DNA from: Isoetes taiwanensis
Lineage: Eukaryota; Streptophyta; Lycopodiopsida; Isoetales; Isoetaceae
Assembly: GCA_021234155.1 (NCBI GenBank)
Contig: JAJEKV010000083.1
Location: forward strand, 898,332 to 962,331
Length of the DNA: 64,000 nucleotides
Direction of reading: 5' to 3'
Part shown: in pieces, positions 1-64,000 of the stretch
How the letters are laid out: every line of letters starts with the position of its first letter
How positions within the stretch are numbered: position 1 is the stretch's first letter
Position numbers and translations under genes: made by a program
Notes under the pieces: generated by a model
Database searches by the model: none
Told to the model about the DNA's origin: nothing
What the model saw: only the letters and a program-made list of their open reading frames with translations

Positions 1-620
1 CATTGTATTTAAACACATAAACCACACACCTTGCTTGACCAGATTGTTGCACTCCCAGTATTCCAATAAGAGGCCTCTGGACCAACTAATTGATAACGAT
101 GCCTGCTTCTTGCTTCACTCTTCATATTTAAATAGCTTAAAGAACAGAGCATAATTTAACAATCCTCAGCCATGTTCGTATGCAGATGGTCTGAAAGTAC
201 AGTTATAAGTACGCTTTAAGTTTACATTTAGAGCCAGAACAAGGACATGCCATCTATACACGGACAAAAATGTGAAACATCTAGGGTTTCTGATTGTAAT
301 TATCCGCTTACAATATATATATATTCTCATATCTTTACTTTAGACCTTGATGTACAGCTCGTACTTAATTATAAGTCTTGCATCGTCTTTAGAACAGAAA
401 AACTGGTAAGCTCTTTAATATGGTTTTCTATCACGTTTAAGCAATCTTACCGTTTATTGTTCAATTCGGGAGTCTTAAAAGTTGTTACACGAGCTTGTCC
501 GCAAGCGACAAACGTTTAAAAGCTGGAAAAATATACAACAGAAAAGGTTATAGTGATGAAACGCCAGATCCCGCCAGATCTTGAAGCCAAACCGCCATAT
601 AATTACTCAAGAAGATATGG
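1..620. other. AT-rich sequence without a recognisable gene
   Basis: I see no coding pattern, repeat or terminal structure here. The short open frames have no family features. The stretch lies downstream of the minus-strand microRNA hairpin, so it could hold the 3' part of that primary transcript, but nothing in the sequence marks its end. Confidence 0.5.
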
Positions 621-629
621 TTATCAAGG

Positions 630-735
630 GGCGCGGATTGATGGCAGAAGAATAGAGAGCACGCACACTCAGCTACAAAACAAATTTAGATAAGTGAATG
701 TGCTCTCTATCTTCTGTCAACAGTCCCACCACCCA
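630..735 (-). ncRNA. MIR156: MIR156/MIR157 microRNA precursor hairpin
   Basis: On the minus strand positions 720 to 700 read TTGACAGAAGATAGAGAG followed by CAC. From memory this is the full 21-nt plant miR157 (miR156 family) sequence. About 37 nt further on, positions 662 to 639 hold the opposite arm, GTGCTCTCTATTCTTCTGCC, which pairs with it with one bulged base and resembles the known star strand. The loop is 663-699. A perfect mature sequence on the 5' arm, a matching 3' arm and a short loop are what plant miR156 precursors show. In the family, miR156 represses SBP-box (SPL) transcription factors and controls juvenile-to-adult phase change. The primary transcript, promoter and precursor ends cannot be read from sequence alone. 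A chance match to an SPL target site is unlikely because both arms are present and no SPL coding frame surrounds the site. Confidence 0.9.
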
Positions 736-739
736 GTTC

Positions 740-1914
740 TTGGCTTTTCCTCCGAGCTTCAAGAACAAAAGAAGTTCTAAAAACCACAGATTTATAAGAA
801 AAACCAAGATAAACATCAGAACGTTAACAGATTTGGAACTTAGAAGGATATGGAAAAAAAAGGACTAGTTCCGCATGGCAGCCGCCGGAGAAGAAGCTCC
901 ACAATAAGAAAAGAAAGTCTGAACAGTCTGCCCTATATTTGACATATTTTACCAAAAAAGAAAACTACTTACACATCCAGCTACAGTGCCCCGTTACGTT
1001 ATCATTTGGGAAGGGTCAAAGACTACGGCAGATATCGCCCATCGCCATAGCTCGGTACGTCCTGTACTTAACCTCGCTAACTCTGATGCCCAAGGACTAT
1101 ACCTAACTTGGTCGGTCGAAATGGAACCTAGTAGTCAAATGTAGCTTCCATTATTAGAGGGAATGCCCGTACCCTCGGATTTTCTTAAGTTTATGGAGAG
1201 CATTGGTATATTTGATACTTGATTCAGTCAATTGTTTTTACAAGACCATGGTGCATTGAATATTTTAGAGCCGTACGTAAGAGCCGGTTCACATGCAATA
1301 ATCACCGGAGAGAGGCCCTATTATACCTTGTGCAAATTAAAGATGGCCGGTGATGATAGGCATAGGGTAAGGCATTTTACACAATGTGATGGCTGTGATG
1401 GCGCGTGTGAACTCAGCCTAAAGGAGTGGTTTGGAGGTGAACACTAGCTGAAAGCAGGCCCTGAACCTTGTGCCTCAGACAACTAGTCTCAAACCACATT
1501 GAGCCCCTTTTTTGTCTGAAGGATTATAACTCTATTTACCAATCAAAAAGCTATCAAAATAAAATGCAATGACAAGACCCTAACCCCGGCAAATAAACTA
1601 ATCCACTGAGCACAACCACCTGCCTATGCATAAGAACGAATTTGAAGGTACATATTCCAAATCAATACTTTCTTCTCTTGATCAAGAGAAGAGCAATTAT
1701 AAGCCATGACAATCTTTTTCTGTGTCCATTGAAGAAGAATCTCATCTACGTTGTGTATGCCCTTATAGATATACAATCTCCTCCTCTTCCAAATTGATCA
1801 TAGAAGCTAAGGCTCATTCCCGTAGTTTGGAGCTGAATCATGTGGCAACAATGCAGCAATACAAGTTCAGATTGCTCTATCCCACATATACAATAAGAAT
1901 TTTGTTCTAAATGA
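740..1914. other. Intergenic sequence, no feature supported
   Basis: This would be the upstream side of the minus-strand MIR156/157 gene, so its promoter may lie here, but I could not single out a convincing TATA element. A 71-residue open frame at 1232-1447 has no recognisable motif. I did not call it a gene. Confidence 0.4.
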
Positions 1915-2088
1915 TTCCCATTCTAGGAAGGGACTCGCAAAGAACACAAAAACCGGCCGAGATAGGCTTGTCATTCATCACAGCAGCAGTATACAATGTG
2001 TGGTAAAATCTGAATGGGGAGCTGACCATAGGAACAATGTCTAGCTACCCATAATGAAATAAGAAAAAGGCAAAAAGAGAGGACAATG

Positions 2089-2149
2089 GCGACAACTTCT
2101 CATCGGGATAAAAAACCCCGCCCTCGAAAACCCTAATGAGAATAGTCGC
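2089..2149 (-). other. Conserved hairpin of the dispersed repeat, copy 1
   Basis: On the plus strand GCGAC (2089-2093) and TTCTCAT (2097-2103) pair with ATGAGAA (2136-2142) and GTCGC (2145-2149). The loop, read on the minus strand, holds TAGGGTTTTCGAGGGCG followed by GGTTTTTTATCC. The loop matches the other two copies but the stem sequence does not, while the pairing is kept. Confidence 0.7.
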
Positions 2150-2389
2150 TAATGGCCTCGAGGATGCCTTGAAGAGCAAGGTAGGAAACTGGTGAAGCCA
2201 GCCCAAATGCGCATCAATGCCATGGAATGTGTGAAACCTGAAAAAAAGGGAGAAATGCCCAGAAAGTACCCGTTAAATGTTAATAAAAGAGGTACAACCA
2301 TGGCAGGCGAGCACCCCCTAAGAAAATAGTCCCCAGAAAGCAAAAACACCCATTAGACGTTAGAAACCGTAAACAAACATATATAGAAA

Positions 2390-2835
2390 TAGAAAACATC
2401 CCTGAGAGGTGGAAAACGAAAAATAGCATCACCAACAGGTGGAAAGAAAAATAGCATCACCAACAGGTGGAAATCATCTAGCATCACCAACAGGTGGAAG
2501 TCATCTAGCATCACCCAAGGGGTGGAAAAATATAGAGATAGCATCACCCAGCGGGTGGAAAATAATTTGCATCACTCAATGGGTGGAAAACAAACATGTA
2601 TAGAAATAGAAAACATCACCGAGAGATGGAAAAAGAAAAATAGCATCACCAACAGATGGAAAGAAAAATAGCATCACCAACAGGTGGAAATCATCTCAGG
2701 TGGAAATCATCCAACATCACCCAACGGGTGGAAAAATATAGAGATAGCATTACCCAATGGGTGGAAAATAATTTGCATCAATAATTTGCATCAGCCATCG
2801 GGTGGAAAAAAGCAACACTCAATGGGTGGTCAGTA
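2390..2835. repeat. Minisatellite of about 20-26 bp units with palindromic core
   Basis: About fifteen imperfect units of the form GCATCACCCAACGGGTGGAA follow one another. Each unit has a small palindrome, CACC(C) pairing with (G)GGTG, around a variable 3-4 base centre (CAA, CAG, AAC, AGCG). Two units occur again at about 9760-9810 inside copy 2 of the same repeat family, so the array is an internal part of that family rather than an independent locus. Confidence 0.8.
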
Positions 2836-3299
2836 CTGAACATAAACATATAAACAATAGACGAACTCAAAATAATATAGAAGGGCGGGTAGGGTGGGAA
2901 GCAATTGACAAGAAAAGAGATGCTGCTGTGAGAAGACGCCGATAACGAGCCACAAGAAGGACGAGCACATATATAGCTACTCGTCCCATCCCAAAATAAC
3001 GATCCGAGGGCTCGGATCGATGCTATTCTGGGAAGGGACTCGTAAAGAATACAAAAACCGGCCGACTACCAGAGAACTTCCTTACCTACAAGCCCAGCCG
3101 ACGGGAAACGTCTAAATGTCGAGCAACATCGCAAACCACATAGCGAGAGGGAGAGCATAAGGACTGCCATTTGCCGTGCGAGAGTGGAAAGAAGAGGAGC
3201 GCGATCAGCAGCATGTAGAACTCCCCGAGCCGCAGCTGCCAAGGCTCCGCCGCGACGAGCAGAATGTGTACCATATTGGGATGGATCCAAGCTGATAAC

Positions 3300-4120
3300 A
3301 AGAAGACAAATAGAAACGAGGGATGAGGTAAAGTTAGAGGAGGGATGAGGTAAAGTTAGAGGTGGCAGACATATGAGCGCAAAGTCAAAAGACACGAGCA
3401 AAGAGGTACATAAGGTCTGGAACAAGAATAGGAGAGTGGCGGTGAATATTAAGAGAGCCAAGGTCTGCTCAGACTAGCAGAGTTAGATTCACCTCATATT
3501 CTAAAAACAATATACATGTGCAACATACCCTATGGAAAAGCCTCTAATGATCAAGTTAAAACCCATAAGTTAAAAAGGCAAATGCTTGCGCATCATCCTA
3601 AAGAAATTTCAAACCAACTGAACGACACACATTAGAACAACCTCATAGGAAAATACTTTCATAAATAACTTAGGACCATGCAAAAGTGCCTGAAAAGTTA
3701 GGAATCAATGCCCCCAATCATGGAAACTCCAAGCCACAAAAATTCCCGGTAGTTCTAATAATGGAGAAAAAACCCAATAGAATTGAGATGCAGAGAAAGC
3801 CAAGTAGCAAACCGCAAAATAGATAGCACGATGAGCCGGACCCAGCTTCAATTCCCACAAATAGAATGAGGGACGAGGTTGAGGTTGAAAGTAGAGGTCG
3901 CAGACACGGGCGCACAAAGTCAAGAGGAAGGTTAAGAAACCTGAACATAAGCCCGAAGACGAAGAGTATGACGAAGACAATGGACAAGGTCGAGTCGAGT
4001 GAGACTCATGTTATACGAAATATCATTCTGCCCATAGATGACCACATATAGGCACCCTAAAATGAAATAAGCAGCATTTAGAGAAACAAGGGATGAGGTA
4101 AAGTTAGAGGTGGCAGACAG
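3300..4120. repeat. Dispersed short direct repeats
   Basis: The word GGGATGAGGTAAAGTTAGAG occurs near 3322, again near 3346, and near 4090, with a variant near 3868. It is followed in three cases by a GGCAGAC or CGCAGAC word and a shared tail containing GCGCAAAGTCAA or GCACAAAGTCAA. Two segments, about 3.25-3.45 kb and 3.80-4.13 kb, look like diverged duplicates. No gene is supported. Confidence 0.5.
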
Positions 4121-4634
4121 AAAGAGGCTCAAGACGAGAGAATGAGAAGATGGCTATGGTCGCATGAAGAGTAAAATGGAGGGTCTACGTCAAAGGCAGG
4201 TAAAGATAGGATAGAAAACTCATTAGAGAAGGGCCCATACACGTAAAAACATTTGCAATTATGTTTTCACTCTCTCATTTAGCTCATTACTTTTATGTCA
4301 TCAGGTATATGGTTTCTGCTGAAGGGCACACATGTCGATTGACCCCAGACATATAGATCTGCACCCAGAGCAAACTTTCAATTCTTATGGTAAGCCACTG
4401 CTTCTATCCTACACTTTTGATTGTCTATATTCTAATTCCTTTTTATGCAGCTTGCATATATATTTGAAGTGAGATCATGTCCAAAGAGGCCCCAGATGGA
4501 TTAATGTCAGCACAAGATATCTAGAAACGTATGGCTCACGCAAACGAAGATGCCACAGAACTGGCATTTATCCTGCTTTGGGGTTTTCACGGAGGTGGAT
4601 ATGGAGAAGGATGGCAAAAAACAAAGATTCTATG

Positions 4635-4956
4635 GGGTAAAAGCATGTTAGGGTGTCCCTTAAAAAGTATTATTTAGTGACCAAAAAGGTACCTAAAAAG
4701 GTAGCCAGGACTGGGTACTAGGTACCTGCATAATATCTCAATATAAGGTATGTTTTAGAACTTTTTATATACATATTGGTCTCCAATAGCATTATCTTTA
4801 CCTTAACTTTGAATATTACCATGTCCTTGACTTTTATTTTGGATTTTTGTATTAGTTTTAATGAAAAGAAAAATGAGAAAGTACCCAGTTCTGAAGTACC
4901 TAGTGTATGTACTTTTGCAGGTTCCAAAAGTGGTACACCCTAACATGCTTTTACCC
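4635..4956. mobile_element. MITE with 22-bp perfect terminal inverted repeats
   Basis: The left end at 4635-4656 begins GGGTAAAAGCATGTTAGGG. The right end at 4935-4956 is its exact reverse complement over 22 bp. The flanks are TATG on both sides (4631-4634 and 4957-4960), consistent with a 3-4 bp target duplication. A second set of shorter inverted words around GGTACT and ACTGGGTACT lies just inside the ends. The element is 322 bp and has no coding capacity. The transposase family that mobilised it cannot be named from these ends. Confidence 0.8.
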
Positions 4957-4960
4957 TATG

Positions 4961-6570
4961 CCCTCAATTCCATTTCCAAAATACCAGCTAAATGACACCA
5001 CCGGTGCTTCCCTTGCAGCCTGGCTATTGCTCCATCATGATCCAGAATAACTCCCTTCTAATATGCATTACCTTCACGAATTTGTCATTGGAAACATCCC
5101 ATTCCAATGAGCCCACGATGTTTTATTATTTGAACATCCAAGTTCGTTATCATACTCTTTTTATCTGGACTAACCATCAAATGTTATTGCAGCCACTAAC
5201 CATTAAATGTTATTGCAGCCACTGAATAAGCATACTCAGACCGGTGCAGCATTGGAATGAGAAAGGAATGCCAAGTTTGAAAGCTATTTTGAAAAATACC
5301 CCTGAGTTTAAACAACTCATCTCTCGGATCATTCGGATGATGGCTGGGAAAAGGATTTACCAATTATGTCCCGGATGGTCGGAAAAAAAGATTTGCCGAT
5401 ATGTAAACTAAACTGGTCAATCTTTGACATATCTCATCTTAGGTGTTTAGATTTTTTCACCAATTTTGAGCACTTACGACGCATATACATCGGAGATATC
5501 ATGTGATGCTACACATGTATACATCGAGGTACCATATGCTACTACACGTAATCTTTCACAAGTCTGCATGAATTTGCCCTAGGTGGTAGAAGAAAACAAC
5601 AATACAAATGTAAAACATGGCCCGCACTATAGTTTTTTGCATTTTTGCCCGATTCGGTGCACACCAAAGCACAACAAGATATCATGGCGGTTTACAGGGG
5701 TAAAGCTATGGTCAACCAATTTTGATTTTTCTATTTTTAATATATTCCCCTTGCTTCTATTAGACCATCAGTGCGTTATTATATTCTGCTTTTTTTGGTT
5801 TATTAGCTTGAAAAAAGCCATGGCTAGAACAAGTCATGAAAAGGCTTTAGAAACACAGAATGTCAAGATTTTGAGAAAAAGAACAAGTGATCTACATGCT
5901 TGCCAAGGTGACAACAAGCCTAGGACAAGTTTCTTTACTCTTACTCAGAATTCAATTATTTGCATGCGGGGGCCAGATTTGTTGCATTCCATGCTTAGTC
6001 TCGATCTATATGCGTGAAAAGGCACAAGGTATGTTGCCCTCGGCCAGATGAAACCATATTTAAAATTAGTCACAACCACTGGGTATTGAGCCATGGCAAT
6101 GGCAATGGCATGGTGTTTACGTCACACATTGCACAATGGAAAATAATAGAGATTATTGACTCTAAACTTCATATGGAAACATGTCTCTAGCAATTTTTCT
6201 TTACCAATCTTCGGTTATATTATGTAGACTTGGAGATAATGTAATTACTCTTCTTTATTCGACCTATTTAGTCGTCTCTCAACTTGGTATTTCATTCTTT
6301 GTTGGAATGTTAAGCGTGTTATGAAGGTTATCTCATAGAAGGCGACAAATTCTTGCTCATCGAATGGGATTAGTTAAGCATGAATGATATAATCAGCTCA
6401 AGCTTATAAAAATGCGAGGCCGATTAAGTTATGATTCCGACTTTAGCGAGGTTAACCACGTCGTATCCTTTGTTGGAGGAGCATTATGTTGACTTGGGCA
6501 TCGATCGAGAAACAGAGTACGATATGAAAAAGATTGATTAACAGAGTTAGGATCTTTGGAAATTCGTTTT
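4961..6570. other. AT-rich sequence, no gene supported
   Basis: Several open frames of 60-144 codons exist but show low-complexity or hydrophobic composition and no family motif. I could not assign an element or a gene to this stretch. Confidence 0.4.
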
Positions 6571-6669
6571 CTAATTAAGCAACTGTGACTAAAAAATGTA
6601 GTAATGGGAAGGTATGTCTTAGAACTTTTATATATATATTGCACATCAAGAAAATTAGATGCCAATTTT

Positions 6670-6971
6670 TGGAGAATGAACATGAAGAGAATGTATGCGA
6701 GGTTCATCCGTGGATGATTGTACATACACTAAGCACACAAAAAAAGAGCCAACCGAGAATGAAATGAACATGAAGAGAATGTATCGGATGCGGGTCATCC
6801 TATGATGATTGTACATACATACACTAACACGCATATATCTGATTTTAGATGAAACGTTGTCATCTACTTTATCTATTTGTCTTTTGTGAGCTTATATATG
6901 CTTCATCTAAAACGTTGTCATCTACTTCTTTATTTATTTGTCATATTTAATCTTTTGTGAGCTTATATGTG
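6670..6971. repeat. Two neighbouring tandem duplications
   Basis: The first pair, about 6676-6740 and 6762-6830, shares AACATGAAGAGAATGTAT and then GATGATTGTACATACA. The second pair, about 6848-6903 and 6905-6971, shares AACGTTGTCATCTACTT and TTTTGTGAGCTTATAT. Both are short local duplications in AT-rich sequence with no coding pattern. Confidence 0.7.
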
Positions 6972-6974
6972 CAA

Positions 6975-8035
6975 TAAAAAGAATCAATCTTCAATACACT
7001 AAACAATTACAAAAGGGTGTGATTTTTGTAGTAGGAAAGATTTTTTATCTAATTCATAGCTTATATAGAAAAGTCCCACAATTTGTTACGAGTATTTTGT
7101 TTTCACACGTGGTCGGTTCCTAAATATAGTTAGACTTATGACACATGGACGTTGTATGCTCTATGTGCTTTAAAAGGAAACCATTTAGCTGGCATATTTA
7201 CAGCTCATAAGGAATCTAGTTCACATGCTCTATATAATTGCCTACACATGATATAATTGCCTAACTCATTGGCTAACTTTGGCTCTTGATTAAGGCAATA
7301 CACCAGGTGATAAAATGCCCCTCATATGGTGGTACCAAGCAATGTAGCAATAATTCCACGAACACATACATATGCTTTAAAGGGCATAGATTGAGTCAAT
7401 TAAGTTGCTCCAAAACAAGATGTTTGCTCAGTCCTAATTGGCTTTATTGAACCTGGTTAGGACGGTCCCCGCTTATGTTAAAACCTCTGCTCTAGAGATT
7501 TCACATATAAGTCATATTTCTCAAAATTTAACATGTTATAATACGTGCAACACATTAATACCCCACTCTTGATGTACAACCACACGGAACGTTCACAACA
7601 ATTTCCTATAGTTAATGCGACCCAAAGGTTTTGAGAGCCCTTAGGCACAACTTAAATTTAGAGTATCAGAGTATGTGACAATAAATAATAATTTTACGGA
7701 TTTGCCTAATTATATTAGGTTTATAAAAATGAATCTGAGTTGAACAGGTTTCCACACACGTTCCCAACTTATGCCCATCAACGCTGGGCACCATTACTAG
7801 TATAATGCACAAGTTGTGGTATATTCATAGCCTTGGTAATCACTTTCTAGATAGGATGATATGAAATGAAGACTTTGAGAAAGTGAAAAATCTAGAGAAA
7901 CAATAATTATATTAAGAGTCTAGAGGCAAATGGTTCTCTACATAGATGGCAAGCGACTTCTTTTTTGGTATCTTTGCATATGAGATTATTTAAAGAGTTT
8001 TAAAATCTATAGTAAAGCGTCTAACTAGTCAAAGT
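6975..8035. other. Mostly unassigned; holds one Helitron-like 3' end
   Basis: Apart from the hairpin plus CTAG structure at 7773-7800, which is listed separately, I see no gene or repeat. Open frames are short and without motifs. Confidence 0.4.
7773..7801 (+). mobile_element. Helitron-like 3' terminus
   Basis: A hairpin GCCCA...TGGGC at 7773-7789 is followed seven bases later by CTAG (7797-7800) and then T. A short GC-rich hairpin a few bases before CTRR, with insertion next to T, is the known 3' signature of Helitrons. Related words with the same hairpin occur near 15.89, 49.13 and 53.40 kb. No 5' TC end or Rep/helicase gene was found, so the call is tentative. Confidence 0.4.
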
Positions 8036-8039
8036 GTAT

Positions 8040-8475
8040 GAGACAGGATTCAATCATATAGAACTGAACATAGAGTTAATGATAGCATCAAATCTAGAGA
8101 AAGTGTATAGACAAGAGTGAGATCACATGTTAGCACAAATAGTAGAGTTCATAATACTATTGTATGAGTCAACATAGCGTCAGAGATAGGGTTAGATACA
8201 GAGCCAATAGTAGCATCAAGCGTAAAGTTGGTCGTAGAGTCAGAATTAGAACCAAACTTATGTTAGACATAGGGTTAGATATAGAGTCAATAATAGCATC
8301 AAAGATAGAGTCTGTAGGAGAGTCAGAATTAGAATCAAAGGTAGTATCAGACATAAAGTCACTTTAAAGTCAGAATAGAGGTCAACATTAAAGTGAGATA
8401 TAGAGTCAAGCCCAGCATTAGATTCAATGCCCATATTAGAGTCACACATAGCGTCAGTATATTAAGGTCATGATT
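8040..8475. repeat. Degenerate minisatellite with TAGAGTCA-type units
   Basis: Words such as ATAGAGTCA, AGAGTCAGAATTAGA, AGCATCAA and AGTCACA recur at intervals of roughly 18-24 bp with many substitutions. The small open frames on both strands across this region only reflect the repeat. No element boundaries are visible. Confidence 0.65.
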
Positions 8476-8711
8476 AGAGTCCAATGGCATTTATATTTGA
8501 ACCTGATGCTAATACCTTTAATTTGTAGTGCATCATCTCTTGTGTCGGCTATAGCGTCAGTTATAGCGTTAATTTAGTTAAAATGATATAGCATCATCTA
8601 TAACCTCAGAAATAGCACAAAAGAATTATTTGATAATAATTGTGCTATTAACTACAGAACATGGTTTTCACCTCAAAAAACATCAAAAAGATCCATCTGA
8701 CACTATGACTG

Positions 8712-9167
8712 ATGCTAGTACACCCCATTTCTCTTGTAGTGATGCCAAAGGACTTCTACATGCAGGTGTACCATGAGGTTGTCAACAACGCCAGTGTTAA
8801 TTATGCCTCCACTAGGGGCAGACGTCATCTTGATAAAAGGGTTTCTCGGGAGCCAGAGCATGGACCCGCTGATCACGCTGGCATTGAGAACCCTATGATT
8901 ACGTATCTGGTATTCGACATCATATGCCACCTTGAAGTAGCTAATGTTGCAGACCACAGGGCCATAAACAAGGTAGCTGACCTAGAGGCTCAACTGCGCA
9001 TAGAAAGGGACCATAATAAGAATCTGCTGACCAACTTGGTGAGTGCACGGCAAAAAGCAGACTTGTACAATGAAACAAGGCAAAGGCTAGAACAAACCAG
9101 CATGGAGCTAGCCTCGGCCCATACTCAGTTGACCAATCTTGGGAGCAACAATGCACATTTGCACTAG
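8712..9167 (+). CDS. Uncharacterised coiled-coil open frame, doubtful
   Basis: This frame of 151 codons has a C-terminal half rich in Leu, Glu, Arg and Gln with heptad-like spacing (AINKVADLEAQLRIERDHNK), which would form a coiled coil. The N-terminal half has no recognisable domain. I do not recognise the protein. It lies between a minisatellite and a repeat copy and may be a fragment of a retrotransposon gag-like or other element gene. No splice sites or promoter support a host gene, and the start codon shown is simply the first in frame. Confidence 0.25.
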   Translation: MLVHPISLVVMPKDFYMQVYHEVVNNASVNYASTRGRRHLDKRVSREPEHGPADHAGIENPMITYLVFDIICHLEVANVADHRAINKVADLEAQLRIERDHNKNLLTNLVSARQKADLYNETRQRLEQTSMELASAHTQLTNLGSNNAHLH

Positions 9168-9357
9168 CCGACATGCTTGTTGAATCTTGATGCCTTGTAT
9201 CTAACTTATGAGGATGCAATTGCGTCCTGGGGTCAAGAGTACCTGTATGAGCACCAATGGCACCAATGGCAGGATTTACCCAATATGCCAAGAGGGACTT
9301 TCTTAGGTGGGATGGTATGCGTTGGGATGTGGCCACCGGTTTCATATAAAGTGTGTA

Positions 9358-10440
9358 TTCTTGCACTGCGACTCGCATGAAACCAACAAAATAGATAGGC
9401 TTCTCATTATCTCAGTAGATTTGCTACAATGGTGGACAGTGGATAGCCACACACATGTGAACTATCCACAAAAAATAAAGGGAAAATCCAATTATATCAT
9501 TTGGACCCCAAAACAAATACAATGCTAATAGATGAGTGGCTGATGTACCTGCCGAAAGCTTATCACCGGGATTAAAAAACCCCGCCCTTTCGGGTTTTCG
9601 AGGAAAAACCCTAGTGATAAGCCTTCGGCAAGGGGCTTAGACAAACGTAGGCATAGAATCGCTCTCAAAAACCCGCGCATGGAGAAGTCAAAATGGATGG
9701 CGCTCACCAACCTGTACCTGCACATCACCAACAACAAACGAGAAACATACCAAAGAATAGCATCACCCAATGGGTGGAAAAAAAGCATCACCCACCGGTG
9801 GAAAAACATGATAAAATGTAACTTGTACAAAATAGAATAAACAAAGAAGGGGGAGGGTGGGTTCAAAGAGAATAAGGTACCGCCGAGAGAAGAGGAAGCC
9901 GATGAAACGCCAATGAAGAATTCGCAATAAGTAGCAAACGCCAACCCGACGAACGGCCCAAAAACGCATGCGATGCATGCATGCGACGATGGTCGCAATG
10001 CATGCATGCGCCTTGAGTTAGAATGCCGATTAAACTCGCCGAATCGACGACATTCTTGCACCGCGACCTCGCATGAAACCAACAAAGTGCGAATACCAAA
10101 GGACTTCCTTAACAAACTAGGATCGAGGACGAAGGTCACAGGATGAAGGCTAAAGGCCGAAAAAGACAGCAGGAAAGCAACGCCAAATTGGCCAAACCAG
10201 GCAGGAAGAAGCCCCTCCCCTGCCTGGAAACAATTCAAAGAGAATAAGGTACTGCTGAGAGAAGAGGAAGCGCCGATGAAACGTCAATGAAGAATTCCGC
10301 AATAAGTAGCAAACGCCCAACCTGACGAACGGCCCAAAAACGCATGCGATGCATGCATCCGACGCATGCAATGCATGCATGCTCGTCTTGAGCAAGAATG
10401 CCGATTCGCTACGCGAATCGACGACATTAGATGATACGAC
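9358..10440 (-). repeat. Copy 2 of the dispersed repeat family, with internal duplications
   Basis: Direct repeats of about 32 bp sharing TCGCATGAAACCAACAAA lie at 9358-9389 and 10052-10083. The segment holds the structured hairpin at 9551-9629, two minisatellite units near 9760-9810, and a region near 9690-9730 matching copy 3 (GGTGATGTGCAGG on the minus strand). It then holds a 190-bp block present twice, at 9862-10054 and 10233-10428. The blocks contain stacked ATGCATGC-type palindromes. No transposase or reverse transcriptase is visible. Open frames here are chance frames in the repeat. Confidence 0.7.
9551..9629 (-). other. Conserved hairpin of the dispersed repeat, copy 2
   Basis: GCCGAA (9551-9556) plus GCTTATCAC (9558-9566) pair with GTGATAAGC (9614-9622) plus TTCGGC (9624-9629), giving 15 pairs with one internal mismatch. 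The minus-strand loop contains TAGGGTTTTTCCTCGAAAAC and GGGCGGGGTTTTTTAATCC. This is the longest of the three stems. Confidence 0.8.
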
Positions 10441-11280
10441 CATAAGCCAATTGTGCTCCTTGCACTATGGATGGCTCATTCTCGAATATTTTGCCACAAC
10501 GTCAAATGATAGATATGCCCAACTATTGTTACATCTTCAAGCGCGATGGCATGTGCTTTAAATTTGACAATCTGCACTGACAGAAGTCTATCGAGGGACT
10601 GAGGAACTACACCTAGGTAAAATAATACCAGATTCTAACATGGGCCTGCCCCTTTACCCAGCTCCTCCTCTGCAGGTTGGCGATGTGGAGCCATGACAAG
10701 GATTGTTCTTTAACGACAACTATAATTTATATACTGTACTCGGGTTTGGTCAAATGTATACTTATATTGGAACAAACGATTCTAGATATTGTAATACTTG
10801 TATATTTTGGACATGCAATTCTTGGGCGTGTACTAGTTCTAAGTTGCATATATCTGAACACACTTATTTTGGACATAAGAACTTTGGATATGGAGATTTG
10901 GAAGCTTTGGACATTGGCACTTTAGAAGCTTTAGACATGGAAGCTTTGGATTTTGTACGCGTATAGAATTTGGACACAAACACTTGCATTTTACGATACT
11001 TGTATATTTTGGTTACACGTGAATATATGTATTGGGCAACCATGCTTTGGACACGAATTTGGGCAGGTAAATAATAGAAACTTTGAACACTATGGGCGCG
11101 TATGGATGGACGGACTCATATATTCTAAACAACAAAGACTTGTATTACACAATTTACTTGCAGTAAAGCTACAGATACACAATCACTTGTATCGATTCAA
11201 CGACAATTTTGTATTGCGTTTAATATAAAGGAAAAAGGTTGGTATTACATTTATCTCAAAGTTTGTATTGCATTTGACAT
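10440..11280. other. Unassigned; irregular TTTGGACA-word repeats
   Basis: Between about 10800 and 11060 the words TTTGGACAT, CTTTGGACA and CTTTAGACATGG recur eight or more times at irregular spacing. This makes local open frames with repeated Trp/Leu/Ile that are not convincing proteins. Nothing else is supported here. Confidence 0.4.
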
Positions 11281-11490
11281 TAAACCAAAATCTTGTGAAT
11301 GGTGACCACGGACTCATATGTCATCATCGTCCTCGTCGATGTCAAGCGCTAACCTCCTATTCCCCCTTATCCTCTAAGTCCTCAACAAAGTTTGAATTGA
11401 AACGCACTAATTTGCTTGAGACGCACTATAAAAGGAATCTTTGAAAGATTCCCTAAAATTCCCCTAAAAAGGTCACTTTTCGAGGGAAAT
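11281..11490. repeat. Left copy of an outer inverted repeat, next to a possible hAT tail
   Basis: From 11389 the sequence GTTTGAATTGAAACGCACT and then TTGAAAGATTCCCTAAAA runs rightward. The same block occurs inverted at 38690-38833. The two may be the true outer ends of the two-gene transposon. Just left of it, minus-strand codons FVEDLEDKGE lie in a short acidic frame that could be the tail of a hAT transposase. No matching target duplication was found at the two sites. Confidence 0.45.
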
Positions 11491-12100
11491 TTGTGACAAG
11501 TATGACAATTCAGACATTGAGGGAATAATTAAACCTATCTTCTAGTCAAAATTTGTTGATACCCTTTTTTGCCCCCTAGTGAAGTGTGGAAAATAGCTGC
11601 AATTTCAAGGACTCAGAAAAGCAGATATTAAAAAAAGCAGCAAGTGCACTAGAGTGACAGTAAGGTATTATACTCTATGTTTTTGAAATCTCTACAAAAT
11701 TATGAACAAAATTGTCAAAAATGCAACACATCTTCACTCTGCCTCAGTACTCAAGCTCTTTCCTAATTACATGTATGCCTTCTTCGACATACTTAAATTT
11801 TGCAGCTAAATCAGCATGTATCTCATCACACAGATGTTCCTCAATCTCTTTTCTTATAACCATTTTTTTTATGTGGTAGATAGAGTGTGGCCATGCAAAC
11901 TTTTATGCAATATCTAGTTTTGCACCTCGGGGTTTGCTGTATAAATTTATATAGATTCTTTTTATTAACATGACTTGTTGTATAAATTAGAATGAGGTTG
12001 AGGTTTTTCCCTAAAAAAATTAAAGAGTGTATGGCAATTTAGCATATTTTATTGTAACATTGTTGAGGTTATGTGTTTGAGTCTTTCAAATTGTAATATC
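11491..12100. other. AT-rich, no gene supported
   Basis: This stretch lies between the outer inverted repeat and the palindrome-bearing arm. It may be part of the left end of the two-gene transposon. I see no coding pattern. Confidence 0.4.
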
Positions 12101-12109
12101 ATAAGATAG

Positions 12110-12960
12110 TGAGTCTTCGTGGATGTGGATGCTTTTGGTATAAATTTATACCAGAAGGGTTCCTTTCAAAATTGAAGGGCACTATCGAAGGGTTCCTTTC
12201 AAAGTTGAAGGGCACTACCGAAGGGTGCCCTTCCGGTATAAATTTATACCGGAAGGAAGCACTTCGTAGAAAAGTGCATGTTCTAAAATATCGGAAGGGT
12301 TCTTTTCAAAGTTGAAGTGTGCAGTTGAAGGGCACCCTTCCGGTAAATTTATACCAAGAAATTTATACCAAGAAATTTGGTCGATTATAAATCTCTAAAA
12401 TAAGAGATTTTCTGAATTTAGTATGCAAAGTAGTGTGATAGTCCTAATGGTATGAATTTATACTCATCGGGCCTACACTGTTTAAAACTTTAAATATATA
12501 CAAAGAAGATATGTGAATGGTATAAATTTATACCACTGGAGTGTCTATGATATAAATTTATATCGAGGATAGATGTGAACGATATAACTCACTATTCAAG
12601 TCTCAATGGTACTATAAATTTATATTATCCGCCTGTATAAATGTATGCCGAGGAGAGATGTGAAAATAGTATAAATTTATATCGCTCAGTGCCTATGATA
12701 TAAACTCATACCGAGGAGAGATGTGAAGGGTATAAATTTATAGCACTCAAGTGTCTTTCGTATCAGTTATACCGCAAGGACAGACATTAATAGTATAAAT
12801 TTATACCATTAACCATCATTCATTTAAATTGGATTTATGTCAGAATTTTGGACCATTTTGGCACTGCAACTTTTTCCTGGGTTAGTAAATTTGCATCGAG
12901 AATGTGACTTTTTTTTATAACAGCACCACATGATTGCATTAAAAATTGAAAATATTTTAC
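12110..12960. repeat. Left arm of the outer transposon: array of 16-bp palindromes
   Basis: The perfect palindrome GGTATAAATTTATACC or close variants occurs about twelve times, at roughly 12136, 12234, 12345, 12450, 12518, 12550, 12608, 12668, 12697, 12730, 12760 and 12793, at 30-100 bp spacing. Between 12150 and 12330 it alternates with GAAGGG...CCCTTC words. From about 12790 the arm continues with CATCATTCATTTAAATTGG and TTATGTC, which reappears inverted near 37.87-37.90 kb next to one more palindrome. Subterminal clusters of short palindromes are a known feature of transposase binding regions in large plant DNA transposons, so that role is inferred here. Confidence 0.75.
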
Positions 12961-12988
12961 ATGTATATGTCGAGTGACATAATGCCAA

Positions 12989-14696
12989 TTACTTCTCAGA
13001 AGTGACGCCTAGAGATATCATAGCTTTCTTCCTCACTTCCGCAGGTATTGTAACCCTAGCAGTCTTGTTTAGGATGACCTTTGGGGTCCATGAAAACAAA
13101 ATAGTATCTAACTCAACCCAATCACCCCCTTCAATAGGGTTTCTCTTCTATTTCTTTGTCCAACAGTCTCGATATCTTTTTTCCTTTGCCGCTACATTTA
13201 ACTGGTGCACTGGACACCACCACTCCATAAGTACTTTGTTCACATTGCGGTCACCCACTTTTTTGCAAACATCTGAGATGGTGTAACCCATCCACACAGG
13301 GTATATCTCTTTGCGCTTTGGTACTATAAGTGCAAATTGATGGCAAAGCAAGTCATCTTTGGGATCATAATTCTCTAGCCCAAGATATTTAGGCCTTCCT
13401 TTCCTAGGACCAACATAATGTTTTTCAACAGCTGGAGGAGCCATCGACTTGCAAATACTACTAACCACATCATTAACTTCCTCAAGTGTTATCAAGTCTC
13501 TCCACCTAGACTTAGGTAGACATCCATCTTTCAGTTCATCAGAGGATGTGTCTACTTGTCCCAATAATCCATGTACCTATGTCCAATAATCTATCAATGC
13601 AAGGTTGGTATCATCGGGGTTATTTTTCCAATACTTGATGTATTCAAAAATGCCGTCCAATGTGCTTTGCAATGAATCCACCTCTGCAAAAGGCTTAAGA
13701 GCTTTTGGTTGACCCCTTGGAATCTTAGGTTTACCATGTTCATCTTCGTGCCATATAGGTACTCCCTCATCTGGCCTCCATTTATCATCTGAAGGTCTCA
13801 TCTTCCATTGCATTATTGGCTTATTTCACATGACCCAGAAAGTGTACTGAAGAGGTCTACATTGACCTTCCATATCAAGAGCATAACCTTCGATCAAATT
13901 CTTCCAATCAGACACCTCTTGTATGATCAACCCTATAGGAGAAGGTGAAATGCATTCACTAAGAACTTCCATTAATCTAGAAAGATTGGTCACAGTTTGA
14001 GATTTCAATCACAAGACTATACTTCCCAAACAATGCATCCACATCCTCATGAGTATGTTCGGACATTAAGAACTCTAAGTTCACTCTTTCAAAGACACCC
14101 ACAAATTGTTAAATAAGATAGGAATGAGAACATATACCTGTTTTTATTCTGTCCAGCACAATTGTCAAGTTGGAGGAGGAACTTTGGTGGTAGATCTTGA
14201 GATTGGGGACGTGAACTTGAGGCTCCAACATATTTAGAAGCACCCCAATTTCCTAAACCTTGCCTTAGTAAACTTCTCAAAATTATTAGGCTTTCTATCC
14301 GACAATGCACTAAGAGTGGTTGGCTACCACCTCCAGGGTTGTGGAGATCACCAGAATAACCACTCTCATAGTTCCTCAAGCACCTCATCACACTTCCAAT
14401 ATGAAAATCAGGACCATCACTCCACAATTGCAAACTAAAATGGCCATAATAAATTGGCACCGAGCTATGCACTATTGCACCTATCGAGAGATTTGCATAG
14501 GATAAGCTCTATTGATTTGCTTGGGTATGTAACTATCTTTGTGGCAAAAAGTCTTTGATTGATCCATCTTGTCATGTATAATACAAACATAGTTATTGGG
14601 TTCCAAACATGATAATGTTCTCCACATCCAATAAGTGGATCTACATGATAGTTGGTCTGTCATGTGATCTTTCATTTGCTCCCTTATCTTAGCCCC
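12989..14696 (-). pseudogene. Gene A, C-terminal part: DUF7869-like transposase-like protein
   Basis: The minus strand encodes, in broken frames, a transposase-like protein. Its start (33106) and N-terminal third lie at 33106-32045, and the gene is split by the 14699-32043 insertion. The fragment begins AKIREQMKDHM at the target duplication. It continues with IIHDKMDQSKT (near 14550), QLDNCAGQNKNRYMFSFL (near 14120), HTHEDVDALFGKYS (near 14045, in another frame) and a tail ending GVTSEK with TAA at 12989. The pair QLDNC.GQNKN and HTHEDVD is, from memory, the hallmark of the family catalogued as DUF7869, thought to have an RNase H-like fold. Frameshifts lie near 14090 and 13570, and an in-frame TAG at 13148 precedes the last 50 codons. 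The stop lies directly beside the palindrome arm, as expected for a transposon's own gene. Confidence 0.75.
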
Positions 14697-14749
14697 GAGG
14701 GGTTCACCTCTATGTAAGGGGCATATGGCATGTGCGTGCATCAGGTCAT

Positions 14750-15940
14750 GAGAAACCCCTATGTATACAGCTCAACCTCCGTAGAAACTCTTATGTATAC
14801 AGTCCTGAATTGTTGAAGCAGAATACCCGATTCCATACTTTTACACCCATTCTAAGCACAACTTGCCCTATCCTTAACCTTATTTTTACGTCCAGTAGTT
14901 ATTCATGCAGGCTATCCTCTACCTTAGATTTACATCCAATCTACAAATGTTGAAAACTTCACAAGTTTTCACAATGTTTTCACTAAATCTACTCCCAACT
15001 TGATTCAAGTTATTATGTGCTTGACCCCAATCATGGTTTAGGGTTTACCTCAGTGAAGATCTCAATGGTTAGGGTTCATCCATGGTGCCATTTTAGTTCA
15101 AAGGTCACTCCAAAAAATAAGAAAAATAAATGAAGAAAGAAATACGCTTGGAATACATATAGAAATATATTTTTTATTTAATTTATTTTAGCAATACATC
15201 ATTATGAAATTGATTATTGATAATTGTTAAATTGATTATTGTTACGGAATTTATTTTCGGGCACGTCTTTTAAGAACGTCATTATGGTGATTTTTGCCAT
15301 GCAGCTGCCGCTTATATCATCCTTTGATCCGAACTCTTCCTATTCCTCTGCCAATACCATCCTCTGATCCGAGCTCCACCTATTCCTCTCCCTATTCTGA
15401 CTTCATCTTTGATTCCTACAATGACTCGGACAAAGACTACCTCTAAAATCTGTCAGATCTGTTGAATCCAAGGAAGAGACCCATGGCTGTAGGGCACGAA
15501 AATGAAAGTTGTTGCGAAATTTTCCTGCTTGGAAGTGGTACACATGCGAGATCAAGGAGCTTATATTACTGAAAGGTGCAACAGTGGGTTGATCGGGTTA
15601 AACTTGCAGAGGAGCGGCTTCTGGAGATGAAAATTATTGCTGAAGGGAACGATCTGTTTGTGCAGCTGAGGATGCCACCTCCTGGAAGTTTTTAGTGCCT
15701 TCTCGGCTGGATGGACATTTTTAGTGCCTCTTGGACGTTTTTAGTAGCTTAGGTTTCCGTTTTCCCTGCTCTCCACAGTAAATACGAAATCTCCATAACT
15801 TCTTTTGTAAAGCTCTTGATCTAAAGTATTGATACAAAGGGTCTGTTTTGTAAATGGGGGTGTAAACTGCCACGCACAGGTAATGGTGCCCAGCGTTGCT
15901 GGGCATATGTTTGGTACATGTAGATGATCCGAAAGAAGAA
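14750..15940. other. Left interior of the inner TIR transposon, no gene supported
   Basis: A local duplication near 15318-15398 shares TCCGA.CTC and CCTATTCCTCT. A hairpin like those of Helitron ends lies at 15888-15904 and is listed separately. Otherwise the sequence is AT-rich with no coding pattern. Confidence 0.4.
15888..15912 (-). mobile_element. Helitron-like terminal hairpin
   Basis: GCCCAGC GTT GCTGGGC at 15888-15904 is a perfect 7-bp stem. On the minus strand it is followed by ACCATTACCTG, matching the plus-strand ACCATTACTAG after the hairpin at 7773-7789, but the CTRR word is changed. It sits directly beside the foldback element and may be a relic end. Confidence 0.35.
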
Positions 15941-15941
15941 A

Positions 15942-16478
15942 AGGCCATTAGGGTTTTTGAGATTAAAAAGGGCCTTCAAAACATGCCAACTAAGCCAAAT
16001 GAAGATAAATGAACTACCAATCAAAATCAGAGGGCGAAGAGGTCCGGTCGGCCAAAAGCTATAATAACTCCTTTGGATCACATTTTCTAGCATAACTATT
16101 GATAGAAAAGTCAAATGAAACTCGTTTAATGCAATGGATAGATCGTTGAGATCTTTCCAACCTTAGGTGCTTTGCACATATTTTAACCATTTAGGATTGT
16201 CAAAACTCCAAAAATATGGTTTTACCATTTTTTACTATCCTGGGGGCTAAAAGATATGAAACCACCCAAGGTTGGAAAGATCTCAATGAGATCTATCTAT
16301 TGCACCAAACAAACTCATTTGGACTTTTCTATCAACACTTATGCTAGAAAAATGTGATCCATGAGTTGAATAACTGATTTTCTTGGATCAGACATGGTCT
16401 GTTTTTCCCCATTGGTAGTTCATATAGCTTAACAATTCTTAGAAGGCCCTTTTATGATCTCAAAAAATCCCTAATGCC
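15942..16478. repeat. Long inverted-repeat foldback
   Basis: The left arm (15942-16175) and right arm (16256-16478) are imperfect reverse complements over about 225-235 bp. Shared words are GGC(C)ATTAGGG, TGAGAT.A.AAAGGGCCTTC, GAACTACCAAT, GGATCACATTT.TCTAGCATAA, TTGATAGAAAAGTC and GAGATCTTTCCAACCTT. About 80 bp separate the arms. A transcript across it would form a long, mostly paired stem. It may be a foldback MITE or an inverted duplication. No coding sequence lies inside. Confidence 0.8.
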
Positions 16479-16493
16479 AGACATAGACTGACT

Positions 16494-16822
16494 GACTTTG
16501 CAATAATGAGATGGGCTTCACATGTAATATATTATAAACTTCGAAGCTTTTCGTTCTAACTAACTTTGTAATCTTGGGATAAGCTTCACTTGAATTATAT
16601 TATAAACTTCGGAACTTCCTCGTTCTAATATGGAAATTTATTGGCAAAGTTGTAGACATGTCGTTATACATATAGTCACTAATTTTGCACTTTGTATATT
16701 GGAGGAAGAGATAACAGTCACTAATTTTGTACTTTTTTTGGTATATTTAGAGGAAGAGGTTTTAGTATGAAGGATTTTTTTTTGGTATATTTATAGAAAG
16801 AGGTTTTAGTATGAAGGATTTT
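16494..16822. repeat. Short tandem duplications
   Basis: Two copies of about 66 bp at 16494-16560 and 16561-16628 share ATTATAAACTTCG and CGTTCTAA. A further pair near 16735-16822 shares TTGGTATATTTA and AGAGGTTTTAGTATGAAGG. Both lie within the inner TIR element. Confidence 0.65.
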
Positions 16823-17658
16823 AAAGTTTGTCTATTTTGTTGCATTTATACACCCACTTTAGGTTTGAAATGTATAAGAATCTTCTTTTACTGGACACCC
16901 AAATGGGAGAATATAAACATTAAGAAATTATATTTTTTGTGAAATTTGACCTTAGGCAGTATTCAAACTTGCACAACATATCAAGGCAAAAGATGGCCAT
17001 GCAACACCATGGCTGCATTTGATTTCAGTAGTCTAATTCTACTGAATATATTAGTCAAAGTTTGTAACTCTATTATGTGAGTGGTCTTTGCTACTATTTG
17101 TATTACACGAAAATGATGTAGTAATCAGTTTACATGAGGATGGTAGTTGCCAGAAAGAACATACTGTGATCACATGATAGGCACTATGCCACGAAACATT
17201 TTCCTTTCAAAATTTTCTAGCCTACTTGTCCACAAAAAGCAGGCAAAAAAAATAAAGCAGCCTTTTTTTGGTGTAAAGCATGTTACGTTTGAGGATTTTT
17301 AGTTATAGCAAGTGAGCTGTTTAAACAGAGTACCCATCATAATGTTTCTCTTGGCTCTTGGCTCTAGTATTATCAATACACTGGAAATTGTAACATCATT
17401 AGAAAATATTCGAATGGGTTAACAAAAGCAAGGATAGCCTTTTCTTTGATCTTGGCCTCAAGCCTTTTGCCCTAGGCAATCGTGCTAGGGAGGACAATCA
17501 ACTTGAATAACCAGAATTCTTCATAATGGTGAAACAAACATATATATCAATCTTAGGCAGGAAGTCTGCAAGAGAAAAATAAAAGAGAAGATGAGAATTC
17601 ATTTTCGATGCTTGCAACATCAATGAGGTTGAGAAAACCACATAACTTCAACTGCTAC

Positions 17659-17737
17659 CTTCATTAGTGGTCACTGAGCAAGAAAACACAAGCCCCTAGA
17701 GCTTGCTTAGCGAGGGAACAAAAACATGAGGCATGTT
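17659..17737 (-). pseudogene. SNU13: SNU13/NHP2L1 pseudo-exon 4
   Basis: After an acceptor TTGCAG at 17738-17743 (minus strand) the codons read NMPHVFVPS, then with a one-base shift AKQALG, then a C, and after another shift CSVTTNE ending at a donor AAG/GTAGC. This follows the order NVPYVFVPSKQALGRACGV...CSVTSNE of the L7Ae-type protein SNU13 (human NHP2L1, 15.5K), which binds kink-turns in U4 snRNA and box C/D snoRNAs. About five codons are missing and the frame is broken. It is the downstream neighbour of the pseudo-exons at 24793-25118; the LINE now separates them within the intron. Intron signals are retained, so it derives from genomic DNA rather than a processed copy. Confidence 0.75.
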
Positions 17738-17869
17738 CTGCAAGCATTTAACATATTCTAGGATTACGTGAGGCAAGAGAAGAATCATAACGAACAAATA
17801 GGAGAGTGGATCGGGGATGGCGGAAGTGCGAGCGCGGGAGGGAGAGCAGAAACCCTTCTACCCTAAACC

Positions 17870-20350
17870 ATGAAACTCTTCACGATCCTGGTCCAAGGAG
17901 AGAGATTCTCTTGTGGATGGCTTGAAGGTGAGAGTGCATGGCTATGGGAGAGCCTGGTGTATAACAGATTCTTCCCTGAAGAATCGTTTACACCTATTTC
18001 TTCAATGGTTCCTCAATGGGAGGTTACGCTTCTTGAATCTTGGTTGGGGGAGTTTGTGGGAGATAGGAATGCAAGTGCGGCTGGTATTTTCCATACGTAC
18101 TGCTCGTGGTCAGATAGCAAAATAGTGGTAAAAGTTTATAGCTAGAAGCACAGATTGCTTGCAGATTAGTGAAAAGTTAGGAAATATTAAAAAAATGGAA
18201 AAAAAAAAGGACGGGGTTAGTTGGAAACTTGATGGATCGGGGGCAAAATGCAGGGAATGTCACGGCCATTGGGATGGATGGGGTTGGTATTGGGAAATGT
18301 CGCGAGAATATCTGAAAGGGGCAGATTTGGGGGAAAAAAGGACAACAGTGACGGGAGGAAATAATGGCAAAAGGGATGACGGGATTGCAGAATTATTGGA
18401 TACCATTCGTACCCTAAGTGTGAAGGGCCATAGCCAAATCCGAGAGATAGTGGATCACCTTGTAGCGATCGAGAAAGGTGAAAAGGTGAAGGAATTTGTA
18501 GCTTTTGGAGATTTCCTTACCTCTACTGCAGATATGGTGAACACCAGGCGATCTTCAGGAGTGGGGACCTTGCAAAAGGAAGGAGGCAAATGGATCAAAT
18601 CTTTTGGACTATGCACGAATCGGGTGGGGAAAGAAGTGGGAAAGGGGACTACTGAGATAAAGAACCGGTGTTTGTGGGTAAGCCTCTTTCGAAATGCAAA
18701 TTTGAGAGAAAATAAACTTAAATTTTTGAAATCTGAGGCCTTATTGGTTGCATTAAATCACGAGGGGTAAGACTTCAATTTTTTTAAAAGGGGAACGGAG
18801 AGATTGGAACGGGGTCGTTATCAGCCGATTCTCTTGGATAGACTTTCCTTTTTTATGGTAGAATGTGGTAACATCAAAGCGGCCAATATCCTTCTCAAAA
18901 TAGGGGTACTATTTCCAAAGCCAATACTCAAGTTTTCTTCCGAAATGGTTTTCATCCTTTGATTCCCAAAACTTCTCTGAACTATTCCACCCGGCTTGGA
19001 CATATTTACAAGGATTAAATCCCCTCAGATTGGAATGAGCGCCTACTCTCACTCTGTTTCAGAATCTGAGAATATCATAAGGCGGGAAATCTCCCAAGAC
19101 AAAAGCCCCAAAAGTATGGGCACAAATTGACATCCCAGAAGCCAATCCACTGAAGAAATTAAATTTGTGGATTATTTTGGTAATCCCAAATCCTTGAAGC
19201 TGGTATGGCAGGGCCTGCCTCAGCCATGCTCGGCTTGTGGCATCAGACTTCATGGGGGAAAAATATGTAAAGGGGGAAGGGAGATTAAGATTGTGCTCAA
19301 GGAGGCAAACCCAGGGAAGCAGAAGGAAGAGGGCTGGATTACGCCAAATAAGGGAAGGATAGAAAGACAAAGGCAGAACAGGAATGGCAGTGAGAAAAGA
19401 AAAAAAAGGAAACAAAGAATCAGAGAGGAGAAAGAGAAAGAAAAGGCCAAGGCAGAATATGGAAAGAGTGTGGAAAGGAGGACAAGGAGTGAATGGAAAA
19501 AGAAAGTTCAATTCATGGAGGAATCTTCGAAAGTTAAGGTCCTCAATAATCCCGAATCTAAAGGGAAAAGTATTATGGAGAACAATCCCACTGAAAAAAT
19601 CAGACCCAGTTCTCTGACAATCAGGGAACCCCAATTTGTCGGGAATGTTTACTCCTCTTCTGAGGAATCAACTGGATATAAAGAAAAAGGGGGGCCAAGC
19701 TCACCCAAGTCTACTGCTGATTCCCTCTACCCGTTGTGGAGCTTTTCCCCAAAGAACCAGGGATCATTGAGAAGATACCAGTAGAACAAGTGCCTTCCAC
19801 AGACATCTCCAAACACCACTCTGATCATGATGGAGCCTTACCTGAAGGTACAGATACAGATATAGATCAAAGCATATCACAGGGACATGCAAATGATCAA
19901 GTTGAGCATGACAATGTTCTGAGCCAAAAGGTTACAATTCCAGAAGGCCAAGGAATTGGTGCTGAACACAATAGTAGACCTCTAAGTCCAGCTGGCCAAG
20001 AATTGGGAACTCACCCCCAAATGCTTGTAACTCCAGTAGGCCAGGGAACTATTAGTGAACAAACCAATAGACTTGTAAGCCCTGCTGGACAAGAATTGGT
20101 AATGGACACCCCAATGGCGGAAAAAGATATCTTCAAAACACCAGCTGCACAGTTAAGAGAATTGAAGGACAATTCATCCATACTGCATGGAAAGTTTTGG
20201 GAGGGTGAAGAGGATAGTGAAGATGAAACTGGGAGAAATTCAAATGAACTAATCTTTGCCACCCCACTTCCACAGACGAAAAAAAGACAGAAGAAGGTCT
20301 ATACCCCCAGGGAGAATGGGCCTGTAACCAGAAGTTCCAAAGTCCAATGA
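17870..20350 (+). pseudogene. LINE ORF1 (gag-like, CCHC zinc knuckle), frameshifted
   Basis: ORF1 is spread over at least two frames. An N-terminal frame from ATG 17870 holds GWLEGESAWLWESLVYNR. The middle frame at 19167-19784 contains VWQGLPQPCSACGIRLHGGK followed by IC, which gives an exact C-x2-C-x4-H-x4-C zinc knuckle, followed by a lysine/glutamate-rich stretch. The C-terminal frame (19736-20350) is polar with repeated GQE/GQG motifs and ends VTRSSKVQ. In plant L1 elements this protein binds the element RNA and forms the ribonucleoprotein particle. The stop TGA at 20348-20350 overlaps the ATG of ORF2. Frame changes and at least one stop in the region 18770-19170 show it is inactive. Confidence 0.75.
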
Positions 20351-23300
20351 AGATTGTGTCTTGGAATCTAAGAGGGATTAAGGGCCCCTAAAGAGGAAAA
20401 GGGCTCGATTGCCTTGAAGGAACTAAAGGCGCATAATCTTCTTTGCAAGAGCATAGATTACACGTCTTTGAGGCATCAAATCTAGGCGGGATGGATTTTC
20501 CCCAATGGAGACTCAATATGGGCCCCTTGGCCGAGATGGCACTAAAGGGGCATATGTATTGCTGGAATGGATATAAAAAAAAATTCCTTTTCCTTGCACT
20601 CTTGAGGTAGATGGCGGTGGTGTTCTTGGAGGTAGAAACGGAAAGTGTAGGCATTATCAATGTTTATGCTTCCACTTCCCTGAGAGAGGGAGATACAATG
20701 GAAAAATATGACCTAGATTACCACTGCAGGGGGACGAATACAAATAACCGGATTCTCGGTGGAGATTTTAATAATACCCCTCATGGGAGCGTAAAGGGGA
20801 AAAAACTTAACATGTCAAAAGGAGAGATCCCAATGGGACAAGTTAGCCCATAACTTTGTCCCTCTTAGATCTAATGCATACTCATGGTGTAATAAAAGAC
20901 AAGGGAATGATAGGGTATATTGTCTCCTTGACGGGTTTTACACCAATATATCTACCTTAGAAGGATGGGATAGCTTGATTATTGAGAATGACCTGCGGAA
21001 CTCAATATCGATCACTATCCACAAGTTACGGACACGTATCCCCGCCTCGGAATAGACATCTTTGATACATCATTCAAGTTTAATGTTAGTCTGCTGAGTA
21101 ACAAGACCTTTTGTGAAGACTTTGCAAGGTTTTATGGTACTCTGGAAAGAGTTAATGCTAGTGGCTCAATGAAAGAGTTCATTAGGAAATGTAAGCAGAT
21201 CAAAAACTGGATTAAGCAATGGGGTAGGGAGTGGAACAAAAGGAAGAAACAGGAAAAGATGGGAGTGTACTTGGAAATGAGGGATATCAGACAGAGGCTT
21301 TTTCTGGACAAAAGTAATGTGTTGCTGCACCAGAGAGAAGAACTCCTGGAAAGAAAAGTAAAGCTAATTGAAGAGCATGAAGCTAAAAGCTTGGCAGTCA
21401 AGAGCAGAAGTCTGTATGTTAACCAAATGGATGACTGCAGCTCTAAATTCTTCTATAGAGCAGCCAAAAGCAGGATCATGAACAATGGAATAGTCTCATT
21501 GCATGATGAGAATCAGGGTGAACTTTCCAAACAAGAGGACATTCAGAAATTATTCTTCAATAAATACAAGGAACTCTTTGCAGCCACCTGTACAGATAAT
21601 GGAAAAATGATGGAGTTCTTTGATTACCTTGGCCCTAAGGATACACATATTGAAGATCAGCAGCTTCTAGCCACTCCAATGGAGACAGAGATTCTTGCAA
21701 CTATCAGAAGTATGGCCCATGGGAAAAGCCCGGGTCCCCGATGATGGGTCACCACCGGAATTTTATGAACACTTTTGGAGCATTATGGATAAAGACATTA
21801 CTACATTTATCCAAGGAGCCTGGCAGGCAAAAAATTTACACCCAGCAATAAATGCAGGTTTAATTGCACTAGTGCCAAAAGTGGACAAGCCCACTACATT
21901 CTCAGACTTGAGGCCAATATGACTCACAAATGTGTCATACAAGATATTGGCCAAAATTTTTGCAAATAGAATCAAGAAAATCTGCGAGGAAAAATTAATC
22001 CAGGTTCGGGCTTTCTCCCAGGGCTTTCATTGGGGCTTATGAGGGTCTACACTGGAATGGGGTTACCAATCAAGGCTGTGTACTGCTCAAACTGGACTTT
22101 AGGAGAGCCTATGATACCATCAATTGGAACTTTCTATACAGAGCCATGGACCAGCTAGGGTTCTCAGAGCAAGTGATTGCAAAAATTGCTGGATTTAATG
22201 TTACAGGGTGCTCTGCAGTCATGGTTAATGGTTCCCCATCTTCCTTCTTTGAATGCAAAAGAGGGGTTAGACAGGGGTGTCCTCTAGCTCCTTACCTGTT
22301 CCTTATTGTGGCTGAAATGGTAACAAGGATCATCATGAAGCTGCAACAAACAGACAAAATCTGTTGTCTCAAGCTTCCTAGTTCAACTGACACCTTGTCA
22401 GTTATGCAATATGCTGATGACACGTTTGTGTTCTTGAGAAAGCAGGGAGACAGTATCAAGAACTTTCTGGAGGCAATGGATCTCTTTGGGAAGGCATCTG
22501 GGGTGGTTTTGAACAAAGATAAGTGTGCAATCATTTTAGACAGCTCAGATGACAGTATTCATGGAATCAAAGTATGTGGCCTCCATACTGCTACAAAATT
22601 ATTGGGTCTGCCTCTTGCCCTTAACATGAGCATGCATGGCTTATGGGAACCAATTGTCATCAAAATTAAAAAGAAACTCCAAATGTACCCCAAGTCTCTA
22701 TCTTTGGCTGGAAGAGTGCAAATAATTAATGGAGTTATAGCCAGCTCTCATGTTTATTTTTCTTCAGCTATAATTGCAGACAAGAAAACATACTAGGAGT
22801 TAGAGATCATCATGAAAGAATTTATATGGCAGGGGGCACACATGGTGGGGTGGAAACATCTCACCCTCCCTAGGAAAAAAGGAGGACTAGGATGTAAAGA
22901 TCTGTTTTTACAGGCCCAGGTTTTGGCAGCAAAACTGGTGTGGAGATCCTTGGTTTTAGCATCAAGGTCTCCTGCCCTTCTACTCACCAAATTCTGGATT
23001 CAAAAATCTTCTTTGGTAGGGAGTCCATCTACCCCTCATCACCTTCCAGATTCAGCATTCTACCAACTTAATCCTGCTCCAGGTACATCTACCATTATGA
23101 GAAGAATTATCCAAGCCTGGAATAAGGTTTCTGTTTGTTTTAAGGCCCATCCAATTGAAAAGGTTTCTGGGGACTTTAATTTCTTTTGGCATCAGGGCTT
23201 AGTTGATGAGGAGGATGGATGTCTAGCTTTAAAGCACCCAAAGAAATATAAAGAGTGGAAACTCAGTGGATTAGATACTGTTGGAAGTATGTCTAATGGT

Positions 23301-24092
23301 ACAGAATGGAAGACATGGCAAGAAATATCCAGTGTGGTACAGAACTCCACCTCGAACAGGAATATTCACAGGATCCTCACTAGACATCAAATGGGAAATA
23401 GAACTCTAGTTAGAGATCAGAACTGGGCTGTACAAGGTAAAGGGTACAGTGTGGCCAGAATATACACCCTGCTGCTATGTGATCATGGAACTAAAGTCTC
23501 AAATCAATGGGGTTGTACAGAGAAGGAGGCCATTAGGGTCATAAAGAAAGGGTGGAAATTACAGTGTGCAAAAAAGGTTGTTTTATTCAGATGGTTGGTG
23601 CTCAATAAAAGCCTAAAGTCTAATGCTTACAGGGCAAAGTACAATGCTCAAATCTCTGATAGATGTCCTTTAGGCTGTGGCCAAGCTGAAACATCCTGCC
23701 ATATCTTTATATGCCCATGGCTAACGCCTTTTTGGACATGGATAAGCCACTACACAGGTCCTCCCCCTGCCTCAGAACAAGAGTTATATAACTTTTTAGC
23801 AAACAGTTCTCCCTTTACGGACACCATTAGAACTCTTGTTCTATGGACAATCTGGAAGCATAGAAATGGTGTTGCTATAAATCAGAATAACCCGGATCTA
23901 AACTTCCTTAAGACAACAATTCAATTGGAGTTGGCAGATGCAGCCATGGCTCATAGATTGAACAGGGGATCAAACTATGATAAAAATTGGGATGGTTTAG
24001 GATCCTTTCAAGGGTTCTATGCATTTTTCTCTTCTTATTTTAATAATCTTTGTGCTGATGATGGCGAGTACACGGTCAACAAACATCGTTGA
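20347..24092 (+). pseudogene. LINE ORF2: endonuclease and reverse transcriptase, broken
   Basis: ORF2 starts MKIVSWNLRGIKGP at 20347, the conserved first strand of the APE-like endonuclease, but is interrupted at once by a stop. GGDFNNTPHGS near 20758 is another endonuclease piece. The reverse transcriptase begins near 21700 (GKSPGP, PPEFYEHFW, LIALVPKV, LRPI). It includes RQGCPLAPYLF (near 22270) and the catalytic YADD motif (22410-22421), the last two in one frame. A single in-frame TAG at 22794-22796 separates RT from the rest, which carries a C-terminal zinc-finger region RCPLGCGQAETSCHIFICPW near 23665. The domain order is that of L1. Breaks near 20388, 20850, 21740 and 21920-22140 make it non-functional. 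Confidence 0.85.
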
Positions 24093-24792
24093 AGGAGGTC
24101 ACATGAGGGAGGTACCGGAGGATACCGCGACCAATGACTCATCAAGAGGTTCCTGAAGCCTTGCTCGGGTAAAGACCCAAACCATCATGATCAAAACACT
24201 GGAGAGGATCTTGAAAGACGAGGATATCTGGCAATTTAAGCAGGACCTCAGACCATACTTTGAGGACAAGCTCAAAATTTGTGTTGGTGCGAGAGAATCC
24301 TGGATACTCTATATTTTGGACTCGGCTGCGCTTGGGGCTGTTGAACTTGACACTCTGCTCTTCGAGAATACAACCCATGCCTTTGCAGTAATAACTCTTG
24401 ATGGAGTTCGGGATGATTAAGGCCTCGCCAATACTTGGATTTTTTCCAAGATATTATCAAGAAACTTAAACTCTAAATTATGGTTATTTTGGATTTAATC
24501 CTTAAAACAGTGTTTTAATCTAACTGAATTTTCCTCCTTTTGGAGAGACAGGCCTAGTTAAGGCCTTATAACAGAGTTCTACTCTGTGCATTTTGTATTA
24601 CTATGTATTACATGTAATATAACTCCTCTGCCGTTTCTATAAAAAAAAAAAAAAAAATAAAATATAATAATGAACAAATAACACAGATAATTTAACTTAA
24701 CTAATAAACAAACAGAAAACGCTTTAAAGTACTCAATAACTATGTGAAACATAAAAAATTATTACTGGAAACTTGGGATAAAAGACTAATAC

Positions 24793-25118
24793 CTTAATCT
24801 TCGACAAGCAGCGACAAATGCAACAAACTCTCCAATGGCTCAATATATGCTATTACCATGAACTCTGTTTTACCCCTGTTTAATGTCTTCGTGGCTGCAA
24901 AATGCAATGATTAGAACAAAAGGAATGAGAAACAAACTACATTATCTGTTAACAAAATATAGACCTTCATTTGCTCCCTTCAGTTGCTTATAGTTTGCAG
25001 CTTGCGCTAAAAGATTAATACCTTCCGGCAAACAACGGCAAATGTAACAAAATCTCCAATAGCTCAGTATCTGTCATAACCACGAACTTTGCTATACCTC
25101 TGTTTAAAGTCTTTGTGG
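24793..25118 (-). pseudogene. SNU13: SNU13/NHP2L1 pseudo-exons 2 and 3, with exon 3 duplicated
   Basis: Reading the minus strand, exon 3 copy A (25118-25022, after acceptor ATGCAG) encodes ATKTLNRGIAKFVVM then TELLEILLHLPLFAG. A truncated exon 2 follows (25007-24965): QAANYKQLKGANE with a donor. After an intron, exon 3 copy B (24894-24793, acceptor TTGCAG) reads ATKTLNRGKTEFMVIA then EPLESLLHLSLLVED and a stop. These match, from memory, the order ...QAANYKQLKKGANE/ATKTLNRG...EPLEILLHLPLLAED of SNU13, the L7Ae-family protein of U4 snRNP and box C/D snoRNPs. Both exon 3 copies are followed by GTATTA.TCTTTTA, so copy A plus the start of its intron was joined to the middle of exon 2 by a tandem duplication. 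No exon 1 was found. Confidence 0.85.
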
Positions 25119-25202
25119 CTGCATGGGAAGTACAAATGGTTTTTCTGCATGCTGGAAAGATATAACGTGAGGTCCATGTTCTGCCCAACATCATTTCAAA
25201 CA

Positions 25203-28200
25203 TCAGAACTCAAATCTCAATGCATTGCCAGACTTCCTCCTCATGCTAAGTACCCTGCCAAGATACCAAACCTTATGAATTGCAACAGATTTGTTCCTTT
25301 TTCTTGCTGAAGCTTGTCTAGTTTGTGGTGCCACCATGGATTCCACTGATTCTTCGAAGTACACTGCACAATCTGTCCCAATGCCGAGCAGAGTTTGTGC
25401 ATCAACATTACTTTTTTCAATAGAATATACCATAGTCTTCACCCTCATCAACTTGTCCTTTGATAGCCATGGATTCCCATTCAAATGGCTCAATATAGTT
25501 GACTTAAAGATTTTCTTCCCTTCCATCACAACATGCCAAGACACATGAAATGGCTTCCTCCTTTTACATTCACCTAACATTTCGTCAAACACATGACGTA
25601 ATTCAGACCTGACCACATCATCCTCATTGACTACCTCGTTCCCTGAATCTTCACTTTGAATCTCCATATTCTCTTCCATGACATCGGTCTCATCTCCCAA
25701 TGTGCTAGAGCTCAGGTCTACCGACAGACTACTCTAAAACCAATCCTCGAATTTCCATGGCTCACTAAACCAACCATCACTGTCGGTACTTGTAATGCCG
25801 ACGCTTGTACACAATGCTTGTGCAGCAGCAAGCCCTTCTTTTAAGGCCTCAATAATCTTGTCATCCGTATCCACGCTACTATAATCTGCAAGGTTACAGG
25901 TCAGCACATTCCCATTGGTATCTACCTTCTTTTCTAACTCTTGCCAAATGTGCTCTTGCTTAGCATGTGCTACAGGAAATAAGAGGGCAGTGGCAGCCTA
26001 AAATTGAGAAATGTGATTCAAAGCAGAGGCACTCTCCAATAAGTCTGCCCCATCATACGATCTTTCGTTACGCACCATGCCACCCACTTTGAGAAGAAGT
26101 TCTCGCATACATCCGATCACGTGCACTGTAAGGGCAACTCTAAATGCCCAAATTCATCTCTAAAATACTTTATTAGCAGCACAACAAAATGGCATGACAA
26201 TTGCACGTCTATAAAGCTTTCCCGACTAATGAAGTTCTTACTCAAAGAATGCATGCTATGGTTCTTCAATCATAGCCTCCAAAGCCTGTTATGCACGAAG
26301 AATATGGAACCATTGCCAAACTCCTAAAGTTTTAAAGATCAAAGCAAATTGAAAGTAGCAAACAGGATTCCTACTCACCTAAAGAAGAAGGATACCATTG
26401 CAATAGCTTTAACCCGAGCCCTCAAGTCCATAGTAGGTAAGAGAAAGATGTCAATATATGATGCCACGACTTCCAAATAAACTTTTGTGCCCAAATTCCA
26501 CATCGGTGGGCCTGCAGAACCATTCCTGAGTTCGTCCAAGCATTGCTGAAACTTTCTAGAGGCAAGACGTTGCGCAACCCTCCAGTTTTGCCTATCCTGG
26601 TGCTTCACATCTCCAAGTTCCAGCCTATGCTTTCCTTGGCATAACTCAAAGACATGGCATATGTCATTGAGTGTCACTAACTCGTTCCCTAAGTACAGTC
26701 TTCTAGAGGCACTATCCATGGGATTAACAAGCTTCTTGCCGTTGTGCACGAAATCTTGGTCATGCATCCCATAAACATCCTTATTCCTCGAGGCACTTAA
26801 TGGCCAACCGACCCATGATACCTCAAATGTACTTTCTTGTGCCTCCTTGGATGTATAATCTTCAAACATGCACGTTCTCCTCCTCGAGTCTCCGTCCGAC
26901 CTGTGGCCGATTAGAGGGCCAACAACCATTCTCAAGTGCACATTCCACAACCCTTGGATTTGCTGTCACTGACGTCTAACCTCTAGGTGATCAAATCTGT
27001 TACATGTAAGAATAATAGCAAGGACAAGTTTAGGCAGCTTCCTATGCAACGGATTCACGATAAGAACTCTTGCATAGTGAGAAATGACATTCTCCTCGAA
27101 GACATTCATAATGATGTTGTAGCCCTCTTCCTTGGAGCCAACTAACACCTCAAATGTGCCATTGCAAGCATGCCCTTCTTTCTTTCCACAAAAAGCCAAG
27201 CAAGCAGTCATCTCTAAATCCAAATCCACATCCTCGGCTACAATTGTTGGAACTCCCCGGATCCAAGTCTTTGGCGTTGCATGTGTCAGTGGAGACCTAA
27301 GCAAGATGCTTGAATGTTTCTTCCCCTAAGACTAACCTTGTAAAATAAGCTTTCTCGTGTGGAGCGCATAGTGGTGGACATACTTGGACCCTGCAAAATT
27401 AAGAGAAAGAAAATTTTGCATTCTTCTCCCCTCCCCATATCTTAATTGTTTCAAACAACGCCTTCGTGGTTTCCCTATATCTTCTTTTATGGCCAGGTCT
27501 GATTATGTTTTGAGCTATGTCCCTCGGAAAATCTCAAAGAGCTAGTTTTTCCACTAAATTTCCCTTGCCAATGTGCCTCCACTATGTCCCGGAAGAATCA
27601 GTTCCACATCCTTCCCTTGCGTTGACTCCTCCGGACTCCCTCTTAGCAACCTTTCTTTCATGGACAATGCAGTAACTCTTATTTTGGAAAACATTAATTC
27701 CTTATGTAACTTTCTTATCTCATAAACTGCAGACCTGGCCATTTTCTTTATCTCAATTGTATTCAGATAATCTGATCTAATACATAACTTTGTAGTTCTA
27801 AATCCCCTCGCTACCTTGTCATTGTCTGTCTATGCATTCTCATGTAAAGATCCCTCTCCTTCGGAATAGCAGTACGATAATTCACAAAGGGTTCATCAAT
27901 AAGGCTGATCCTCTTGCATTTCTTATGCCTAAACGAGCTACTAATCTGTACTAAACCATGCCCAACTACAAATGTATGCTGCAATGTAGGTTCACAATAC
28001 CAATGTGTCCCAATTTTCAGCTCATGCAACAAGGATCTTAAATCCTTCACTTTATCTCCATACTTATATTTGTTATACTTATATTTGTTCTGCCAAAAGC
28101 CCCAGCATAATAGAGCCAAGGACGTTTCTGTTATGGAAATACGACAATGAAACCTAAATACCCTACAAACTTAAAATACAAACCACTTATAAAGCCAATA

Positions 28201-31200
28201 AGAGTACTCACGTGAACTGTTACTTGATGAAGCTTGGCTGCTCGAGCTTGGAGGGCATGGAGGGTTTGCTGCTCATGTAAAAATTAGCCCAAATCAGCAA
28301 AGATTATTCAACATTATTGCAGCTAAAATGTGAACACTACTTCTAGCAAATAAAATAGAGGTTACCTCTTGCAAAAAAAGAATGCAAATTCCCTTGATGC
28401 TGAAACGGACCTAGCCCCTTGGCCTAGGCCGTCGCACTAAGTAACTCGGGTATAGACAATCAAATCATCATGGACTTTTATTCATAAATATTTGGTTTAC
28501 AATCAAATCATTTACATCCGGCCCAAGGCCACACATACAAAGGAAAGTTCACATCATCCCCATCTCACAATACACCCATAATATACAAAAACCCCAAGGC
28601 CACCCCGTCACCCATGCTTAATTGGCCCTTTGATCTTCCCCCTCCTCGGAAGTGACCGAGGAGGAGTCGCCAGAGCTACCCTCGGAAGAATCTCCATCCG
28701 TCTCGGGGTCTTGGGCCTCAATCTGGGGTTGCCTTTGCGCATAATTCAACTCCCTGAACAATGATATTAGGATCTCGTAAACTCGCTCCTTAGACATTAA
28801 AGCTGGCTCAGCCTCCGTCTCGTTGAACCCCCAGGTAACAAAAGAGTCTAGGTCCAACACAATCGTGGCTTCAGGACGTGCCATCTTACAACACAACAAA
28901 CACCCGGGGTTAGTCCACAAGGACTAAGTGGGGAGGGACATTGGGGTCTTCACATTCATGCATAATAATAACATTAATATGTGAATTACCTGGTAAGTTG
29001 ATAATCCCCCCGTAAAGGTTAGTACATTCTATGTCACCATTTTCCATGCATACTACATGCCAAGCGTAATCCTCGGGTGGCGACCCCAAGGAGACCACTC
29101 TCTCCATCTGTACGTACAGGGTTCAACTCATCCGTCAGGCCATCTGGCACGGATGCGGAGTTACACGGCCACCCCACCCCTCCGAAGGTGGGCCGTTGCA
29201 TGCAAATGCACAACATTCTTTGATTCAAGTGCACCATAAACATAATATCGTCTCAGATACATAATGCAATTCCGTAAGGTGCTCATACCCTATTCATACT
29301 TATAGAGCAATCTTTAATACACGCATAAACATCCCACATTATACACTAGCCAGGCAGATACTTTTCCCTACTACGGGACGGCAACAACATTCAATGGAAT
29401 CTTGGTCTCATAAGGTAGGTTTGCCTAGCGGTTGGTAGAAGGTAACTACAATTGACAAGAACACCTAAGGGTTTTAAGGTTTAACTTTATAACAACTTAA
29501 GGTTTAAGTTTTAACTTTAAAATAAGGTTTTTAAAGGTCTGGGGATACCGGATCCTGGTATCCCCCTGCAACAGAAATCAGAAAGTGACTATAACAAGTT
29601 CGTGGGCGCCCAACAGCGGCCCCTTTTTGGCTGGCCGACCGGATCTACAAGCTCGCCCCAGGCAAAAGTTCATGTCCAAACACATTCAGCGTGCAAAATA
29701 CTAGCTTTAGAGTAGGAACCAGAGGAGAAGACGGATTTACAATCTTGATCACGGCAGTGGAGAGGCAGACAGAAGGATTATTTTTACACAACCGACCGAA
29801 ACAAGCTAAGGTTCATAAGATCGGATGGTCGAATTCAAGCAGGGCCTGCCGGATTTGGGAGCACAGAGCAAATGGGCATGACAGATTTTACTTATGAATT
29901 GGAGTTTGGCTTACAGGCAGGTGACGGCATGCTTCAGAGACTCAGCTCTACATAATCCGTCCCCAATCAGGCCGAAAATCAATACAAAGATCAAATCCCC
30001 ACCTGAATTTAGCTTTGGACTCTTGTTTTCCTTGCTCTACTTCCAATTTGATCAGCCCAACCGATTCTCTTCCTCCTCCTTTTTGCCCATCCGGCCACTC
30101 TTCTATTTCTTATATACCCTTGCCTTAAGAACACTTGGCAAGATCCATCCCAGGATCAGGCCAGATGGTGAGTTTGGCATGCTACATGCATCTGTAAGCG
30201 AGATCCTACCGCTATCTGGCAGCCACGATTCCTTTCTTCCCCTGATTTAGTGTGCTCACACTTTTAGCATTCAATTTATTAAGGTTTTAAGTTACCTTAG
30301 CTAAAGTTTTTATTTAGATTTAAATGGCGCCCCCAACACACCCATGGACGCATACCACTGTGCTCTATACAAATTAATACGGACACAAGCTTGGACACAA
30401 GCTAAGTCCCTGGGTTTGTTACAGATGCGGGTCTGCTTCAGCCGATTTCTTGGGCCTGCCACCTCTTGCTGCTTGGTCATTTGACTCCTTACCCATATTC
30501 ATGGCAGCATGCACGTGTCTCTTTGAAAGAATATGATCTCTCATGTGGCCATTAAGACTTCTAGATTTTGGAAAGAGTTCAAGAAGCCTTTCACACATGG
30601 CACAAATAATACAAATGTCATCATGTTTAGCATATCCACCAATGGTGTTCTCATAAAGCTTGAACACAACATCAAAAACTCTAGTTTCTTCTTGAAACTT
30701 TGCAATGGCAGTAGCTAATGTACTTTCTACTAGAGCTTGATTCTCCTTGCGAATGTCCAGCTCCTCCTCAACATTACAGGGCTGGTTACGCTCATAATTA
30801 TCGGCATGACTCTTGGACTTCAGGTGGTTGCATTCAAAGTTACACAAGATATCATCTCCACTTTTACCATATCGTTTCTCACATTCAAGACACCAAATAG
30901 CAAATACTGGTTTACCATGGGCATCATAAGAACACAATTCAGACCTGTCCTTTCGATTCTTTCGCTGCAGCTTTAAACTCAACTTCCTCACAACAACTTG
31001 CCATTTGGCAACATCAAACTTTGTTGCTAACTTGGATAGCAACCTATTCTTTGAAAAATGCAGATCTGATACATCATCTCAAAAGGCGGTATCTTCAACG
31101 AGAACAAGCTCATCATCATTTACCTCTTCATTGGTCTGCTCCTCAGCTATGACAGTTTGGTCTCCCATCTCAAATTGGAGATTTTGAGATGAAATGCTCT

Positions 31201-31474
31201 CAACAACAGTCCTCTGCCTTTTTTGTGCAGGCTCTCCAACCACCTTGATTGTAACCTCGTCGGTAGAAACCTTAAACCTTACCTCCTGCCTTGACGTGAA
31301 GGCCACTTCCCTATCTCCAAGAAATATAAAATCTTTCTCATCCTCCAGTAGCCCGTCCCGTCTTATTTCATTGCGGACATCCACGTAAGTGCATTCATGA
31401 GACATCATCACGAGGCCAAGGTCAGCCACGATTCCACAACCTTCATTCACCTTAACCACGAGTGTCCTTTCCAT
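25203..31474 (-). pseudogene. Multi-exon transposase-like gene of an unnamed family, decayed
   Basis: A 5' UTR intron acceptor (TTGGCAG, 31485) precedes ATG 31474. Exon 1 encodes MERTLVVKVNEGCGIV, a beta-grasp-like start, then two zinc-finger-like modules (near 30900 and 30580: CIICAMCERL, SLNGHMRDH), and runs through the solo LTR to a donor at 28366. Exons 2 (28268-28212), 3 (28127-27815) and 4 (from 27734) keep frame across GT-AG introns. Later exons (27390-27337, 27296-26379, 26323-25203) hold NPMDSASRRLYLGNE, DRQNWRVAQRL, SDVCENFFSK, GGMVRNERSYDGADLL and FKSTILSHLNGNPWLSKDK. In-frame stops at 31079 (TGA), 26966 (TGA) and near 26000 and 25740, and a frameshift near 26090, kill it. From memory, similar uncharacterised proteins exist in cnidarians and other animals; that needs a search. 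CEnFFS...GG resembles the end of RNase H-like transposase cores. Confidence 0.65.
28401..30423 (-). mobile_element. Solo LTR, 2.02 kb, with GATGC target duplication
   Basis: The insertion begins TGAAAC at 28401 and ends GTTACA at 30423, giving TG...CA ends that are short inverted repeats. GATGC is present on both sides (28396-28400 and 30424-30428). Removing it restores the reading frame of the host exon across the junction (ADPH then QGN). On the minus strand GGGTATATAAG at 30119-30109 looks like a promoter TATA box and AATAAA at 28482-28477 lies 76 bp before the end, as expected for an LTR in that orientation. A frame at 28884-28618 (MARPEATIVLDLDS...) with an acidic tail lies inside. No second LTR, primer site or pol sequence was seen, so this is a solo LTR of a long-LTR family, probably Gypsy-type. 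Confidence 0.85.
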
Positions 31475-32044
31475 TTTCTTCAGCCTGCCAAGAACAAAGA
31501 AACAACAAATAATATTAGAGAGATGCTTGTGAATGTATAGACCGAGATGCATGCAGAAAACTGATCTTAAACTAACCTTACCGAGATGCAAACCCTCTAA
31601 AAACCACATTTCTACCACGGATCTCAGAGAATGGAGGCCGAAATGGAGGAAGGGGAAGCTTGGCCTACACAAAAAGAGCTACTGACTTCAAAATCAAATG
31701 CTCAACAATGCTTTATGATGCTCATCTAACTACTTCCTAATCCATTCATGACCAAACTCTGTGGTAGATTTTTATGGGGCAGGGACGAAAAAACTTCAAA
31801 ACATTACCTCCGAAACACCAAATCCATTGACGTATTTCTGGCAGCAAGCTTCGGATTCAAAGCCCTCAAAACGTAATCTCACGCCTTATCTAGTCGAAGA
31901 AAACCATCCCTGAACCGTGGAAATCCATACACTCGAGGCGCCAAAACGTAGGAGCGACCGCATGTATACGTACATTTTTTTTTCAAAAAAAACCTCTTCT
32001 CCGTCCATGCACATGTATTCTACGGAATGCAAGTGTGAACCCCC

Positions 32045-33106
32045 CTTGATCTTAGCCCTTTGGCTTGGTTGTTTGGTCTAATCCAGACTCTCTTTCAACT
32101 TAGCACACAAGTTGCACTTTGCAAAGTTGTGCGAAGTGTCTATAGTGACATGCTTGAAGTGCTTGCTCCATAGTCTACTGAAGCTGGGTTGAGATATTGC
32201 AGGTATCATTAGTTCTCGAAGCAAAGCATTCACTTCCTCCAATATGCTCTTCTAGATACAATGGGATGGCAATCTCTTCTCAACAGCTATTTTTTCCTGT
32301 TGATCTTTCCTACTTTTATGTGGCATATTCTCAGCATTGAATTCAACATATTTATCAAAAACCTCCCTAGCAGCCAGGATCCTAGAAGTTGGCCTCAACA
32401 TGCCATTATTTTCATGTAATGCAATTTTGTTCCCCTTTGCATGACTTGCTTGCCAATTTTGACAAGATGAAATTGGAATGCCATGAATATTTATCCATGC
32501 AACTTTACATATCCATGCTCATAGTAGTGGGTATCTATTTTTCTTTGGATATTTTTCATCTTGAAGTGCAAGCTCATGAATGGAGTACATGTAAGTCCTC
32601 CTCTCATCACAAGTATACTCTTGGAAGGTGGCTCTTGCTTCCACCAATTCATCAATTTCAAACTTTTGAACACAATTAGTCCAACAACATTCCATTCCCC
32701 TTACTATAGCCATAGCTTCATGTGAACAATCACTACTTGACTTGGACCTCTTGCTAGGATAATGTTTCACCATTGAGTGTTTTTCTGAAAATGTGGTCCT
32801 GGCAGCTATTGGAGGTGCATTAGGAAAATCAGTATCATCCACAACCTCTGGCTTTGGTAAAAGGAATTCTCCTATAAACTCAATGCAGGCTATAGGCCAT
32901 GGCATGATGCATAGAACCTCCAATTGTTTAATACAGGCAGTGCAATCCTAGTGATTTGACCCTTTTTCCTTCTATTTTTCTTCTAAACTTGTTATGGCCA
33001 CACCCACTTTATCCTCTCCTAACCTTTCATCATTGACAACTTGGATAGGATCAGCTAGTATGATATCTGTATTTTCTGTCAATAAAACTTCTGCCCGGCT
33101 GCTCAT
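32045..33106 (-). pseudogene. Gene A, N-terminal part: DUF7869-like transposase-like protein
   Basis: The gene starts at ATG 33106 (MSSRAEVLLTENTDIILA). It passes two in-frame TAG codons near 32980 and 32960, and continues with RGMECCWTNCVQKFE, FQEYTCDERRTYMYSIHELA and then, in other frames, ILAAREVFDKYVEFNAENM, FSRLWSKHFKHV and FAKCNLCAKLKESL. CC...C and C-x2-C groups suggest zinc binding, as in the N-terminal half of DUF7869-type proteins. The last codons, SQRAKI, overlap the first codons of the C-terminal part at 14.69 kb (GAKIREQ), so both pieces are one gene cut by the 14699-32043 insertion. Together the pieces give about 2.7 kb. The start is chosen because it is the only ATG upstream of the continuous codon pattern. 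Gene B starts about 300 bp away on the other strand. Confidence 0.65.
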
Positions 33107-33400
33107 ACTCCTGTCTATTATTTCTCTGGCAGTGAGCTAAATCTGCCTTTACATAATTGTCCTTCATGTGTTTAATTATCCTGCATGTCATTAACTGTTC
33201 TGTCTATAATTTGTCTGGCAGTGAGTAAATTAGTCTGCCCGTGTTTAATTGGCTGCCTTTGAGTGATTGTTCGGCCTTTCCTTTTTTGTCCTACCTATGA
33301 TTAGTCTATCTGTAATTGGTGACTGTATGCCATTCTGTATAGTTTAGTCTGGCTGGAATGGTTGACCACTCGAAATCGCGTTAAGTGTGTATTGCACCCT
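33107..33400. promoter_or_regulatory. Divergent spacer between gene A and gene B
   Basis: Genes A (minus) and B (plus) face away from each other across this 0.3-kb stretch, so it should hold both promoters. It contains repeated words GTCTGGCAGTGAG.AAAT (near 33125 and 33220) and several TGTTTAATT words. No clear TATA pair was identified. Confidence 0.35.
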
Positions 33401-36400
33401 TGTTTGCAAGGAAGAAGAGGCAAAACCGATTGGTAATTGCTACACCTCCTCCTAAGAAAGCAAGAGGCTCGGAAGATACTCCAGCGACCTCAAGCTTACA
33501 GAAGAAGGGAAAGCCTAACGAGGATGCGTGATTCTATGCATTGTCGATGGATGATAGCGGATCCATTATCGAAAGCAGGAATTACGGATCCTCGATGCCC
33601 CGAGGAGAAGATGGATGACAGTGCGGAGTGGCATGTTGACGTAGGCAAAACAAATGGTAAGGTGGATTTTGTGTTACACTCTTGGAAGAAAGAGACCGAT
33701 CTTATGAAGAAACAAGGTATTCTTATCACTTGTGAGGAGCAGGATGACATATATTATCAACTCCTAGTGGAAGAAAGATCTCGCCAGATTTACACATGCC
33801 AGGGCAACAGCTTTCAAAGATGGTCTTATGAAGAAGGATGTGAGTGCTGAGTCATATTTCAAGTATGGATGGCCTCAAAATACTGCTCTCACTCCAGTGT
33901 CTATAAGTGAAGGGGTGTCTGCATTGAGGAGAGCTTTGCGAGGACCTTCTCCAAGTTACTACCTGGAAGAGTTGAAGCATCAAAATGATATCAGTGATGT
34001 ACGAAGATTGCTGGACTAAGAAAAGGACATCCCAGCTGCAACAATTGATGGCATGCTGGCAGAAAATGAGTCCGAAAAAAAATCGCAGCTGGAGGCAATG
34101 AGTAGGTTGGTCAAGTATGCAGATAACTACCCACTTGGCAAATCTTTTACACATCCCATCCATGTTGACCGTCTGGTGAGATCACATAAGTCAACATTTG
34201 TTAGTAGGAGGTATGACCCTGAGCATGCGAGAGAAATCTTGAGGGCGATGGTGAGGAATCCAGGCCAAGTCCCTATGCCAGCAGACGTGCTTCCTTGGGA
34301 TAGGAAAAAGGATGCTCCACCCCAGTGGACAATACTAGAGGGGCTTACAATGGAAAACCCAAATGTATACTTCCTTATTATTGACGGACAACATTTTATT
34401 GAAGCATAACGATCCCTATCCAACCAAGCTAAGCAAACATGACAAATCATGTATCTGCTTCATTACAACCACAGGTGGTGTCGGTTTCTAAGCCCCCATA
34501 CCCCTGCAGAGGACCTCGCAGAGATTAGTGCAACAGTGAACGAAATGGGCGAAGTCTTCCTTTATAAAAGGTTAGTATATTAGGTGGCATTTAGATATAT
34601 CAAATAGGAATAACAGTAGTAGACTAGGTCAGGCGTGTATTCATGCTGTCAGTTCGCGCCTGGCGGGAATTGTTAGAATGAGTACACGCCAGAAGCAAAT
34701 TGGCACGCAGTAGATTCCCAATTCGCGCCTGGCGCGAACTAGCAATCTTCTGCGTGACCAGAATAGTTTCTGGTGTGTATTCATGCTGCCAATTCGCGCA
34801 GCTGAATACACGCCAGAAACGTTCTGGTCAGGCAGTATATTGCCAACTCGCGCCGGGCGTGTACGCTTCTGGCGTGTATTCAGCTGGCAATGGCACGAAT
34901 TGGCAGCTAAATACACGTAGAAGCGTTTTGGGCACGCCTGGCTTTGTCCTTTCCTGATTATTCTGTTGGCTTGATCTAAAAAGCAGTTTATTTTTGTATG
35001 CCCTGCGTGTTTTGGCTGATATGATTTTCTTATTCGTGCAGCCCTTACGTGGAACAACTCCGTCATGCCCGCCAGCAATGGATAGAATATGGAAGACCGC
35101 TGCAAACAAAACAGGGAGGCACAAAGTCTAAGGAGTGTAAGGCAGACTATCATCCAAGATAAGAAACCAAGGCCCAAAAAGACAGGAAAAAAAGTGGGGA
35201 GGAAGCAGGGGAAACGTCTGAAGCATCTTCCAGAGGCCCTAGAGATGCCTACAGGATCATCTTCGCTAAGGACGAAGTCTGGGCAAGTTCTGGGATGCTT
35301 ATGCTCAGAAACAGCTGCCAGATGCAATGGGAAGAGTGTCTCCTCAAGATACTTCAATATTTGATTTGAAGACCACCGAGATGAGGAAAATACAGGGCCT
35401 TCAGGATGACGAAGTCATTTAGTTGTTAGATTAATGCATAAACAAAGAAGTTCTGTACAAGAAGGCTTCTTCAGTTAAGGACAAAATGTCTTTCGCTGAT
35501 TGTTGCACTCATATAAAGGACATGCGAGTTATGAAGGTAGCAGTTGGTCAAGAACTTCAGAAGCTATCTGATGATGTAACATTGTCTGAACTCGGCCTAC
35601 TAGACAAGTATGGCGTGTCTACCGATGACATCAAGAAATACATCTTCTGATCCAAGGACTTTCTGCAAAACAGGAAATCAAAGTTCCAACAGCATACTAC
35701 ATGACTTACCTGCACTCCAATACCTGGTTTCTAACGGCTATAAAGGTCTCCTACTCGATACAACAATAGGCCCTCGTAATATTTCTCTATTTGTATTGGA
35801 TAGCAGAACTGCAAAAGGAGAGAAGGGGATGACTCAAAAAGAGTACAACAGTTTTTTTACTAGCTGCATAGGCTTAACAATTGAGAAGCTCTTTATTATT
35901 GTCATCATATGCCCTCCAGAAGAGCCTCATATGCATGCTTTGATGGCTTCATACGACTTGGAATGCCTAAAGGTCGTTAGGGAAGATTCTCTTCTCTTTG
36001 AAACAAAGGATATTGATTTGAGGATGCAATTTAAAAGCGCTTGTATAATCTTCATAATGATATCCCTTGTGCTAGATGATGACTATGAGATAGCTAAGAG
36101 CAAAGGGGCATCGAGATAAAGGTGCATGGCATGTTTTCTTTTGGATGAACCCGGCTTGAAAAATGTCTTCTACAAAGCAGATGATGAGGATGAAGCGAAT
36201 GAATGCATTGATGTTCCTGATCTTTACCAGAAAAACATCACTTCGGAATTGCTGACAAAAGAAAAGGGGCCCTTGAATAAACATGGGTTTGCAATCAATC
36301 TGGCAAGCTATCTTGTTGAGGCTTTTGCACCACTTGATACCACTAACTTGTGAACTTCATGTTGGAGGGTACATTGGTAGAGAAGCCACAAGACATCAAG

Positions 36401-37636
36401 AAGATGTCTAAGTTTAAATCAACGATGACCCGATCCGTGGATTTCCTTGAAGTGTTTTTCAAAAGGTACTAGCCACGCCTGATGATTGCGTCCTTGTCAA
36501 AGATAAAAACCCGTTGGCTTTGGTACCTTACAAAGGGAAGAAGCAGACTACTATTTCACAACCGCCTCTAAGAACAACTCCAGAATGTTTAAAAAGCAAT
36601 GCAACCCCCGAGAGAAGGCCGCAATGCTAGTGCAGGAATGTGAGATCATGGAGCAAAATATGGAGTCTATGCTTGGTAATATTCCAACTGGTAATGTTAC
36701 ACTTGGGGGTACGACTACGGTAGTTCCTGATACAAGCCAGGATGTTCATGCAAGCTCAGATTCAACCGTTGAGGTTAGGAATCAAAATCCTGAGGTAGCT
36801 TTCATAGAAGAGAACATGTCCGAACTAAACCGTGGAGTTGATGCTTCTGGCAATAAGCATCCGGGGAGTGAAATAGATGCTACGATTGCTGGGGATGACC
36901 ACAAAGGCTTTGATGATGAAAGGTAATTCATGCTAGGCGCGATATGTAGAATACTTCTGACGGACAAAACGCGCTTGGCGTATATTGCAGACAATATTTG
37001 TATGGTGCTGCTTGTGACAAAATCATTATCTTCGATCTGAATGGTGTCCCCGTGTAAAAACGTTTAAAAAGCTTATTAATAGGGATGACTTTGAACAAGT
37101 CCCTCTAGAATCGAATACTAAGTAGATCTATCCTCGCCCACACTTAGAAGATATGATGAATGAGGCATTCAGATTGTTTCGAATTGTCATCTGGTCCTCA
37201 ATGATATGCAGAAATATTGATGAAGTTCTTAGGGTGTTACCAGGAATGAATCGACACTTTGTGACGATTTGGGACCAAACTAAGTGTATAAAGTTTCCAT
37301 ATCCAAGAGATTCGGATGGCAAACCGTCTTAGTTAAACATCTTGGTACTATGATGGATCACTTGGCATTCAAAAGAACGAGGACATCATAATAGTAGGTG
37401 ATGATGCTCTTAAGTGTTTTTATAATCAAGGTCAGGCTCTAAATTCACCAAGTTATACTCCATTAGATTACTCAACAGATGAGTTTCTAGTACTATTCAT
37501 GTCCATCATGAGTGGTTTGGCTGCTGGTAAAACAGTATCAGATGTTGTCCAAACGCATCCAGAACTAGATCGAACTAAGGAGATGGATCCCTATCTTGAG
37601 AGTTATTTGACAAAGAAAGGAGTAGTCCCTCCATGA
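33400..37636 (+). pseudogene. Gene B: unknown protein with ParB-like motif, decayed
   Basis: The coding pattern begins near 33409 with a basic, nuclear-signal-like stretch (ATPPPKKARGSEDTP) and runs through several frames to TGA 37634-37636 (KKGVVPP). At 34053-34409 the segment HPIHVDRLVRSHKSTFVSRR ... FLIIDGQHFIEA has the spacing of ParB/sulfiredoxin-type domains (I-x2-R-x ... DGxHR-x2-A), although H-F replaces H-R. An intron 34571-35041 (donor AAAAG/GTTAGT, acceptor GTGCAG) joins GEVFLYK to PYVEQLRHARQQWIEYGRPL. Later parts include LLLDTTIGPRNISLFVLDS and LDYSTDEFLVLFMSIMSGLA. Stops lie at 33526, 34017, 34407 and several later points. I do not recognise the whole protein. Its place beside gene A and the inverted arms suggests it is the transposon's second gene. 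Confidence 0.55.
34630..34950. repeat. Cluster of GC-rich palindromic words inside the gene B intron
   Basis: GTGTATTCA occurs three times and its inverse (GAATACAC or AATACACG) three times. TTCGCGCCTGGCGCGAA at about 34731-34747 is a near-perfect 17-bp palindrome, and words such as GCCAATTCGCGC and ACGCCAGAA recur in both orientations. The block lies wholly in the intron 34571-35041 and is much richer in CpG than its surroundings. A multi-hairpin insertion such as a MITE is likely, but exact ends are not clear. Confidence 0.6.
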
Positions 37637-37639
37637 TGT

Positions 37640-37940
37640 AATCTTCATATCAAGTGAATACAATGTAAAAAGTGTTACTCAGTATATTGATGTGGTGTTA
37701 TCTATAAATGCTAATCAAACACCACATTCTTCTCACTAAAACAAGAAAATGTTAAGCCACCCACTACTATAATATAAAAATTTGCAACCTTGCAAAACAG
37801 CATGTCACACACCATGACACTATATTGAAAAAAGGTATGCAAAAAGTGGCATGCTTTTTGGAACGACATAAATCCAATTTAAATGAATGATGGTTCATTC
37901 GGGTTCCTATAGTATAAATTTATACCAAGGAGGGAATGAA
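37640..37940. repeat. Right arm of the outer transposon (inverted, shortened)
   Basis: Read on the minus strand from 37935, the palindrome variant GGTATAAATTTATAC is followed by CATCATTCATTTAAATTGG and ATTTATGTC, the same order as the left arm at 12793-12852. Only one palindrome remains here against about twelve on the left, so the right arm is truncated or the left arm has expanded. It starts directly after the gene B stop. Confidence 0.65.
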
Positions 37941-37949
37941 ACGATTTAG

Positions 37950-38316
37950 ATTATATTGCTTGCATTTGTGGCATTGAAATTTGCACCGCATGAGCTCCCA
38001 AAGTTGAGGAATGGGTTTGTAGTGATGCCAGGGATGTTAATGACAGACTCGTTGAGGTTTAATCTCCCCTCCAAGGTAAACATTCTCTCAAACTGCATGT
38101 TGGCAAGATATACTAGCCTCACGCATGCAAATAACCATAAAGATGGTGAAGGAAGTGGGCAACAATTCAACAGTAGAAGCAGAAGATTCTAAGAAACCTC
38201 CTGAAGCTCCTTCGAAAACTAAAACAAGGGCTTCAGGCTTCGTGTCCTCTCAAGAGACTGCAAAAGGTTATGAAAGCCCAGTGGACTGGGAAGAACGACA
38301 TAAGGAAACAACATGA
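37950..38316 (+). CDS. Unknown open frames, possible exon remnant
   Basis: Two overlapping frames (37956-38192 and 38125-38316) read like protein: HELPKLRNGFVVMPG, then in the next frame EAEDSKKPPEAPSKTKTRAS and YESPVDWEERHKETT. I do not recognise the product. The second part is polar and Lys/Pro-rich. It lies between the right palindrome arm and the right outer inverted repeat, so it may be a third transposon gene, a captured host exon or flanking sequence. Confidence 0.3.
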
Positions 38317-38689
38317 TGAACAAATCTTATACCACTACTTACTAATTAGTTACAGAGGTAGTTTTATAAGATTATTGCAACAATCTGATAAAACGACAAT
38401 TTTTGTCTTCCATGCGATCTATTAATTTAAAATATATATTCTACTTCTTCTTTTGGGCCAACTGGTTCGTTTAGCCAAATCTGTTAGATAATACCATTTT
38501 TTTTCCACTATAACTACCAACGCACAAAGTTTCTACTAACAAGATGCAAAGCATCTACATTTTCCAAAGAGACTTTCCTGATAATAATTTTTTTTCTTTT
38601 GCAGTGATTGTTTTTCCCTAAAAGATGATGACCTTCATTTTTTTCTTCTCTCCTAGACTGCAAGTCTTCCAAAATAAACTATTTTTTAG

Positions 38690-38833
38690 GGCATTTTCGT
38701 AAATCTTTATACTAGAATTACTAAATAGGTCCCTCTTTAGGCCATTTTAGAAATTTCAAAATTTCTAAAAGGAATCTTTCAAACGCACTTCTTAAATAAG
38801 TGTGTTTCAATTCAAACATTGTTCCTCCTCATT
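38690..38833. repeat. Right copy of the outer inverted repeat
   Basis: On the minus strand GTTTGAATTGAAACACACTT followed by TTGAAAGATTCC and, further on, CTAAAATGGCC matches the plus-strand block at 11389-11480. The two are in inverted orientation about 27.4 kb apart. The right copy stands only about 15 bp from the stop of the hAT frame. Confidence 0.5.
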
Positions 38834-38846
38834 GTCAATTGGATCG

Positions 38847-40810
38847 TCATTTGCCACCGTCATTCGACTCTTCCGACGGGTTGTCGACTTGCTCATCGTC
38901 ATTCTCGAAGCGAATGGCCACAATCTCTAAATTGCAATGATGACCTGCTATCACTGCCATGCGCTCATCTTTACTATCCTCAAAGTCATCTTCCTCAACG
39001 TCTTCAATGACAAAACTTAATTTCTCTGACAGCTTGCTGTTGTTGCGATTCAAGAGATGCCAATTTGAGAAAGTGAACACCAGCTTATGTCGGCTTTCTT
39101 GTGAAACAACCCGATTATGTGACACTAAGTGAATGTATTTGTAGGCGCTCCAGTTCCTCTCACTTGCATTGTTGAGAAACCAATGACAAGATTATCATTG
39201 TGAATGCTTGTAGTGTCATGATGACTTGACCATGCACTTGCCACCATGCATATGCCTCCATGCTTGCCTTTTCCTTGTGGCTTTGTATCACTTCATCCAA
39301 CTCCTCATCTTCACACAGTCCAATTAAATTCTAGTACTCCATTAACTCCATCAGAAAGGCCCTACAATCGGATGGGTTGGAATAGTATCCTTCTGCAACC
39401 TTCTTTAATGACCCTATCACCTCCTTGTCTACATGTTGGTCCATGTCATGGTTAGCTGGGTCAACAACTCCTTTCCTTTGGCATAGTCAAATGGTCGATC
39501 AGGACCACTATGTTGTAATGAGGCTTGCACAAAGTGCCAACACCTCCAAACCTTATCAATGCTTGAAGTTGAAGAATCAATTCTCCTTAGGGCATAATAA
39601 ACATTCCTCACATTTCACAACATTTTCAGCTCCTTTTCAAAGCGGTTCACGTGGAACCAGTCTCTTGAGTTCGTGAGCTTCTTGGCGAGTCTTAGCGCCT
39701 TTACTTCCATTCAGCTTTCTCTCCCACTCGAAGAACTCTGTGTGATTGAATGTGTTAATGACCCAGTCGCGACATCTTATCAGCCTCTCTAAACAAGTGT
39801 AGTTGGTTGCATAACATCTTGGCCTAGGGTTTATAAGTACCAACTCCTTAACTTGCAAGCATTTATATATGGCATACACTCCAGTCTTCTTGGTAAGGAA
39901 CTTCACAACTCCACGCCCTTTGAGAATTAGCTCTTTAAACCACGCATGATTACGCTACCAATCCTTCAAAGAATAAGTTCAAACAAAGACATTGACAATA
40001 CAACGTGTGATCCGATCGAATTTTGTCTCCAACATTCCTCCCCTTTAGCTTGCAATTCGATGCATTGTCTATTAGAATTTGAAATATTCTTTTAGGCCCA
40101 AAGCTTTCAATGATTTAAGAAATCCAAGTCGCTGATACTAACTCCTTCTTAGTCTCAAGATACTTCAAAAATGCCTCACCCCCTGGGATAGACAATCATG
40201 TAGTTAATAAGTGGTCTTTGTCTTAGTTCTGTGCCAACTTTGTGTTCACCTTCTCAACCATCATTTTGTGTATGTCATCGACCATTTTATTGTTTGTATG
40301 CTTGTACAAAGGAAACCTAAATGAAGGTCCTACCTTACCAACATCTTGAAATCCCTCCTTCAGTGCTTTATGCTCAAGTAGATGCGAGGACAACCCAACA
40401 TACAAAAACACTTCGACAACTTTTTGTTGAGCCTAACGAAGTTGCTCCGTGGCTAGACATTGGTCAACCCTCTCTTATTTGCTTCTATTGGCAAGCAATT
40501 GCACTGTTTCAGCCATTCGTTGCCACTTTGTACTACATGTACCTAGTCCAATTGCATCAAGCCCACCCTCAGACAGAAATACTGGAGACGTCGTCATATC
40601 CTCAATGCCTTCATCCCGTTCTTCTTGCTCGTCTTCAACAGTTTCTCTTCCATACCTACTTTGCACCCCTCTTGCACTTGTGTCCTTCTGGCGAAGGGCT
40701 TGAAGCCATTCTAACCTTTTCAATGCATGCTTACAAAGTTCCTTTGGGGCCAAACATTGTGCTATGCCATCAGTTTTATCTCCTTCATTAGAGGCCAACT
40801 GAGGTCTCAT
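38847..40810 (-). pseudogene. hAT-family transposase (DUF659-type), broken
   Basis: On the minus strand the N-terminal frame (40810-40475) is acidic and polar and contains PKELCKHALKRLEWLQALRQ. The middle frames hold KFLTKKTGVYAIYKC and CYATNYTCLERLIRCRDWV (near 39850-39770), as in the DUF659 part of hAT proteins where FATNY is conserved. RNVYYALRRIDSS lies near 39600. The C-terminal frame (39125-38847) reads HNRVVSQESRHKLVFTFSNW, typical of the hAT dimerisation region (RNRLS...LVF...N). hAT transposases are RNase H-fold enzymes that cut and paste elements with 8-bp target duplications. At least three frame changes separate the parts. The element's own ends were not identified. Confidence 0.7.
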
Positions 40811-40819
40811 TTTGTCCTC

Positions 40820-42700
40820 CTAAGGGAAATGTCACATCAGCTTGCATACTTTTCCATGTCATCATTTTTTATGTACTTATTTCAAAATACAACCCAACAA
40901 ACCCAACAACCCAACTCAACAACCTTAACAACCCACGAAATAAATGCACCTAACATGGTCACGAAATTTGAATTTCAACATGGTCATGAAATTTGAATTT
41001 AAACATGGTCACGAAATAAATGCACCTAACATACATGGTCACGAAAAGACATGGTTATGAAAGTTGAATTTTATTCTTGATGTTTATTTGTAGAGACATG
41101 AAAACATAATGAAAACATAGTATGTTTTGTTGGGGACATGATCTCGGTGCAAAAGACAGAGATCCATGGACCCTCCTTGAAATCTGTTATTTTAAATTTG
41201 GAAAACGGATTCTGAGAATTAGAAATTCATTTTAAAGAATGGTGCTACCTCGTTCCCTCTACGGTAAATTCCAGGTTCAATTCCTTGAGAGGGGATTTTC
41301 GTGGAGCTTTTCTAAAGCAGATATTCAATGGCAAATATTCGGGTCTCTTTGCGATCTAAAGGATATGGCCCAAGCTAGTCTAGAAAACAAGGTGGATTGA
41401 AGCCCAAACTAGATGAGAACGTTTTGAGAATTATGGGTGCAAAACATTCGGATATATAGGCAAGGGGATATATATATGCAAGAGATCCTATAACAGTCCG
41501 GTTTCTGATTTTAACTCAGATCGTCTTGTAAAATTTATGTGTGAAGGAAAAGCGACTTGCTAGGATATTGTGAGAACATGACGAAATACATACTGACTAT
41601 TGTGTTACAGTTTGCAAGATACGCAAAGAATTATTAAGGAAAATGAGCAAAAAATGATCATAGTGGCAGAAGAGAAAAAACAATTGGAAGCTAAATAGAT
41701 ATAGTCTTGTTTTCATGAGCTAAACCTGATGCATGAATAATTATTGTGTGTATTAACTTTTGTTTTACTATTTTGCGGTGAGGTAATGGAAATTGGTCAT
41801 GTTAATGGTGTTAATGGCCAATGGGGTTCAAATCCCTTTTGCCTTGTAGTTAAATGAAATTGAATGATCATTCATGTAATAATGTGACAATTATGGTTAA
41901 GTTAGTTCACCATTCATTGTAATATAGGTCACCATATCGAAGAGTGCAGATCACCACATTGGATATTGCATATTACCATTGATTAAAAACAGGTTCACCA
42001 TCGGTTCATCATTATATTACCATTGAGGATCCCACCATAACAATAAAAATGTGCACCATTGCTGCCATACTATCATCATTAGGGTGTCGGTAAGGCTCTT
42101 GTTTTTTTTAGTTAATTATGAGCTGCAAATTCCTGTTTTCAGGTAATTTGACAGATTTAAGTAGACCATAATTTAGAGCACATATACATTTGCGTAATAT
42201 AGTTTGGCGCATTTACAGAATATAGTTTCATTCAATTGATGTCAGATTTGAGAATTAAGAAGGTTCAAATTTGAGAATTAGGAAGGTTTGTGCCTTAGGC
42301 CCTTTTTCCACGGTAGTCATATTTCTAAAAGTCACATATTTTATCAAATGATGTTTGGCCATCTATTGTCCTAAAAGAAAATCACTTTTCCACTATGAAA
42401 GACATGTCTTTTTTAGGTTCGAAATAGAATTGGATGTAAATAGAATCTTATTTTATTTCGGGGGATTTCCCTAAAACTGCCGCAAAATAAGACACCTAGT
42501 CTTATTTGAATATATCTTATTTTTTCATGGTTTTCCACTAGTAATTTAGTGGTGTCATATTTTATGACTACCATGCAGTGGAAAAATAAGTTTAAGTTTT
42601 GTGTGTCTCGTTTTTAGCTATGGAGTCACAAATGGTTCGTATTTTGCTACCATTGTGGAGAAAAGGCCTAAAGTTGAACATTGGTGAATCCTCCAATGTA
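40820..42700. other. AT-rich, no gene supported
   Basis: Near 40960-41070 a run of ATGGTCA(C/T)GAAA words repeats, with two AATAAATGCACCTAACAT copies. Near 41829 the word GGTTCAAATCC equals a tRNA-type B box, but no cloverleaf or A box was found. Short ACCAT-rich words repeat between 41900 and 42070. No coding pattern is present. Confidence 0.4.
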
Positions 42701-42719
42701 ACGCGCTCACCTAAATAGG

Positions 42720-42840
42720 CAGGCACAATCAAGCAGGGGGGCACCACCTCGTATGCGACCACCACCTAGTACGAGGTGGTGGCCACCACCTAGTACAAGC
42801 TCCCTGCACTCAGTCAAACAGAGGTGGTGGCCTGCATTAT
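42720..42840. repeat. Palindromic CCACCACCT cluster
   Basis: AGGTGGTGGCCACCACCT at 42773-42790 is a perfect 18-bp palindrome. Further CACCACCTAGTAC, CACCACCTCGTA and GAGGTGGTGGCC copies lie on each side. The cluster is local and could form small hairpins. Confidence 0.6.
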
Positions 42841-43080
42841 TGCGTGAGTGCGACAAGGAGCTGAGCTTGAGCACGAGGCGGGGCGTCCCATCCATCGATG
42901 GGGATGCATGAGCTGCAATGGGCTGATGCGGATTTCATGCATAATCGAGCTAACCACAGGAATCCGGCCAAGTTTACCACTTCTCGGAGTAGATATACGG
43001 CGCTCCTCTTATATGCATCTCTGATAAAATCCCTTAGAGCCGATAACTTCGGAGCAAAATATCCTCCAACTCCAAGAACC

Positions 43081-43430
43081 ATTGCTAACGAGAGTGCAAC
43101 AATCTTATATCACGGTAATCCATTATACACATCAAATGCTTTTAGCAAACTTTCTTTTGGCTGGTTGACACCACTTCTAGCTAAGGGGCTCGTGAAAATT
43201 TTAGACTCAAGGATATCCCTCTGTCAAAGGACAAGACAAAAGCGGAATCTTTGCCTATAAGCAATTTGTGATTGCACGGAATGCCAAAAACAAGGTGATT
43301 CAGCGAAGCCTCAGTCAGTTGCTCTTGCATTAGCAAGGTGCCATTGGAAAGCCTTAATCTGGACCATGTTTTGTGCTCTATCGAGCAATTAGTGTATCTT
43401 ATTCTTCATGGATCCTTTGTACCTTTATAA
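43081..43430 (+). pseudogene. Fragment of an ABCC (MRP-type) transporter gene
   Basis: The frame 43111-43200 reads NPLYTSNAFSKLSFGWLTPL, then LAKG. This matches the conserved start of the first transmembrane domain in ABCC transporters, where (N)P-Y-(T/S)-A-x-x-(F/L)-S-x-x-(T/S)-F-x-W-(L/M)-x-P-L is followed by a basic linker. After a one-base shift DIPLSKDKTKAESLP continues, as the usual D(I/V)P.L...D.AE linker. KPQSVALALARCHWKALIWT near 43305-43365 would be the next cytosolic helix before a membrane span. ABCC proteins export glutathione conjugates and other anions at the vacuole or plasma membrane. Stops and frame changes and the absence of the rest of the gene mark it as a relic. No introns are evident in the short piece. 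Confidence 0.6.
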
Positions 43431-44000
43431 ACTTTGAAGCTGGAATTCAGGACTTCAAATATGAGGGATATCTTTTGGTTTCTGTTCTTTTTCTGTCTAA
43501 GGTATTTGAGATCGTATTACAAAAAACTGCAGTATAAAGTCTACTTTGGTATCCCGTACCTTCAACATGATAAGAAAAAATCATGTAAGCTTCTAAATGC
43601 CATTGTGTGGATGAGTAATTGTACCTAAATACAAAATTTTGCTTATGTCGATGGAGCATACGTAAAAAATGTCCATCTGTTTCATGTCATCGAGAAAAAC
43701 ATTGTCAAGCAATTGATTACTAAGATCACGAAAAATATATGTTTGAGGGGCAATTCTCAAGGTTTATAAGGCTCTAAAAAGAAAAGCAAATGCATTTATT
43801 GGCAAAAAGACCTTTACTCCACGTCTAACTCCACCTCTCTCTGTCAACATTCTTCCAATTTCCTTTGCTAAGCAATAACGATATCTTTGTCGGGGTTTGC
43901 ATGTCATCAAAAGTTCTTGAAATAACGATTGAGATTTAGGCGCCCAATAATGTGAGTTTGCCTTTCACATCTCCTATCTTAGTGTAATGATATTTATGAA
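43431..44000. other. AT-rich, no gene supported
   Basis: Short open frames on both strands lack motifs. The left part may continue the decayed transporter fragment but I could not align it. Confidence 0.35.
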
Positions 44001-44001
44001 A

Positions 44002-44451
44002 TCAAATACCATTACTCCTAAGAATTGGAACAGACGAAGGGAACAATAACTGATCAATACTAAAATGATGAACTTCCAACACAATGCTTATGCTTTGAGC
44101 TACAACCTTGTCTTTAAAATCAGAGGAGCAAATACAATTGGCATCTAACTTAGGGAATCCTGGAGTTTTAGCTATTTCTTCCTTCAGCATGTCAACTAGA
44201 GTATCGCCGCGTGCAACTAGAATTTCATCCACAACTTTACCTCCTTGACCAATCACAAAGCCGAGCACATTTGTTTTCCAATGTGAAGATAAATCGTTTA
44301 CCCTTTTTTGCTTGACAGAATGGTGGCCAGATTGACGAGGTTTCATGGTCACCCAGGATCCTACAGAGACGTGCATATCAATCCAATTACCATCTTCATC
44401 CTTACTATTCCTCAAAATAACCTTCTTGATTTCAAATCGCTGACTACCCAT
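44002..44451 (-). CDS. Uncharacterised 149-codon open frame
   Basis: The frame starts MGSQRFEIKKVILRNSKDED and has an ordinary soluble-protein composition, with HVSVGSWVTMKPRQSGHHS, a glycine-rich GFVIGQGGKVVDE segment and a Leu/Ile-rich end. The GQGGK word is reminiscent of KH-type loops, but spacing and surrounding residues do not make a convincing KH domain. It lies downstream of a BED-finger fragment on the same strand and may belong to the same decayed hAT element or be an exon of something else. I cannot assign a function. Confidence 0.3.
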   Translation of the reverse strand: MGSQRFEIKKVILRNSKDEDGNWIDMHVSVGSWVTMKPRQSGHHSVKQKRVNDLSSHWKTNVLGFVIGQGGKVVDEILVARGDTLVDMLKEEIAKTPGFPKLDANCICSSDFKDKVVAQSISIVLEVHHFSIDQLLFPSSVPILRSNGI

Positions 44452-44670
44452 GGACTAAGTTGAAAACAAAAAATACAAATATAGTAAGCTCCAAAGAACA
44501 GATCAGATCTACACAAATAGCAGAGTATGGCGCTTGAATGAAGAGAAACTGACAAGGTTTCAATTCGAGGGAAAAAAAATTGGATGGATTCGAATGTTTT
44601 TTTTTTTTTTTGGGTTTTTCAAATGTTTCTTTTGCAGACGGGTTTGGATTCATTTTCCTCTCTCAAATTT

Positions 44671-45191
44671 TTAATTTCGACGTTGGGTTAGATTAGAAGG
44701 TTTTTTCTCGGTGGATAAATTTTCTAATCTTGAAAGCACATTAAATTTTCTAGTCATTAATGTTCTCATTAATGCATTTACCATTATTGCTAGGATTAGA
44801 GTGCAAATAGGATGGCAGCTAGAAATCCATTGCCACAAAATACTGGGATTAAAGCAAATGAGCTTCTCTCCTATGGCCAGTGGGTTTTGCTGACGTGGTT
44901 TTTTTTCCCCCTTGAGATGGGATATTATGTGATCTCGTCTGGCCTCTAATGTCTGTGCTCCTCCAAGAATGTGAGCATGAATTCGAGTAGCACTTCCATT
45001 CTTTGAGACATGTCCACAGAACTTACATGCCCATTGTCTGCCACCCAGCTTATCCACGTACTCCCATTCAATCCACGGGTTTCCACCTCCTCTATATGCC
45101 TCCTTGGTTTTGGCGTCCTTTGTGCTAGCTCGGTTACGTCTTGCATGAGAAGCGGAAGTACCACCCGCGTACCCATGTTAGTACTTGACAC
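44671..45191 (-). pseudogene. BED zinc-finger N-terminus of a hAT transposase
   Basis: The frame 45057-44671 reads DKLGGRQWACKFCGHVSKNG then SATRIHAHILGG. This gives W-x-C-x2-C followed by RI-x-H-x-L-x-G, the BED-type zinc finger seen at the start of plant hAT transposases, where it binds element ends. The following codons (HIISHLKGEKKPRQQ) are basic. An overlapping frame 45191-44946 covers the preceding part. The rest of a transposase is not found downstream, so this is a fragment unrelated in position to the hAT relic at 38.8-40.8 kb. Confidence 0.65.
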
Positions 45192-45300
45192 ATCAAAACT
45201 GGGGGCTAGTATGTATAAGCAAAAAGCGACTCACTTTCGCATATGTCGCACTTCCTCCAATCGAAGCTAGCTATTGAATTGCGACTTATGATATCCCAGA
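45176..45300. repeat. Direct repeat partner of 48133-48330
   Basis: The words GGCTAGTAT.TATAAGCAAA, GCATATGTC.CACT and ATCGAAGCTA occur in the same order here and at 48186-48252. The GC-rich LINE lies between the two. They may be tandem repeat units into which the LINE inserted. Confidence 0.65.
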
Positions 45301-45316
45301 CCACTACAACTGATAA

Positions 45317-45352
45317 AGGAAGGAAGGAAGGAAGGAAGGAAGGAAGGAAGGT
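45317..45352. repeat. (GGAA)n microsatellite, likely the LINE tail
   Basis: About eight perfect GGAA units. On the minus strand they are CTTC units that end the GC-rich LINE, so they are probably its 3' tail rather than an independent microsatellite. Confidence 0.85.
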
Positions 45353-48122
45353 TCTTTTATCGTCCGCAGAGGCCAATCGCCTATGGGACCCAAATTACGG
45401 GTGCAAAGAAGCCCGTTGCTACCGATTAAAAAAACCCTAGGAGGGAAAACCGTCGCAGCAAACAGCCTGCTGGCGGTTTGCACAAAATATACATATACAC
45501 ATGAATTCACACACCTCGGTGGGGCGCCGAGGCGAGGGTGAGTCCGGCAGATCCAAAACCTCCCCGGAGGTAGGGAGCCAAGGGATCGGCCGACGGCTTG
45601 AAGTAGTAGTCGCGAGGCGCGGTCAGTCGCACCAAAGAGAATGTAGCGAGCCGAATCGACTATAATTTGGACAGCTCTACCGAAGGCATGGCTTTCATCC
45701 TCAACAACCCCGGCAAACAACCTTTGAAAAGCCTGTCCCCGCGCTGCTCTCCAATCCACCGACCGCCTCGCCCCAAGATGGTGGGCCTTGTTCGAATGGG
45801 CCCAGGGATGATCCCGCGCTTCTTCATGGGCAACCGAGAACGGGTAGAGCCGTGGGCCTCGAACCGAGGGTGGGGTTTATGTGTTGTTTGTAGTGTGCCA
45901 CCTTTACTGTTCGAGCATGGTGGTCCCAGAGCTTCCTCGAGGAAACAAGAGTCCAAGTACCCCCTCGGCCTATCGTGGCGTGCATAATGCACACGGGCGC
46001 ACCTATGTAATGTCTCTCGTTCCGGCGTGCTAGCCATTGGGCTCTCTTGTCCTTCCAACAAGCCACGAGGTCATTGCGGGCTCCCATCGCCACAATGTAA
46101 GCCAAGTCACGAGGGCCAGAGTGTAAGCCCATCGCTGGCCACCTTAAGGAAATAAACAATGTGTCTATCGAGGGCAGCATCTTTGCGGGGGCATGAATCC
46201 TGTCTCTGCAACAAGATCGATATGGAACCGGGGCTTGACCCCAAGTGCCCGTCAAAAATGCCCATCGGACACTGCTCTAAAGTGGTTCCAAGTCGCCAAA
46301 GACACCCTTTGGGCCCCACACCTCGACCATCTGAGGAAGGCGGCTCCCACCGGTTACGGAACAAATGTGGCCCAGTGGCCCAAGTCATCTGACTCGACCT
46401 GTGACTATTGTTTTGCATTAAATGCAAGCCCTTCCAACTTTCGGTCACCCGAAGCGAATGGATGCATCCCAATACATTGAGGACGGAAATTCCACCCCGG
46501 TACTTGTAGCTGGGTGTAACCTCTACCATCGCCCACGATAAGTGGCCCCGGAGTCTTTGGATGGCGTGAGGAGGATATGAGGGACCACCTTAGTCTTGGC
46601 GGGTTGACCGCATGTCAGTGCGCTGGCGAGAATGTGTCCGGGGGCATCTAGGTGTGTGCTGCATGCCCTCTTGTATATAGGCCAAGAGGTCCACATCATG
46701 CATAGATGAGCTGCGGATGACACAATTTTTAAGGGTATACCATCCCCCATTGCCTGACAAGCGGGGCTTCCAAGCGGTCAATGTAAAGTCAAAGTGTGGG
46801 TGAGAGGGACAACCTTGTCTAACTCAATACTCTTGGCAAAATGATTGTCCTTAGGTTGCATGCGGCACGTGCGGCTCTCCAAATGCGATGCGTACCTTTG
46901 GATTCTGCCAGATCCATAGGGGAGCCCGGATGGTTGCAATCGCCCACAATGTTTCCGGGAGCCTTTGTGGTCGAAAGCTTTTGCAAAGTCCATAAAGCGG
47001 AAGATGCGGGTCCTCCCGAAGCGGTTCCTTCTGTCCTCGACCGGGGAGCCACGAGTGTGAAGATGTGATCAATGGTCGGTCGTCGAGGCCTGGGGCTTTG
47101 CACGGGTAAAGTGCCCCGACTTCCGCTGCCTACACCCATCCGTTTTTGCTGTTCGAGAATGCTGCGCCGCGCTTGGCAAACACTAAGCTGACCATGATGG
47201 TTCGGTGGTTGGCCGGGATTAGTGTGGGTCCCCTGCCTTTGTAGATCGGAACAACCACCCTGCTTGTAGTCCATGACCGGGGAAAACCCTCGCTGCACGG
47301 CGCCCTGTTGAACAGTGCAGCAGGGCGGGCACCATGGGCTGCCACGCCCTTGAGCAACTCGGCTTGCGGTGGCCCAAGTTCTTTGCCTTCCCATTAGCCA
47401 GTGCCGCGAGCCCTCTTCGACACCTTCTTACGTGATCACCCGGTGGGAGCCGTATTCTTGAGGGCACATCATCGTCTGTGTTCCCGGGATCATAAAAGCC
47501 GTTTAGTATTTTCCCATTGCACCGTCATTGATGTTCCCCGTAGGTTGTGCTGGCCTGCAACCACCGCGCCGAAAAGTTCGGGTGGGCGTCCAAAGAAGTC
47601 GAGCATTTCTCCCTGGTGCCTTGCCAGGTACCTTGCCTTTGTTTCCTTGAGGAAGGCACGGTAATGGCTGGTGGCCTGAGCTCGCGTGTCCGGATCCACG
47701 ATGAGACGGAGTGCACATTTGCGTTCCTTACACTCAGCATCAAACCGAAGGTTGCGTCCTCTGATCTCTGGCGTGGGGGAGGTTTCCCAAAGCACCTGTC
47801 TGCCCCTGTTCTGAGGAGCTCAACCAGCTGGTCGGTTTGCTGCTCCATCGTGTGGGCCCGCAGAACTGTCGAGAGGGCTTCCACGAGCATGTCAGCGTAA
47901 GCCTCCGCCTGCTCATAATCCAAGCGCAACCGAGGTCGGCAAGGTACTGCTACTGAGGGGGCCGTAGCGGCTGGCCAGGCCAGCTTCACATAGAGTGGGA
48001 GGTGATCTGAGTCCGTCTCCTCGTCCCGACTATCCGTGCCGACGTGAAAATGGCTGACAAGGTGTACATCCTGCGCAGCCACTATGACATAATCCACGAC
48101 ACTAGTTCTGGCGCCGTGATTG
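45317..48122 (-). mobile_element. GC-rich LINE (RTE/Jockey-like), 5'-truncated, with (CTTC)n tail
   Basis: On the minus strand the element opens inside the endonuclease at about 48122 (VVDYVIVAAQDVHLVSHF, then SDHLPLYVKLAW near 48010). Reverse transcriptase pieces follow: VVPIYKGRGPTLIPANHRTI (near 47250-47190), TIDHIFTLVAPR (near 47070) and MDFAKAFDHKG (46993-46960), the last holding the first catalytic aspartate (motif A). TPSYKYRGGISVLNVLGCIH near 46520 matches the post-RT region. The element ends in a (CTTC)n microsatellite (plus strand (GGAA)n, 45317-45352); simple-repeat tails are usual for RTE and Jockey-like LINEs. The body is clearly more GC-rich than its surroundings. Many frameshifts are present and no YADD box was found. 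Confidence 0.75.
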
Positions 48123-48132
48123 TAAGAACCTC

Positions 48133-48330
48133 ACTTTATTAAGTATTGGCGTTGGGTTTGGGCTCATAAGATATAGTCAACCAAAGGCTAGTATCTATAA
48201 GCAAAGGAGCAGCTCACTCGCATATGTCACACTGCCCTCGATCGAAGCTACTGATAGAACGACGAGTGAACCTAGAGCCATTACATCTAGCAAAGGAGCA
48301 GGCTCTTGTTAAGTACTGACATTAGGTTCA
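48133..48330. repeat. Direct repeat partner of 45176-45300, itself partly tandem
   Basis: Contains GGCTAGTATCTATAAGCAAA and CGCATATGTCACACT, then a second start AAAGGAGCAGGCTCTTGTTA with TAAGTACTGACATTAGG matching TAAGTATTGGCGTTGGG at 48141. It borders the truncated 5' end of the LINE. Confidence 0.6.
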
Positions 48331-48399
48331 TATACTCAATAACGACATCAAAGGAAGACCATTTTCAAGGAGTTGTGAACTGCACTTCATAGTCGATAA

Positions 48400-49022
48400 A
48401 TTCTGTGTTGCAGCTTGGGATCGCTACTTATTGCAGAGTTCTTCATCGACGTTTCATCGGCGCTTTCTCATCTCTCAGCAGTATCCATGGCTCCCACCCT
48501 TTCCACCCTTAAAATTGTTATTTATATGTTCATATTTGTTATAATTTACATCGCGTGTACGCGTGGCCCCCTCGCTTTTTCGGGTGTAAATGTTGTTTTT
48601 GTCGCGTGGCACGCGTGACCCCCTCGCTTTTTAGGTTTTTTTCTCTATGGTTTTACGTTGGTGATGTGCAGGTCTAGGGGTGATGCTTGGCGACTTGGCA
48701 TTCTCTGCGGGCGTGGGTTTTTTAGGGAGCGTTTAGCAGCCCCTGCGTTGTCCAAGCCTCTTGCCGAGATTTTATCGCTAGGGTTTTCCTCGAAAACCAC
48801 GAAGGGCGAGGTTTTTTAATCCGGCGATAAGCTCTCGGCGGTACACTAGCCAACATCCTGTAGCACCACAATTTTATTTGGGGTCCGGGTGTTATAACTG
48901 GATATTCCCTATGTTTTCATTTTTGGGTAGCCTGCGATGTGCGGCTACCCACCCCCTCCATTGTAGAAAAAAGCTGAGATGAATGAAAAGCCTATGGGAT
49001 GTTTGTTGGTTTCATCTATGCG
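48400..49022 (+). repeat. Copy 3 of the dispersed repeat family
   Basis: In plus orientation this copy shares TTCTTCATCGACGTTTCATC and GTTGGTGATGTGCAGG with copy 2 (minus, 9.4-10.4 kb). It also shares the structured hairpin (48763-48839), TTATTTGGGGTCC, TTTTGGGTAGCC-like words and a terminal TTTGTTGGTTTCAT. The minisatellite present in copies 1 and 2 is missing here. It has no coding capacity. Confidence 0.7.
48763..48839 (+). other. Conserved hairpin of the dispersed repeat, copy 3
   Basis: GCCGAGA (48763-48769) and TTATCGC (48772-48778) pair with GCGATAA (48824-48830) and TCTCGGC (48833-48839). The loop reads TAGGGTTTTCCTCGAAAACC, then GAAGGGCGAGG and TTTTTTAATCC. It contains a second small stem, GGTTTT with AAAACC. 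Confidence 0.8.
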
Positions 49023-49150
49023 GTGTAGAATGGTGCCCGGCATTCTTTGGTATAAGTTGAAAATTATGTATGGATGGAAACATGTTCATCTCATACTCCT
49101 TTTCATAAATCTAATATAATAGAAACCAGGTCCAGCATTGCTGGGCTATA
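49023..49150 (-). mobile_element. Two Helitron-like hairpin termini
   Basis: GTCCAGCATTGCTGGGC (49130-49146) is a near-perfect hairpin related to those at 7773, 15888 and 53398. A second, more decayed one with GTGCCCGGCATTC lies at about 49030-49042, preceded on the minus strand by CAACTTATACC as at 7767. The CTRR word is not intact at either. Confidence 0.35.
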
Positions 49151-49170
49151 ATAGGTTTTTGTATATTCGT

Positions 49171-50725
49171 CACCCTTCCCCATTCCTTTGTCTTTTGCTC
49201 TATCTCACGTTTCCTTTTTTTGTCATTCTCTTACTCACTTTCTTTTTTTCTTTTCCCTTCTTCCTATTTTCCCTACACGTCTTCGTTTTCCCTTCTCTTT
49301 TTTTATTTCTTTTTTTTTAACCCCCTTCTCCCTCCCCTTCCATTCCTTTCCCTTTCCCCTTTTCCTTTTTCCTTTTCTTTTTTCTGATGGACTTTTTCCC
49401 TTCCCTTTTCAGTCTTTCCCTTTTCTTCTTAATTTTTCCGTGCCCTTTTTCCTTTTCCCTTTCCTCTTCCTTTTCCTTTTTCCTTTCCCTTTTCACATGC
49501 CCTTTTTTTGTTTTCTTTTCCCCGTCTTTTTCATGTGCCCCTTTTCTTCCTTTTCCCATCCTCTTCCTCTTTATCCCATGCCCTCCCGTTTTCTTTCCTT
49601 TCTCTCTCCCTTTTTTTTCTTGTACCCTTTTTTTTCCTTCTTCTCCCCCTTTTTTCCATCTCCCCTTTTCTTTTTCCTCTCTTTTTTCATCCATTCTACG
49701 CCCTTTTCCCTTTTCCCGTGCCTTTTTTTTCCCCTTTTTTTCCTTTTCTCTTTCCCTTTCCTTTTCCCATGCCTTTTGCTATTTTCTTTTTCTCACCTTT
49801 TTTACGTGCGCCTTTTCCTCCTTTCCTCACCCTCTTCCCCTTTTCCATTTTTCCCTTTCCCTAATCCCTTTTTTTTTTCTCTTTCCATTTTCAATGCTCT
49901 TTTTCCCTTGCTTTCTTTCCCTTTTTCTCACCCTTTTGCCTCTTTCATTTCCCCCCTGCCCTTTTCCTCTTCCTTTTCCCATTTCCTCTCCCTTTTTCTC
50001 GTGCCCTTTTTTCCCTCCCCCCCTTCTCCTCCACCTTTTGCCTCCATTTCCCTTTTCCATGTGCCCCTTTTCCCTTTCCTTTTCTATTTCTCTTTCCATT
50101 TTTATTTTCCCATACCTTTTTCCTCACCTTTTGTTACGTGCTTCTTTTCTTCCTTTCCACCCTCTTCCCTTTTCCTTTTCCCTTTTCCTTTGCCCATTTT
50201 TCTATCCCTTTTTTCTTTTTCCTTTCCCCTTCCCATGCCTTTTTCCCTTTTCTTTTTTTTTCTAGCCCTTTTCCTCTTCAATTTTTTCCCATGCCCTTCT
50301 CATCTTCCTCTTTTCCATTTTACTCTCCCATTTTCTCGTGCCCTTTTTCCCTTTCCTTTTCCCCTTTCCGCCTCCTTTTTTATTTTTTCTTTCCCTTTCT
50401 ATTTTTCCATGTCTTTTTTTCCTCTCTCCGCCCATTTTCTCTCCCTTTCTTCCCTTCATTTTTCCTCCTTTCCTCACCACTTCCCTCTTCCCTTTTTTTC
50501 ATTGCCCTTTTTTCCCTTCCTTTTTTCCTCCCTCCCCTTTTCTTTTACCTTATTTTTTCTTTTTTTCCATGCTATTTTTGCCTTTCCTCACGCTTTTCCT
50601 CTTCCCCTTTTTCGCATGCATATTTTCCCTTCCCCTTTCCCCTTCCCTGTTCCCCTTTTCCTCGTGCCTTTTTACTGTTCATTTTTTCTTTTCGTCCTCC
50701 CTTTTCCTTTTCCTTTTCCTCTTAA
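49171..50725. repeat. 1.55-kb homopyrimidine tract (plus strand C/T)
   Basis: The plus strand is almost purely C and T, built from imperfect CCTTTTCC and CCCTTTTT units. It is interrupted about every 50-70 bases by short ATG or GTG words such as CCATGCC, TCGTGCC or CATGTGCC. The long open frames here, up to 517 codons of Phe, Ser, Leu and Pro, only reflect the composition and are not genes. Such tracts can form intramolecular triplex (H-DNA) under supercoiling, which is established for mirror-symmetric pyrimidine runs. Confidence 0.9.
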
Positions 50726-50739
50726 GAGATCAAAGCGAT

Positions 50740-51710
50740 AACCAATCACAGTGGTGAGAAGTCATGTGATAAATCTTGGCCTTCGGATGCAATCTGATAA
50801 TCTGAGCCATCTAAAGTAGGGCGTGGTCCAACATTTACGGTAAAACTTTATAATATAGGATGTATCCACACCTCCATGTAGCAACCCCTATGGGCTCTTG
50901 GCATGCGGCTACCATGTGGCACGCATGTGATGAAACCACACGTCTCCTATCCGCATGCATGTCATCTAGTCTTATGTGTATTGTGATGTGGCAGTATAGT
51001 ATACATAGTTATACCAAATAGTATACTGGAACATCACATTCTCCCCACCTTGAGTTGATAATGTTCTCAGCATCACATTGTTCCCCACCTTGCATCCTGC
51101 ATCAACCTTGCAATGCTAACTCTATTGTTATACACACTTGCATATACAGGATATAAGCTCTAATAACCTTATATTTGCTCAAGGTTTAAACAAAATTTGA
51201 GGCCATTGAGATAAAATGCATCACAACTATCAAGATAATAATCATAATTTAGGCAATACTTACTTAATACATCCTCTCCCACATTATAAGAAGACATTAT
51301 TTTTAGAACCTTGCCTCCTCATTTTCTTCAACTTTGGCCTATAGGTCATGCATCACATAGTAATTCTATGTTTTATATTTAATGTGGTTTAAGGGGTCCA
51401 TCGCTCTAAATAAATCTAATTACAAGCTAAGCTAACTAGCTTACACCTAGGTATGAACGCATGGAATTAGTCATAAAGCGTACAAGAAAATGAAGTTTTC
51501 CCCAGCCAATGACTTCGTGTGTCCCATCATGCCTACCCAAGTATGCCCTCCTAGAATGCCTACACCTTTTGCGAGATGGCATAAGGAATGGCAAAATTTC
51601 CATCGTGGCCACTGCGCATGTGCTCCGTCCTATTATGCATACTATAACATCTGACTAGATGAATGCGACACTCTCCATCTTGGCTCTCATGTCAATTAAG
51701 GCTAGAACGT
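50740..51710. other. Intergenic, no gene supported
   Basis: No coding pattern. The words TACCCACCTTG-like and ACATCACATTCTCCCCACC near 51030-51090 repeat once. It may include the 3' flank or LTR of the Gypsy relic to the right, but no LTR end could be fixed. Confidence 0.35.
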
Positions 51711-51712
51711 AC

Positions 51713-53330
51713 TCACGTATAATATTGACGTCGACTAACTCGAAGATGCCTTGTGTTTTTTATTGCTCCATAAACCTTGGGTACTCTTCTAGAAGATCTA
51801 ATTCGAGTGCCCATTTGCATTGGTGGTAAATGTGTCCAGTTAACCAGGTATTGCAAGAACTGTGACCTTCTAGTCTTCTTGAACAATTTGTCAAGAAGTG
51901 CTTCCGAAAGTGTCACATGGAAGATTTTATGCACATTTAGATGTACAGGCAAATTTAACTTAGAGGATTGACTTTGCACTTCTTAGACCAAGCTTCTTCC
52001 AGCTGCTAATTCTTCACTTAGTCTACTTCATCTTGATCTTCAGCCAAACCTTACCTTCTTCCTTGAACTTGCGCACACACTTATACCTATCTACTAGACG
52101 CTTCTGCCTACTTTGAGCTGCTAGAAGATATCCATGGACATCTTCTACTAACTGTTGTGTATGCGCCAACAGTTGTTGAGAACCTCCACCTTAGACATGG
52201 GTTTGTGCCAAGCATCGGGAATCGGTCACTTATAGCTATAATTATAATGCAGGGGGGACATCTTGGATAACTCTTGTTTTGTATGGTTGTATGCAAATTC
52301 CGCAGAATGGATGTTGTTTACCCACTTTGATTGTTTATTTCAAATATAATTTCTCAACATGTGTTCTAGGATTTCGATTGGTGTGTTCTGTCTGGCCATT
52401 GATTTATGGGTGATATATTGTAGTCATCCACAAATACGTTTGGATCATGTCGTATGGGTGAAGTATAATTTCCCTTATCCCCGATGGCGCAGACACACAA
52501 AGCTTATTCTTGTGATATAAGTGGTTGCTTTCCTTCTTAAAATTCTTGAAGACCTTTATGTCCTTATCTGTTCTTGCCTCTTTGCTAAGGCTATATCATG
52601 CTTCTCAAAACTCTGTGCTCGTTAGTAGAACTACTTCTACTCTTTTTTTGAACCCACTAGTTAAGGTCGAGATTACATTACAGTGAATTCATGTAATCAG
52701 ATGGCATGAAAACACGTTAACAACCATGTTAAGCTTTCTAGGCCTATGAGTTATCTAAAAATCATATTCTCCAAGAAGCTACATCTATCCTCTTTGCCTC
52801 AAATTGAGGTCTGGCTGCGTAAAGACGTATTGGAGACTCTGGTAATTGGTATTCACTTGGAACCTTCATCCTAGAAAATAATGCCCCCATATCTTCAACA
52901 CTCTAATGACTGCAAGATGCCCTTGATCGTGCATTGGGTAACGTGGTTCTGCATCGTTCATCTTCCTTGAATCATAAGCAACGACTCAATCTTTTTGCAT
53001 CAAGACGTATCTGATTGTGCATCCATGCAATGAGCTTATCCCTTTTGGGGTCAGGCAATATGAGAACGTGCATCGGTTTCAAGTCTTCCTTCAAGGATTC
53101 GAAACTAGTTTGAACCTGGCCAATCCAATGGCTATTCCAATCTTTGATCTTCTCTTGTTTGGTGAGGTTTGAGAGCGGGGATGAAGTCTCTCACGAACTT
53201 GCGATAGTAGCCCGCTAGGTCAAGGAAGTCTAATTTGATCGTCTGGCCTAAGGGCCAAGTCATAGTTTCATCTGGCCTTTGCCCATGCTTTGTAACATTT
53301 TCATTATATTTCGCGACGTTCGGGATTGTG
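51713..53330 (-). mobile_element. Ty3/Gypsy retrotransposon pol relic
   Basis: On the minus strand FLDLAGYYRKFVRDFIPALK near 53230-53170 is the conserved end of the Gypsy reverse transcriptase (usually GLTGYYRRF). Further on, INGQTEHTNRN near 52400 equals the DGQTERTNR motif of Gypsy integrase. LPVHLNVHKIFHVTLSEALL near 51955-51895 matches the integrase C-terminal P-x-x-HVS-L region, followed by YLVNWTHLP, a decayed chromodomain-like YLVKWKGY. The order RT, integrase, C-terminal tail is that of Ty3/Gypsy chromoviruses. Stops and frameshifts occur throughout, and gag, protease and both LTRs are missing or unrecognisable. Confidence 0.75.
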
Positions 53331-53371
53331 TGGGTCCTATAACCTATTGATCTCCATAGACGTTAAAAATT

Positions 53372-53412
53372 TTGTTCTATTATACTAGAAAAAGTAACCA
53401 GCGTTGTTGGGC
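53372..53412 (-). mobile_element. Helitron-like 3' terminus
   Basis: On the minus strand GCCCAACAACGCTGG (53412-53398) forms a hairpin and is followed by TTACTTTTT and CTAG (53388-53385), then TATAAT. The same CTAGTATAAT follows the hairpin at 7773-7789. No autonomous Helitron gene is present in the window. Confidence 0.4.
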
Positions 53413-53700
53413 TTTTTGTTACGCAACAAGTAGGACAGTGTTTGCAAGAGAAATTGTTATATTGTTTCCAAAATATCTTCAACACAATATGTCTTACAAT
53501 AACTGCATTGTGGTACTTACTTTTGTGATAATTATATTCTTAAGAATTATGTCGAGATAATTATCTTATTGAGATTATGACATATTGATGTTGAGATATT
53601 GTTCAGATTTAAGTTTTGTGCATCGTTGCACGTACAAAATGAAATACGCCCTGAGATATTGGACATAATGATGCAAAATGATGCAACATGAACGTTTTGT

Positions 53701-53965
53701 GACAATACAAGTTGTATTGCCATGTCCAAAGGTCTAGTCTTGCATGAAAGATCAAAGCATATTGATCTGGAACTGCATTATATCAGGGAAGTAGTGGGAA
53801 AAGATCATATAAAATTGATTTATATCAATAATATAAATTGATTGGCTCATATCTTGACAAAGGCCTTGTTTGAGATGAGATTTGCTGCATTAAATAAACA
53901 GATACAATGTACTGCCTACAATATGAAGGGAAATGAAAATGTTATATTATATTGTAGTAGTATTG
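53701..53965 (+). mobile_element. Ty1/Copia RNase H-end relic
   Basis: The frame from 53701 reads DNTSCIAMSKGLVLHERSKH, then IDLELHYIREVVGKDHIKL and, after an in-frame TGA, LAHILTKALFEMRF. This is the well-known Copia RNase H tail (DNQSAI.L..NPV.H.R.KHI......FIRE......ADI.TK.L). It lies only 0.3 kb from the Gypsy relic but on the other strand. The preceding polyprotein is absent. Confidence 0.8.
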
Positions 53966-54029
53966 TGCAGGAGTTGAAGGTTGCAGAGATGGTTACAGTT
54001 GAGTTGAGACCCTTGAATATCTAAACTAG

Positions 54030-56190
54030 TCTATCCTATGTTAAATGGTTCAATATTAAAGGTAGCATTAAAGACATTGTACATGGTTTTGCTCATTAGG
54101 GTTGGAGTCAAGTTTGGAATTCAAACCAATGGTCTGGCTTAGCGGTCGGATGGATCAATACAAATGTAAGATGCATCTGTAATGTGATATCGGTTCATAC
54201 AGGGTGTTTACGGAAGGATAGGATCAATCAAAATTTGAAATTTGAGTCGGTTTCTACAAATAAATATTCTACAATGTTTGGGTCAATCCAATTCTATAGT
54301 GATTTCACTGTAGCATAATAATTAAACTCAATGGTTTGATATTGCCTTCATAGATTGTTAGAGCATTCTTTGTAATATTGTTGTATTAAGTGGTGCCTTG
54401 TTAAGTGATCTAGCAATTGTTTGGTAATCTCCATAGATCTAAAGATTTCATGAAGCAAATCTTGAAATGATTTCCACTGAAGCTTTGCCAGTCTCCGCTA
54501 CAAATAGAAAATGATGATCATTCCATAGCCAACTCTTGCTCTGCTCTCTGCAAGATCACTCTGCTGCAAATGCAAGATCGTTCTTGCACAAGAGAATTCT
54601 GCCAGCAAACGCACTCTTCTATCGTGGCGCTACCATAAATGCATAAACCCAAAAACACCCATAGTAAACAAAAAGGAAATATTTCAAGAATTCCTAAAAC
54701 TTGTGGTTTACATGGAACCTAATACCAATTACTTTTAGGCATGGAAGCTTAATAGAATTGTATTGAGATGTCCAGATGAGAAATGGAGTCTAATTGCCCA
54801 CGTATAAGTGGATGAGGAAACGTGTAATAACAAGAGCAATAGGCAATGATTACTAACGAGAGCAATAGGCAATGATTACTATCTTATTGGGCACTGACCA
54901 ATATTATAATTCCGTTACAATTTCCATTTTCTTGGAAGGACATTTTCTAAATGTGATAAAGGGACTTGAATTGTTGTAACGTTTGCAATTCAAGGTTCAA
55001 GTGGCGCCGGGGGAGGGGGGGTATTTGTACAGAGATATATAGAAAAGATGCGGTGGCATGTGAGGCAAAATTTTAGGTGTTTACATTTATCTTTTTGGTG
55101 CATACCTCGAGGGTTTCAGGTATTTCAGATTTAGAAAGGAAGAGACAAGTTTAGAAAGGCCATTGCACTGGTGGATGTCGGCTGATCTTTGCTATTGTTA
55201 CCTGGAGATGGCCGCTTGTTGCTTTGACCTGCCTATTTTATCATTGAAGCAACCAGCTCCGAAGCGTTTTTGGAGGATGGCTATTTAATGTGAAGAAGGC
55301 CAGGTTAAGAGTCGTTTAGTTGAATGCGCTACTTGTGTTCAATGCACTAGCTATGTCCTTGTGTTGCTTGTCATCTTCTTGAATGCCTGCATATGCATGT
55401 TGCATGGGAATAGCCTCCCACTCTTTAAGGGGTAAACAAGCCTTTAGTTTGTGCTACATGCGCAAGGGGTTCGATTCCCTTGGCCTGAGTATCTTCTACC
55501 TGTTCTTCTCGTCTGCAGGAGAGGTTCGGTGGGAATATGCAGGGCTTTAGCTGGAAGCCAGGTATGTACCAAGGAGATGTATTGTATTATGGAAGTTCGC
55601 TTTGTATTTGGTTGCATTCATAAGGTTGAATTGACCCTAAGAAACAGAGCCACATAAGTGTTTGACCCCGTCAAACACTTACATGGATAGCTAATATTGA
55701 TCATCTTGGCATATCCCATGGAATATCCTTCAATCTAAGGGCTAAAAGTCCATAATACATGAGTGTCTATCTATAAAGGGAACAAAAGGGAGGCACAACA
55801 AGTTCATGAAATGAGTTAAGTTGTATGGGGATTTCTAGAGAAGTCCCTTTATGGGCTTACGAGTGGTGGCTTGGAGGAGCGGGTCTAGAAGACTTCCATT
55901 CCCAACACACTAACCTACTTCCATCATCCACAACATGATAACCAAGGCTAGCCTACCTCCATTCCCACAATAGGATAACACGTTATTTACTGGGGATCTA
56001 CCCAAATAGAAGTTATAAAAGTGGTATCTTTCTAACATGCAGCAAGTGCCAATGTCACATGCAACAAGCATTATTCGAAGCTCATATACAATGCTTTTGT
56101 TACGTTGTGTTAGTCCCTTTTATTAACACAACACACAAACAATTCTGTGTTTTTCTTCCGGCTGGCAGCTCTTCATTGATCGAACCTGAA
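54030..56190. other. Intergenic; possible retrotransposon flank and a tRNA-like B box
   Basis: The part near 54360-54660 could be the Copia relic's LTR (TTGTTGTATTAAGTGGTG, then a CTCTGC-rich stretch), but no paired LTR is seen. At 54838-54890 GAGCAATAGGCAATGATTAC is present twice in tandem. GGTTCGATTCC at about 55468 equals a tRNA B box, preceded by a SINE-like GTAAACAAGCCTTTAGTTTG. No full tRNA fold fits. No protein gene is supported. Confidence 0.4.
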
Positions 56191-56197
56191 TTAAGTT

Positions 56198-58027
56198 ATG
56201 GGACATTTTGTTGTTCTCCTAATTTTGTTGTGGGCTTGTGGGCTAGTGCACAGGTCTGAAGCCGGAGTAACAGAATGCTTACCGTCAGATCGGCATGTCC
56301 TGCTCAAATTCAAAGCTCAATTCAAGGCTTTTCCTATACAATTCTGTTACTGGAATTCAACTGGCCAATCTTGTTACCCTTCAATAAATCATGCAGACCT
56401 TCACAATCCGCGCATTAATCCAATTAATCTGGGCCCAGGATCTGCAATGTATACTTGGAATGGGACAAACTGTTGCAATTGGAGTGGGGTTAATTGCAAC
56501 CCTGGAACAGGGCGAGTAATTGGCCTTAATCTTTTTTTCTCCTACAATAGCCGAGATCGGGAATCTGCTCCCACTTCTGCGCTGGAGATTTTGGCCGACC
56601 TGCCGGATCTGGAAGAACTCAGTTGCCGATTTGCTTTAACAGGTCCCATTCCTCAATCCATATCCAAGCTAAGCAAGCTTAGGAAGCTTGATCTTTATTT
56701 TAACAAAGGCATCACAGGCGGCCTGCCGGAGTCCCTATTCGATCTCCCTCATCTGGAAGAACTTAATTTGCACCGCTGCAGCATTGGCGGAATTATACCT
56801 CCAAGCATATCCAAGCTTCAAAAGATCAAACATCTCATGCTCAGAAATACCCAGTTGAGAGGGGTAATTCCGCCAGCAATTGGGTTACTCCGAAATCTCG
56901 AAGGGTTGGATCTGGCAGAAAATTTTCTGGAAGGAAATATTCCTGAAAGTTTAGGCGATCTATCAGAGCTCAAAGGGCTTATGCTAGACCAGAATAAATT
57001 GACAGGTTCTATACCAGCATCTCTGGGGAAGCTCTCCAATCTGGCCGGATTAAGTTTGTCCAACAATCCGGGCATCAGAGGTACGGTTCCTTCCTCGTTC
57101 AAAAATCTGAGGGGATTATGGAGCTTGAAGCTGTCCAACATGGGTCTATCAGGTCTATTTCCTGATATATTTGAAGGAATTCCACATTTATTTGATATGG
57201 ATATCAGCAGCAATGCTTTCTCAGGTAGACTGCCGCCTTCTATTGGGCTCCTTGGCAACCTATTCTATCTGCATGCCAATAACAATTCTTTTTCTGGTGC
57301 CATTCTAGATGGGTTTGCTAAAAACTTGACCAATCTTTTAACTCTAGATCTGAGCTACAACAAACTTACTGGCCTGCCCTCTGACTTGAAGACCATACAA
57401 AACCTGCAGATCCTGAATTTAACCGGAAATGACTTTACCTTTGATTCCATCAAAGGCATATCTACTATTGGCAATTTAGAAAACCTTGAACTCAGACATT
57501 GCGGTCTCAGGGGTTCCATACCAGATTGGTTAAGCAGGTTGAACTGGAAGAAATTTTTCATTGATTTTGATGAACTTGAGAATGTTATAATCGATCTATC
57601 GTTCAACTCTATCACAGGAAGCATATCACCGGATTTTGGCAATATGGGTAATCTTGGCCAGCTCATTCTTAGCAACAACAAGATCTCTGGCAGCATACCA
57701 TCTATCTTTGGAAATTTAAGTCTTATGGAACGTCTGGATTTGTCAGGGAATAAGCTCTCAGGCCACATACCAACAAGTTTGGGGGATCTGCCTAATCTTA
57801 AATATCTAGATTTGTCAAGGAATATGCTGATTGGCTCAATTCCTGAGACATTCTCGAATTTGGTAGCATTAGATTTTCTAAATCTGTCATACAACAAACT
57901 AAGTGGAAAGATAGTAGGGGGGAAAGCATTGGCCAAGTTTGACACATCAAGCTTTCAAGGCAATTTGGGCCTTTGTGGCTTTCCTTTAGAAGTATGTGAA
58001 TTTGTGTTGTTGGAAGACTCTTTTTAA
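56198..58027 (+). CDS. Plant LRR receptor-like protein (extracellular LRR domain), intronless
   Basis: The 609-residue product begins with a signal peptide (GHFVVLLILLWACGLVHRSEA, cut near residue 22). A plant LRR N-cap (residues 24-100) ends in the cysteine pair WNGTNCCNWSGVNC. About 19 leucine-rich repeats of the 24-residue plant type (LxxLxxLxLxxNxLxGxIPxxL) fill residues 105-585. An N-L-G-L-C-G-F-P-L-E-V-C cap follows near 595. Such proteins bind ligands outside the cell, usually as receptor-like proteins with a partner kinase. Here the frame ends soon after the cap, with no membrane helix or kinase, so the product would be secreted, or a membrane part was lost. GTATGT at 57991-57996 could serve as a splice donor to a further exon. 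The start is the first ATG giving a signal peptide. The frame is intact, unlike the surrounding relics. Confidence 0.85.
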   Translation: MGHFVVLLILLWACGLVHRSEAGVTECLPSDRHVLLKFKAQFKAFPIQFCYWNSTGQSCYPSINHADLHNPRINPINLGPGSAMYTWNGTNCCNWSGVNCNPGTGRVIGLNLFFSYNSRDRESAPTSALEILADLPDLEELSCRFALTGPIPQSISKLSKLRKLDLYFNKGITGGLPESLFDLPHLEELNLHRCSIGGIIPPSISKLQKIKHLMLRNTQLRGVIPPAIGLLRNLEGLDLAENFLEGNIPESLGDLSELKGLMLDQNKLTGSIPASLGKLSNLAGLSLSNNPGIRGTVPSSFKNLRGLWSLKLSNMGLSGLFPDIFEGIPHLFDMDISSNAFSGRLPPSIGLLGNLFYLHANNNSFSGAILDGFAKNLTNLLTLDLSYNKLTGLPSDLKTIQNLQILNLTGNDFTFDSIKGISTIGNLENLELRHCGLRGSIPDWLSRLNWKKFFIDFDELENVIIDLSFNSITGSISPDFGNMGNLGQLILSNNKISGSIPSIFGNLSLMERLDLSGNKLSGHIPTSLGDLPNLKYLDLSRNMLIGSIPETFSNLVALDFLNLSYNKLSGKIVGGKALAKFDTSSFQGNLGLCGFPLEVCEFVLLEDSF

Positions 58028-58029
58028 TA

Positions 58030-58320
58030 GAGCTCTATGGCTGCAACTAGAATATAAATGACATGCACTCAAGGTTTGTCCAACACTTACGCAATTAGAG
58101 AGGAGGATGCATCTTTTTTGGCCCCACATCAAATCCTAATCGTGCTTCTACAGATATATGAAGTGGCTGCACTAGCATCATATATCTTAGAGGTACTAGA
58201 GAAACGTACACAATCGCTTGAACTAAGATGCCAAAAGGGCAGGCAGTTTGATGTAGGCTCGTCATTATCAAAGTTTTCTCCTCAAAAGAGGTTAGACAAT
58301 ACCTGATATGTATTTGAACA
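58030..58320. other. 3' flank of the LRR gene
   Basis: An 82-codon frame (58058-58306) has no recognisable motif. It may be 3' UTR or part of a further exon; nothing in it resembles a membrane anchor. Confidence 0.3.
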
Positions 58321-60050
58321 TTTTACCTTTTGCTATGAATTCTCTGCAACTTGATTTTCATCAGTAAGTTGATCACACTCCTCATTGATAATAACCTTAG
58401 GATGCTCAGACACTTGCAGAGTCAACTGATCCTGTTGAAGTGTCTTTTTTGAATGTTGACATGCCTCTAAGATAGGATTGGCATCTAGAGTAGGAATAGC
58501 CTAAGCAGGAATATTCATGATCTGAAGTTGCTTTTTCTTGTCTTGATTTTCTATAGTTAATGATCCACTCTTAATTTTGTTCTTGATTGAGAAGTTCATC
58601 AGGCTGTAAGAACACTGGATTTTGTCCTTAGTTTTAGCATCTTGAATGATTTTATTATAGGCTAAATTAGATTGAACAGGAACTTTGCCTTAACCAAAAG
58701 CTTAAGTTCATTTGCATGAATTGAATTTGAGTCCTTCCTAGTCAGGGAGTGGTAGTGCCCTGATTGTCAACCAACTCATTGAACACTTTATGTTGTTCCT
58801 GAGCTAATCTTTGCTTTTGGATCCTCTTGGAGCTTCCATTTACTCTTGTCCTCTTGAAATTATCACCCTCTAAAGTGGTTCTTAGTTGTTTTTTCCTCCC
58901 CAGTACTCAAATGGTCTTGTTTATTCTGCCCAAGACCATTATCTTTTATTTAGAAGGTCTGATCCCTAGATGTTCTATCCACAATCTGGCATTCAGATAT
59001 AGCATTATCTCCTGATGTAATTGCTGCATTTGTACTAGTACTTCTCTAACGTTCAGAATACTAAGAATGTCTAAAAACATTTTTGATACTATGAGGACAA
59101 TCCAGACCATCTCAGAGATAAAGAAGAATCTACACCAAAGGCATCTTTAAAGGGTATGGATAAAGGAATATCTTTTGACAGACCAAGTTGCACAAAAGAT
59201 CTAGGAGGCCTTGATGGAGAGTATTCAGTGGAAATGTAGGTATCAATTAAGTTGAAAAGGGACCTGAAACATTCTTCATCTCAGTAGATAGGATTCAGAC
59301 CGAAAAGAGATGTGGAAGCAATGCACAGGTTACTCATCTACTCACTATCAAGTCACTTTAAGAAGCAAAGTTGAAAAGTCCGTGGTTTGGAAAGAAATTA
59401 ATAGATGTCGAATTCCCACATTCAATCATAATATATTGAAAGTTAAGCCAGTAAGCAACATGAATAATAATACCCTTATGCATATTAAGAAGAAAGGCCC
59501 AAAGTTTGTCAAGTTTTATTCCACATAGAGAATTTTTTCATTTACATGAGGAACACCATATGGAATTGGCCTATGAATAACAGGATCAATGTCACGCAAG
59601 ACTCGAATCTCAGATAGAAACTTAATGTGATACAAGATCCGTGGAGCTCTTTTCTTGGAGCAGATTAGCAAAATTTCCAAAGAGAAATGAGTTCTTGGGA
59701 TTTTTCTGATAGTAATGAAGATGCTGAAGCATAAAAGAACAATCAGAAAGCGGGAGATCGGCAAAGGCATGGAGAATTGCAAATTTTTTAGGGTTATTAA
59801 AAAGGGAGATGGAATCCATAAGGGAAAGTGCAGGTGGAAACAGCAAAAACACATCAGGTGATTCTTGTTTTTCCCTGATCCAAAATTTTTGGTATCCATA
59901 TGAAGATTGGGCACATATGAGTCTAGAAATTGCTGGCCCTCTAAGGGGCAGCAGGGGATTGATCCAAATATTTGGATCAAATAGTGATATTTCGAAAATC
60001 CTGAGCTATTTTAGCCCAAAATCAAGAAAATAGGTGCTTTTGACATTTTT
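58320..60050 (-). mobile_element. Possible LINE ORF1-like relic
   Basis: Minus-strand codons in decayed frames read FKRTRVNGSSKRIQKQRLAQ and VFNELVDNQGTTTP near 58860-58750. They resemble the basic tail of plant LINE ORF1 proteins ahead of ORF2. A frame near 59850-59620 holds FADLPLSDCSFMLQHLH, reminiscent of the N-terminal domain of the same proteins. Stops are frequent and no zinc knuckle or endonuclease was found, so the call is weak. If right, the order 60.0 to 58.4 kb on the minus strand is N- to C-terminal. Confidence 0.35.
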
Positions 60051-60181
60051 TCCTTTTCCCCTCCCCTTACTCAATACATTTAATCTCAGTGCACTGTTTG
60101 AGGACATAACTGAGCGTGTGTATCCAAGATGTCTTGGAGAAAAGATCCTAGCAAATACACTAAAGTCGTGTCCAACAATGC

Positions 60182-60780
60182 ATGAAATGGCTTGTTAGGC
60201 AAAATCAACTCAGCAGAGCGGGCTTGAATGTGACTAAATGCTGGACATTGCTACATAATATGACATTCGTCTTCAATGGCGCCCTGCAGGCAACATTGAC
60301 AAAGTCATCCTCGCGTGCCACTCGAGCCCATCTACCTGTCTCAGTTCGGAGGCAATATAAAGCTGAGCAACTTGAAGTTATCAATCTGCAATTTCTAAGT
60401 AATAAACGTGTACAGAGTTGGCACTGCGGATCCCATGTAAGCATGGGGTTGATCTAATCGTAACCTGTTCTAAGACACTAGTATCCCAAAGCTTGGTAAG
60501 GAAGCAAGTATCAAGGTATTCTCGCAAGAGCGATGGTGATCCTCCTCAGTTTCTACCTATATGCACATGTGCTTTTGCACACTCCATGAGATTGATCTCA
60601 CCCCTCCTTCTAGCAGGTTTTGAGGCACTGCGGACCCATAGCCATTGTGTAAGCCAGGTTGGAGAGACGATCATTGCCCATATCAACTACCTTCTAGAAG
60701 TAGATAATGTGGAGTCGAGTGCGGTTTGCTATAAATGTAAGACACATGTCTCCTGCAAAAGAATCTGGTAGAGTGCTCGA
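60182..60780 (-). mobile_element. LINE 3'-end relic (post-RT zinc-binding region)
   Basis: The minus-strand frame 60444-60205 reads LRTETGRWARVAREDDFVNV then ACRAPLKTNVILC. It matches the pattern LRTxTGRWxRxxRxxRxCxxC...ExExHxxxxC at the C-terminus of RTE/Jockey-like LINE proteins, with some cysteines lost. It could be from the same class as the GC-rich LINE at 45.3-48.1 kb. No reverse transcriptase is visible upstream. Confidence 0.45.
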
Positions 60781-60784
60781 CTGG

Positions 60785-61146
60785 GTTGCCAGGGATATGA
60801 TCGGGCCCCAGATTCTCGACTTCATACAAAGGAATGGGTTCTACCAAAGTCCTGAACAAGTGTGATAGATGAGCCCAATTATATAGCTCTGCCTTTAGCT
60901 GTTTATTTTATATCGCATATAGTGTCATCCCTAGTTGGATGGAAGCAACCCAGTATATGGTAGTAGGAAATTCTATGTCCGTGTTCTTGTAGGTGGGTGC
61001 GTAGCACATTTTGCCTTTGATAAGTTCAGGAGGAAAGCCTCGGATGGCATGTATATTGTTGCTAGACGCGCTTTTAAGCTTTTAAGTTGCATAATATTAA
61101 CAAACAGACTTGCATAAGAAAACAACTTAAAGCATTATACCCTAAT
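60785..61146. other. Intergenic, no gene supported
   Basis: Only short frames without motifs are present. The stretch separates the LINE relic from the TIR element at 61147. Confidence 0.35.
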
Positions 61147-61870
61147 CGTAATCCACATTAGGGTGAGATTACTGGTATTTTTTATCTCTTTTCAAATCCA
61201 TTATTCTGTCTCCGATATTTCTGCAGCGGCGCCGCTAAGAACCATTTTCTCTGCTAGCGCATCTTTCGCCGGATTTGGCGTTGAAGCTTCCTTCTCCGAT
61301 CTCGCTTCCTTCAACCATCTCTGATCTTCGCCGATAAACAGAGATTGCCGCGATGATCTTCATACTTGCAGAGCAGAGATCTGCCGATTCTGCCTCCTAT
61401 CTGCCGATTCTTGCAAGCATGAGCGAGGATTCTACCTCCTGTCTGCCGATTCTGCCTCCTATCTAACCGATTCTTGCAAGCATGAGTGATTCTTGCAAGC
61501 ATGAGCGAGGAGCAGAGGAAGCATAAAGAATTTTTTCAAGTATTCCTACGTCCATAGCACCATAGCAACGCTCTTGAATCCTTGAATCCAGGCACTCCTT
61601 GAATCTGTAAGAAGAAAATCGAAGCTCATTAGTCGTCGTGCCCCTTTGCCGGACCTGTGAGAATTGCAAATACCTCTTATTTTTTAGTATCTCTCTGATT
61701 TTCGCCATAGCCGCAGATGATCTTCGCCCTCAAGAAAGCCCCAGAGGTAACTGTATGGGAGTACTGGAGCAGCTAGAAAAACAGAGAAAGAGAAAGCCCG
61801 ATCTTCGCCATAGCCGCCATAGCCAGGGAAATTTTTGCAGGGACGTAATCTCACCCTAATGTGGATTACG
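61147..61870. mobile_element. TIR element with 26-bp perfect inverted ends
   Basis: CGTAATCCACATTAGGGTGA followed by GATTAC at 61147-61172 is the exact reverse complement of 61845-61870. The 724-bp element is GC-richer than its flanks. It contains tandem words GCCGATTCTGCCTCCTATCT and GATTCTTGCAAGCATGAG between 61380 and 61510. No coding sequence is visible, so it is non-autonomous. A matching target duplication was not found. Confidence 0.75.
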
Positions 61871-61873
61871 TCC

Positions 61874-62010
61874 GGGAAAGTGCACCTCTCGGAATATTCC
61901 CTCGGGAATATTTTCTCGGCGGGCGCTTCTGCTCGCCGCTTAGGCGCCATCGTCTGGCCTCTGCCGCCTTTTAAAAATTCTCGAGGAATTTCCTCGAGGT
62001 GCACTTTCCC
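61874..62010. mobile_element. 137-bp hairpin MITE
   Basis: GGGAAAGTGCACCTC at 61874-61888 and its exact inverse at 61996-62010 bound a CpG-rich insert with two further small palindromes, GGAATATTCC and TCGAGGAAATTCCTCGA-like. It abuts the TIR element at 61870, three bases away. Confidence 0.65.
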
Positions 62011-62811
62011 TAGTACATAAACCTGATTGTGAAGAGTGATAGACGCATTATATGTCATAAAAACTTTAGCATAATCTCTTTTAAATGGGTGTTTAATTTG
62101 TACACTCCAGTCCAAGAACATCACATGAAAACACATGAGAGGAATTACCTCTCAGCATTGAAAATTCAAAATTTGCTGCTTGCAGGATATTACTCACTCG
62201 TACTCACTCATTATTGGTTCAAGAGAAGCATAGTGGCGAAAGAACCGGATGACATTAATGGAGACCTTGCAGTACAAATTAGTGAAAAGTCTCCAAAAGA
62301 AATGAGTTAAGAGGAAAGGGAGCAAAAGAACCATATGCCATTAATGGAGCCCCTGTAGTACAGATTAGTGAAAAGTTTCCAAGCAGAGGAAAAGGTGCAA
62401 ATCGACTTCATAAGCATAAGCACTGCCAAAAGTGTTCGATTAAGCATGCCGGCTTGAACAAGGGCGCCAAGACTGAACAGCAACAGAGGCAACAAGGAGA
62501 TTTAACGGCCATACCACGTTTAGGCCAGCAAGAGGGTATACAAAGGTATATGCTGGCATATACCCAAAAAATTCGACGTATACTCACATAAGGGTTTGCC
62601 CTTAAAGTTAGCAAAATACACTTAAAAAAACAAGGTGTTCCAGTAAAGAGTAAGATTTTTTGTGCCCTAAAAAAACAACTCAAATTTTAACTCTAATTTG
62701 GACACAGACTCCTGCCTACAGACTCCCAAATTTTAACTCCAAATGACACAGACTAACTGTGCAGATTAAAAAAAGAGATATAAATGGATCCTAACAAGAT
62801 TTCATCGCTTG
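62011..62811. other. 3' flank of NOL9, no further gene supported
   Basis: The near-duplicate words CAAATTAGTGAAAAGT.TCCAA and ACAGATTAGTGAAAAGTTTCC (62275-62375) repeat with AT.CCATTAATGGAG. The right end should hold the NOL9 3' UTR and polyadenylation site, but no clear signal was fixed. Confidence 0.4.
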
Positions 62812-63832
62812 TTAGTCTCGGCACATGACACCTGATCCAGTACCCTCGACTAAAAGAGAATTTTGAGACAAGTACGGACAGGTATAGCCATCCACCTGCA
62901 AAGCAAACAAAACAGAAACTCAGATTATTAACGATTATCTCAATCAAAATTTCTTTCCTTTTCACTTTGACCTGAAGAAGAGGTATTGGAATTTCTATTT
63001 TGCCATGTAAGATTGCATTTACTTGTTCCAAAGTTTCCAATGGTACGGGGGTTACTATATAAAGGATTCCCTTCAACAGATCGACGCCTCTCACAATACC
63101 TGAATGAAATGTGGAAGTTATATGGAGGCAACAAATGAACAACTAATACCAAAAGTTCACTAACCAAAGCCAACACATTCTGGTAGGGGAGGCTTCTTAT
63201 CCGGTTCCATGAAAAGACTGTCCTTAGAACAGATTCCCAGGCCCACTAGCCGAGCATTTATGCTCTCAAGATTTTTGCATTGTTCAACCTGGCCAAAACA
63301 AATTCGCGAACACATAAGACATAAGATGATTATCATAAGGCCTTAAGACTTACCTGGCTTTGCAGCTGAATGATGGAAACATCCCGAATTGATACTTCGT
63401 ATGGGATACTACGGACAAAAGCTCTTGCAACTTCCTTGTAGACATGCCGCTCTTTGCGAGGACGTAGAACTGGCCTTTCACCAAAATAGGCAAGAATACG
63501 TGAAGAACGTAAGTCGGCAGCATTCTTCTTGATTGGCTTACTGCATTGGCATGTTCAGAGGGTTCAAATGCATGCATCTCTGATTGAGAAGCAGCAAACA
63601 ATGTTTATCTAGACTATGAAGGAGAGGAACTAGAAAAGCTGAAAAACTTACACTAAAGAATCTTTGGCAGTGACCACACTCTCAACATGCAAGGTCACGG
63701 TCGTACTGCTTCCTGTTTTATCCCAAAACTGGCCATATGGTAGATTATCGCTAGTTTTATCAGAGGTCATGCTGATGACATGAGTAGGTCTAGCATAGGA
63801 GAGCAGATCAACCAAGACATCATAGCCAATAC
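62812..63832 (-). CDS. NOL9: Polynucleotide 5'-hydroxyl kinase NOL9/GRC3-like, last five exons (5' part outside window)
   Basis: Five exons keep frame across GT-AG introns: 63832-63652 (GYDVLVDLLSYARPTHV), 63540-63354 (RPRKERHVYKEVARAF), 63288-63165 (NLESINARLVGLGICSKDS), 63099-62972 (GIVRGVDLLKGILYIVTPVP) and 62895-62812 (VDGYTCPYLSQNSLL, TAA at 62812). The exon phases agree at every junction. The segment CVGFGIVRG...LYIVTPVP...(I)xxPxxLLQ is the C-terminal signature of NOL9/GRC3 proteins (plant example AT5G11010, from memory). These phosphorylate RNA 5'-hydroxyl ends during pre-rRNA ITS2 processing with LAS1, in the nucleolus. The P-loop kinase exons must lie beyond 64000. The frame is intact, so this is a live gene. 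Confidence 0.88.
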
Positions 63833-64000
63833 CTATCAGAATCGCAGGCCAATAAGAATCTTAGAGACTTCATTAGTGACCAGGAAAAACATCCTGGAAG
63901 TCCGGCAGCCTTCCTTGACAACACCCAACATGAAGCAAAAACACACTGAGATACCTTAGACAATTACACCATATTATTCACATTTATTGCCCCAAGAAAC
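63833..64000 (-). other. NOL9 intron sequence at the window edge
   Basis: The minus strand upstream of the acceptor TGATAG at 63833-63838 shows no codon pattern and should be intron. The preceding exon is outside the window. Confidence 0.5.

Follow-up and report, generated by a model that had tools for sequence, protein, structure and literature searches.

What kind of gene lies broken on the minus strand of this stretch of the Isoetes taiwanensis genome, and is it the plant's own or the transposase of a mobile element? The window, i.e., the whole 64,000-nucleotide stretch analyzed, was thought in the original prediction to hold a decayed transposase gene of an undescribed mobile family. Our analysis indicates that positions 14694-32048 hold a copy, now dead, of a DNA transposon that moved by cut-and-paste and carries a P-type transposase gene, a reading to which we assign a probability of about 0.88. 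It is carried by the element's ends, its target-site duplications (TSDs), the insertion event, the copy number, the catalytic residues and a remote homology to P-element transposases.

Structure and decay of the gene

The gene runs on the minus strand from a start codon at 31474 to a TGA at 25203, and its coding segments and quoted motifs were found where they had been placed: NPMDSASRRLYLGN, DRQNW and SDVCENFFSK, then GGMVRNERSYDG in another frame, and FKSTILSHLNGNPWLSKDK. Chaining gave a core of 653 residues, with X at most breaks, and residues 250-653 were used as the query. This query retrieved 62 homologous proteins from 5519 candidates (weakest E=3.4e-15; best 58% identity over 72% of the query), so the segments belong to one gene. 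Its parts are as follows.

30424-31474, minus strand: exon 1, first part, with the start codon, two C2H2/BED-like zinc-finger modules (recognized by eye) and the stop at 31079-31081
28401-30423, no strand assigned: apparent solo LTR inside exon 1, with TG...CA ends and a 5-bp GATGC duplication
28366-28400, minus strand: rest of exon 1, up to a GT donor; homologous text QQGNLHSFFARG in another genomic copy, L032
26379-28130, minus strand: core exon, upper limit approximate, with frame changes and stops
27227-27238, minus strand: first catalytic Asp motif, AEDV (corresponding to P element D230)
26888-26899, minus strand: second catalytic Asp motif, SDGD, its first Asp corresponding to P element D303
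26723-26755, minus strand: D(2)H signature DQDFVHNGKKLVN (P element D339, H342, K345 and N349)
26286-26378, minus strand: 93-bp intron, GTGAGT...ACAG; most aligned homologues run from FFR-like text straight to LW/IW
25203-26285, minus strand: last exon, interrupted by several in-frame stops and changing frame near 26.09 kb
26087-26116, minus strand: catalytic Glu motif SDVCENFFSK; its Glu corresponds to E531 and the Asp three before it to D528 of the P element

The gene is heavily damaged. In-frame stops include those at 31079-31081, 26966-26968, 26117-26119, 25998-26000 and 25734-25736, and the frame changes near 27.8, 27.55, 27.4 and 26.09 kb. Across the core-exon region L032 has a single open frame of 594 codons, whereas the longest unbroken piece in the window has 196 codons; several apparent exon joins in the window are thus frameshifts. 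L032 also reads through the site of the 28401-30423 gap, which is therefore an insert and not an intron. The "at least seven exons" proposed earlier were consequently too many, and the gene probably has about four. The second Asp and the catalytic Glu survive in the window copy, as does the D(2)H stretch; its frame is broken, and the residue after the first Asp is altered (AEDET in the family, AEDV here, the Glu of this motif having changed).

Two zinc-finger-like modules of the form C-x2-C...H-x5-H can be seen by eye near the N-terminus of the window gene and of long homologues such as P0063, and the layout of the first part of exon 1 recurs in homologues P0063, P0067 and P0070. Pfam searches of ten raw pieces of the window gave only matches below the cut-offs, and no zinc-finger family passed its own. 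The same searches matched no host enzyme family above the cut-offs; such a match would have spoken against a transposase, and a host enzyme was rejected. The N-terminus of exon 1 had also been read as beta-grasp-like. A retroelement gene was considered as well and rejected.

Two further features mark the 3' non-coding part of the element.

15882-25214, no strand assigned: stretch of ~9.3 kb, seen as a BLAST gap against copies c4, c9 and c10
18100-24660, plus strand: nested LINE inside that stretch, limits approximate, recognized by eye from reverse-transcriptase-like frames

The poly-A end of the LINE lies near 24645, and where the window has ~9.3 kb, copy c9 has ~0.9 kb that does not match the window. 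The solo-LTR insert measures 2,023 bp, with GATGC at 28396-28400 and 30424-30428. Going by these apparent inserts, the window copy is old enough to have taken at least two insertions.

Ends and insertion site of the element

The limits of the element rest on other copies and on its empty site, because the pattern of terminal inverted repeats (TIRs) and TSDs was no better than in shuffles and is not used by itself: searched with the window copy alone, it gave 9 candidates, compared to 1-10 in shuffled sequences. The ends 14694 and 32048 were likewise absent from the listings of general inverted-repeat searches.

14694-32048, minus strand: P-like DNA transposon, delimited by homology of the window to genomic copies c1, c3 and c6
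14686-14693, no strand assigned: 8-bp TSD, left copy, ATCTTAGC on the plus strand
32049-32056, no strand assigned: 8-bp TSD, right copy, ATCTTAGC on the plus strand
14694-14707, plus strand: left TIR CCCGAGGGGTTCAC, at the 3' end of the gene, 11/14 identical to the right end
32035-32048, minus strand: right TIR CAAGGGGGGTTCAC, at the 5' end of the gene

The window element spans 17,355 bp, nested inserts included, while three close, complete copies of its subfamily that are free of inserts (c1, c3 and c6) span 6,890-6,999 bp. Homology between these copies and the window sets in no more than 3 bases from one end and breaks off at the other end or a few bases from it. On the gene strand the TSD of the window reads GCTAAGAT. 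Left and right TIRs agree at 14/14 positions in c1, c3 and c6 and at 8/14 in c5. On the gene strand, the start codon at 31474 follows the right end at 32048 by 574 bp, matching the ~0.6 kb between gene and right TIR that had been proposed.

Removal of the element and one TSD restores a reading frame. The rejoined flanks read through in frame at the junction, apart from one earlier stop, and give a 134-residue protein whose junction (residue 68) is spanned by 150/150 scored genomic places, these being the best of 7981 candidates. Among these 150 matches, 126 cover residues 1-134, and the top one is 92% identical. The frame just downstream of the insertion matches DUF7869 (E=2.2e-10). Judged by this homology, the host site of the element is a DUF7869 gene.

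Copies in the Isoetes genome

The family is present in high copy number, with at least 150 matches to the core exon, in the assembly of Isoetes taiwanensis (1,658,258,908 bases in 1,110 sequences). All 150 places scored with the core exon, the best of 709 candidates and the window's own included, match with E below 1e-66. The other places are 57-91% identical, many of them near 80-91% or 57-67% and some in between, and some of the 150 carry stops. The 251-bp 3' end is more uniform: each of the 40 places scored (best of 712, the query's own included) is at least 98% identical over 247-251 bp, which indicates that some copies were mobile recently. Judged from sequence, then, the window copy is dead and its family has recently been mobile.

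Fifteen copies, the window included, were read for TSDs, and both ends were located in seven (window, c1, c3, c5, c6, L030 and L033). An exact 8-bp TSD flanks six of the seven: the window, c1 (GTTGGTTG), c3 (ATGTGACC), c6 (CCTGAAAG), L033 (AATCAATA) and L030 (AGTGAACC). In c5, the ends of which were adjusted by hand, 7/8 bases agree. At least one end was missing or not located within the sequence read in c2, c4, c7, c8, c9, c10, L031 and L032, which were left out of the count.

Codon comparison covered open stretches of L030, L032, L033, c2, c3, c6 and c7; c5 has no long enough frame. Within the close group (10 pairs among L032, c2, c3, c6 and c7) dN/dS is 0.15-0.49. Between subfamilies (11 pairs) the synonymous difference is 0.78-0.89, near saturation, and the non-synonymous difference is 0.17-0.26. 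Values of dN/dS below 1 within a subfamily would also be expected if the gene were a domesticated host gene or an ordinary conserved plant gene. Against that idea stand the 150 matching genomic places, some with stops, and the ends and TSDs at several copies; at the window locus it is refuted by the ends, the TSD and the empty site, and overall we give it next to no credence. Single-copy orthology, which would also have spoken against the original prediction, did not appear either: the homologues are multi-copy, with matches at 150/150 scored places in Isoetes and five Riccia sorocarpa loci among the matches of the core search. The claim that a transposase gene has decayed here and that its family is mobile is thus borne out by inverted ends, 8-bp TSDs, high copy number and a conserved DDE set.

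Another transposase might instead mobilize the element, with the P-like gene as cargo. In L030, however, the only gene-strand frames of at least 110 codons lying wholly within the ends belong to the transposase gene. Moreover, L030 and L033, at 61-68% protein identity to the window's subfamily, share similar ends and 8-bp TSDs with it. We regard the cargo explanation as highly improbable, and take the P-like gene to be the transposase of its own element.

Relationship to P-element transposases

Profile comparison reveals a distant yet clear relationship of the family to P-element transposases. The P transposase reference sequence was checked against 6p5a; its homologues were the best 120 of 156, of which 50 were aligned. 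Compared by hhalign with these 50 P transposases, the family gave probabilities of 96.9% (E 1.6e-10) and 97.1% (E 6.8e-11) over 378-393 columns, at 15% identity. Ten controls made from alignment A1, 2 of them reversed and 8 of them shuffled, reached at most 0.2%. With a single P sequence in place of the P alignment, the comparison with alignment A2 reached a probability of only 24% over 94 columns, and a profile search of solved structures returned no transposase and no P match. The family had been called undescribed; given the kinship to the P element (hhalign ~97%), it is not wholly unplaced.

The conserved residues agree with this placement. In the 24 homologues of A1, mapped through the hhalign alignment to P, D230 is kept in 24/24, D303 in 22/24 (Asn in the other 2) and E531 in 23/24 (1 gap), so that the DDE triad for which a search had been suggested is near-invariant (D269, D388 and E621 in P0002 numbering). 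D339, H342, K345 and N349 are invariant (24/24). The D(2)H is named as part of the P-superfamily signature in the accessible text of PMC8230255. The aligned stretch takes in the region ahead of D230 and the insertion region and reaches as far as E531, and the signature residues stay in register along it.

Pfam detects the kinship only faintly. Four families matched the 24 members at E<=0.01, each in one member, and two of them are P-element models. PF12017 (P-element HTH) was found in P0051 (5.5e-5; 23.9 bits against a cut-off of 23), and PF21787 (P RNase-H N-terminal) in one of the 24 members at 0.0022 and in P0029 at 0.012. The strongest PF21787 match, 7.7e-13 over the AEDE region, is in P0113, an odd repeat-bearing gene model from the sea spider, to which unrelated families match as well. 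PF21788 (P insertion domain) matched P0070 at E=0.13. Searched against the Isoetes genome, PF21787 gave 0 matches, and control genomes likewise gave 0. This near-invisibility to the P-element models of Pfam may explain why the family has remained unnamed.

A hAT-superfamily (Ac/Hermes-like) transposon would show some of the same traits. Like the Isoetes family, hAT elements encode RNase-H-like transposases. hAT transposons also make 8-bp TSDs, and the duplications observed here fit them too. In the accessible text of PMC3985635, the P transposase is itself grouped with hAT-like families in a classification of RNase-H-like proteins. However, no hAT Pfam domain appeared in the 24 homologues (E<=0.01) or in 7 proteins (E<=1), whereas P-element models do appear; the hAT dimerization and RNase-H domains are not among the 4 families matched by any of the 24 members. 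The D(2)H of the P-superfamily signature, as described in the accessible part of PMC8230255, is invariant in 24/24 members. With hAT set apart in this way by Pfam and the D(2)H, we consider a hAT identity very unlikely.

Compared to the Drosophila P element and its superfamily (THAP9, Galileo), the family shares the catalytic D, D and E, the order of core and insertion region, the D(2)H with identical spacing to K and N, a similar distance from second Asp to Glu (233 residues in the Isoetes family, 228 in P), the 8-bp TSD and the short TIRs. It differs in its 15% identity, in its longer protein, in the distance between the first and second Asp (119 residues, compared to 73 in P), and in an element of ~7 kb, compared to 2.9 kb for P in the accessible text of PMC7776569. 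The THAP domain (PF05485) was not found in P0063, P0067 and P0070 (E<=1) or in the 24 members (E<=0.01), and two C2H2-like modules stand in its place. The GTP-contact residues of P, listed as K385, K400, V401, S409, F443, D444, N447 and D528 in the available portion of PMC7776569, are mostly replaced. Counting gaps as not kept and bearing in mind the weak alignment in this region, K385 is kept in 1 of 24 homologues, K400 in 1, V401 in 2, S409 in 15, F443 in 0, D444 in 12, N447 in 0 and D528 in 21. Rust-fungus P elements (Repbase P-1_PSt and P-1_MLP), as far as the accessible description in PMC3164196 goes, resemble the Isoetes family in belonging to the P superfamily outside animals and in their 8-bp TSD; they differ in being fungal, the comparison being by description only.

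The Isoetes family thus has the DDE triad, the D(2)H, the 8-bp TSD with TIRs and the catalytic-core profile homology of the P superfamily, but neither a detected THAP domain nor the full GTP-contact set of canonical P/THAP9. Since no THAP domain was found and most GTP contacts are gone, we describe it as P-like in its working, with a catalytic core shared by descent, and refrain from classing it among the canonical P elements. It might instead form an unnamed superfamily of its own, whose only link to P would be a common ancestor of the catalytic core. Such a separation would suit the 15% identity over 378-393 columns, the failure to find a THAP domain, the mostly lost GTP site, the zinc-finger modules of another type and the proteins of up to 1,530 residues; however, an alignment that keeps the signature in register all the way from ahead of D230 to E531, insertion region included, and the 8-bp TSDs common to both favor the P-type assignment. 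We therefore hold a separate superfamily to be somewhat unlikely, and keep the P-type reading.

Distribution of the family

Sequence matches place homologues in liverworts, in a fern, in a sea spider and in what is probably a cnidarian. A profile of 24 homologues retrieved 92 proteins at E<=0.001 (4392 candidates), and this and the core search jointly listed 124 identifiers, 19 of which are labelled with an organism or a record: Riccia sorocarpa (5), Riccia fluitans (3), Calypogeia fissa (1), Adiantum nelumboides (5), EukProt record GoldUCD (3), which we take to be probably the jellyfish Aurelia, and Nymphon striatum (2, from one gene). The longest family members have 1,423-1,530 residues. Seed plants are absent from the 19 named identifiers of the 124 listed. 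A family common to plants and animals, as had been proposed, is therefore found; for the animals the probable cnidarian agrees with the proposal, while insects were not confirmed, the sea spider being the only arthropod among the named matches.

Scans beyond the eukaryotes were nearly empty. No relative was found in 70 pattern matches in viral contigs. Of 145 pattern matches in prokaryote genomes, 1 proved to be a relative (L001); its 6-kb contig is catalogued under a Planctomycetota bin and is probably eukaryote DNA. In a midpoint-rooted tree of 45 proteins, in which the window row has 30% of its columns filled, 8 rows from named plants or the Isoetes genome lie inside one fully supported group of 23, and three EukProt rows lie in two other supported groups. 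This topology fits a long presence in plants and animals, by vertical descent and by old transfer alike.

Proposed mechanism and significance

The transposase, of ~1,000-1,500 residues, would presumably bind the element ends through its N-terminal zinc fingers. Its core is predicted to adopt the P-type RNase-H-like fold, with Asp, Asp and Glu, split by an insertion region bearing the D(2)H. By analogy with P, the two ends would be paired and both cut by metal-dependent hydrolysis, and the freed ends would be joined to target strands 8 bp apart, giving rise to 8-bp TSDs. Since most GTP-contact residues of P are replaced, we predict that the enzyme handles GTP in another way or does without it.

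A P-type cut-and-paste lineage has apparently not been reported in land plants. In the available portion of PMC9033089, the inverted-repeat superfamilies of land plants are Tc1-mariner, hAT, Sola, MULE, PIF-Harbinger and CACTA; P is not among the six. P elements are reported from animals (PMC7776569) and rust fungi (PMC3164196) in the accessible parts of these sources. Open-licence titles and abstract openings mention no P-type elements in land plants.

We tentatively propose, at slightly less than even odds, that the family is a deep eukaryotic lineage, sister to the classical P elements and not nested inside them, and living in seedless land plants and animals. It would combine P-type DDE catalysis and 8-bp insertion with non-THAP zinc fingers, and would have given up the GTP-dependent positioning of the ends that is considered peculiar to P. 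If this is true, the family would be an independent natural experiment on the need of the P transposase for GTP. In any event, a P-related lineage is abundant in a lycophyte, where it was mobile until recently, and is present in liverworts and a fern as well. Two questions now become testable: whether seed plants have lost P-type elements that the ancestor of plants possessed, and whether transposition of the P type may proceed without GTP.

Setting of the transposon

The P-like transposon lies within a gene matching DUF7869 (PF25273, E=2.2e-10), the two parts of which flank it, and the following other features of the window were recorded around or inside it.

32947-32057 and 14685-13148, minus strand: parts of the DUF7869 gene on either side of the transposon
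9377-10310 and 48423-49015: long-range inverted repeats, matching at 72% across 401 bp and at 92% across 61 bp
12808-12841 with 37865-37898: inverted arms, 97%
11384-11413 with 38794-38823: inverted arms
28401-30423: apparent solo LTR with a 5-bp duplication, GATGC
49155-50741: pyrimidine-rich tract of 1.6 kb
56195-58027, plus strand: leucine-rich-repeat receptor-like frame of 610 codons, recognized by eye

The long-range repeats are separated by ~38 kb. The two additional sets of inverted arms suggest that larger nested elements surround the P-like transposon. An array of recurring TATAAATTTATACC palindromes (12122-12830) adjoins the 12808-12841 arm.

The apparent solo LTR contains a 101-codon frame on the minus strand (28618-28923), for which a Pfam search returned no match. 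The pyrimidine-rich tract is open in more than one frame, and these frames look like an artefact of composition.

Relatives of the transposase and abundance of the interrupted gene

The transposase family has a 26% identical relative at 2226-4514 of L001, a 6-kb contig assigned to a Planctomycetota bin, which is perhaps misbinned eukaryote DNA. In the sea spider Nymphon striatum, one gene model (P0113/P0123) joins repeated AEDE segments of the family to an exonuclease-like C-terminus with Viral_alk_exo and YqaJ matches, and is possibly a gene-model fusion.

When the flanks of the interrupted gene were joined without the transposon, the resulting junction protein was matched by all 150 of the 150 genome places scored (7981 candidates), at 77-94% identity. 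The DUF7869 gene family is very abundant in the I. taiwanensis genome.
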